Virus record (IMG/VR): IMGVR_UViG_3300027720_000017
Span: 1-33,824 of that record
Reading direction: 5' to 3' (one strand)
Length of the DNA: 33,824 nt
DNA from: a virus
Below, one piece after another: positions 1 to 33,824 of the stretch (positions are counted from its first letter, which is position 1; each line of letters begins with the position of its first letter). Below the pieces are notes generated by a model. That model ran no database searches. It had not been told where the DNA came from and was given only the letters and a program-made list of their open reading frames with translations. Made by a program: the position numbers and the translations under genes.

Positions 1-28
1 CGGCCGTGGGTGGCAGTAGCGCGCCGTT

Positions 29-97
29 TGAATTGATCCAGCGCGACGTTTAGTTTGATCCAGCATTTTCAGCCGGATCGTACACATCTTTGATCCG
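29..97. repeat. Putative transposable-phage end (transposase-site repeats)
   Basis: Three direct repeats with core TTGATCC start at 33, 55 and 90 (spacing 22 and 35 bp). The second and third stay similar for about 20 bp (TTGATCC, then CATTT, then a purine-rich GCC). A TG at 29-30 begins TGAATTGATCC, which resembles the TG-starting termini of Mu-type elements. Their place beside the last late gene is where a Mu right end is expected. Each repeat contains GATC, and another GATC lies at 76-79. IS21-family elements also carry multiple terminal repeats, so an IS end is the main alternative. The opposite terminus is not in the window, so the boundary cannot be confirmed here. Confidence 0.45.
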
Positions 98-111
98 CCA
101 TTTAAGGCCAT

Positions 112-918
112 TCAACGCGCCTTCACAGCGGGCTTGAAGTTGCTGATAAGCACCTCGCCCACCTCCTTCTTGGCCGACGCCTTGCCGCCCACGCTGTAGC
201 GGGTCTTGACGGCCTCGATATGGAAGTTGGCAAAGACCTCCCGCACGCCAGGCGTGTCGTTGAGGCTCAGCAGGAAGCGGCCCTTGATGCCGCCGAGCTG
301 CTCGGCCAGGCGCTGAAAGTCCTCGCGGGAGAAGATGCCCACGCCGTAATCGTCCTCGCAGCCCCAGTACGGCGGGTCCAGGTAGAACAACGTGCCCGGC
401 TTGTCGAAGCGGCTCACGACCTGGGCGTAGGGCTTGTTCTCGATGTAGACCCGGCTCAGACGCAGGTGGGCCTCGCTCAGGTCCTCTTCGATGCGCAGCA
501 GATTGAGCCGGCTGGGCGCCGAGGCGGCGATGCCGAAGGTCGGCTTGTCGATCTTGGCCCCGAACGCCGTCTTGGCCAGGTAGTAGAACCGGGCGGCGCG
601 CTGGATGTCAGTCAGGGTGTCGGCCGGCGTCTGCATGAAGCGGTCGAACTCGTCGCGGGCCACCAGCATCCAGCGGAACTGGGCGCACAGCTCGGCCAGG
701 TGGTGCTTCACGCAGCGATACAGGTTGACCAGGTCCTGGTTGATGTCGTTGATGATCTCGACCTGGCTCTCAGGCTTGCGGAACAGCACCCAGGCCGCCC
801 CGGCGAAGACCTCCACGTAGGTCTCGTGCTCTGGGAAGCGCTGGATGATGGTTTCAGCCAGGCGGCTCTTGCCGCCCAGCCAGGCCAGTGGGCTTTTGCC
901 CGAGGTGGGGTGCGTCAT
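112..918 (-). CDS. D12-class (Dam family) N6-adenine DNA methyltransferase
   Basis: The 268-residue product is an S-adenosylmethionine-dependent adenine-N6 methylase of the D12/Dam class, acting on DNA in the cytoplasm. GGKSRL (residues 15-20) and the FAGAAWVLF segment (38-46) form the SAM pocket, and DPPYW (181-185) is the catalytic DPPY motif. Length is normal for the family. It is the last gene of the late arm, where Mu carries the mom DNA-modification gene, and its start lies inside the end of the upstream com-like gene, suggesting translational coupling as in Mu com-mom. Target specificity cannot be read from sequence; GATC is the usual Dam target. It may protect phage DNA from restriction or control GATC-containing regulatory sites. 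Confidence 0.9.
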   Translation of the reverse strand: MTHPTSGKSPLAWLGGKSRLAETIIQRFPEHETYVEVFAGAAWVLFRKPESQVEIINDINQDLVNLYRCVKHHLAELCAQFRWMLVARDEFDRFMQTPADTLTDIQRAARFYYLAKTAFGAKIDKPTFGIAASAPSRLNLLRIEEDLSEAHLRLSRVYIENKPYAQVVSRFDKPGTLFYLDPPYWGCEDDYGVGIFSREDFQRLAEQLGGIKGRFLLSLNDTPGVREVFANFHIEAVKTRYSVGGKASAKKEVGEVLISNFKPAVKAR

Positions 919-1078
919 GACGATCTCCGGTCGTGTTTGACGCTCCAGGGCGCTCAGAAGGGGGGCTCGTGGCCCTCAAGTCGTTCAGCGTGCGGCAGCG
1001 GCCGCACTTGATCTGCAGTCGGGTGTAGTCACCCACGGCCAGCAGCTTGTTGCACTGGCCACATCGAACGGTATCCAC
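854..1078 (-). CDS. com: Com-like zinc-finger translational regulator
   Basis: This 74-residue protein starts at GTG 1078. Its N-terminal half carries two CxxC pairs (C6/C9 and C25/C28) in the pattern RCGQCNKLL...KCGRC, which matches the Mu Com family. Mu Com is a zinc-binding protein that opens a translation-blocking structure in mom mRNA. Here the downstream partner is a Dam-type methylase rather than Mom, and the two genes overlap by about 65 nt in different frames. The C-terminal ~35 residues, read through the methylase start, look unconstrained. AGG a few bases upstream of the GTG may serve as ribosome site. The likely job is to control methylase synthesis late in infection, which is inferred from position and family. 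Confidence 0.78.
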   Translation of the reverse strand: MDTVRCGQCNKLLAVGDYTRLQIKCGRCRTLNDLRATSPPSERPGASNTTGDRHDAPHLGQKPTGLAGRQEPPG

Positions 1079-1102
1079 GGTCAGCCTCTACAATCCGCCC
1101 CG

Positions 1103-1151
1103 CCTGTCGACAGGTGGCAGGGCCCTGGTCTGAACCGCAGCATGCTTGCGG
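1103..1151 (-). promoter_or_regulatory. Palindromes in the com leader
   Basis: The 135-bp gap between the com-like gene and the gene before it holds a perfect 12-bp palindrome, CCTGTCGACAGG (1103-1114). A second dyad, CCGCA-GCATGCT-TGCGG, lies at 1135-1151. Mu expression of com-mom is controlled at both promoter and RNA level in this interval, so these are candidate operator or RNA-hairpin elements. I cannot place a convincing promoter. Confidence 0.35.
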
Positions 1152-1213
1152 GGAAGGGGGGGCGACGGTGTTAGCGCACTGCCGTCCTCGCCCTGTCTTT
1201 TTTTGCTTGCGGG

Positions 1214-1615
1214 TCAGTCCTTGGCCACGTTGAGCTTGAAGCCGAAGGCGCCATAGGGCCGCCAGCCCGCGTAGAAATTCACCCTGCCCTTGTGGCTCAC
1301 GAACGGCAGCGGGATGCGCAGCGTGGGCGTGGGCGTGTAGTGAAACGACCAGCCAGGCTGCTTGCCCCAGAACTTGGTGCTGTAGAAGGTGCGCGGGTGG
1401 TCAGCGATGCCGAGCACATAGAAGAACAGGTTGTGGAAGGGGTTGCGCACCCACCAGAGCACGGCCAGCTTCCAGGTCTTGGGGCGGCCAGCGCGCCAGC
1501 GGTCATCGCCGTAGATGGTGTCGTCGTCATTGCCGAAGAGCGCCCAGATCGGGTTCAGGCGCCGCAGCCAGTTGCGGTTGATCTTGCGGCGCGGGGGGAA
1601 ATGTTCAACGAGCAT
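1214..1615 (-). CDS. Conserved phage protein, function unknown (DUF7338-like)
   Basis: This 133-residue protein is rich in aromatic residues and basic patches (NPIWALFGNDDD near residues 22-33, WWVRNPFHNLFFYVLG near 54-69). It resembles small phage proteins annotated only as a domain of unknown function (DUF7338, from memory). The middle segment is hydrophobic and may touch membrane, but there is no signal peptide. Its stop is 135 bp before the com-like gene, and its start abuts the stop of the fibre-assembly gene, so it belongs to the end of the tail-fibre operon. A structural, assembly or superinfection role is possible. I assign no function. Confidence 0.6.
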   Translation of the reverse strand: MLVEHFPPRRKINRNWLRRLNPIWALFGNDDDTIYGDDRWRAGRPKTWKLAVLWWVRNPFHNLFFYVLGIADHPRTFYSTKFWGKQPGWSFHYTPTPTLRIPLPFVSHKGRVNFYAGWRPYGAFGFKLNVAKD

Positions 1616-2016
1616 CAGAGCACTCCTGCGAGCGAGGCCAGCTCGGCGCGCAGGGCCTGGGCCGTAGCTTCGAGGTTGGTGACCTTGGTGACGGCCGCAG
1701 CAGGCGGCGTCGACCCAGATGCCAGGGCGATAGCGATCTCGCGGGCAGGGCGTGCTCCGTCAGCGTCGATCTTGGCCAGCTCAGTCTTGATCTCGGCTGA
1801 GCGAATTGCGGCGATCTGCGCAGGCGTCGAAGCAGGCGGGTCAGCAAGGGCCGGGCGCCCATCTGGGCCGACAACGATGACCTTGCCTGCGGCCTGTCCG
1901 GCCAGCAGCTCCGCGTGGCGGGCTGTAGTCACATCAACTGCGTCGCCGGGCACGTTGTCACCGTGCACGGCAGAGAGATAGAAGCCGCCCGTCGATGGTG
2001 AGAATTTGTAGTTCAT
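1615..2016 (-). CDS. Tail-fibre assembly-type protein
   Basis: Start ATG 2016 is chosen because GGAAGG sits just upstream and the product then begins MNYKFSPSTGGFYLSAVHGDN, the typical opening of phage tail-fibre assembly (Caudovirales fibre chaperone) proteins; a longer reading frame from 2082 runs into the fibre gene. The 133-residue product has this conserved N-terminal block, a linker and an alanine-rich helical C-terminus. Family members help trimeric tail fibres fold or attach and are encoded directly after the fibre gene. Here the fibre stop codon is only 4 bp upstream. Confidence is good for the family and lower for the exact role. Confidence 0.72.
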   Translation of the reverse strand: MNYKFSPSTGGFYLSAVHGDNVPGDAVDVTTARHAELLAGQAAGKVIVVGPDGRPALADPPASTPAQIAAIRSAEIKTELAKIDADGARPAREIAIALASGSTPPAAAVTKVTNLEATAQALRAELASLAGVL

Positions 2017-2020
2017 AGAC

Positions 2021-2872
2021 TTACCTTCCGATGGCGATGTAGCGAACGCCCGCACCCTGACCCACAGCCGCCCACTCTTCAATCGTGAAGCTGCACCCAG
2101 TCAGATTGAAACCACTGGCAGTGATGCCATTTGCGCCACCGCCGCCGGTGCTCAGCAGCGTCCCGACGACTTGATAGCAAGCGGATGTGAACGCCAAGGG
2201 AAACGTAATGCTGACGCCAACGGCTGGGGGCAGAATGTCAACGCCGCCAGCGCTGCTGCCCCACTGCAAGATGAGTCCACCAGGCAGTCGCTGCCAGCCG
2301 CTTGAGCCATGCGACTGGTTTGCCCCAGTGAAGCCCGAAATGTCCGGCGCAACACCGAACGCTGGGTCGCACAGCACCCACTTGTCGAGCAGAGAGTCAA
2401 ACTGAAGCGCCATCCAGTGCCCAGCACCAGCAATGTCACCGGCAGCGAGCGGCCGACCATTGCCCTTGACGATGACTTTCGCAGCCAAGCCATTCAGTGC
2501 CAAGGTCGGCGCCGTTGTGGCGTTGGCAGCAGCAGCACGCACGCGAACGGTCATCCCGTCGACCAGGGCCACAGGCGCGGGGGACAGCGTGGCCGTGATG
2601 GCATCGGCCGTGCCAGCAGCCACCGCCACGGCGCCATAGCCGCGGCGCCCCAGCTCGGCCAGGGCGTTGCGCACGACCTGGTAGGTAGCAGGCGTTGCGG
2701 GGTCGAACTGCTGCCCGGCCAGGCCTGCGGCCTTGGCCACCTCCATGAGGCTCCAGATCAGCGAGTTCATGTCCTTATCCGTCACCTCGGTGGGAACGGG
2801 CTGGTTCTGGTCATGCAGCCGCTGGCCGGTGCCTGGGTGCGTGACGAATTCGGGGCTCTGGGTGTAGTCCAT
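2021..2872 (-). CDS. Tail fibre / host-recognition protein
   Basis: The 283-residue product starts MDYTQSPEFVTHP and lies at the fibre position after the gp48-like baseplate gene. Residues ~1-90 look like a baseplate-attachment region, the middle is alanine/threonine-rich as in fibrous shafts, and the last ~90 residues (GWQRLPGGLILQWG...FPLAFTSACYQV) match the C-terminal beta-domain of Gp53-like tail fibres, which binds the host surface. It is short for a fibre, so it may be a short-fibre form. Its stop is followed by the fibre-assembly gene. The C-terminal domain is probably the determinant of host range. Confidence 0.82.
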   Translation of the reverse strand: MDYTQSPEFVTHPGTGQRLHDQNQPVPTEVTDKDMNSLIWSLMEVAKAAGLAGQQFDPATPATYQVVRNALAELGRRGYGAVAVAAGTADAITATLSPAPVALVDGMTVRVRAAAANATTAPTLALNGLAAKVIVKGNGRPLAAGDIAGAGHWMALQFDSLLDKWVLCDPAFGVAPDISGFTGANQSHGSSGWQRLPGGLILQWGSSAGGVDILPPAVGVSITFPLAFTSACYQVVGTLLSTGGGGANGITASGFNLTGCSFTIEEWAAVGQGAGVRYIAIGR

Positions 2873-2878
2873 GGCGCC

Positions 2879-3475
2879 TCACAAATAGATGGGGTTGATC
2901 GAGTAGCGAGCGGGCACAAACCGCTCCAGGAAACAGGTCAGGTTGGCCGGTGGCAGGTCGCGCTCCACCAGGCGGTCACCCACGCGGCCGACGCCCACAC
3001 GCATGGGCTGCGAGCGCGAAGCCACGAACACGTACAAGCGGCCGTCGAGGTCGCCCAGGCGGCTGCCCACGCGGCGGCCAACGCGCATCGGCTTGTTGTA
3101 GGCCACGGTCACCTCAAAGCCGATCTCGGCACACGCAGCCTCGATGACGGCGGGCGCAGCCGGGCTGGAATCGGTCAAGGGCAGCAACGGGCCACGCAGC
3201 GTGCGCAGCAGCACGTGGCGGCGCTGGGCTTCGGTCTGCACGGCGCCCAGGCACAGGTCAGGCAGGCCGCAGGAGGCCTCCCACTCGGCCAGGCGGGCCA
3301 CGGTGGTGGCGGGTTGCCATTGCCGGGCCATGGCCTGCACGTCGGCCATGAGCTGGGCGTGCTGCGCAGCCTCGGCGCGCACCAGGGCCATCAGCACAGA
3401 GTCGGCGCTGCGTGGCCACGCGTGCCCCTGGGGCAGCAGGCCCGCCAGTGATTCGGTGAACTGTTCGACGCTCAT
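2879..3475 (-). CDS. Mu gp48-like baseplate protein (YmfQ/DUF2313)
   Basis: This 198-residue protein begins MSVEQFTESLAGLLPQGHAWPR and contains the helical MADVQAMARQWQP segment followed by LAEWEASCGLP. This order is typical of the YmfQ/DUF2313 family that contains Mu gp48. Members join the baseplate wedge to the fibre. The gene lies between gp47-like and fibre genes, exactly as in Mu, with gaps of a few bases on each side, so it is cotranscribed. A basic segment near residues 127-160 contains the echo RVGRRVGSRLGDL/RVGVGRVGDRL. Length is usual for the family. Confidence 0.85.
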   Translation of the reverse strand: MSVEQFTESLAGLLPQGHAWPRSADSVLMALVRAEAAQHAQLMADVQAMARQWQPATTVARLAEWEASCGLPDLCLGAVQTEAQRRHVLLRTLRGPLLPLTDSSPAAPAVIEAACAEIGFEVTVAYNKPMRVGRRVGSRLGDLDGRLYVFVASRSQPMRVGVGRVGDRLVERDLPPANLTCFLERFVPARYSINPIYL

Positions 3476-3477
3476 CG

Positions 3478-4605
3478 TCAGCTCACGAACGTCACGCTGC
3501 CCAGCACCAACAGGTGCGAGAAGCTGCTGGCCGTGAACACGCCGCCCGTGGTCATGGCAGGGGCTGTGAACTGGTGGTCAACCTCGCCTTGAACGCTGCT
3601 CACAACCTCAAAAAGGTGGCTGTGAGGGATGCTGCCGCCCGGCACAGATTCACGGAAGAACAGGTCGCGGAGCGCGGCTTCGGCTGCAGCTCGTGTCGCC
3701 GTGGTGTCCACGTTGAGCCGCAGGCTGACGTTGATGACCTGGGCCGTGGGGATGATCACGAACAGCTCATCAGGCGGGCCACGCCGTGGGTCGGTGATGT
3801 AGCCAAACACCTGGGCCTGTTGCGCGGCCGTCGGCAGGCCGTTGGGCAGGTTGGCGTCGGCCATGATGATCACGCCCGCACTCGTGGGCCCGGCCGGGTT
3901 GCGCAGGCCCCAGGCCCGAGTGATGCCAGGCAGGCTCAGCGCCCACAAGGCGTAGTCGGCAGGCGATCCACCCATGGGGGCGAAGGCCAGGCGCTGGCGC
4001 AGCCGGAACAGCGCCTCGGGGTCTTTCTCCTCATCGGCCCCGCCCGAGCTGCCATTGGTCAGCGTGAACACCGCGTCCACACCCGCCACGGTCGACAACA
4101 GGCGCAGCTGTGTGCCTGCGGGAAGGTTGCCCTTGGCGCCCACCTGCACGGCCAGCAGCGTGGCCACGACGGCACCGCTGGCCACAGCCACATCGGCCTG
4201 CACCCGGAACTGCCAGCCGCTGGCCTCGTGGGTCAGCAGCGTGCCTGCCTCCAGCAAGGTGCCGCTCTCGCCTGTGCCTGCAGCTGTGCCGCTGGCCAGC
4301 GAGGCAGGCTTGCGCGCCATCGAATAGGTGTCGAGCCATCCGTCCAGGAACACGCTGGCCGACATGCCCGGAACGGCCTGGCGGGCCACGAAGTCGCGCA
4401 GGTAGCGGTAGGCACCGTGCAGGCCCATGCCCTGCATGAAGGACAGCGCCCGCACGTTGCTGCGCGCCAGCTCCAGGTCCGAGGGCAGCACGTTGGCCGG
4501 GTCACTGGCCTGCACCGCCATGGCCAGCGACTGCTGCAGCAGCCGGGCCGCGTTGTCGGTGGCCTCGGCGATGCTTGGAATGGGTGCGTTGACCAGGGGA
4601 GCCAT
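3478..4605 (-). CDS. Mu gp47-like baseplate J protein
   Basis: This is a 375-residue baseplate J/gp47-type wedge protein. The central region has the typical GTLLTHEASGWQFRVQADVAVASGAVVATLLA pattern (ca. residues 119-153) and the LFRLRQRLAFAPMGGSPADYALWALSLPGITRAW block (ca. 200-232), both hallmarks of the family. It builds the contractile-tail baseplate with gp46 and gp48. Its ATG overlaps the gp46-like stop codon (ATGA), implying translational coupling. I see no truncation. Confidence 0.9.
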   Translation of the reverse strand: MAPLVNAPIPSIAEATDNAARLLQQSLAMAVQASDPANVLPSDLELARSNVRALSFMQGMGLHGAYRYLRDFVARQAVPGMSASVFLDGWLDTYSMARKPASLASGTAAGTGESGTLLEAGTLLTHEASGWQFRVQADVAVASGAVVATLLAVQVGAKGNLPAGTQLRLLSTVAGVDAVFTLTNGSSGGADEEKDPEALFRLRQRLAFAPMGGSPADYALWALSLPGITRAWGLRNPAGPTSAGVIIMADANLPNGLPTAAQQAQVFGYITDPRRGPPDELFVIIPTAQVINVSLRLNVDTTATRAAAEAALRDLFFRESVPGGSIPHSHLFEVVSSVQGEVDHQFTAPAMTTGGVFTASSFSHLLVLGSVTFVS

Positions 4606-5186
4606 CAGCCGTTACCTCGCTGCACGCTGGTGCCCCAGAGCACGTCATAGACGGGCGCCGCGTCCTGGCCTTGCCAGATTTGCGGGCGAATGGTCAGGCG
4701 CTCGGCGTTGGTGCCGGGCACCCATTCGGCCTCGACCACGACGCGGCTGGCCACGCCGGTGTCCAGCATCCATTGCAAGGCCTCTTCACAGGCAAAGCGG
4801 GCCTTGGCGGGCTTGTCGTCGGTGGACTTGCCACGGCTCAGCAGCCACAGGTGCGAGCCCCAGGGCTGGCCGTCGCCCACAAAGGCCTCGCCCACCCAGC
4901 CGCGGCGATCAGACACGCCACGCGGCAGCACGTCGTCGGGCCCGGCGCGCCGGTCGGTGAACAGGCTGAGCACGATGGCCGTCTGCAGCGTGGGCTCCAA
5001 GCCCAGGGCGTAGGTGTGCAGGCGCTCGAAGTACGTCACCGGCTGGCCGGTGGCCGATGCGAAGTCGTGCCACGGCAGATCAACCGCTGGCAGGGGCTGC
5101 AGCAGCTGCAGGTCGAACGGCAGCGAGCCGGTCTTGGGGGTGCGGGTGGCAAGGTCAAACATGGCCAGATCAGTGTCGGCCAGCAC
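4605..5186 (-). CDS. Mu gp46-like baseplate protein
   Basis: The protein is of the phage GP46 family, a baseplate wedge component. The family signature is present: TDLAMFDLATRTPKTGSL at the N-terminus, then a block equivalent to LQTAIVLSLFTDRRA and WVGEAFVGDGQPWGS. GTG 5186 is chosen because TDLAMFD matches the family's usual start; the next in-frame start is ATG 5162. The GTG has a poorly spaced ribosome site, and the late motif upstream sits about 34 bp from ATG 5162, matching its spacing at two other genes, so ATG 5162 remains possible. The product is 193 (or 185) residues. Confidence 0.82.
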   Translation of the reverse strand: MLADTDLAMFDLATRTPKTGSLPFDLQLLQPLPAVDLPWHDFASATGQPVTYFERLHTYALGLEPTLQTAIVLSLFTDRRAGPDDVLPRGVSDRRGWVGEAFVGDGQPWGSHLWLLSRGKSTDDKPAKARFACEEALQWMLDTGVASRVVVEAEWVPGTNAERLTIRPQIWQGQDAAPVYDVLWGTSVQRGNG

Positions 5187-5195
5187 CCCTGTTCA

Positions 5196-5217
5196 GCGCG
5201 CGGGGAAACGCTTCACC
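5196..5217 (-). promoter_or_regulatory. Late-operon motif, copy 1
   Basis: Read on the minus strand this is GGTGAAGCGTTTCCCCGCGC plus GC. It matches three other copies in the window in the same orientation relative to transcription. It lies between the gp45-like stop (5235) and the gp46-like start, in a rare non-coding gap of the tail operon. It may be a binding site for the late activator or a late promoter element. See copies at 10906, 19795 and 31156. Confidence 0.55.
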
Positions 5218-5234
5218 ACCGCCCCTGCGTCAGC

Positions 5235-5750
5235 TCAGGAGCCGAACCTGGCCGTCCTGTTCGGACCGTTGGCCACATTGCCGTGGTCATGGTCCTTGAC
5301 GCTGGCATCGCCGATCTTCACGTCGGCCTGCCCCACAACGGTCTGCGCGGTAGCGGTGCCGGTTGTGGTCTGGTTGCCCTGCAGGGCCAGCGTGGGCGTC
5401 TGAATGCTCACGCCGTCGGTGGCCACGATGTTGAGCTGGCGGCACTGCACGTCCACCACCTGGCCTGCACGCAGCGTGACGCGGTGGCCTTCCTTGTGCC
5501 ACACGCACACCTCGTAGGGCGCCAGTCGGGGGCGCTCGGCCAGCCGGTCCATCCGCAAGATGATGGTGTGGCCGCCCACCTCGAAGCGCAGGCCCTCGCC
5601 GTCGACCGGGTTGCCCGAGAAGCCGTAGTCCTGAAAGCGCTCGGCGCGGTCGCGCGCATCGGCATCGAAGCCGACCAGGCTGGCGGTCTGCACCAGGCCC
5701 TCGGTCAAGCCTCGCAGGCGCACACGGCGCAGCATGTTCCACAGGCTCAT
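5235..5750 (-). CDS. Mu gp45-like baseplate assembly protein V
   Basis: The 171-residue protein matches the gp45/gpV central-spike family. The N-terminal helix MSLWNMLRRVRLRGL leads into an OB-fold region, then repeated beta segments (NIVATDGVSIQTPTLALQG) that form the trimeric spike. The histidines of DHDHGN near the C-terminus resemble the iron-binding apex of P2/Mu spikes. It pierces the outer membrane during contraction. Its start overlaps the gp44-like stop. Length is close to Mu gp45. Confidence 0.88.
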   Translation of the reverse strand: MSLWNMLRRVRLRGLTEGLVQTASLVGFDADARDRAERFQDYGFSGNPVDGEGLRFEVGGHTIILRMDRLAERPRLAPYEVCVWHKEGHRVTLRAGQVVDVQCRQLNIVATDGVSIQTPTLALQGNQTTTGTATAQTVVGQADVKIGDASVKDHDHGNVANGPNRTARFGS

Positions 5751-6829
5751 TGGTGCGGCTCCACGACCGAGCCGTCCAGGCCGAAGCGCCGGTCAGCCCT
5801 GCGGTAGCGCGGCCGGGTCTTGAGGGGCACCGAGTCATAGGCCTCGATGGGCCGCACCACCACCACCGTGGTCGCACCGCGCTGCATGTCCAGCGAAAGG
5901 CGCGTCGAGCAAATCAGCCACTCGTCGCCGTCCAGGCCCGCCACGTCGTCGAACACCGGCACACGGGCATTGATGGGCCAGGGCTGGCCGTTCACCAGCC
6001 AGCCTTCCAGCGTGTACTCAAAGCCCCGGCTGTGGCCACGTCGCACGCGTGCCGTGTGCTCCACCAGGGCCTGCAGGTCGGCCTGGCTCACGTTGCCATC
6101 GGCGGGCACGACCAAGGGGCTGAAGCGCTTGATGTCGGCGTCCACCGCTCGCGCCCGGCGCTGGCGGGCCGCTTCGAAGTCCTGGCCCACCTCGCCCTGG
6201 CCGTAGACGATGTACTCAGAGTGGCGCCGCTCATCCGTGCCGATGCCCCGCATGCTCAGCACGTTCTTGCCCCGGCGAATCTCGCCCGGCGCCTTGCGTG
6301 TGCCTGCCTTGGTCAGCACCAGGTTGCCGCGGCCGTCGGGAATCGGCAGCACGCCACGCATCTTGCAGGCCCGCGCGATGGCATCGAGGCGGCTCTCGCC
6401 GAAGGCCAGCTTGAAGTCATCCAGCGGCTTGCCGATGTCGGCCTCCAGCTTGACCTTGATGCCGAAGGGCTCGACCAGGTCGCGCACGATGCGGTCCACC
6501 TTGGCCCCGCGCCACTGCCCGCCCTTGTAGATGGCCGAGCTGGTGACCAGGTCGCCCGTGCGGTCGCGCCCGGCCACATTCAGGCCGCAGTTGCGGTCAT
6601 CGTAGAAGGGCTCAGCGGCCATCACGTAGCCGGTGATCATCACCTCGTCACCCACCAGCACCTGCACCTCATCCTGGCGCTTGATGCGAGGCACATCGCC
6701 CGGCACCAGGCTTGTCGGGATGCTGAAGGTGCCCGTCAGCGACTCAATGCTGCGCGACACCTCGCTCTGCAGCCAGCCCGCGAACACCTGCCCGCCCACG
6801 CGGATGCTGACGACCGGCTGCTCAGCCAT
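5747..6829 (-). CDS. Mu gp44-like baseplate hub protein
   Basis: The 360-residue product belongs to the Mu gp44/P2 gpD/VgrG-N hub family. It opens with VVSIRVGGQVFAGWLQSEVSRSIESLTGTFSI, the hub beta-barrel, and then GYVMAAEPFYDDRNCGLNVAGRDRTGDLV, the second barrel. Residues 110-190 hold the LysM-like segment WRGAKVDRIVRDLVEPFGI. It forms the platform that carries the gp45-like spike. It overlaps the gpN-like gene upstream by 8 bp and gp45 downstream by 4 bp. Length is near that of Mu gp44. Confidence 0.9.
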   Translation of the reverse strand: MAEQPVVSIRVGGQVFAGWLQSEVSRSIESLTGTFSIPTSLVPGDVPRIKRQDEVQVLVGDEVMITGYVMAAEPFYDDRNCGLNVAGRDRTGDLVTSSAIYKGGQWRGAKVDRIVRDLVEPFGIKVKLEADIGKPLDDFKLAFGESRLDAIARACKMRGVLPIPDGRGNLVLTKAGTRKAPGEIRRGKNVLSMRGIGTDERRHSEYIVYGQGEVGQDFEAARQRRARAVDADIKRFSPLVVPADGNVSQADLQALVEHTARVRRGHSRGFEYTLEGWLVNGQPWPINARVPVFDDVAGLDGDEWLICSTRLSLDMQRGATTVVVVRPIEAYDSVPLKTRPRYRRADRRFGLDGSVVEPHQ

Positions 6830-8126
6830 GCTGCACCACCCGCACCGGCAGGCCCGCGGGCACCAGCAACGGGTGCGTGATGTGCGGGTTGTTGGCCATC
6901 AGCTCGTCGGCCCAGTTGGCCGTGCCGTAGAGCAGGTAGCTCAGCTGCCAGATTGACATGCACACGCTCGGCACGTAGGCGCTCAGGCGGGCGCGGTTGG
7001 CGCCGCGGGCCATCATGTCAGCCAGACTGGCGGTCATCATCGACAGCATTGCGTCATGCCAGTTGGATGCGGGCTGGCTTGCTGCTGCTGCGCTGCGGCT
7101 GGCCTCTTGCAGCAGGCCGGTGCATTGCTCGTACAGCCAGCGCCGCTGCGTCAGCACCGCCTCGTGCCCGGCCAGTTCATCAGCGGCCACGGCCTGAACC
7201 CAAGCGGCCATGGCCAGGGCGTTCACCAGCCGGTCTGCGGCGCCATTCAGGCGCCCCAGTTGCGTGCGCGCGGCCGTGTCCATGCTCAGGTCATCGGCGG
7301 CACCTAAGCCGTACAGGGCGGGCTTGCTGGCCGTGGGCTGCTGCACCACCTCGAAGTCGTTGCGTTGCAGCTTTGCGCCCAGCCCAAAAACGCTTTGGTA
7401 GGCGCTTTGAAACAGCACCCCGGCACCCGTCGCCAGCTCATCGGGCAGCGCGAACAGCTCGCGCATGCCACCGGCCAAGCCCGCAGGCGTCTTGACCAGG
7501 TCAAGCAGGCCACCGCGCAGCACCTGGAAGGCGCCCACGGCCTGGTCGGTGTAGTCGTTGAGGCCCGCTGTCACGCCCTTGAGCTGCCCCCACACGCCAT
7601 CGGTCAGGCCGCCCAGGCGGTCAATCACGCGCTCCTGCACCCATGCGGGCGCGCCAGCCAGGCTGAACTCGGCAGCGAATTGGTCCACCGACGCGGCCTT
7701 GGCCTGCTCTGCGGCCTGCGCGGCCTGTGCCTGTGTGTTGGCCTTGACCGTGGGGTAGGTGCGCACCTCGGCACGCACGAAGCTCACGTCGAACTTGACC
7801 ACCGTGCCCTCGCGCAGCGGGGCCTCTGTCATCGTGTACGGGCCAGCCACAAAGGCACGCATGGCACCGGCTGTGGGGTGCACCAGCACACCCTCGCCCG
7901 TCAGCACCTGGCGCAGCTGCTCACGCCGTGCCTGGTAGTCGGGGCCGATCAGATAGGCACTGAAGCGGATGGTCTCGGCCGCAGCGCCCAGGCGGAACAC
8001 GCTGGGCAGCTCAGCGAACGGGTACTCGTGCAGCACCACGTTGTCACCGGCCTTGACCTCGACCGTGTCGACCTCGAAGGGCACGTCCCGCCAGCTGGCG
8101 GGCTGCAGTTGGTCAAGCCAGCTCAT
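6822..8126 (-). CDS. Mu gpN-like tail/DNA circulation protein
   Basis: This 434-residue protein starts with MSWLDQLQPASWRDVPFEVDTVEVKAGDNVVLHEYPF, which is the DNA-circulation N-terminal domain of Mu gpN (historical name; the protein is structural). A long helical alanine-rich middle follows. In Mu gpN is tail-associated and acts with the tape measure and hub. The gene order (tape measure, gpN, gp44) is conserved here, with 4-8 bp overlaps at both ends. The C-terminal half has low sequence conservation, as usual in the family. Confidence 0.88.
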   Translation of the reverse strand: MSWLDQLQPASWRDVPFEVDTVEVKAGDNVVLHEYPFAELPSVFRLGAAAETIRFSAYLIGPDYQARREQLRQVLTGEGVLVHPTAGAMRAFVAGPYTMTEAPLREGTVVKFDVSFVRAEVRTYPTVKANTQAQAAQAAEQAKAASVDQFAAEFSLAGAPAWVQERVIDRLGGLTDGVWGQLKGVTAGLNDYTDQAVGAFQVLRGGLLDLVKTPAGLAGGMRELFALPDELATGAGVLFQSAYQSVFGLGAKLQRNDFEVVQQPTASKPALYGLGAADDLSMDTAARTQLGRLNGAADRLVNALAMAAWVQAVAADELAGHEAVLTQRRWLYEQCTGLLQEASRSAAAASQPASNWHDAMLSMMTASLADMMARGANRARLSAYVPSVCMSIWQLSYLLYGTANWADELMANNPHITHPLLVPAGLPVRVVQHG

Positions 8127-10234
8127 CGGAATGCCCCCGCCATCGACGCGAAGCTGCCCGGGTTCGTTGAGCCAGCCTCCACGCGCAGCAGCTGCATGGG
8201 CTGGCTCATGTTGGCGCTGGTGCCAAAGGTGCCGTCGCCGTTGACGGTGATCTGCACCTGCAGCACGCCCTCACCCAGTTGCACAGTGGCCTGGCCACCG
8301 GGCTGCACAGCGCCCAGGCTCGAACCATTGGCACCTGAGACCTTGATGTAGTCCCGCTCGGGGTCAGCACCCCACAGCTGGCCAGCACCAAACTTGCCCG
8401 CCAAGTAGCCACCGGCACCACCGATCAAGCCACCGGCCAGCGTGCCCAGGCCCGGCAGGAAAGCCGTGCCCAACAGCGCACCGCCTTTGGCGCCCAGCAG
8501 AGCACCACCGGCGCCTGCGGCAGCCATGGTCACGCCACGGGCCTTGCCCATGGCTGTCAGTTGCTCGTTGGTGAGCACGTCATACGACTCCAGGCCAGCG
8601 CCAGCCACCGCAAGACCGGGCCCGATGAATCGCCCGGCACCAGCCAGGCGCGACATCAGCGTCGGGGCAGGCGCCGGGGCAGGCATCGTCACACCCAGCC
8701 CGCGGAACGGGTTTGATGCGGCCACCACACTGGCCGCTGTGGTCGCGGACGCACTCGCACCAGCGCCCCCACCGCGGACCATGTTGAACAGCGCGCCACT
8801 GCCGCGCCAGGCGCCCACAGCGCCGCCCAAGCCCACTCCCAGCAGGCCCGCAGTACCGGCCACCGGGTTGTCAGCGACCAGGTTGCCAAAGCCACCAAAG
8901 AAGCCATTGGCGCGGTCCATCACCGGCTTGGCCGCGTTGCCCAGCGGCGTGGCAATCTGAGCCATCACGTTGGTGATGGTGCCGCCCAGTGATTCAAGCT
9001 TGGCGGCGAAGCTGGTCATGACCAGGTCGAGGCGTTGGTCTAGGCTGGCCTGCGAGTCCATGCGCTGCAGCTGCTCGCGGTAGGCCTCCAGGCCCTTGTC
9101 GGCCAGGATCTGCGCCGGTCGCCCAGCCTCGTCGCCGAACAGGGTCTTGGTGACGTGCTGCTTGTCGATGGTCGACAGCTTGCGCAGCTTGGCCAGCTCG
9201 GCCAGCATGTTCTCGGTGCCCTTGAACTCGCCATCAGCACCAAAGAAGCTCATGTCGATGCCGTGTGATGCGAGCAGCTCCCGCGCCTGCTTGGCCTCAG
9301 GGCTCTTGCGCGAAAGGCGGCTGTCGGTCTGGCTCAGGCGGCTCAGCATCTGCGAGAAGTTGGTGCCGAAGCTCGACCCTTCCAGGCCGACACCCGCGGC
9401 CAAGCCCTGCAAGGCCAGCAGCTCGCGCGCCTTGCCCAGGCCCGACAGCTTCATGGTGTTGTAAGTGGGCGCTGCGTAGCCAGCGGTCACCAGGAAGTCC
9501 TGCGGGTTCACGCCCGATGCGAACGACGTGCGCTGCATCAGGTCGGCCATCTGCGGCAGTTCGTTGGCCTGCAGGCCATAGGCCTCGCGCACCTTAGCAA
9601 TGGTGGCTGCAGCCTGGCCCTGGTTCATCTTCATCAACACGCCGAACTTCGCCGATGCCTCCAGCGCACCACCGGCCACCAGCTCGGGCGACACGCCTTG
9701 GCGAATCAGCTCGGTCGCGCCTTCGAAAAAGTCCTTCGTCGAGCCCGGCAGCTTGTTGCCCAGCTCTTCGGCCTTCTTGGCAATGGCCGGGAAGGCTTTG
9801 TTGACTTGCAACTTGGCGTCCAGCATGGCCGTCTTCAGGCCCACGGTGGCCTCTTCCAGGTCGGCATAGGCGCGCACAGGCGGGGCCATCAGGGCACGGC
9901 CTGCGTAGTAGCCCGCGGCCCCTTGCACGGCCAACTCAGGCAGGGCCTGGGCACCGGCTTGCAGCGTCTGCTTGAGCTGCCGGGCGCGTTGGTGCGCACG
10001 CTCCACGCTGGCAGCCAGCCGGTCAAAGTAGCCCACCTGGCGCTCCATGCTGGTGTTGTTGGCCAGCGTGGTCAGCGTGCGGTGCAGGTCCTTCGCGGTG
10101 CGGTCGGTTTGCCGCGTGGCGCGCGTCATCTGCTCTTGCGAGCGCTCGTACTCCTGCGCCTCGCGCTTGGCCGTCAGGCCGATGTTGGAGGCCAGCTGGA
10201 TGAAGTAGCGCAGCCGCAGCTCTTGGGTGCTCAT
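8123..10234 (-). CDS. Tail tape-measure protein
   Basis: The 703-residue product is the length ruler inside the tail. The N-terminus is helical and charged (residues 1-100, coiled-coil like). Residues ~105-400 match the TP901/PhageMin tail domain with the recognisable AYADLEEATVGLKTAMLDA and GTNFSQMLSRL blocks. Residues ~460-640 are Gly/Ala-rich hydrophobic segments, as in other tape measures that insert into the host inner membrane. It directly follows the frameshifted chaperone pair, the universal order in long-tailed phages. It is rather short, predicting a tail of about 100 nm by the usual 1.5 A per residue rule. Confidence 0.92.
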   Translation of the reverse strand: MSTQELRLRYFIQLASNIGLTAKREAQEYERSQEQMTRATRQTDRTAKDLHRTLTTLANNTSMERQVGYFDRLAASVERAHQRARQLKQTLQAGAQALPELAVQGAAGYYAGRALMAPPVRAYADLEEATVGLKTAMLDAKLQVNKAFPAIAKKAEELGNKLPGSTKDFFEGATELIRQGVSPELVAGGALEASAKFGVLMKMNQGQAAATIAKVREAYGLQANELPQMADLMQRTSFASGVNPQDFLVTAGYAAPTYNTMKLSGLGKARELLALQGLAAGVGLEGSSFGTNFSQMLSRLSQTDSRLSRKSPEAKQARELLASHGIDMSFFGADGEFKGTENMLAELAKLRKLSTIDKQHVTKTLFGDEAGRPAQILADKGLEAYREQLQRMDSQASLDQRLDLVMTSFAAKLESLGGTITNVMAQIATPLGNAAKPVMDRANGFFGGFGNLVADNPVAGTAGLLGVGLGGAVGAWRGSGALFNMVRGGGAGASASATTAASVVAASNPFRGLGVTMPAPAPAPTLMSRLAGAGRFIGPGLAVAGAGLESYDVLTNEQLTAMGKARGVTMAAAGAGGALLGAKGGALLGTAFLPGLGTLAGGLIGGAGGYLAGKFGAGQLWGADPERDYIKVSGANGSSLGAVQPGGQATVQLGEGVLQVQITVNGDGTFGTSANMSQPMQLLRVEAGSTNPGSFASMAGAFR

Positions 10235-10263
10235 GGTGTGGCCGTCCGGTGCTCAGGTGGTGG

Positions 10264-10430
10264 TCAGGTGGCGGGCGGCTTGAGCCTCTCCAGCTCAGCG
10301 GCCCAGCCCCGAAGCTGCGCCAGCGGCACCTTGTCCAGAGTGGTCGGCGAGCATGACAGGGCCCGCGCCATCAGCAGGAGCAGCCGCTCCATCGACTGCA
10401 GCCGGGCCCACGGGCTGTGGGGCGGCAGGC
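10264..10430 (-). CDS. Frameshift extension of the tail assembly chaperone
   Basis: A second reading frame, in the -2 (equivalently +1) phase relative to the gp41-like gene, encodes a protein-like tail SMERLLLLMARALSCSP and DKVPLAQLRGWAAELERL before stopping at 10264. It has no sensible start of its own. The overlapping part of the first frame becomes low-complexity Ala/Gly/Pro. Mu makes its tail chaperone pair by an unusual -2 frameshift (Xu, Hendrix and Duda, 2004), and the phase here is the same. The start given is approximate; I could not fix the slip codon. Confidence 0.68.
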
Positions 10431-10876
10431 GCCTCCACCGGGGCGCTGAACATCTCGTCGTATTGCGCCTGCGTGATCTCGCCGTAGCGCACCTTCGCGG
10501 CCACCTCGATCTGGAACACACGCTCCTCAATCGCGGCCAGGTCAACCGGCTTCAGCTTGCCGACCAGGTCAAGGTCGATCAGGTCACGGTCCAGGCGCAG
10601 GCTGTCGCACACGAAGGCCTCGATGTGCCGCGCCGTCAGCGCCAGCTTGTGGTCCACGTCGCTCACCACCAGGCGGGGCTGGCCTTGCCACAGCACCAGG
10701 CGCTCGGCCTGGCGCACGGCCCAGCGCTCATCGCTCACGTCTACCTCGCGCAGCTTGACCAGCTTGTAGAAGATGGTTTTGCCCTCGCGCTCAACGGGCA
10801 AGCCCACGCGCAGCGTCAGGCTGAACAGATCTTGCGTGGCGAGGGTGGCGGCTTGGGTGGGGGTGCTTGGGCTCAT
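10295..10876 (-). CDS. Tail assembly chaperone, gp41-like
   Basis: Start ATG 10876 gives MSPSTPTQAATLATQDLFSL and a 193-residue protein. The conserved part (residues ~18-150) has the LRVGLPVEREGKTIFYKLVKLREV pattern of Mu-type tail assembly proteins and ends near EITQAQYDEMF. Residues beyond ~152 are Ala/Gly/Pro-rich. It binds tape-measure protein while the tail polymerises. It lies between tail tube and tape measure, is preceded by its own late motif and a terminator, and probably also makes a longer frameshifted form ending at 10264. An N-terminal extension to 10936 would read through the regulatory motif and is unlikely. Confidence 0.85.
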   Translation of the reverse strand: MSPSTPTQAATLATQDLFSLTLRVGLPVEREGKTIFYKLVKLREVDVSDERWAVRQAERLVLWQGQPRLVVSDVDHKLALTARHIEAFVCDSLRLDRDLIDLDLVGKLKPVDLAAIEERVFQIEVAAKVRYGEITQAQYDEMFSAPVEAPAAPQPVGPAAVDGAAAPADGAGPVMLADHSGQGAAGAASGLGR

Positions 10877-10905
10877 GCATACAGTCTCGCCACACCGGCC
10901 AAACC

Positions 10906-10927
10906 GTGCGCGGGGAAACGATTCCCC
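10906..10927 (-). promoter_or_regulatory. Late-operon motif, copy 2
   Basis: On the minus strand it reads GGGGAATCGTTTCCCCGCGC plus AC; GGGGAA and TTCCCC form a dyad. It lies 30 bp before the gp41-like start and just downstream of the terminator at 10953-10981, which is the arrangement expected of a promoter for a new transcription unit. Confidence 0.6.
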
Positions 10928-10948
10928 ACACCCCAACCACCCGCCAAT

Positions 10949-10985
10949 GAAGAAGGGCCCCCAGCACTGCCAGGGGCCCTTTCTC
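10949..10985 (-). terminator. Intrinsic terminator after the tail tube gene
   Basis: AAGGGCCCC (10953-10961) pairs perfectly with GGGGCCCTT (10973-10981) across an 11-nt loop. It is followed by a short T-rich run on the minus strand (CTTCATT) and by TCTCTCTC on the plus strand, so it may work in both directions. It closes the sheath/tube operon. Confidence 0.7.
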
Positions 10986-11057
10986 TCTCAACAACCCAAG
11001 GCTGATCAGGCACAAGGGCGGGGGCACATGCCCCCAGGCTCTCTCAGGGTCGTCAGG

Positions 11058-11426
11058 TCACAGCCACTGCAGTGGCTCAAGCACGTTCATGGTCATCTGC
11101 GTCTGACCACCGCCGATGGCACCCAGCGAGCCGAAGCTGCAGTTGGGCGCCAGGCAGCGGCGCGGGCCGCGGCTGTCTTTGAGCACGATGCGGGCGCCGT
11201 CGATCTTCGCCAGCTCAGCCGGGTCCACCGAGCGGTCGAACTGCAGCTCCAGGTCGATGGTGCGGGCCACGCGCTGGTGCATCTGCTTGTCGGGTCCGCT
11301 GCCGCTCGGCACCACGCTGGAGGTGTAGCCCGCTGCGCCATTGATGCGCGCCGTGCCGTCGACGAAGGCCAGGGCCTGGCCGTTGATGGTGATCGAGTCC
11401 ACCTTGAACAACGAATGTTCGCTCAT
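11058..11426 (-). CDS. Tail tube protein (Mu gpM-like)
   Basis: The 122-residue protein has the Mu gpM tail-tube order: MSEHSLFKVDSITINGQALA, then a central RVARTIDLELQFDRSVDPAEL block and a beta-rich C-terminus. It forms the inner tube through which DNA passes. It follows the sheath gene after a 57-bp gap, as in Mu, and precedes a strong hairpin terminator. Confidence 0.87.
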   Translation of the reverse strand: MSEHSLFKVDSITINGQALAFVDGTARINGAAGYTSSVVPSGSGPDKQMHQRVARTIDLELQFDRSVDPAELAKIDGARIVLKDSRGPRRCLAPNCSFGSLGAIGGGQTQMTMNVLEPLQWL

Positions 11427-11483
11427 GAGAAATCCTTTCGAAGGGTGTTTGAACCGGGTTCAGCGGGGCCTTGAATGCCGCCG

Positions 11484-12974
11484 TCAAACGCGCCCGGCAA
11501 TCGGGAAGCTGGTCACCTCGGTCTGGTAGTGCTGCGTCACCAGCACCGGGTCATCCTGGACCTTGACCTTGCCGTTGGCGCCGTCCAGCTCCACCAGCAG
11601 GCGTTCCTTGTAGTACTCCAGGTTCTGCACCAGGGCCACCTTCTGCAGCTCCAGGTAGATGCCCAGGTGGATCTCCTCCACCAGCTCGGCCGTCATGATC
11701 TTCTGGCCCGGAATCGGCTCGGTGATGTACTCGGCCAACTTGAAGCCGCGGTACTTCAGGGCGTACTCCGTGATGGTGAACCAGCGGTAGTAGCTCATCG
11801 TCTTGACCCACGCCAGCTCACGCGTGCTCGGGTCAGGGGCGCCCGTGGTGCTCAGCGTGTAGTTGGTCACCACGCGCACCAGCGCTGCCGTGCCGTCCTG
11901 GTTGATGGCCAGGGGCGAGGCACCGCCCTGCAGCAGCGCGTTGCCCTCGGTGATCAGGTCCCAGTGCTGGCCGCGGCGCGGGCCCTTGTAGCCGACCAGG
12001 ACGATGTCGGTGTAGGGCAGCGCGGGGTCCGTGCTGGCCGAGGTCTCGATGGCCGCAGCGGCCATGGCAGCGGTTGCCCAGGGGCTGGTCATGTCGCCCG
12101 TGGTGGCAATGGTGTGCACCTGGCGGCTGTTGCGGTTGTTCAGCCACGTGGTCAGCGTGGCCAGCGTGCCGCGCACAGCGGTCACCACCTGGCCGTCGCG
12201 CATGTTGTTGAAGCCCCAGCGCAGCTCCTGCTCGGTCTCCAGCGCCAGCATGTTGGCCGAGTCGGTGAACGCCATGGCGATCTCGGTGGCGCGGTAGTCA
12301 CGCATGGCCGTGATGGCTGCGGTGATGTCCGGGGCGCCTGCACCACCCGACATGGCCGGGATGGTCAGCGTCAGGCCAGCGGGCAGCAGGTCATCGGTGT
12401 AGTGCGTGCTGCGCACATCGATGTCGTTGCCGCTGGGGCCGCCCCACTTGGCGGTCAGGCGCAGCTCGGCCGGAGTGGCGGTGGCAGCGGCGGTGACCGA
12501 CAACGTCGGCTCGGCGTTGATGGCGGCGATCAGCTTCGTGGCCACCGTGGCGGCCGTGTCCGAGGTGTTCACGCCCACAGAGATGCGCGTGCCCTCGATG
12601 TAGAGCATGGCCTCGCCGTTGAACTGCACCGTGGCGCCCGCGTTGGCGACCACGATGGTGCTGGTGGCCACCGTGGCCGTGCCCGACACCGGCACCGCGA
12701 TGATGTCAATCGGCAGGCCCAGGCCTGCGTTGGCCTTGGCCGCACGCCACATGGCCAGCAGCATCGAGCCCTCGCCGCACAGCGCCACGGCGGCGGTCTC
12801 CGTTGCAGCCTCCACCACGGTGTTGGCCTGCGCGTTGCCCGCGGCCAGCTTGTGGCCGATCAGCAGCACGCGGCGCGGCATGCCACGCAAGCCACGCACG
12901 GAGCGGGACCAGTCGATCTTGTGCGCCACGAACGGCAGCAGGAAGTTGAGGCTGAGCAAGTTGGGCAATGACAT
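11484..12974 (-). CDS. Tail sheath protein (Mu gpL-like)
   Basis: The 496-residue contractile sheath subunit matches Mu gpL in length and order. The N-terminal arm is SRSVRGLRGMPRRVLLIGHKLAAG, the middle contains beta-rich variable domains, and the conserved C-terminal domain (TREL AWVKTMSYY, PIPGQKIMTAELVEEIHLG) supplies the strand exchange that links subunits. The start follows GGAGACC, a good ribosome site. It heads the sheath-tube pair after a small gap. Confidence 0.93.
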   Translation of the reverse strand: MSLPNLLSLNFLLPFVAHKIDWSRSVRGLRGMPRRVLLIGHKLAAGNAQANTVVEAATETAAVALCGEGSMLLAMWRAAKANAGLGLPIDIIAVPVSGTATVATSTIVVANAGATVQFNGEAMLYIEGTRISVGVNTSDTAATVATKLIAAINAEPTLSVTAAATATPAELRLTAKWGGPSGNDIDVRSTHYTDDLLPAGLTLTIPAMSGGAGAPDITAAITAMRDYRATEIAMAFTDSANMLALETEQELRWGFNNMRDGQVVTAVRGTLATLTTWLNNRNSRQVHTIATTGDMTSPWATAAMAAAAIETSASTDPALPYTDIVLVGYKGPRRGQHWDLITEGNALLQGGASPLAINQDGTAALVRVVTNYTLSTTGAPDPSTRELAWVKTMSYYRWFTITEYALKYRGFKLAEYITEPIPGQKIMTAELVEEIHLGIYLELQKVALVQNLEYYKERLLVELDGANGKVKVQDDPVLVTQHYQTEVTSFPIAGRV

Positions 12975-13046
12975 GAGGGTCTCCGGTGCGCGTTGTGGTG
13001 TAGATGAAGCGGCTGGGGCGTGTGCTGCGGCGGCTGAGACGTCAGG

Positions 13047-13256
13047 TCACTGCACGCAAGACAGCGGGTAGATGAGGCAAGTGGTGGTCGGAGAGCCACC
13101 GCCCGTGATCGGCCACGGCAAGGGCGTCGGCGTGGGGTTGGTCACCGGGGGTGTGGTCGGGCGGGGCGTTGTGCCTGGTGCGTTGCCACTGCGCAGGGCG
13201 GCGTGGGCGGTGCTGGATGCCAGCAGCAGGGCGAAGATGAGGATGAGTTTTTGCAT
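13047..13256 (-). CDS. Small secreted proline/threonine-rich protein
   Basis: Start ATG 13256 lies 2 bp beyond the upstream stop codon (GTG 13262 is an alternative in the same frame). The 69-residue product begins MQKLILIFALLLASSTAHA, a clear signal peptide with an AHA cleavage site. The mature ~50 residues are rich in Pro, Thr and Gly with two cysteines near the C-terminus (TTTCLIYPLSCVQ) that could form a disulphide. It is coupled to the GH172-like gene and is not part of the usual Mu late set. I recognise no family. It may be a cargo gene or an envelope-directed partner of the upstream protein. Confidence 0.55.
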   Translation of the reverse strand: MQKLILIFALLLASSTAHAALRSGNAPGTTPRPTTPPVTNPTPTPLPWPITGGGSPTTTCLIYPLSCVQ

Positions 13257-13258
13257 GA

Positions 13259-14575
13259 TCACGGGCCGATGTAGGTGTAGTAAAAGAGGACGTAAGCCCA
13301 GCGCATGCCGACGTTGGATGCCGCTTTGCCAGCACCCTTGCCTACAGAGCCAAAACTCCCGCCGTTCGGCAGCAGGACACCGCCGTTGTATTTGCCGAGC
13401 AGGTCAACAACGAACGACGCACCCCGGTCCATGCCACCAGACTGATAGGCGTCATTGCCAAAACGGCGCGCGACTGCATCAATGTTGGCCGTGCCGTTTA
13501 CGGTGACGCCGTCCGTGGCCTTGGTCTGCACAGTCACCAATGCACGGTTGACCAAGTCGGAGTAGTACGAGCCCCCGAAAAAGTCCTCGATGCCGCTGGT
13601 TTTCCACATCGTGGGCGCGACCAGCGACGGCGTCACAGTCGAGTCCCAGGTGGCGTGACACGTCTCCATCCAGCTGAGATTCCCCCCTACGGAGAACCGG
13701 GTGTTGACCTGGCTGTATCCGGCCAAAATCACAGGCACACCGGCCGGGAACGTCGCCAACACCTTGAAACTGTTTTGTGTGGCCGCGGGCATGTCGAGGC
13801 CGAAATTGTTCACGCCAGCGACGTCAACGCCAACAGGCGAGCTGCCGTCGATCGCCAAGATGGGGACGCCCTTCGCGCCAAACGCCCAGGCGGACCGCTG
13901 ACCAACCCGGTATTGCAGCTGCACGAACAGGTTCTGGGGGTTCGCCATGCCGGTGTAATCGCCAGCCTGAGGCGTCGGGACGACATACTCAATCCGGCAC
14001 GATGTGCGCCACGGGATCGGGTATTTGAAAATCTGGTGCATCCCGGCTTGGTAAAGATGAGATGTCCAGTACGGCAGATTGCCAATGGCTCCCCACCAGT
14101 TCCCGAAGATCACAGACACCGGGGTTGCTTGCATGACAACGACGCCATCAACAGTCACGCGGAGCTGCGCAAACTCGTTGTAGGTCGTACCCGAGATGAG
14201 CTGAATGAAATCGACGACGCCGGGAGTGCCAGTCAGGCCCTCTGTATCCGTGTTGAAAAGGTCATACGCGTTGCCAATATTGACGAGGTACTCATAGACC
14301 GTTTTAGTGCGCGTTGCAGCGTCAGCAGTCGATGTCGTCGCTGGCAATTCACGAATCACCAGATCGCGCCCCCCACCGGCTACATTGGACTGCCCAGGCA
14401 CCACAGGCGCAGCCGCGATCCCCAGGCTGGTCGCATACCCCAGCGCCACCAGGCGGTTGGCTTGGGTGTCTTCGGCAACGAAGTCCTGCGCGTTGTCGCC
14501 GCTGGTCTGGCCAGGAATGCGCAGCACGCCAGAGTGGCGGATGGGGGTCAGTGCACGAACGTTTTGGTAGCCCAT
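13259..14575 (-). CDS. GH172/DUF2961-like virion-associated protein
   Basis: This 438-residue protein has an N-terminal ~55-residue phage module (VRALTPIRHSGVLRIPGQ, then QANRLVALGYA), a linker, and a C-terminal ~330 residues resembling the DUF2961/GH172 family. Support is the order of a beta-rich RVTVDGVVVMQ block (139-149), HQIFKYPIPWRTSCRIEYVV (180-199), NLSWMETCHATW (299-310) and above all SGIEDFFGGSYYSD (327-340), which matches the family's S/T-G-T-E-D-Y-F segment. GH172 enzymes act on fructose or arabinofuranose sugars. It sits between gp37-like and sheath genes and has lower GC than its neighbours. A role in binding or cutting host surface glycans is inference; capsid-like jelly-roll architecture without enzymatic activity is the alternative. 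Confidence 0.6.
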   Translation of the reverse strand: MGYQNVRALTPIRHSGVLRIPGQTSGDNAQDFVAEDTQANRLVALGYATSLGIAAAPVVPGQSNVAGGGRDLVIRELPATTSTADAATRTKTVYEYLVNIGNAYDLFNTDTEGLTGTPGVVDFIQLISGTTYNEFAQLRVTVDGVVVMQATPVSVIFGNWWGAIGNLPYWTSHLYQAGMHQIFKYPIPWRTSCRIEYVVPTPQAGDYTGMANPQNLFVQLQYRVGQRSAWAFGAKGVPILAIDGSSPVGVDVAGVNNFGLDMPAATQNSFKVLATFPAGVPVILAGYSQVNTRFSVGGNLSWMETCHATWDSTVTPSLVAPTMWKTSGIEDFFGGSYYSDLVNRALVTVQTKATDGVTVNGTANIDAVARRFGNDAYQSGGMDRGASFVVDLLGKYNGGVLLPNGGSFGSVGKGAGKAASNVGMRWAYVLFYYTYIGP

Positions 14576-14588
14576 GGTGGGTGCCTCG

Positions 14589-15191
14589 TCAGTTGTTGGT
14601 CGGGGGTTGGAACACCAGCTCGTGCGTCACAGGCACGGGCTCATCGCTTGCGGCCTGGTCGGCCTGGTGCGGCATCACGCTGGTGCTCGTGATGTCAATG
14701 CCGAGCAGCTCGTACAGCTGCGGCAGGGGCACGGTGGCGCGCACGCATTGGCGCCAGCTCACCAGCCACAGGGCCAGGCCCTTGGCGTCGATTTTTCGGT
14801 TGTAGACGTTCTCGCAGCGCACGTCCTCCTCAGGTGAGGCCACCTCCAGCACCGCACCAGGTGCATTGGTGGGCACCCAGGTGGTCAGCGCCAGGTCCAC
14901 ACGCTCAGCCAGGCGCTGGGCGGCCAACATGCGGTCGGCGCGGTCGGCGTCTTTGGTCACCACAAAGGCAGCCATGTGGCACACGCGCACGTTGCGGCCT
15001 GCCATGCGTTCGCCACCGCGTGGGCGCATCCAGCCCAGCCCTGCAATGAGGATGGCCGGGCAGTTGAAGCCCGCCATCACCACCTCGTCGGCGCTGAACT
15101 GGCCACCGTAGAAGGTGACGTCAACCACCTCTTGCGGCGTGAAGGTTTGACGCATGAAGCCCTTCACGGTCTCCATCAGCAGCACGCTCAT
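14589..15191 (-). CDS. Mu gp37-like protein (DUF1834)
   Basis: This 200-residue protein matches DUF1834, the Mu gp37 family: MSVLLMETVKGFMRQTFTPQEV at the start, GGERMAGRNVRVCHMAAFVVTKD in the middle (ca. residues 59-81) and a C-terminal YNRKIDAKGLALWLVSWRQCVRATVPLP. Position between gpG-like and sheath genes supports a head-tail joining or tail terminator role, which is not established for the family to my knowledge. It overlaps the gpG-like stop by 4 bp. Confidence 0.8.
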   Translation of the reverse strand: MSVLLMETVKGFMRQTFTPQEVVDVTFYGGQFSADEVVMAGFNCPAILIAGLGWMRPRGGERMAGRNVRVCHMAAFVVTKDADRADRMLAAQRLAERVDLALTTWVPTNAPGAVLEVASPEEDVRCENVYNRKIDAKGLALWLVSWRQCVRATVPLPQLYELLGIDITSTSVMPHQADQAASDEPVPVTHELVFQPPTNN

Positions 15192-15664
15192 CGGGCACCT
15201 CCCGGCGCCAGGCGCTCCAGCTCTTCGAACACCAGCGTGCCCAGGTACGCCTGGTCGGCGGCGTTCACGCCCAGCACAGGCCGGGCCTCGATCTTGATGG
15301 CATGCCCACGGCCTGCCTGGCCACCGAAGTGGTGGATGCGGGCGTACACGCTGTTGCTGCCAATCTGCACGCCACTGGGCAGCACGTTGTAGGTGTACGA
15401 GTCGTACAGGTGGTGCTTGTCAATCAGCGTCTTGCCGTCGCGCTCGATGGCCGCGGCTGACTGGGGCATGGCCGAGCCATCCACCAGCACCTGATCGTCA
15501 AAGCGGTCTTGCACCTGGCCGAGCATGTACTCGCCCATCTCACGTCGCAGCCCTTCAGAGAGCGAGCCCCCCGTAGCGGCCAGCAGCGCCAGGTGGCGCT
15601 CGATGGTGCGGGCGGCTGCATCGACCTGCAGCGTCACCCCGGAGTTGATGGTGGTGGTGCTCAT
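15188..15664 (-). CDS. Virion morphogenesis protein (Mu gpG-like)
   Basis: Start ATG 15664 overlaps the gp36-like stop in an ATGA; a longer frame to 15802 runs inside gp36. The 158-residue product has the virion-morphogenesis/tail-completion family layout: a helical N-terminus (VDAAARTIERHLALLAATGG), LSEGLRREMGEYMLGQVQDRF, KTLIDKHHLYDSYTYNVLPSGVQIGSNSVYARIHHFGGQAG and a basic C-terminus. In Mu gpG is associated with head or tail completion. The order gp36, gpG, gp37 differs slightly from Mu, where G is nearer the head genes. Confidence 0.85.
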   Translation of the reverse strand: MSTTTINSGVTLQVDAAARTIERHLALLAATGGSLSEGLRREMGEYMLGQVQDRFDDQVLVDGSAMPQSAAAIERDGKTLIDKHHLYDSYTYNVLPSGVQIGSNSVYARIHHFGGQAGRGHAIKIEARPVLGVNAADQAYLGTLVFEELERLAPGGAR

Positions 15665-16191
15665 CACACCGCCCCGAAGCGTTGCCAGTCGAAGCCGCTC
15701 TTGGCCTGGCCGGTCAGCACCTTGCCGCTGCCGAAGGTGGCATTGGCATCGGCCGTGGTCGACACCAGCTGCACCGTCTTGTTGGAGATGTCCACCAGCC
15801 ACTTGCGCCAGCGGTCAGCCCGCTTGACGATCAGCTCGGTGGACATGTCCGAGTCGCTGGCCAGCTCATCGCGGGCCAGGGCAATGCAGCACTCGTCGAG
15901 CGTACCCAGGGCCGCGTCACCAGCCTGCAGGGGCAGCGCCACAGCCCCGCGAAGGTAGCCGTCCATGTAGTTGCTCACGGTGCCCAGCTTGCGCACCAGG
16001 CGGTCGTGGGCAGCCATTGCGGCCACACGCTCAGGCAGGGTCGTGGTCGGCGCCCAGGCACCACCCGCCACCACCGCCAGCACCTGGTGCAGCAGGTCCA
16101 CGGTCAGCACGCGCCCATCGTCCAGCAGCTGGCCGCGGGCTTCGTCGGAGCCCACCTCCTCGCAGTACCGGGTGGGGGTGGTGTAGGCCAT
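15664..16191 (-). CDS. Mu gp36-like protein (DUF1320)
   Basis: The 175-residue product matches DUF1320. It opens MAYTTPTRYCEEVGSDEA and continues with a helical head-tail connector-like domain ending at SDMSTELIVKRADRWRKWLVDISNKTVQL (ca. residues 118-146). Family members are predicted adaptor proteins at the head-tail interface. The gene follows the gp35-like gene after 60 bp with no clear ribosome site, and its stop overlaps the gpG-like start, so the two are probably coupled. Confidence 0.83.
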   Translation of the reverse strand: MAYTTPTRYCEEVGSDEARGQLLDDGRVLTVDLLHQVLAVVAGGAWAPTTTLPERVAAMAAHDRLVRKLGTVSNYMDGYLRGAVALPLQAGDAALGTLDECCIALARDELASDSDMSTELIVKRADRWRKWLVDISNKTVQLVSTTADANATFGSGKVLTGQAKSGFDWQRFGAV

Positions 16192-16250
16192 GGCTGGTGC
16201 GTCCTGGTCGTGTGGCTGGGGTGGTGGTGGCTGGGGCTGGCTCAGGCCGC

Positions 16251-16964
16251 TCAGGCGCGGTTGCGGCCCTTGGTAGCGGTGGTCGTGGCGGTGGCGGTGG
16301 CGGTGGTGGTTTCAGCGGCAGTGCCGGTGCCGGTGTCGGCGGCAGCAGCATCGGCCGCGGCCTGGTCAACCACGGCCTGGTCAGCGGCCTGGGCGGTGGC
16401 ATCGGCATCGCCAACGGCGGCGTCTGTGGTGGCAGCAGAGTCAGCCGCGGCCACGTCCGTCGAGGCGCCAGGGGCAGCGTTGGTCTCGGCAACCACTGTG
16501 CCCACGTCGGCCGTCTCGGTGCTGGCCAGGGGTGCCAGGGTCAGCAGCACATCGGCGGAAGCCAGGCGGGCGGTCACCTCGGCCAGCTGCTCTTGCGTGT
16601 CAGCCAGCTGCTCGATCAGGTTGTCGCGGGCGGCGGTGGCATCGGCCAGTTGGGCGCGCAGCTTGTCGGCCTCGACCATCTCGACCGCATCGGCAAACGT
16701 CGTCACCAGGCCGGTGGCGGTGTCGGTGCCCAGCAGGCTGGTGTCCACCACGCTGGCCAGGGCGTCGGCATCGACCACCTCGGCGCGCTTCACAGCGCCC
16801 GCTTTGATCAGCGACTCGGCCACGTGCTCTGGCACCAGGAAGGTCTCGGCATTGGGGCCGGTCTTCACGCCGGGAATGTGCTTCTCGCGGTCGTGCTCGA
16901 TGGTGACCAGCGCGGTCACCAGGATCATCGTGGCAAGCGCCACAGGGGTCAGTGTCTTGGTCAT
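16251..16964 (-). CDS. gp35-like head-region protein with low-complexity tail
   Basis: This 237-residue protein lies at the Mu gp35 position between major capsid and gp36. Residues 1-65 carry GPNAETFLVPEHVAESLIKAGAVKRAEVV, typical of the gp35 N-terminal domain. Residues 88-145 form a predicted coiled coil (ADKLRAQLADATAARDNLIE). The last ~90 residues are Ala/Thr/Asp-only low complexity ending in a basic KGRNRA. The DNA of that tail is a run of imperfect GGTGGC hexamers, which suggests expansion by slippage. Function is not known; FluMu/Mu gp35 is a minor head or connector component at best. Confidence 0.65.
   Translation of the reverse strand: MTKTLTPVALATMILVTALVTIEHDREKHIPGVKTGPNAETFLVPEHVAESLIKAGAVKRAEVVDADALASVVDTSLLGTDTATGLVTTFADAVEMVEADKLRAQLADATAARDNLIEQLADTQEQLAEVTARLASADVLLTLAPLASTETADVGTVVAETNAAPGASTDVAAADSAATTDAAVGDADATAQAADQAVVDQAAADAAAADTGTGTAAETTTATATATTTATKGRNRA
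16272..16320 (-). repeat. GGTGGC-type simple repeat in the gp35-like gene
   Basis: The plus strand shows GGTGGTCGTGGCGGTGGCGG followed by further GGTGGC-like units, coding for Thr/Ala alternation at the C-terminus of the gp35-like protein. The length of this tract probably varies between relatives. Confidence 0.6.
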
Positions 16965-17024
16965 GTCAACCTCGTTTCAGGGGTGTGTGAAGTCGGTGTG
17001 GTCGGCGCTTGAAGGCCCCTCACA

Positions 17025-17042
17025 GCCCAGCCGAAGCCGGGC
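17025..17042 (-). terminator. UUCG-loop hairpin after the major capsid gene
   Basis: The minus strand reads GCCCGGC-TTCG-GCTGGGC, a 7-bp stem (one G-U) with a stable UUCG tetraloop, 22 bp beyond the capsid stop codon. No T-run follows. It may be a partial terminator or an mRNA 3'-end stabiliser that keeps capsid expression above that of downstream genes. Confidence 0.5.
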
Positions 17043-17063
17043 CATGAGTGCTCGGGCTCAGGC

Positions 17064-18023
17064 TCAGCCGGTGACGGCGTTCTTCCAGAGGTAGGCCAGG
17101 TCGGACGCGATGATCAGTTCCTTGACCGACTCGCCCACGCGCTGGCGCTCGCCACCGCGGATGCCCATGTCCGGGTCCACGATGGAGCCCGCCACGCGGG
17201 TGCCCCACTCGGCCGTGAAGCCGAAGGTGACGCCGTACTCGGTGTCGGCGTTCATGTCACGGTGGAAGGCCAGCATGTCGTTGCCCCACACGCGCTGCAT
17301 GTTCACCGGCTGGCCCTTGGCCGCGGTGTTGAGCCAGCCCTCGCCGATGATGGGCAGCTCGCTCATCTCGAACAGCTCTGCGAACTGGGCACGCGTCACC
17401 AGGCCGTTGTTGGTGCCGTTCTTAAACACCGCTGCGCAGATGCGTGGGTGGCGGCTCAGGAACGACCACACGCGTCGGCCCATCACCAGGTTGGTCGGGC
17501 GCATGAACAGCGAGTCGAGCACGTCAGGGATGGCGCGCGAAGGGTCGCTGTTGGTGTAGTCGCTCCACTGGCTGGTACCGCTCAGCACGATGCGGTTGTC
17601 CACACCGTAGTTCGCCACGTTGGTGACCAGGTCGGCCACGCGCTTCTCGCGGCGGGTCAGCAGGCACTGCGTCAGGGCACGGGTGGCACGCAGGCGGGGG
17701 TCCACCAGGCGCGTGTTGCCGTTGCGGCGGGCGCCCTCGTAGTTCTGCACGTCGGCGTTCGGGATGGGCGTGTCCAGGCCGTGGTCCACGGTCACGTCGC
17801 TCAGCTCTTTGGAGCCGAATTCGACTTCGGCCGGCTTGCCCTTGCGGCCCACTTCCGTCTCGGGAATCGTGAAGCCGTCTTCCTTGTTGTAGACGTTGTA
17901 GCCAAAGCGCTGCGTGTCCACAGGCACGCGAGGCAGCACCAGGTCGGCAACCAGGTCGGACTGGGTGTACGCAACGGCCACGGCCGTGGCGGTGGCGCTG
18001 ATGGTGAACGGAGCAAGCGACAT
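17064..18023 (-). CDS. Major capsid protein
   Basis: The 319-residue product is the probable major head subunit. It follows the protease/scaffold and decoration genes, the standard head order. The N-terminus (MSLAPFTISATATAVAVAYTQSDLVADLVLPRV) and the VYNKEDGFTIPETEVGRKGKP, ALTQCLLTRREKRVADLVTN and FMRPTNLVMGRRVWSFLSRHP blocks fit HK97-fold capsid proteins of Mu-like phages. It is clearly different from classical Mu gpT, so the head comes from another lineage than Mu itself. The C-terminus has the typical domain ending in a VKELIIASDLAYLWKNAV strand. A UUCG hairpin follows. Confidence 0.83.
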   Translation of the reverse strand: MSLAPFTISATATAVAVAYTQSDLVADLVLPRVPVDTQRFGYNVYNKEDGFTIPETEVGRKGKPAEVEFGSKELSDVTVDHGLDTPIPNADVQNYEGARRNGNTRLVDPRLRATRALTQCLLTRREKRVADLVTNVANYGVDNRIVLSGTSQWSDYTNSDPSRAIPDVLDSLFMRPTNLVMGRRVWSFLSRHPRICAAVFKNGTNNGLVTRAQFAELFEMSELPIIGEGWLNTAAKGQPVNMQRVWGNDMLAFHRDMNADTEYGVTFGFTAEWGTRVAGSIVDPDMGIRGGERQRVGESVKELIIASDLAYLWKNAVTG

Positions 18024-18090
18024 GGGGTTCTCCAGGTATCGATGGGGTCAGGTGACAGGGGTGTCTGCGTCAGGGTGAGTGCGGTGGGCC

Positions 18091-18459
18091 TCAGCCCTGG
18101 ATCACACCGAGGGAGCGCAGGTAGGGGATGACGTCTTCGGCGGCGCCGCTCTTCAAGGCACGACCGATGACCTGGACGTTGCTGCCCGCAGCAGGCGCAG
18201 CAGCAATGGCCTTGCCTGCGGCGTTGGAGGTCAGCCACTGGCCGCGGGTCACCGCAGCACCCAACTTCACTTCGGCCGTGGGGCGGAGATCCAGGTCGAC
18301 CATCTCGCCCGTGACCTTGTCCAGGCTGTCAGCGGTGCCCAACAGCAGGTCGGTGGCGGCAGCGGCAGGCACCACCGTGAAATCAGCCGTGCCCGGCTTG
18401 ACGATCAGGTTGCCCGCGACCGCGGCCTGGGCAATGAGGCTTTTGAACTCGGTGGTCAT
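18091..18459 (-). CDS. Capsid decoration (head cement) protein
   Basis: The 122-residue, alanine/valine-rich beta protein lies between protease/scaffold and capsid genes, where head-stabilising proteins are normally found. It resembles DUF2190-type capsid cement proteins, with a small-molecule-like beta-tulip pattern (IVKPGTADFTVVPAAAATDLLLGTADS, then VTRGQWLTSNAAGKAIAAAP). It would trimerise on the expanded head surface. Identification rests on position and composition rather than a unique motif. Confidence 0.68.
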   Translation of the reverse strand: MTTEFKSLIAQAAVAGNLIVKPGTADFTVVPAAAATDLLLGTADSLDKVTGEMVDLDLRPTAEVKLGAAVTRGQWLTSNAAGKAIAAAPAAGSNVQVIGRALKSGAAEDVIPYLRSLGVIQG

Positions 18460-18513
18460 GTGTGACTCCAGTGATTGGGTGGGTGTGTGGTGTGGTGGTG
18501 CTGCTGCGCTGGC

Positions 18514-19035
18514 TCAGGCCTGGGGCTGGGCCTGGTCTGCCACGTGCTGCACCGCGAACTCGAAGCTGCAGCTGCGGCCCGCGGCCTGCTCGGCCTTCTG
18601 GAACTCGGCGGCAGCGGCGTTGATGGCGGCCGGGTCTTGCAGGTCCAGCGCAACGTCGTCGCCGGTTTGCGAGCCAGCGCCCGAGCCGCCCAACTTCACG
18701 GCGGGCTTGCGGGCAGTGACGAACTCGGCAAAGAAGTCCAGCAGGCCCTTCTTGGCCGGTGCAGCGGCACCCGGTGCCGTGAACTCGAAGGCCTCGGCCT
18801 GGTCGAGTGCGCCCATGAACTCGCGCAGGCCAGCCTCGTCGGCGGGCAGGATCAAGCCCTTGGCCTTCCAGCCGTCGATGAGGCCTTGCGCCCGCTCATC
18901 CCGGCGCTGGGCACGCAGCTCGGCCAGCTCATGGCCCTGAGCAGCGAACTGCGCCTGGGCGATTTGTTGCGCCTCGGCGCGTGCGGCAGCGAGCCGCTCG
19001 TCGAGCTGCTCTTGGGTCAGGGTGATGTCAGGCAT
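18514..19035 (-). CDS. Scaffold protein from an internal start (Mu gpZ-like)
   Basis: ATG 19035, in frame inside the protease gene, is preceded by a strong ribosome site (GGAGACC, 19041-19047) and opens MPDITLTQEQLDERLAAARA. The resulting 173-residue helical protein would be the independent scaffold, as Mu gpZ is made from within gene I. The ribosome site in mid-gene is the main evidence. Confidence 0.7.
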   Translation of the reverse strand: MPDITLTQEQLDERLAAARAEAQQIAQAQFAAQGHELAELRAQRRDERAQGLIDGWKAKGLILPADEAGLREFMGALDQAEAFEFTAPGAAAPAKKGLLDFFAEFVTARKPAVKLGGSGAGSQTGDDVALDLQDPAAINAAAAEFQKAEQAAGRSCSFEFAVQHVADQAQPQA

Positions 19036-19764
19036 CGAAGGGTCTCCGGTGTTGGAGGGGTGAGAAAACATGGGGTTGGTGGTGGTCGGATCAGCCGCAG
19101 CCTCAGCGGCCAGCGCTTCACGCGCCGCTTGCGCCTGGTTGACCACCGAGTCGATCTGCCAGGTCGGCAGCACGCGGTCGGCCACGTCCACGCCGTCCTG
19201 CTCGATCACGTGGTCGCGCAGGCCACGCAGCAAGCGGCCGATGTTGTCGATGGCGTAGCTCAGCGCCTGGGCAGCGATCTCATCGCCGTCGGCCGCGAAC
19301 TCGAAGTCCTCAGCCACATCACCGGCAGCGAACTGCACCGGGTTGGGCGACAGGCCGTCGATGGCGGGCGGCTGCGCACCCAGCCAGCCCACGTGCCACA
19401 GGCGCAGACCGTGGGCCTTGTCGCGAACGATCTTGATGGAGCGGTTGCGGTAGGCACCCAGTGCCACACCGTCATCGAATGCCGGGTTGATGTCGCCGAA
19501 CTTGGCAAACAGGCTGTCGCCGTCTCGCTTGAGGCCATCCACCCATGCATAGGCCGGGTCGTTGTCCTTCGGGTGACCCAGCACACCAGGGGCACGGCCC
19601 AGCGCGTGGTTGGCCACGATCTGGTCGATGTCAGCCGTGGACGCCTTGAACTCACGGCCCTTGCTGTCCGTGTGCGTGCCGGCCTTGAAAATCTCGACCC
19701 AGCCACGCAGCTGCGGCGCCTTGGCGGTGGTGCTGTCGCGGGGTGTGGTGGTTGCGGTGCTCAT
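18514..19764 (-). CDS. Prohead protease with fused scaffold (Mu gpI-like)
   Basis: Start ATG 19764 gives a 416-residue protein; the longer frame to 19836 crosses the late motif and is rejected. The N-terminal ~170 residues match the Mu gpI protease (LRGWVEIFKAGTHTDSKGREF, ILGHPKDNDPAYAWVDGL-like core with GVLGHPKDNDP, then ALGAYRNRSIKI); H and S of these blocks are candidate catalytic residues. The C-terminal part from residue ~244 is coiled coil (EQLDERLAAARAEAQQIAQA) and acts as scaffold. It matures the prohead and is removed before packaging. It is the first gene of the head/tail operon, 30 bp after a late motif. Confidence 0.87.
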   Translation of the reverse strand: MSTATTTPRDSTTAKAPQLRGWVEIFKAGTHTDSKGREFKASTADIDQIVANHALGRAPGVLGHPKDNDPAYAWVDGLKRDGDSLFAKFGDINPAFDDGVALGAYRNRSIKIVRDKAHGLRLWHVGWLGAQPPAIDGLSPNPVQFAAGDVAEDFEFAADGDEIAAQALSYAIDNIGRLLRGLRDHVIEQDGVDVADRVLPTWQIDSVVNQAQAAREALAAEAAADPTTTNPMFSHPSNTGDPSMPDITLTQEQLDERLAAARAEAQQIAQAQFAAQGHELAELRAQRRDERAQGLIDGWKAKGLILPADEAGLREFMGALDQAEAFEFTAPGAAAPAKKGLLDFFAEFVTARKPAVKLGGSGAGSQTGDDVALDLQDPAAINAAAAEFQKAEQAAGRSCSFEFAVQHVADQAQPQA

Positions 19765-19794
19765 GTCCGCAACTTTGCCGAGCCGGGCCTTTTG

Positions 19795-19816
19795 GCGCGC
19801 GGGGAAACGTTTCACC
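19795..19816 (-). promoter_or_regulatory. Late-operon motif, copy 3
   Basis: The minus strand reads GGTGAAACGTTTCCCCGCGC plus GC, with the perfect inner dyad GAAACGTTTC. It sits 30 bp before the protease start and just downstream of the Mor-operon terminator. It probably drives or controls the head/tail arm. Confidence 0.6.
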
Positions 19817-19837
19817 GCCACCCGTCGTGGCCACAAT

Positions 19838-19930
19838 GAAAAACAGGCCCTAGAACGCGTTCAAAGGGCCTGCCTATCCAACGGTACTCACCACAACCTT
19901 TTAAACGTTGTGGAGCCCCTTTGCGGGGCT
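19838..19930 (-). terminator. Stack of three hairpins after the Mor gene
   Basis: In minus-strand order: AGCCCC/GGGGCT (19914-19930), CCACAAC/GTTGTGG (19891-19913), and CAGGCCC/GGGCCTG (19844-19872) followed by TTTTTC. The last is a good minus-strand intrinsic terminator. The first is followed by TTTT on the plus strand, so it may stop opposing transcription. Together they isolate the early/middle transcript from the head/tail operon. Confidence 0.8.
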
Positions 19931-19938
19931 TTTGAACA

Positions 19939-20565
19939 TCACCGCTCCCGCTTACCCATCCCGAAAGGGTCATGCGCGCCCTGGGCCATGCTCAAAGCCA
20001 CCTCCCGGTGCTCCTCGTCGATGTTGCGCACCAGGTCGCGGTGCGCCTGGTCTTGCTCTGCCGCGGCTGCCTGCTCGAGCGCGTCGAAGTCATGCTCGTC
20101 ATCGGCCGGGCTGCATGGCAACAGCAAGTCAGCGAACAGGTCCTGCTGGCCGGGCAGCTGGTTGGGGCTGTAGCGGTCGCCCATGGCCTCCTGCAGGCCC
20201 TGCTGGATGTTGCACACGTGCCGCTTCGTGTAGCCGGTCTTGAGCGCAGTGCGCGTCGGGCCCATCCCGGCCATCAGGCAGGCATGCACCTGTTGGTGTT
20301 GCAGCTGCATCGCCACCTTGTCGTACTTCGGCACGTCCACATATTCGCCGCCGAAGGCGTCCACCAGGGCCTGCAAGCCATCGAAGCCCAGCAGCTCCAC
20401 CAGCCAGTGCTCCAGGCTGGCGCGTTGCGGCACGCGCAGCGGCACACCGCCACGCTGCTTGCACAGGGCGAAGGCCTTGCGCGCACCCAGTACACGGCAC
20501 AGGCGCCGCAGGTTGGGTGGCAGCAGGTCAACGTTGACCAGGCCGGTGGTGTCGCGCTCGGTCAT
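19939..20565 (-). CDS. mor: Mor/C-family transcription activator
   Basis: The 208-residue product carries the Mor core: ALVDAFGGEYVDVPKYDKV (dimerisation strand, residues 66-84) and a helix-turn-helix GMGPTRTALKTGYTKRHVCN (ca. 100-119). In Mu, Mor activates the middle promoter and its relative C the late promoters, both by binding beside RNA polymerase. Only one such gene is seen here, so it may fill both roles. Residues 26-46 repeat the dimerisation motif seen at 59-79 (LG..A.AL....GG....VP, offset 33). The C-terminal ~70 residues are acidic and Gln-rich and absent from Mu Mor. It overlaps GemA by 4 bp and ends before a terminator stack. Confidence 0.88.
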   Translation of the reverse strand: MTERDTTGLVNVDLLPPNLRRLCRVLGARKAFALCKQRGGVPLRVPQRASLEHWLVELLGFDGLQALVDAFGGEYVDVPKYDKVAMQLQHQQVHACLMAGMGPTRTALKTGYTKRHVCNIQQGLQEAMGDRYSPNQLPGQQDLFADLLLPCSPADDEHDFDALEQAAAAEQDQAHRDLVRNIDEEHREVALSMAQGAHDPFGMGKRER

Positions 20566-21062
20566 GTCCGCGCGGCCCCTTGCTCATCGTCAAGCGGGGC
20601 ACCCACGCGCTTGGCCCACTTCTTCATGGCCTCGATCAGCCGCTGCATCTGGTGGCCGCTGGCAAAGCGGATGGCAGCCAGCTCGGGCACCATGCGCTTG
20701 GCCCAGGCCTCGATGGCCACGTCCGCATCGGCCGCTGTGCCCGGCTTGTTCACGGCACCCACCTCGGCCATGGCGAACCACATCGCGCGCAGCTTGCTCA
20801 TGGTGTCGTCGGCACGCTCGGTGCGGCCCTTGGTCTTCACAACAAAGCCCAGGCGCTTCATGTGCCCGATCAGCTGCTGGCGCTCCTGCCAGGTCAGGTC
20901 CGTGGCCGAGGCCTTGCCACCGAAGTGCGAGGCCAGCACCGAGCGGTAGAACGCATCGTCCCAGCCCAGCTGGGCCTGCCCCATCTTGATGAGCTTGATG
21001 TCCATGGCGCGAAGCTGCTCGGCCTTGGACTTCGGCTTTGTCGCTGTCTTGGTTGCGGCCAT
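20562..21062 (-). CDS. gemA: GemA-like regulatory protein (DUF1018)
   Basis: Start ATG 21062 overlaps the upstream stop in ATGA. The 166-residue protein is DUF1018: a lysine-rich N-terminus, IKLIKMGQAQLGWDDAFYRSVLASHFGGKASATDLTWQERQQLI (ca. residues 23-66) and a C-terminal SGHQMQRLIEAMKKWAKRVG helix. Mu GemA (gp16) is an early regulator reported to affect host gene expression and DNA topology. The gene is in its usual place just before Mor. A long upstream extension of the frame to 21389 has no coding support. Confidence 0.85.
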   Translation of the reverse strand: MAATKTATKPKSKAEQLRAMDIKLIKMGQAQLGWDDAFYRSVLASHFGGKASATDLTWQERQQLIGHMKRLGFVVKTKGRTERADDTMSKLRAMWFAMAEVGAVNKPGTAADADVAIEAWAKRMVPELAAIRFASGHQMQRLIEAMKKWAKRVGAPLDDEQGAART

Positions 21063-21280
21063 CACGCAGCCCTCCGCACCAGGCTGTTGAACAAGCGGCG
21101 CACCAGGTAGCCCCGCACCACGCTGGCCACGGTGAAGATCACCGTGATCCACAGGTTTTGCGCCAGGCTGAAGCTGTGGCCGAACAGCGGGTACACCACC
21201 ATGCTCAGGCCCATCGACACAGCAAAGCCAATGGCCACACCAACAAGGGTCTCGATGAGGGAATGCTTGCGGCTTTGCAT
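21062..21280 (-). CDS. Small membrane protein (DUF7220-like)
   Basis: Start ATG 21280 overlaps the upstream stop in ATGA. The 72-residue product begins MQSRKHSLIETLVGVAIGFA and has two membrane segments separated by a short loop (VYPLFGHSFSLAQNLW), then FTVASVVRGYLVRRLFN and a basic tail. This fits the DUF7220 pattern of small phage membrane proteins. No function is known. A role in superinfection exclusion or membrane anchoring of replication is possible but unsupported. Confidence 0.68.
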   Translation of the reverse strand: MQSRKHSLIETLVGVAIGFAVSMGLSMVVYPLFGHSFSLAQNLWITVIFTVASVVRGYLVRRLFNSLVRRAA

Positions 21281-21696
21281 CACGCACCTTCCATGGCGGT
21301 GGCCAACTCGAACACGCTGCGCACAGCCCGTGTCTGCGGCATGGGCAGGCCGCTGGCTGGCACCCACGTCTGGCACGGGGCGTCGTCATCGTCTACCTCG
21401 TCGATTTGGCCGGAGGCAATCTCATCTGCCGTCGGGTAGTCGTAGCGCCAACGTCCATCGGCCTCGTATTCCACCGACACGCCGCGCGCCAGGCTGAAGC
21501 ACAGCCCACCCGCGTAATAGGTGCGCAGCATCGCACCCTTGGCGATCATGGAGTGCAGCAGAGACGAAACCTGCTTGGTCTCCACGCCCATCAGCTGAGC
21601 TGCATCGCGTGCAGTGATGCTCTCCGCGTCCGATTGGTACAGGTACGTCAGCACCACCACTGCGCGGCTGTCTGCCCTCAAAAATCCGCTCTTCAT
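21280..21696 (-). CDS. Probable winged-helix DNA-binding protein
   Basis: ATG 21696 is preferred because GGAGGG sits directly upstream with 5-nt spacing; ATG 21708 is in the same frame. The 138-residue protein has an N-terminal winged-helix-like block (AVVVLTYLYQSDAESITARDAAQLMGVETKQVSSLLHSMIAKGAML, ca. residues 11-56), then an acidic, variable C-terminus (DEVDDDDAP). No exact family is recognised. It may regulate middle genes or host genes. It follows a 100-bp gap after the next small gene. Confidence 0.6.
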   Translation of the reverse strand: MKSGFLRADSRAVVVLTYLYQSDAESITARDAAQLMGVETKQVSSLLHSMIAKGAMLRTYYAGGLCFSLARGVSVEYEADGRWRYDYPTADEIASGQIDEVDDDDAPCQTWVPASGLPMPQTRAVRSVFELATAMEGA

Positions 21697-21797
21697 TGCA
21701 CCCTCCATGCTTGTTCAAACAGCCATCCAGGCCGCTTGAAAAAACCCCCTCAGCTCAAGCCGAAGCCCAGGCCGAGGGGAAAGTCGGGCGAACCCGA

Positions 21798-21986
21798 TCA
21801 GGGAGACAACTTTTTGCCCGGCTCTGCTGGCCGGCGCGGGTATCGCTGCAGGTCAGCCAGCACCACCGCCACGCCCGCGGCACCGGCCACCATGGCCACC
21901 TGAGTGAACAGGTCATCGGTCAGCAGGCAGCCGATGAACGACAGCGAGAAAGCGACCAGGGCAACAACGGCGCGGTGTGCGTGCAT
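21798..21986 (-). CDS. Small two-helix membrane protein
   Basis: The 62-residue product begins MHAHRAVVALVAFSLSFIGC and has two hydrophobic segments (VALVAFSLSFIGCLL and VAMVAGAAGVAVVLADL) and a basic tail. I recognise no family. It lies 7 bp after the small CxxC protein gene, within the early operon. Confidence 0.5.
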   Translation of the reverse strand: MHAHRAVVALVAFSLSFIGCLLTDDLFTQVAMVAGAAGVAVVLADLQRYPRRPAEPGKKLSP

Positions 21987-21993
21987 GGCGTCC

Positions 21994-22167
21994 TCACACG
22001 TCGGTCGGGCCAATGGCAATGCGTGCGCGCACCGCCTCGGCGTGTTGGTCGGGCGGCAGGCCGTGCACGTCCTGGCACACGCTGCAGGCCGGCTCACCAG
22101 CGCTCACGCGCTCGCTGATGCAGATCGGGCACGGATGGCCCTGCTGGGTTTGGTCAACCTGCGACAT
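21994..22167 (-). CDS. Small zinc-ribbon-like protein
   Basis: ATG 22167 starts a 57-residue protein with two CxxC pairs (HPCPICISERV and PACSVCQDVHG), spaced for a zinc ribbon, and a neutral C-terminus. Its 5' end overlaps the end of the upstream gene by 14 bp in another frame. Similar small proteins occur in many phage early regions. Function is unknown. Confidence 0.6.
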   Translation of the reverse strand: MSQVDQTQQGHPCPICISERVSAGEPACSVCQDVHGLPPDQHAEAVRARIAIGPTDV

Positions 22168-22423
22168 GGCGCGAATCCTCCCAGCCCTTGTCGCGGCTCC
22201 AGTACTGCAGGACCATGGGCGGTGTCTGCATGGCATCCGTGGTGCGCAGCTTGCCGGTCGCACCGTTGGCCTGGTTGAGCACGATGGTCTCGGCCGCGTC
22301 CAGCACGGCATCGATGTCGGCCTTGTCCAGATCGAAGGTCCCCAGCGAGCGCCAGGCTCCCGCCAGGTTCATGTCCACGCCCACCTTGCGGGTTGGCGAC
22401 TTCAGGGTGCTGACCTTGCCCAT
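22154..22423 (-). CDS. Hypothetical early protein
   Basis: ATG 22423 gives an 89-residue product (MGKVSTLKSPTRKVGVDMNL...), starting 1 bp past the DUF3164 stop. It contains FDLDKADIDAVLDAAETIVLNQANGATGKL, a probable alpha-helical core. Tight spacing shows cotranscription with DUF3164. No family is recognised. Confidence 0.6.
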   Translation of the reverse strand: MGKVSTLKSPTRKVGVDMNLAGAWRSLGTFDLDKADIDAVLDAAETIVLNQANGATGKLRTTDAMQTPPMVLQYWSRDKGWEDSRHVAG

Positions 22424-22424
22424 C

Positions 22425-23051
22425 TCACACCCCCGCCATGTCCAGGCTGATGGCCCGGTATTCACCCGAGACATCGTCACGCTCGTAGAAGCGCACGTAG
22501 CTCTTGCTGGCCGATACCCGCATGCTGTCCGCGATGGCGTCCATCGCCAGCTTCCAGTCGGGGTCATCGATCTTGTAGCTGCGCAGCGACAAGATCCGGC
22601 CCGCAGACACGTTGCCCTCTTTGTCGGTCTCGAAGGCCTTGTTCACCAGCACCTGCAGGTTCTTGTTGGCGCCCTTGGCCCAGCGGTGAATGCACTCGTC
22701 CACCTTGGCCTTGGCCACCTGCAGCCGCTCATCGAAAGCGATCTTCTCGGCCATGGCCCGCACCACCTTCAAGCGGCCGTCGTAGGTCACGAGCGTCACG
22801 TTGCCCTTGCCAGCAGCGCCCCGCATCACCACGTTGTACTCGTCCGCGCTGCGCTGCACGAAGCCGGCAATGTCCACCATGGTCTCACCCTTGAACGCGG
22901 CCAGCGCCTCGTTCAGTGCCCTGGCCTTGGCGCACAGGTCCCTGACCAGCTTGTCGCGGGCCTTGTCCACATCTGCCACCTTGGCTGCTGGGGTCAGGCT
23001 GCCGTCAGCCGCCTCCCAGTAGCCCTTCGGCACCACGTTCTCTTCGCCCAT
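22425..23051 (-). CDS. DUF3164 family early protein
   Basis: The 208-residue product matches DUF3164: GYWEAADGSLTPAAKVADVDKARDKLVRDL, then KALNEAL-like helices, GNVTLVTYDGRLKVVRAMAEKIAFDERLQVAKAKVDECI (ca. residues 83-121) and SYKIDDPDWKLAMDAIADSMRVSASKSYVRFYER (157-190). It is common in the early operon of Mu-like phages of beta- and gammaproteobacteria. Function is not established. It is not Gam, which it resembles in position and size only. Confidence 0.8.
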   Translation of the reverse strand: MGEENVVPKGYWEAADGSLTPAAKVADVDKARDKLVRDLCAKARALNEALAAFKGETMVDIAGFVQRSADEYNVVMRGAAGKGNVTLVTYDGRLKVVRAMAEKIAFDERLQVAKAKVDECIHRWAKGANKNLQVLVNKAFETDKEGNVSAGRILSLRSYKIDDPDWKLAMDAIADSMRVSASKSYVRFYERDDVSGEYRAISLDMAGV

Positions 23052-23075
23052 GTTGCTTCCTTCTCTCGTCGTTGA

Positions 23076-23348
23076 TCAGTGCTGCACAGCGGGCTTCATC
23101 CGGGCCTTGCGCCAGTCAGAAAGCTGCTGCAGCTTGGTTTCGATGGCGCCCTTGTCGCCGCGCTCGTGGGCGTTGACCATCAGCTCCATGGTCTCGGCCT
23201 GCTGATGCACGATCACGCTGAGGTTGTGCAGGTGCACGCTCATCTGCATCGACTGCTTCTGCAGGCCGTGCACGTGCTCCTTCAGCTCCTCATGGCTCAA
23301 GGCCTCCACGTTGCACAAGGTCGCCCCTTGGGTCATCACGGCATCCAT
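23076..23348 (-). CDS. Hypothetical coiled-coil early protein
   Basis: ATG 23348 overlaps the stop of the upstream gene (TGATG). The 90-residue product is mainly helical with HEELKEHVHGLQKQSMQMSVHLHNLSVIVHQQAETMELMV, a likely coiled coil, and a basic C-terminus. No family is recognised. Confidence 0.55.
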   Translation of the reverse strand: MDAVMTQGATLCNVEALSHEELKEHVHGLQKQSMQMSVHLHNLSVIVHQQAETMELMVNAHERGDKGAIETKLQQLSDWRKARMKPAVQH

Positions 23349-23662
23349 CACCGCTCTCCCGCAAACAGGCCATGCACGCCAGCACGCGCTCGGTGGTACT
23401 CACGCTGTGCCTGCTGCAGCTCTTGCCTAAGCAGCGCCATGTGCTCCTCGTGCAGTGCCAGCTCGCGCTCGATGTGCCCGTAGGCCGTGCTCAGGCTCTT
23501 CGAGGCCCGCCACATGCGCCAGCTCATCAGCAGGCCCTTGAGGCCTTGCTCGTCGCGCAGCCGGGCGTAGAACGCCACGTCGCGCAGGTGGCCCAGCACC
23601 CAGCCGCGGGCCAGCGTCCACAGTGCTGCCACGGTCAACATCACGGTGTAGAGCTTGCTCAC
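23348..23662 (-). CDS. Hypothetical membrane-anchored early protein
   Basis: GTG 23662 overlaps the MuB stop (GTGA), and GGAGG lies upstream with good spacing. The 104-residue product has one N-terminal hydrophobic helix (MLTVAALWTLARGWVLGHL) and a long charged helical C-terminus (IERELALHEEHMALLRQELQQAQREYHRA). It may be a membrane-tethered coiled coil. No known family. Confidence 0.58.
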   Translation of the reverse strand: MSKLYTVMLTVAALWTLARGWVLGHLRDVAFYARLRDEQGLKGLLMSWRMWRASKSLSTAYGHIERELALHEEHMALLRQELQQAQREYHRARAGVHGLFAGER

Positions 23663-24606
23663 TTGGCACCTCCCATCCGGCGACCAGGCGTCTCCAGTGA
23701 AAGCACGTCACGCGCCACGGCCTTGATGTGATCAGAGGTCAGGGGCCCCTTGCCGCAGAAGTCGCGGATGTTGGGCACGAACAGCTCCGTCAGCACCCGG
23801 GCACTGCCATCGCAGTAGTGCCACAGCGTGTCCAAAACTTCATCGCTGATCTCACCCATGTCACCCAGCGCAGCACGAGCCAGGTCGTCGGCGTCGTCAC
23901 GGGTGATGCACTTCACCGTCGCAGGCCACATGCCGATGCGGCTGCGCACCTGGTCAAACTGGCCGCGCTCGGGCTGGATCAGCTCCGCGAGCTTCTCCGT
24001 GCCCACCAGCACCACGCCGACACCGGCAACGTCACGGATGCGGCGCAGGTAATCGATGGTGTCGCTGTTGCAGCGGTTCGCCTCATCGATGATGAGCAGA
24101 TAGTTGGTGCCCTTGAGCGTGTTCAGGATGGCGCGGAACTTCTGGTCCAGGCCAGCCGGAGCGGGTACGTTCAGTTGAGCAAGCAGCTCAGTCAGCATCA
24201 CACCCGGAGTCATCTTTGGGCTGCTCTCGATGAACACCGTCTGCGGGTGGGTCGCACAGTACTCTTTGCAACCCTTGGTCTTGCCCACGCCCACGTAGCC
24301 GCAGAACATACCGATGCTGGCCGTCTTGCGGGTGCGGTCCAGCACCACGTGCAGCAGCTTGTGCACGCTGGTCTTCACGTAGCCCACGGGGCCATCGGCC
24401 ATGCGCTCGTTCTCCACCTGCAGGGCAGACCACATCGTATGCAGCTGCTGATTCGGTGGGCTGGCGTACTTGCCGTTCAGGATCTGGCTCACGGTGCCCG
24501 ATGGGATCTTGGCCTTGCGAGCCAGCCAGGCCCGGGACTGATCGTTGTCGCTCAGCCACTTGTTGATCTGGTCAACCAGATGCAGATCGTCATGCGTGTA
24601 GCTCAC
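23659..24606 (-). CDS. Transposition ATPase (MuB-like)
   Basis: This 315-residue AAA+ ATPase captures target DNA and stimulates the transposase. The N-terminal HTH (LARKAKIPSGTVSQILNGKY, residues 28-47) is characteristic of MuB. Walker A is GYVGVGKT (103-110), Walker B LLIIDEA (170-176), and the sensor region GVVLVGTE (197-204). Length is near Mu B (312). It starts at GTG 24606, overlapping the previous gene by 4 bp. Target immunity is expected but not visible in sequence. Confidence 0.93.
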   Translation of the reverse strand: MSYTHDDLHLVDQINKWLSDNDQSRAWLARKAKIPSGTVSQILNGKYASPPNQQLHTMWSALQVENERMADGPVGYVKTSVHKLLHVVLDRTRKTASIGMFCGYVGVGKTKGCKEYCATHPQTVFIESSPKMTPGVMLTELLAQLNVPAPAGLDQKFRAILNTLKGTNYLLIIDEANRCNSDTIDYLRRIRDVAGVGVVLVGTEKLAELIQPERGQFDQVRSRIGMWPATVKCITRDDADDLARAALGDMGEISDEVLDTLWHYCDGSARVLTELFVPNIRDFCGKGPLTSDHIKAVARDVLSLETPGRRMGGAK

Positions 24607-24845
24607 AGGAAAGCTCCCTTCAATGGATGGTTCTTGTTCACGTGGCGCGCATTGCAGATGTGCACGCCGGTCATCGTTTGCACGGCCAGGAACAGAGCCC
24701 CTTGGGCAACGTCCACATGCACACGCACTTGGCTGTTGATGTGCTTGGCCAGGTCGGCATGCGACCAGGTCAGCCCCTCGAATTGCAGCTCCCCCGTGTC
24801 GCTCACGGTGCGGGTCTCAGCGGGCGCTTGCAGCAGCTTCAACAT
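24603..24845 (-). CDS. Small hypothetical protein between transposase and ATPase
   Basis: ATG 24845 overlaps the transposase stop and the product is 80 residues. It has FEGLTWSHADLAKHINSQVRVHVDVAQGALFLAV and no recognised domain. The overlap on both sides (4 bp) makes it part of the transposition cassette. It may be a small accessory of transposition. Confidence 0.65.
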   Translation of the reverse strand: MLKLLQAPAETRTVSDTGELQFEGLTWSHADLAKHINSQVRVHVDVAQGALFLAVQTMTGVHICNARHVNKNHPLKGAFL

Positions 24846-26497
24846 CACGTCTTGTCCCTCCAGTTGAGTAGGTCGATCTCGATCACGTCAGCCGCAGGCT
24901 TGGGCACCTCCAGCACCACCGGGGTGATGGCCTCAAGCTGTGCCACCTGGTCGGCGGCAGTGACGCTGTCTTGGGCGCGGGCCTGGGCTTCTTCCAGGTG
25001 GCGCTGCAGGCGCTTGGTCTGGCCTGCCAGGCGCTTCTCGCGCTGCTCTTCGATGCGGCTCGTGGGCAGCACGCCGATGGTGTTGACCAGCTTGGCCTCG
25101 GCAATGAAGCGGCCCTTCTTGTCGAACACCCACACGCGCTTGTCGTTGTGCAGGTCGTACTCCACGTCCACCTCTTTGGCGTCGTACAGGGCCAGGGCCT
25201 CGTGGTAGTAGGTCCGGTTGTGCAGGCGCACCGTCTGGCGCTGCACGCTGCGCAACTCGTGCGGGCGCACCACCACCTGGTCGGGCAGGCCCACGCTCAC
25301 AGGTGTCAGGCCAGCCCACACTTGGGCCGGTGTGCGTCCACCCAGCACGTCCATGGGCGTGCGGTGGTATTGCTCCAGCCAGGCAGTGAAGCTGTCCACG
25401 TACTGGGCCAGGCTGGGCAGCACGCGCTTGCCCTGCTGCAGCTCGGCGCTCAGGCGGCGGTTGGTCTCGGGTGCCGCGTCATCGCCGCAGTACACCAAGC
25501 CACCCGCAAAGAACTTGTCATGGCGGTCGCGCACGGTGCGGAAGAAGCGCTCAATCCAGCCCTTGCCGTGCGGGTTGCCTGGCAAGGCCCCGATCACTTC
25601 CATGTCGAAGCGCTTGTAGAAGCCGGTGACTTCGTCGCTCAGCATCTTGGCGCGGTAGCCTGCGCCCCGGTCGATGTACAGCCAGGCGGGCACGTGGTCA
25701 TGCGTCACCATGGCGTGGCTCAGCGCGTACAGCGTGGACACACCGCTTTCTGACTCGGTCAAGTACCAGCCCGTGATGTACCGGCTCTTGATGTCGATGA
25801 ACACCGTCAGCTCGGGCCGGAAGGGCTTGCCCGTGTTGGGGTGCCCCACGTAGCAGTCGGCCGTGTGGCCGTCGCCCGCGTACACCTCGCCCACCAAGAT
25901 GTCGTCGAGGTGGCGGCGCTGGTAGTGCTGGCGCTTGAGCTTGTGCAGGTGCTTGCCCACACGTGCCGGGCTGTGCTCGCCCAGGGTCGCTGGCAGCGCT
26001 TTGATGAAGCGCTTCACGCGGCTCTCGGTCACATTCGCGAATCCCTCGAAGATCAGGCGCTGCGCCACATCCATGAAGCCCGGCTTGCTGGGGATGTTGT
26101 ACAGCTCCACAGCCCGCGCCTCCCAGCCGTATTCCTGGCGCACGCGCCCCGTGTGCTTGGGCAGCAGCCCGGCCTTGCCGTTGGCCTTGTAGGCGCTCAG
26201 CATCCGCTTGATGGTCGGCACGCTGGGTGCCTCGCCATCGCGGGCCAGCAGCTTGAGCACGTGGGCCGTGTTTGGGTCCAGCGTGCCTGCAGCCACGCGG
26301 GCCACGAACAGCTCGGCCACCCTGGTGATGCTCACGCCGTTCTCGACCAGGTCGAACAGCGGACGCACCACCACCTCGCGCAGCTCGGCTGTGCGGCGCT
26401 GCGTGTCTGTCGCAGCCGCCCACGGGTCGGCCGTCAGCACCGATGGCAGATCACTCATCGCGTGGACGTGTTTGGTGAGTTTGAGAACGTTGCCCAT
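24845..26497 (-). CDS. DDE transposase (MuA-like)
   Basis: The 550-residue DDE/RNase H-fold transposase joins phage ends to target DNA. Catalytic residues are visible at D209 (YAGDGHT), D276 (YIDRGAGY) and E315 (GWIERFF). The N-terminal ~180 residues contain winged-helix end-binding segments (VPTIKRMLSAYKANGKAGLLPKHTGR). The C-terminus has a Mu-type beta-barrel (LRSVQRQTVRLHNRTYYHEALALYDAKEV) and a charged tail that probably contacts the ATPase. It is shorter than Mu A (663), lacking part of the enhancer-binding N-terminus, as in the BcepMu group. Confidence 0.95.
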   Translation of the reverse strand: MGNVLKLTKHVHAMSDLPSVLTADPWAAATDTQRRTAELREVVVRPLFDLVENGVSITRVAELFVARVAAGTLDPNTAHVLKLLARDGEAPSVPTIKRMLSAYKANGKAGLLPKHTGRVRQEYGWEARAVELYNIPSKPGFMDVAQRLIFEGFANVTESRVKRFIKALPATLGEHSPARVGKHLHKLKRQHYQRRHLDDILVGEVYAGDGHTADCYVGHPNTGKPFRPELTVFIDIKSRYITGWYLTESESGVSTLYALSHAMVTHDHVPAWLYIDRGAGYRAKMLSDEVTGFYKRFDMEVIGALPGNPHGKGWIERFFRTVRDRHDKFFAGGLVYCGDDAAPETNRRLSAELQQGKRVLPSLAQYVDSFTAWLEQYHRTPMDVLGGRTPAQVWAGLTPVSVGLPDQVVVRPHELRSVQRQTVRLHNRTYYHEALALYDAKEVDVEYDLHNDKRVWVFDKKGRFIAEAKLVNTIGVLPTSRIEEQREKRLAGQTKRLQRHLEEAQARAQDSVTAADQVAQLEAITPVVLEVPKPAADVIEIDLLNWRDKT

Positions 26498-26527
26498 GTC
26501 ATCCCCCTGTGATGCCCCCAGCCGCGT

Positions 26528-27538
26528 TTATTCGCCGCGTGTCTTGGGTGCTTCAGGCTTGGCCGAAGGCCGGCCCTTGCCGCGCGGGCGCTCCTGCTGG
26601 CGCTCCCAGTCGCGCAGGGCCTTCTCGTGCTGGTGCAAGGCCACCAGGTCGGCAAACCGCTTGGCGGCCTCCTCGACCTCGCTCGGCGTCAGGTAGCTCA
26701 TGGGCCCGGGCTTCACACCGTCCAGGTCGAAGCCGCGCACCAGCTGGCGCACCACACCGTCAATCTGCACCTGCAAGCCCAGCAGCCCCGTGATGGCCAA
26801 GCGCGCGGTTGGGTCCAACCATTCCTGCAAGCCCTCGACGTCCACCAGGTTGATCAGATCGCGGCCCAGAGCCATCACCTCATCCACTGCCAGGCGCGAT
26901 CGCTCCACCTGCGCCACCGCTTCGGCGCGGATGTCGAAGATGGCAATCGGCACCTCGCTGCTGCGGTCCTTCTTCGCGGCCTTCTTGGCTGCGGTGGCCT
27001 CGGCCTGGGCGGTTTCGAGCTGCACGTCGCGGTCAGCCACCGAGGCCTCCAGGTCGCGGATGCGTTCCCGCAGCGCCCGGACCCCGATCAGGTCGATGTC
27101 GATGTCATCGTCTTCAAGCATCGCCTGCACCACCTCTGGCGTGGCCGATGCCAGCAGCATCACCTTGCTCTTCTGCAGGTGCATCACCTCGTCACGCGCA
27201 CCGTCAGGCAGGCGGGCACAGAAGCTGGCCCCCTGCATCAGCTCGTAAGCGCGGCGCTTCGTCAGGCCGCGCGCCTCAATCAGCGCCTCGAATTCCTCGG
27301 GCTGCATCTCGGCTTTCACGCTCGACAGCAGCAGCCCGGCCTGGATCAGGTTGTATGTGGCCACGTTCTGTGCGAACACCGCCTGTTCAGTGCGGACGTC
27401 CGCACTCGACGCCAGGTTGATGCCCATTTGCAGCGCCATGGCGCGCTCTTGGTCACCGAAGTTCACCGCAGTGCGGACGTCCGCACTCGCGTTTTGCGGC
27501 ACCACCACCGCGTTGCTGGCCTTGTCTTTTTTGGTCAT
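26528..27538 (-). CDS. DUF3102-like early protein
   Basis: This 336-residue protein is the second gene of the early operon. Residues 60-120 contain YNLIQAGLLLSSVKAEMQPEEFEALIEARGLTKRRAYELMQ, the DUF3102-like/ParB-HTH-like block. A coiled coil follows (RALRERIRDLEASVADRDVQLETAQAEATAAKKAAKK), and the C-terminus is helical. Its N-terminal coding DNA contains two copies of an 18-bp palindrome, giving repeated SADVRT peptides. The function is unknown; DNA binding or partition-like activity is an inference from the HTH-like block. Confidence 0.7.
   Translation of the reverse strand: MTKKDKASNAVVVPQNASADVRTAVNFGDQERAMALQMGINLASSADVRTEQAVFAQNVATYNLIQAGLLLSSVKAEMQPEEFEALIEARGLTKRRAYELMQGASFCARLPDGARDEVMHLQKSKVMLLASATPEVVQAMLEDDDIDIDLIGVRALRERIRDLEASVADRDVQLETAQAEATAAKKAAKKDRSSEVPIAIFDIRAEAVAQVERSRLAVDEVMALGRDLINLVDVEGLQEWLDPTARLAITGLLGLQVQIDGVVRQLVRGFDLDGVKPGPMSYLTPSEVEEAAKRFADLVALHQHEKALRDWERQQERPRGKGRPSAKPEAPKTRGE
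27389..27487. repeat. Duplicated 18-bp palindrome inside the DUF3102-like gene
   Basis: AGTGCGGACGTCCGCACT, a perfect 18-bp palindrome, is present at 27389-27406 and again at 27470-27487. The copies start 81 bp apart, which is 27 codons, so both are read in the same frame and encode SADVRT. They lie about 50-150 bp into the gene that follows the gp16-type regulator. Operator or DNA-bridging sites are likely functions. Confidence 0.7.
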
Positions 27539-27558
27539 GTGAGGTCTCTTGGTTGGGT

Positions 27559-27804
27559 TCAGGCCGTGCGCTTCATGCCGAGCGCGATGGCGATGCGGTG
27601 ACCGAGCCCGTAGCTCGCGCGGCTCTTGCCGCGCACCACGTCGCTTACCGTTTGGTAAGGGAAGCCGTGCTTGGTCGACCAGGACTTCAAGGTCTCGCCA
27701 CGCTCACGCAGGCGTGTCTTCACTTCGTCACCACTCAGCACAGTTTTTTTCTCGGTTGCCCGAATCGCACCAGCCTTGGGGGCTACAGGCGTCTTGATGG
27801 TCAT
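27559..27804 (-). CDS. BcepMu gp16-type DNA-binding regulator (Ner-like role)
   Basis: ATG 27804 follows GGAGGTG with correct spacing; longer frames to 27870 have no support. The 81-residue product ends in LSGDEVKTRLRERGETLKSWSTKHGFPYQTVSDVVRGKSRASYGLGHRIAIALGM, which matches the BcepMu gp16 family (helix-turn-helix near residues 40-65). It probably represses the repressor promoter and autoregulates the early operon, like Mu Ner. It is the first early gene, divergent from the repressor. Confidence 0.85.
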   Translation of the reverse strand: MTIKTPVAPKAGAIRATEKKTVLSGDEVKTRLRERGETLKSWSTKHGFPYQTVSDVVRGKSRASYGLGHRIAIALGMKRTA

Positions 27805-28009
27805 TTGCGAACACCTCCGGTCGCGTTGTTGCTCGATTCGTGACGAATGATAACGACACAATCCGATCAACGCAAGCGTGTTGTTGATCGGAAACGAACT
27901 AGCAGAAATCCGGATTCAAGCAATCGCTAACTTGGGTGTTGTCCTTTCCCGATCAACAGGCACAAAATTCGTGCTGTTTCGTGCTCTTTTCAGATCGGAA
28001 GTCATCCCA
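27805..28009. promoter_or_regulatory. Divergent early/repressor control region with operators
   Basis: The 205-bp gap between regulator and repressor has the inverted pair TCCGATCAAC (27862-27871) and GTTGATCGGA (27883-27892) with an 11-nt spacer. Another forward half-site CCGATCAAC is at 27949-27957, and a degenerate reverse half-site AGATCGGAA is at 27992-28000. These fit operators for the repressor. All four contain GATC. Confidence 0.75.
27847..27875 (-). promoter_or_regulatory. Candidate early promoter
   Basis: On the minus strand TTGCGT (-35; plus 27870-27875) and TATCAT (-10; plus 27847-27852) are spaced 17 bp. One operator half-site lies in the spacer, so bound repressor would exclude RNA polymerase. 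It would drive the regulator, transposase and ATPase operon. Confidence 0.55.
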
Positions 28010-28720
28010 ATGGACCACCCAGAACCACCGCCGTCGCAGCTCGACCTCACGGCCATTGGTGCGCGCATCAGGGAGGCGATATCGGCATCGGGCACAGACG
28101 GCACGGCCTTCGCCGAACGTGTAGGCGTGCCTTACTCCACGATGCGGTCCTACCTGTCCGGCAACAGGGCCCCGAGCGCTGAGTTCCTGGCAGGCTCGTT
28201 CACGGCCTTTGGGGTGATGCCCTCATGGCTGCTGACGGGTGATCTGCCAATGACGCGCATTGACACAACAGACATCAACCCAGAGGCCGAGATGGCTGGT
28301 GAATTCGTCACCATCTCGCGCCTGCCCATCCAGGTGAGTGCCGGCTACGGCTCGGTCAACGAACCGCCCAGTGACTACCGCAGCACAGGGCTGTGCTTCT
28401 CGCGAGTCTGGCTGGCCCGCAGACACCTCAACCCACTCGGCCTGCGTGTCGTGGAGGTCAAAGGCCGCTCCATGGATGGCGTGCTGTCCGATGGCGACCT
28501 GGTGCTCATCGACATGTACGACACAAAGCCACGCAGTGGCTATGTGTATGTTCTGCGCCAAGGCGACGAGCTGCTGGTCAAGTACTGCCAGCTGCTGCCT
28601 GGTGGCGTGTTGCGAGTCAGCAGCGCAAACACACAATTCGCACCGTATGACGTCGTTCTGAACGAGGCATCGGACGTTCAAATCGTAGGCCGTGTTGTGG
28701 CCTCAATGCATGAATGGTGA
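28010..28720 (+). CDS. LexA/S24-type phage repressor
   Basis: ATG 28010 gives 236 residues starting MDHPEPPPSQ; an open frame to 27878 would cross the operator region. Residues 12-60 form a helix-turn-helix (FAERVGVPYSTMRSYLSGNRAPS). The C-terminal S24 peptidase domain has GRSMDGVLSDGDLVLID with nucleophile S154, general base K191 in LLVKYC, and a likely self-cleavage site in SAGYG (A111-G112). It should repress the early promoter and self-cleave after DNA damage through RecA. Such inducible repressors are unlike Mu c, so this phage may be SOS-inducible. Confidence 0.9.
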   Translation: MDHPEPPPSQLDLTAIGARIREAISASGTDGTAFAERVGVPYSTMRSYLSGNRAPSAEFLAGSFTAFGVMPSWLLTGDLPMTRIDTTDINPEAEMAGEFVTISRLPIQVSAGYGSVNEPPSDYRSTGLCFSRVWLARRHLNPLGLRVVEVKGRSMDGVLSDGDLVLIDMYDTKPRSGYVYVLRQGDELLVKYCQLLPGGVLRVSSANTQFAPYDVVLNEASDVQIVGRVVASMHEW

Positions 28721-28731
28721 AGGGAGAAAAA

Positions 28732-29394
28732 ATGAGCATAGAAACATCAATCCAACCGAGCAACACCAAGCCTCAACCTTGGATGTGGGTTGCAGCAGTC
28801 GTGGTACTTGGCCTCGCTGGCGCTTCACTGATGCAGCCTCGGAGCAAGGCCCCACAGGCAGCTGCAGGCCAGCCAGCAGCATCGGTAGCGCCATCCAGGG
28901 CTCGAAACACCACTGACCTCGAACTGGCGCAGCTCATCGCTCGTTTAAATCGGTTCACGTCAGCAACGATGGGTTCCAAGTACCTACTGCCAACAAACCC
29001 CAAAGAGGAGGTCCGTAACGATGTCTTCCACACTTACGCTCTCAGGTTCCCAACGGCTCAAATCGGCATCGAAGCTGAGAACACGACCGGCAGACCGTTC
29101 TCGATAACGCTGATCAGTACAGCGACTACCAATACCGACATCGCTGAGTCCATTGGTCTCATGGCTGCCATCGGTGCAACCATGCTGGGCAAGGGACCAC
29201 AGGCCGGCGCACTCATGAACGCATGCACAGCCGCCGCAGAGTCAACAAACAAGTCGCACACCGTCAACTTGGGTGATTTCACTGTTTTCTGCAGTAACCC
29301 GATGGGTGCTTGGGTCGCCGGCATCTCGGTCAGCAAGGAAGCGTCAATCTCGTCAGGCATTGCCACTGTGCCCATGCAACCCGATGCCAAGTAA
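28732..29394 (+). CDS. Membrane-anchored protein of unknown function (cargo gene)
   Basis: ATG 28732 follows GGGAG. The 220-residue product has one membrane helix (WMWVAAVVVLGLAGASLM, ca. residues 17-34), a Pro/Ala linker and a ~160-residue exported domain (LELAQLIARLNRFTSATMGSKYLL, then NTTGRPFSITLISTATTNTD). Two cysteines (one in MNACTAAAE, one in FTVFCSNP) could form a disulphide. It has lower GC than the structural arms and lies directly after the repressor, as lysogenic-conversion genes do. No family is recognised. It could be an exclusion or fitness factor. Confidence 0.62.
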   Translation: MSIETSIQPSNTKPQPWMWVAAVVVLGLAGASLMQPRSKAPQAAAGQPAASVAPSRARNTTDLELAQLIARLNRFTSATMGSKYLLPTNPKEEVRNDVFHTYALRFPTAQIGIEAENTTGRPFSITLISTATTNTDIAESIGLMAAIGATMLGKGPQAGALMNACTAAAESTNKSHTVNLGDFTVFCSNPMGAWVAGISVSKEASISSGIATVPMQPDAK

Positions 29395-29399
29395 TGAGT

Positions 29400-29460
29400 G
29401 GCTTGGCTTACAACGGTCGAGGCTATCTAGCGCGCACGGCCAGGTAAGCCCGACCAAGCC
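29400..29460 (+). other. Structured intergenic element before tcmP
   Basis: GGCTTGG-CTTAC (29400-29411) can pair with GTAAG (29444-29448) and CCAAGCC (29454-29460), giving a two-part stem with a 5-nt bulge and ~32-nt loop. It lies between the membrane-protein stop codon and tcmP. It could be a terminator-like or RNA control element. No T-run is present. Confidence 0.4.
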
Positions 29461-29538
29461 TGACTGCTCAGCAAAGCCAGTCAAAATGTAGCTAGAGAGG
29501 CTCATCAAGAAGCCTCCAAAACCAAAATCAGGATGGAC

Positions 29539-30384
29539 ATGACCAAGCACCGATTCGGTGGGCTCTGGACACAGCAGAAGCTCACCGTACTCCAGGAATA
29601 CCTGGGTTTCTTCACCAAAGCGCTGATGGCCAAGCCATTCAAGCTGGTCTACATAGACACCTTTGCCGGAACTGGTAAGTGCCTCATAAAAACAGGGCCT
29701 GAAGGCCAGTCCGAGATCGATGGCTCCGCATCCATCGCGCTGAACACGCCCCGGCCGTTCGATGAGTACTTCTTCATTGAGGCAAGGCGCAAGCACATCA
29801 AGGCGCTGCAGGCATTGAAGGAAAGCCATGCTCTCGGTGACCGCGTGCACGTGGTCCATGGTGACGCAAGGGCAGAGCTGTCAAGCGTGCTGACCAAACA
29901 CAACTGGCGCAGCACCCGAGGTGTCCTCTTTCTCGACCCCTACGGCCTGCAGTGCTCATGGGACATGGTCCAACGCATTGCAGCCACCAAGGCCCTGGAC
30001 GTGTTCTTCCTGGTGAGTGTGAGCGGCATCACACGCCAAGCATCGACGGACCTCTCGAAGGTCGATCAGGACAAAGAGCGTGCGTTGACTGACTTTCTCG
30101 GGACCGAAGAGTGGAAGCGGGCGTGGTACCAGCCGCCACCACAGTCTGATTTGTTCGGCGATGGCCCCGAGCTTGTGAGAGAGGGCGGTGTTCAAGCCAT
30201 CCTTCAGTTCGTCAGGCGGCGCATGGGCGATGTTTTCCCTCATGTCGGGGAGCCAATGATCCTGAAGAATGGGCAGAATGCCGCCCTGTTTGCGCTGTTC
30301 TTCGCAGTGTCAAACGACTCTGAAGCTGCTGTGAAGCTTGCCTCCAAAGTCAGCAGGGAGATACTCTCAAAGCTAGACAAATGA
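29539..30384 (+). CDS. tcmP: Three-Cys-motif partner protein TcmP
   Basis: The 281-residue protein matches TcmP. ATG 29539 has AGGA at good spacing; ATG 29533 is in frame. The N-terminus KHRFGGLWTQQKLTVLQEYLGFFTKAL is typical; VYIDTFAGTGKC forms a methyltransferase-like SAM pocket and LFLDPYG (ca. residues 132-138) is the motif IV equivalent. It is annotated widely as partner of the three-Cys DUF5131 protein, whose gene begins 22 bp downstream. The reaction is not established to my knowledge. A SAM-dependent modification of nucleic acid or protein is plausible by fold. Base composition suggests acquisition as cargo. Confidence 0.85.
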   Translation: MTKHRFGGLWTQQKLTVLQEYLGFFTKALMAKPFKLVYIDTFAGTGKCLIKTGPEGQSEIDGSASIALNTPRPFDEYFFIEARRKHIKALQALKESHALGDRVHVVHGDARAELSSVLTKHNWRSTRGVLFLDPYGLQCSWDMVQRIAATKALDVFFLVSVSGITRQASTDLSKVDQDKERALTDFLGTEEWKRAWYQPPPQSDLFGDGPELVREGGVQAILQFVRRRMGDVFPHVGEPMILKNGQNAALFALFFAVSNDSEAAVKLASKVSREILSKLDK

Positions 30385-30405
30385 TCCAACACCGAGGGCC
30401 GAGCC

Positions 30406-31140
30406 ATGGGAACGTTTTCGAACATTGAATGGACCGAGATGACCTGGAACCCGGTCACCGGGTGCTACAAGGTCTCGCAAGGCTGCAAGCATTGCTATGC
30501 CGAGAAAATGGCACACAGGCTCAAGGCCATGGGCACTGCTCGGTACGTCAATGGCTTCCTGCCAACGCTCCACTGGGATCTTGTCGACCAGCCTCGCAAG
30601 TGGCGTGCGCCGCGCACTGTGTTCGTCAACAGCATGTCTGACCTGTTCCAAGACGATGTGCCTGTTGAATTCATCAAGGCCGTATTCCAGACCATGGTCG
30701 AGACGCCTCAACACACCTACCAAATACTGACCAAGCGCAGTGAACGGCTAAAGGAGCTGAGCGCGCAACTCCCTTGGCCTGACAACGTCTGGATGGGCGT
30801 CAGCGTGGAAGATGATCGCGTCATGTATCGCATCAATGACCTCGCAGCGGTTCCTGCCAAGGTGCGCTTCTTGTCGTGTGAGCCACTCATCGGACCTCTG
30901 GAGAACATGCCTCTGACGGGCATCCATTGGGTCATCGTTGGGGGCGAGTCTGGCGGTGGTGCACGACCCATGGAAAGTCACTGGGTCGAAGACATACAGC
31001 GCCAGTGCGACGACCACGGCGTGATGTTCTTCTTCAAGCAGTGGGGCGGCATTCAGAAGCATCGAACAGGCCGCTTGCTCAACGGCAAGACATACGACGC
31101 CATGCCCAAGCGAGCCCACGAGACGAGGCCCAGCGCGTAA
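30406..31140 (+). CDS. DUF5131 (phage Gp37/Gp68) radical-SAM-like protein
   Basis: The 244-residue protein starts with SNIEWTEMTWNPVTGC, followed by C20-x6-C27-x2-C30 in GCYKVSQGCKHCYAE. This is the three-cysteine iron-sulphur motif of the DUF5131 family, spaced like a radical-SAM cluster site but not the usual CxxxCxxC. Conserved VFVNSMSDLF, QILTKRSERL and WMGVSVED blocks follow, and SCEPLIGPL with GGESGGGARPM occurs near residues 165-190. It is the partner of TcmP. The reaction is unknown. The pair lies between repressor and lysis genes and probably forms one transcription unit. Confidence 0.85.
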   Translation: MGTFSNIEWTEMTWNPVTGCYKVSQGCKHCYAEKMAHRLKAMGTARYVNGFLPTLHWDLVDQPRKWRAPRTVFVNSMSDLFQDDVPVEFIKAVFQTMVETPQHTYQILTKRSERLKELSAQLPWPDNVWMGVSVEDDRVMYRINDLAAVPAKVRFLSCEPLIGPLENMPLTGIHWVIVGGESGGGARPMESHWVEDIQRQCDDHGVMFFFKQWGGIQKHRTGRLLNGKTYDAMPKRAHETRPSA

Positions 31141-31155
31141 TCTCCGGGGCCCCAA

Positions 31156-31176
31156 GGGAAACGTTTCCCCGCGCAC
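31156..31176 (+). promoter_or_regulatory. Late-operon motif, copy 4
   Basis: It reads GGGAAACGTTTCCCCGCGC plus AC on the plus strand, with the 14-bp palindrome GGGAAACGTTTCCC. Orientation relative to transcription is the same as in copies 1-3, on the other strand. It lies 67 bp before the holin-like gene and links the lysis/packaging arm to the head/tail arm as one regulon. Confidence 0.6.
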
Positions 31177-31199
31177 CAAAACCCCCGACTTCAGACACT

Positions 31200-31224
31200 G
31201 AGGGCTACTCATCCGGTAGCCCTC
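31200..31224 (+). terminator. Perfect 9-bp hairpin in the lysis-operon leader
   Basis: GAGGGCTAC (31200-31208) and GTAGCCCTC (31216-31224) pair perfectly around a 7-nt loop. It lies downstream of the late motif and 20 bp before the holin-like gene. No T-run follows, so it may be an attenuator or a translation-controlling leader rather than a plain terminator of the DUF5131 gene. Confidence 0.5.
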
Positions 31225-31243
31225 ATCCACGTCTGGAGTCACC

Positions 31244-31603
31244 ATGTCCATCACCCAACTCCCACGCCTGACCAGCCTCTGCCTGGTCAGCGTCCTGCTG
31301 TTCATCGCGTGCCTGATCACGCAAGAGCAGCTCCCCGGCAGCCTCATCGCTGTGTCGCTGTACAAGCTGCACATGGCCAGCCTGGCAGGCTGGGCCGGCT
31401 ACTGGCTCGACCGCCTCACATTCCCCTACGCCCGTCCGCACGAGCTACTGCATGCTGCTGACGACGTCGCCGACCACGGTGCCCCAGCTGGTGACGACGC
31501 TGGCCTCATCTGCACCGGCTTCAGCTACGGCGCAGAGCAGGCCATGTTGCGACGGGCCATCATCATCGGCGCCTGCGTCATCGGCATCTGCCTGGGGGCC
31601 TGA
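31244..31603 (+). CDS. Putative holin (Phage_holin_8-like)
   Basis: The 119-residue product has three membrane segments: LTSLCLVSVLLFIACLI near the start, a middle VSLYKLHMASLAGWAGYWLDR, and IIIGACVIGICLGA at the end. The LYKLHMASLAGWAGYWLDRLTFPYARPH block followed by an acidic loop and LRRAIIIGA fits the Phage_holin_8 family. It would open the inner membrane at lysis. It is first in the lysis operon, 2 bp before the transglycosylase. Confidence 0.75.
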   Translation: MSITQLPRLTSLCLVSVLLFIACLITQEQLPGSLIAVSLYKLHMASLAGWAGYWLDRLTFPYARPHELLHAADDVADHGAPAGDDAGLICTGFSYGAEQAMLRRAIIIGACVIGICLGA

Positions 31604-31605
31604 CC

Positions 31606-32358
31606 ATGGGCGGCCTCACCAGATTCGAGCGCCGCTGGTCCGGCTGGATTCGCATGCGCCAGGTGATGCACTGGCGCGCTTACGACGCCCAGCACGCCGC
31701 CCGCATGCGCCGCGCAGCCCTGGCCTTCATCACCGCCTTCGCGGCTGGCTTCGTGGCCGTCCTGGCCCTCATCTCCGGCCTGCTGGTCATGAGCCGCCCC
31801 GCAGCCGCTGCCGACGCCATCCCGCCCGCGGCCAACCTCTACAAACTCACCCTCAAGCGCGAGGCGCAGCGCGTGTGGGGCATCCAGGCTCCGGTCGCCA
31901 CATTCGCAGCGCAGGTCCACCAGGAAAGCCGCTGGCGAGTCGATGCCGCATCGCCCGTGGGTGCACAAGGCCTCAGCCAGTTCATGCCGGCCACAGCCCG
32001 CTGGGTCAGCGCCATGGCACCGGCTGGGGAGTACTCCCTGGCTGGCGCGCAAACCGGCAACCCCACCTGGTCGCTGCGCGCCCTGGTCACCTACAACCTC
32101 TGGCTCAGCCAGCGCGTGCAGGCTGCCGATCCTTGCGAGCGCATGGCCTTCACCCTCAGCGCCTACAACGGTGGCCTGGGCTGGGTCTACAAGCGCCAGC
32201 GCTTGAGCGCGCAGCCGGGCGTGTGCCTGGGCCTCACGTGCGCCATCAACCCAGGCATCACGCCCGCAAATCAGCGTGAGAACGAGCTGTACCCGCGCCT
32301 CATCCTGCTGCGCTACGAACCGCTCTACGCCGCCTGGGGCCCAGGGAGCTGCACATGA
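31606..32358 (+). CDS. Lytic transglycosylase endolysin (SLT domain)
   Basis: This 250-residue peptidoglycan lytic transglycosylase has a basic N-terminus, a membrane helix (ALAFITAFAAGFVAVLALISGLL, ca. residues 38-60) and an SLT domain. Catalytic E107 lies in HQESRWR, followed by GAQGLSQFMPATA (119-131) and AYNGG (186-190), the three SLT landmarks. The N-terminal helix may be a signal-anchor (SAR-type) export signal. It cuts murein in the periplasm for lysis. Its stop overlaps the i-spanin start. Confidence 0.88.
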   Translation: MGGLTRFERRWSGWIRMRQVMHWRAYDAQHAARMRRAALAFITAFAAGFVAVLALISGLLVMSRPAAAADAIPPAANLYKLTLKREAQRVWGIQAPVATFAAQVHQESRWRVDAASPVGAQGLSQFMPATARWVSAMAPAGEYSLAGAQTGNPTWSLRALVTYNLWLSQRVQAADPCERMAFTLSAYNGGLGWVYKRQRLSAQPGVCLGLTCAINPGITPANQRENELYPRLILLRYEPLYAAWGPGSCT

Positions 32359-32957
32359 TCGGCCCGCGCGACATCCTGCGCAGCCTGGGCAAGGCTGACA
32401 TCGCCTACATCGTGATCATGGCCGTGGCCCTGTGCCTGGTGTCGTACATCGTGTTCATCACATTGCCCGATGCCGCCTACCAGCGGGGCATCGCGCAAGG
32501 CAAGGCCCAGTGCGCAGCAACTGGCGCATCCCAGGCCGTCACTGGCACCGTGGCCGCTGCAGCCAGCCAAGCCAGCCAAGCCCAGGCCGACATCGACCGA
32601 GGCAACCAGGCAGCCACCGCCAACGAACGGGCGCAAGTCCGCATCGTCACCCACTACCGCACGCTCGAAAGCGAGGCCCGTCATGCACCTCCGAATCCTG
32701 TTGACGCTTGCGCTCTGCCTCCTGAGCGCCTGCGCATCTGGGCCGCAGCCAACGCTGGTCCTGCCAGCACCGCACATCCAGCCCATCAAGGTCAGCCCGC
32801 CAGCCAGCCTGACCCAGCCGCCTCAGCCGCTGCCCCAACCGACATCGGGCGCGATACCCGATCTGGAGCGCAACCACCGCGAGGTGGCCCAGGCCTACCA
32901 CCAACTCGCAGCGAGGCTGTGCAGCCTGCTGCAGCACCTGGAGATCGAGCACCGTGA
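32355..32957 (+). CDS. Inner-membrane spanin (Rz-like)
   Basis: ATG 32355 overlaps the transglycosylase stop in ATGA. The 200-residue product has an N-terminal membrane helix (IAYIVIMAVALCLVSYIVFI, ca. residues 16-35), an alanine/glutamine-rich helical periplasmic region and a Pro/Ala-rich tail. It contains most of the outer-membrane spanin gene in another frame. With that partner it would fuse inner and outer membranes at the last step of lysis. Sequence similarity is weak; the call rests on topology and context. Confidence 0.65.
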   Translation: MIGPRDILRSLGKADIAYIVIMAVALCLVSYIVFITLPDAAYQRGIAQGKAQCAATGASQAVTGTVAAAASQASQAQADIDRGNQAATANERAQVRIVTHYRTLESEARHAPPNPVDACALPPERLRIWAAANAGPASTAHPAHQGQPASQPDPAASAAAPTDIGRDTRSGAQPPRGGPGLPPTRSEAVQPAAAPGDRAP

Positions 32958-33021
32958 GTGCCTGCCCTACCTGTCAGAGCCTGCAGGCTCAGATGCCAAG
33001 CCGCGTCCTGGTGGTCATTGA
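32683..33021 (+). CDS. Outer-membrane spanin lipoprotein (Rz1-like), nested
   Basis: ATG 32683 lies within the i-spanin gene in another frame. The 112-residue product begins MHLRILLTLALCLLSACASG, with a lipobox LLSAC (lipidated C17), then a Pro-rich linker and a helical C-terminus (DLERNHREVAQAYHQLAARL). A lipobox in an alternative frame inside an Rz-like gene is the classic Rz/Rz1 arrangement. It extends 64 bp beyond the i-spanin stop, so it is overlapping rather than fully embedded. Confidence 0.75.
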   Translation: MHLRILLTLALCLLSACASGPQPTLVLPAPHIQPIKVSPPASLTQPPQPLPQPTSGAIPDLERNHREVAQAYHQLAARLCSLLQHLEIEHRECLPYLSEPAGSDAKPRPGGH

Positions 33022-33145
33022 CGGCGTCACCTACGTCCAGAACCTCAGCGCCGACCAACGGCTGCGCGACCTGCAAGCCGCCTGCAACTACCTGCTAGCC
33101 CTCATCGACCGCGAGCGCGAGAAAGCAGGTGGCATCCATGGATGA
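32954..33145 (+). CDS. Small hypothetical late protein with CxxC
   Basis: GTG 32954 overlaps the i-spanin stop (GTGA). The 63-residue product has one CPTC pair near the start and VLVVIDGVTYVQNLSADQRLRDLQ. It is coupled to neighbours on both sides. It has no recognised family, and the first part overlaps the o-spanin gene in another frame. Confidence 0.5.
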   Translation: MSACPTCQSLQAQMPSRVLVVIDGVTYVQNLSADQRLRDLQAACNYLLALIDREREKAGGIHG

Positions 33146-33365
33146 ACGCTTCGTCGAGCAAGCCAGCGCCATCGAGCAGGCCGAGCGCGACTCGGCCCTC
33201 AGCGCCATCAGCAACACGCTGGCCAGACCAGGCCAGCCCTATTGCGACGAGTGCGGTGATGCCATCTCACCCGCCCGCCGCCAGGCCAACCCATCGGCCA
33301 TCCGCTGCATCCACTGCCAGCGCGCGTTCGAGCACAACAGCAACCTCAAGGGAGCACCACTGTGA
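33138..33365 (+). CDS. TraR/DksA-type C4 zinc-finger protein
   Basis: The 75-residue product begins MDERFVEQASAIEQAERDSAL and ends in a C4 finger, CDECGDAISPARRQA...IRCIHCQ, the TraR/DksA family signature. Such proteins bind RNA polymerase secondary channel. Small phage versions are common beside Mu-like packaging genes. It overlaps neighbours by a few bases. Regulation of host or late transcription is expected from family. Confidence 0.8.
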   Translation: MDERFVEQASAIEQAERDSALSAISNTLARPGQPYCDECGDAISPARRQANPSAIRCIHCQRAFEHNSNLKGAPL

Positions 33366-33664
33366 GCGGTCAACAGTTCAGCCAGCACGACATCGACAAC
33401 GCCCGGGCCCTTGCCGCTGTCGCCTCCGAACTCAAGGGCATGAGCGAGCTTCTCAAGCAGCACATGACCTCGTCTGATCAACGCATGGATGACATCAAGG
33501 CATCCATCAACACCCAGCTCAAAACCCACGGCGAGCGCATCACCCGCCTGGAGAACAACGAACGCGCCACCGCCATCCGCAGCGCCGCTGTGGGTGCGGT
33601 GGGCGGTGGCATCACCGCCGCACTGGCCGAGGTCGTGCGCGTCGTGCTGCATCGGGGTGGCTGA
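33362..33664 (+). CDS. Coiled-coil protein with C-terminal membrane helix
   Basis: GTG 33362 starts a 100-residue protein overlapping the zinc-finger gene by 4 bp. Residues 10-65 are charged and helical (MSELLKQHMTSSDQRMDDIK...GERITRLENNE) and residues 72-95 are a Gly/Ala/Val membrane segment. The layout resembles DUF2730/XhlA-type small phage proteins that occur before terminase genes. Exact function is unknown. Confidence 0.6.
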   Translation: MSGQQFSQHDIDNARALAAVASELKGMSELLKQHMTSSDQRMDDIKASINTQLKTHGERITRLENNERATAIRSAAVGAVGGGITAALAEVVRVVLHRGG

Positions 33665-33669
33665 CATCC

Positions 33670-33824
33670 ATGGCCCACGATCTCGCCACCCGTCAATCTG
33701 TCCGCAGCAAATACATCCAGGGCATGCCCCTGGATGCTGCTGCCGAGCTGAGCGAAGTCGCCTACCAAACGGCGCGCAACTGGAAGCGCAAGTCCAAGCT
33801 CGAAGGCGACGACTGGGACCTCGC
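33670..33824 (+). CDS. DUF1804 packaging-region protein (5' part)
   Basis: ATG 33670 begins MAHDLATRQSVRSKYIQGMP, followed by LDAAAELSEVAYQTARNWKRK, a helix-turn-helix. This matches DUF1804, encoded just before the terminase genes in Mu-like phages and probably the small-terminase-type DNA recognition protein. The frame is open to the end of the window, so the rest of the gene is outside. Large terminase, portal and MuF genes are expected next. Confidence 0.75.
   Translation, partial: MAHDLATRQSVRSKYIQGMPLDAAAELSEVAYQTARNWKRKSKLEGDDWDL

Follow-up and report, generated by a model that had tools for sequence, protein, structure and literature searches.

The gene at positions 13259..14575 of the window (the whole stretch of 33,824 nucleotides analyzed here, virus record IMGVR_UViG_3300027720_000017) encodes a 438-residue protein, called P0002 below, which, as read from its sequence, is a distant GH172-like domain set on a phage anchor module and would take its place among the virion-borne carbohydrate-active decorations. 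P0002 is most likely (with a probability of about 0.6) a virion decoration protein, which would form the GH172-like head of a turret or spike on the capsid and would bind and probably cleave glycans. Gene position and the precedent of the viruses HFTV1 and HRTV-29 point to a protein that is virion-borne and decorates the capsid.

The gene and its neighbors

The P0002 gene is on the minus strand and runs from an ATG at 14575 to a stop at 13259; the coordinates and the length given in the first-pass annotation are correct. The plus strand of the same interval contains no stops, by chance, and nothing recognizable is encoded there (by eye). Residues 1–57 (14405..14575, minus strand) constitute the phage anchor module and residues 70–438 (13262..14368, minus strand) the GH172-like region, recognized by the matches to PF11175 and to gp60 of HRTV-29 and by the family alignment, in which two jelly rolls are expected. 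The stretch SGIEDFFGGSYYSD corresponds to residues 327–340. There is no signal peptide on P0002.

The record is that of a Mu-like myophage, with the P0002 gene within the head–tail gene block. The Mu-like gene set includes a transposase (24845–26497) and a B-like protein (23659–24606). After these come a late activator, the head protease, the scaffold, the major capsid protein (17064..18023, minus strand; phrog_1005, 5.9e-81), gp36 (15664–16191), a Mu G-like virion morphogenesis protein (15188..15715, minus strand; PF05069, 2.4e-19), a gp37-like tail terminator/neck gene (14589..15191, minus strand; phrog_490, 2.6e-13), and P0002. Downstream are a 71-residue ORF, the tail sheath (11484..12974, minus strand; phrog_165, 6.9e-114), the tail chaperone, the tape measure, the hub, and baseplate genes, then the tail fiber and fiber-assembly genes (1615–2872) and a DNA methyltransferase. 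Thus, the gp37-like and sheath genes flank P0002 as had been claimed. The 71-residue ORF (13047..13262, minus strand) overlaps the stop codon of P0002; it begins with a MQKLILIFALLLASSTAHA-like signal peptide (by eye), has a Pro/Thr-rich tail, and gave no database match.

The locus had been described as GC-poorer than its surroundings, and the composition agrees: the gene has a GC content of 0.603 and a GC3 of 0.736, against 0.66–0.70 and 0.82–0.93 for most neighbors. Within the gene, the first 60 codons are at 0.661 and the remainder at 0.594, so that it is the C-terminal domain that looks foreign. The GC content also falls, to 0.56–0.60, toward the opposite end of the record, at window positions 28000–31000 in the early or accessory region.

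Comparison with a sister phage

A sister phage lies on L001, a contig that was binned with an Aquabacterium olei MAG. In blastn, the window and this contig share three collinear blocks with about 75%–77% DNA identity (window positions 8539–12975, 14437–16215, and 16755–19073). The similarity ends at 14437 and starts again at 12975, which leaves a cassette without DNA similarity (12976..14436, minus strand) made of the C-terminal domain and the 71-residue ORF, the latter absent from the sister phage. At the protein level, the identities are 87% for the capsid protein, 80% for the sheath, 76% for gp36, 78% for the G-like protein, and 67% for the gp37-like protein. In the slot protein of the sister phage, the N-terminal module is kept at 86% over 57 residues (87% over residues 1–52), an independent confirmation of the phage-type module noticed in the first-pass annotation, and is followed by 520 more residues ending in a C-terminus unrelated to that of P0002. 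Because the module is conserved, the C-termini are unrelated, and the flanking genes are collinear, the GH172-like part of P0002 appears to be a swapped cassette.

The sister slot protein (L001:4217–5953) consists of the N-terminal module, fiber-like repeats, and a C-terminus in which the eye finds a likeness to NodB-type polysaccharide deacetylases. Such a reading, which would mirror HFTV1 (see below), does not count as evidence here: PF01522 gave no match and the PDB only a chitin deacetylase at E = 0.93.

The slot contains only a small protein of ~70–100 residues in Curvibacter phage TJ1, in Burkholderia phage KS10, and in the prophages of three genomes (G078, G245, and G240); by position and by eye, these small proteins of most Mu-like relatives are gp38/DUF2635-like. 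There is no BLASTP alignment between the N-terminal module and the small slot protein of phage TJ1, and no relative of the module was found in the PDB. Searches of phages, plasmids, and IMG/VR found no whole-protein relatives of P0002. The host family of the sister phage, with 401 genomes searched, gave, besides the sister module, five weak matches, and the three inspected are in unrelated non-viral DNA; no intermediates emerged from an alignment-based search of 349 genomes from the order to which that host belongs.

In a related prophage, a 611-residue protein without Pfam match (L061:3686–5518, minus strand) lies in the head gene block upstream of gp36; it is SGNH-esterase-like by eye and possibly another carbohydrate-active decoration. 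In another prophage (L064:2066–5062, minus strand), the gp37-like gene is preceded upstream by genes for two large proteins, Ig/LamG-like by eye, which again suggests virion decorations in the head–neck region.

DUF2961 genes and the turret slot in other tailed viruses

A survey of 2022 reported no viral members of DUF2961, nor any virus genes in the vicinity of DUF2961 genes (PMC8812541). We observed such genes in two other tailed viruses. In IMG/VR, a siphophage present on three contigs (L041/L043, L042, and L045) has a canonical DUF2961 gene of 342 residues (L041:2630–3655, also in L042, L043, and L045; PF11175, 1.3e-78). This gene directly follows Dit (phrog_33, 3.4e-9) and precedes a Tal-like tail protein (PF06605, 3.8e-19; phrog_3558, 2.7e-135). 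The siphophage is probably gut-derived, since close relatives are found in faecal records. The second case is gp60 of the haloarchaeal siphovirus HRTV-29 (L046:9803–10906; PF11175, 2.4e-15, 57 bits), annotated as DUF2961 in its GenBank record and located between the tail-completion genes and the tail tube. No paper on either gene was found in the library that was searched.

A scan of IMG/VR with the canonical octapeptide GTGTEDYF returned chance matches only; DUF2961 genes look rare there, with the proviso that a single-motif scan can miss divergent ones. A scan with the pattern GIEDFFG yielded unrelated phage proteins and chance frames. Two GenBank records labeled "Bacteriophage sp." with DUF2961 (MT835583 and MT835628, from faeces and marked UNVERIFIED) are not counted as viral, since they look like Bacteroides chromosomal polysaccharide-utilization loci. 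Also left out is an IMG/VR contig (L040/L044) whose DNA looks bacterial and whose DUF2961 gene is broken. A separate family of phage proteins (L023–L026, L028–L030, L033, L034, L036, L038, and L039) has RGIEDFFGNIWNWVDG together with a C-terminus that varies; by eye, its members resemble variable proteins of the formylglycine-enzyme/C-type-lectin-like kind and are perhaps diversified.

The order gp37-like, P0002, sheath in the window corresponds to the order tail-completion, slot gene, tail tube in HRTV-29 and HFTV1. These two viruses belong to the same family, with identities of 87% for the capsid protein, 72% for the G-like protein, 52% for the tail-completion protein, and 65% for the tail tube; in the corresponding slot, gp30–gp31 of HFTV1 (L054:14862–16297) and gp59–gp60 of HRTV-29 have no similarity. 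In HRTV-4, a third member of this family, the slot lacks a large gene. In the 2025 cryo-EM structure of HFTV1, gp30 forms the hexameric base of the turret, which plugs into the hexamers of the capsid, and gp31 forms the trimeric head, with galactose-binding-like and polysaccharide-deacetylase-like domains; binding and degradation of host glycans have been proposed as the role of this head (PMC12494034). Virions of HFTV1 have been seen contacting cells heads first (PMC9973310). By analogy, HRTV-29 may carry a GH172 turret head, perhaps as trimers. Such a head would suit the GH172 family because its proteins form pseudo-hexagonal trimers with the active sites between protomers (PMC8812541, PMC8605356). 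Judged from gene order and protein identities, P0002 and its sister protein repeat the HFTV1/HRTV-29 arrangement: a near-identical capsid, a constant N-terminal module, and an exchanged head.

An attachment of the enzyme to the tail or neck instead (as a spike, collar whisker, or baseplate-side depolymerase) is less probable. The gene does lie between the terminator and sheath genes, and the siphophage DUF2961 gene occupies a tail-tip position; on the other side, the phage has its own tail fiber and fiber-assembly genes, and the slot product is on the capsid in Haloferuviridae (PMC12494034). The capsid is favored over the tail on account of the HFTV1 precedent and the ordinary tail fiber encoded elsewhere in the phage. 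Counting against the turret reading are the lack of sequence homology between the HFTV1 turret genes and P0002 and the small slot gene of most Mu-like relatives.

Family-invariant residues and fold

In an alignment of P0002 with eight genuine DUF2961 members, residues identical in all eight were taken as invariant. P0002 keeps 10 of the 13 invariant residues, with all four acids among them: E304 (13664..13666), aligned with the acid/base E270 of alphaFFase1 and also in BLASTP to L040; D311 (13643..13645), an invariant Asp of the family; E330 (13586..13588), in SGIEDFF, aligned with the nucleophile E291; and D331 (13583..13585), aligned with D292 (all on the minus strand). In alphaFFase1, mutation of E270, E291, or D292 (a subsite residue) almost abolishes activity (PMC8605356). 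Y187 of alphaFFase1 is aligned by eye with F217 of P0002, and the Y187F mutant retains 90% on an aryl substrate (PMC8605356). Thus, the catalytic acids E304, E330, and D331, whose absence had been named beforehand as grounds for rejecting the assignment, are present in the alignment.

The retention of these acids tips the balance slightly toward a hydrolytic rather than purely adhesive role for P0002. A domain of the same origin and virion place that does not cleave, a glycan-binding adhesin head with the fold and part of the pocket, is unlikely. It would account for the highly divergent sequence, for the loss of the family-typical YRWH.DP and DD..S motifs toward the C-terminus, and for the replacement of W267 of alphaFFase1 (essential-looking) by S301. 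Yet four of four acids is above expectation for a freely drifting pocket, and the first W of WWGEG is also missing in the gut DUF2961 subfamily (TCWVEGE) and in HRTV-29.

Structure prediction with AlphaFold gave very low confidence (pLDDT 29.3 for P0002 alone and 37.4 when an alignment of four rows, taken from the window and from viral contigs, was supplied). The model at 37.4 is mostly beta. For its residues 70–227, Foldseek/VIA-align returned only generic jelly-roll and CBM-like matches, with Z at most 6.5. No GH172 entry is among the matches listed, which says nothing given the low confidence of the model; likewise, the generic jelly-roll likeness of the first half in this low-confidence model is consistent with GH172 but is not evidence for it. 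A double jelly-roll fold of residues ~70–438 is what membership of this lineage would imply.

The similarity to GH172 is distant, and the first-pass assignment as GH172/DUF2961-like stands in part. PF11175 matches residues 138–340 of P0002 with 15.7 bits (E = 0.011), below the curated Pfam cut-off of 27 bits, and for this reason we describe the protein as GH172-like and do not file it as a member of GH172. Other phage proteins here gave chance Pfam matches of similar E-value (0.012–0.022), so the sub-threshold score decides nothing by itself. The best pairwise match in BLASTP is gp60 of HRTV-29 (E = 3e-4, residues 183–333), which is also the top-scoring of ten DUF2961 proteins in Smith–Waterman alignments, with a score reached by 8 of 2000 shuffles. 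Against an HMM built from ten DUF2961 proteins, only 1 of 20,000 shuffles outscored P0002. The homology part of the assignment is upheld by the invariant residues: 240 shuffles sent through the same aligner kept at most eight invariants and at most three acids (none equals P0002), and six unrelated phage proteins from the window keep three to five. The blocks collinear with GH172 span residues ~119–333, with about 20% identity. Together, these comparisons indicate that the C-terminal domain very probably shares ancestry with GH172. A chance likeness, with the domain an unrelated beta-sandwich for receptor binding or decoration, is improbable: the sub-threshold Pfam score, an hhalign probability of only ~1%–2%, the want of a confident fold, and the occurrence of GIEDFFG alone in unrelated phage proteins would fit it, but the collinear invariants and a best match that is a genuine viral DUF2961 protein in the equivalent slot do not.

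Least probable is a moron or lysogenic-conversion gene, whose product would be no part of the virion but an enzyme that the lysogen secretes or uses, for which the lower GC and the signal-peptide-like start of the adjacent 71-residue ORF could be cited, against the lack of a signal peptide on P0002 itself, an N-terminus common to a sister slot protein with a different C-terminus, and the late gene block and orientation.

Discussion

In the capsid turret or spike reading, the N-terminal module (residues 1–57) would anchor P0002 to the particle and the GH172-like part (residues ~70–438) would trimerize, as in its family. The sites between subunits would bind, and probably cleave, furanoside-type sugars of a host surface glycan, as the family and the catalytic acids suggest. 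Binding would provide a reversible first contact that aids adsorption; cleavage, if any, would thin the glycan layer, and the tail would then reach its receptor. The C-terminal head would be an exchangeable cassette, acquired recently enough for its lower GC to persist.

The survey of 2022 (PMC8812541) is contradicted by three tailed viruses, unrelated to one another, whose virion modules contain DUF2961 or DUF2961-like genes. For the specialist, the surprise is that a double-jelly-roll sugar-enzyme family recurs in the virion modules of tailed viruses. The GH172 fold is regarded as a relative of virus shells, and exaptation of a DUF2961-like protein has been proposed as the origin of the double-jelly-roll capsid proteins (PMC8812541). 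We tentatively suggest that a cellular double-jelly-roll carbohydrate enzyme could have been recruited several times to the surface of tailed virions with the HK97 fold, probably as trimeric turret heads on hexons. If true, the step proposed for that origin, exaptation of a DUF2961-like trimer into a virion, could be seen in a living example, and both great capsid folds would be present in one particle. Tailed viruses with such virion genes open this proposed step of capsid evolution to testing. Taken with the structure of the HFTV1 turret, they point to a gene slot in tailed viruses of bacteria and archaea at which carbohydrate-active heads are traded, with relevance to adsorption and enzyme discovery.

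P0002 can be compared with several known systems. With the GH172/DUF2961 proteins (alphaFFase1 of Bifidobacterium dentium, 7V1V; 4KQ7; 8IC8), it has in common both catalytic glutamates and the aspartate that comes after the second; unlike them, it is below the Pfam cut-off at ~20% identity, has lost the C-terminal motifs, and is fused to a phage module. Like gp60 of HRTV-29, it is a GH172 relative of a tailed virus in an equivalent slot; HRTV-29 differs in its separate small upstream gp59 in place of a fused module, its archaeal host, the absence of a sheath, and a gp60 far closer to the Pfam profile. With the HFTV1 turret (the base TBP gp30 and the head THP gp31), the slot is equivalent and a carbohydrate-active head is swapped between near-identical capsids, but the HFTV1 head is deacetylase-like and galactose-binding-like, not GH172, and its location comes from cryo-EM, where that of P0002 is deduced. 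The gut siphophage also has a GH172 gene in a virion module, but that gene is canonical and unfused, and its place between the Dit and Tal genes is a tail-tip position. Phage tail-spike depolymerases and the head spikes of RcGTA are likewise carried on the particle and bind or cut surface polysaccharide, with folds and families that differ from those of P0002.
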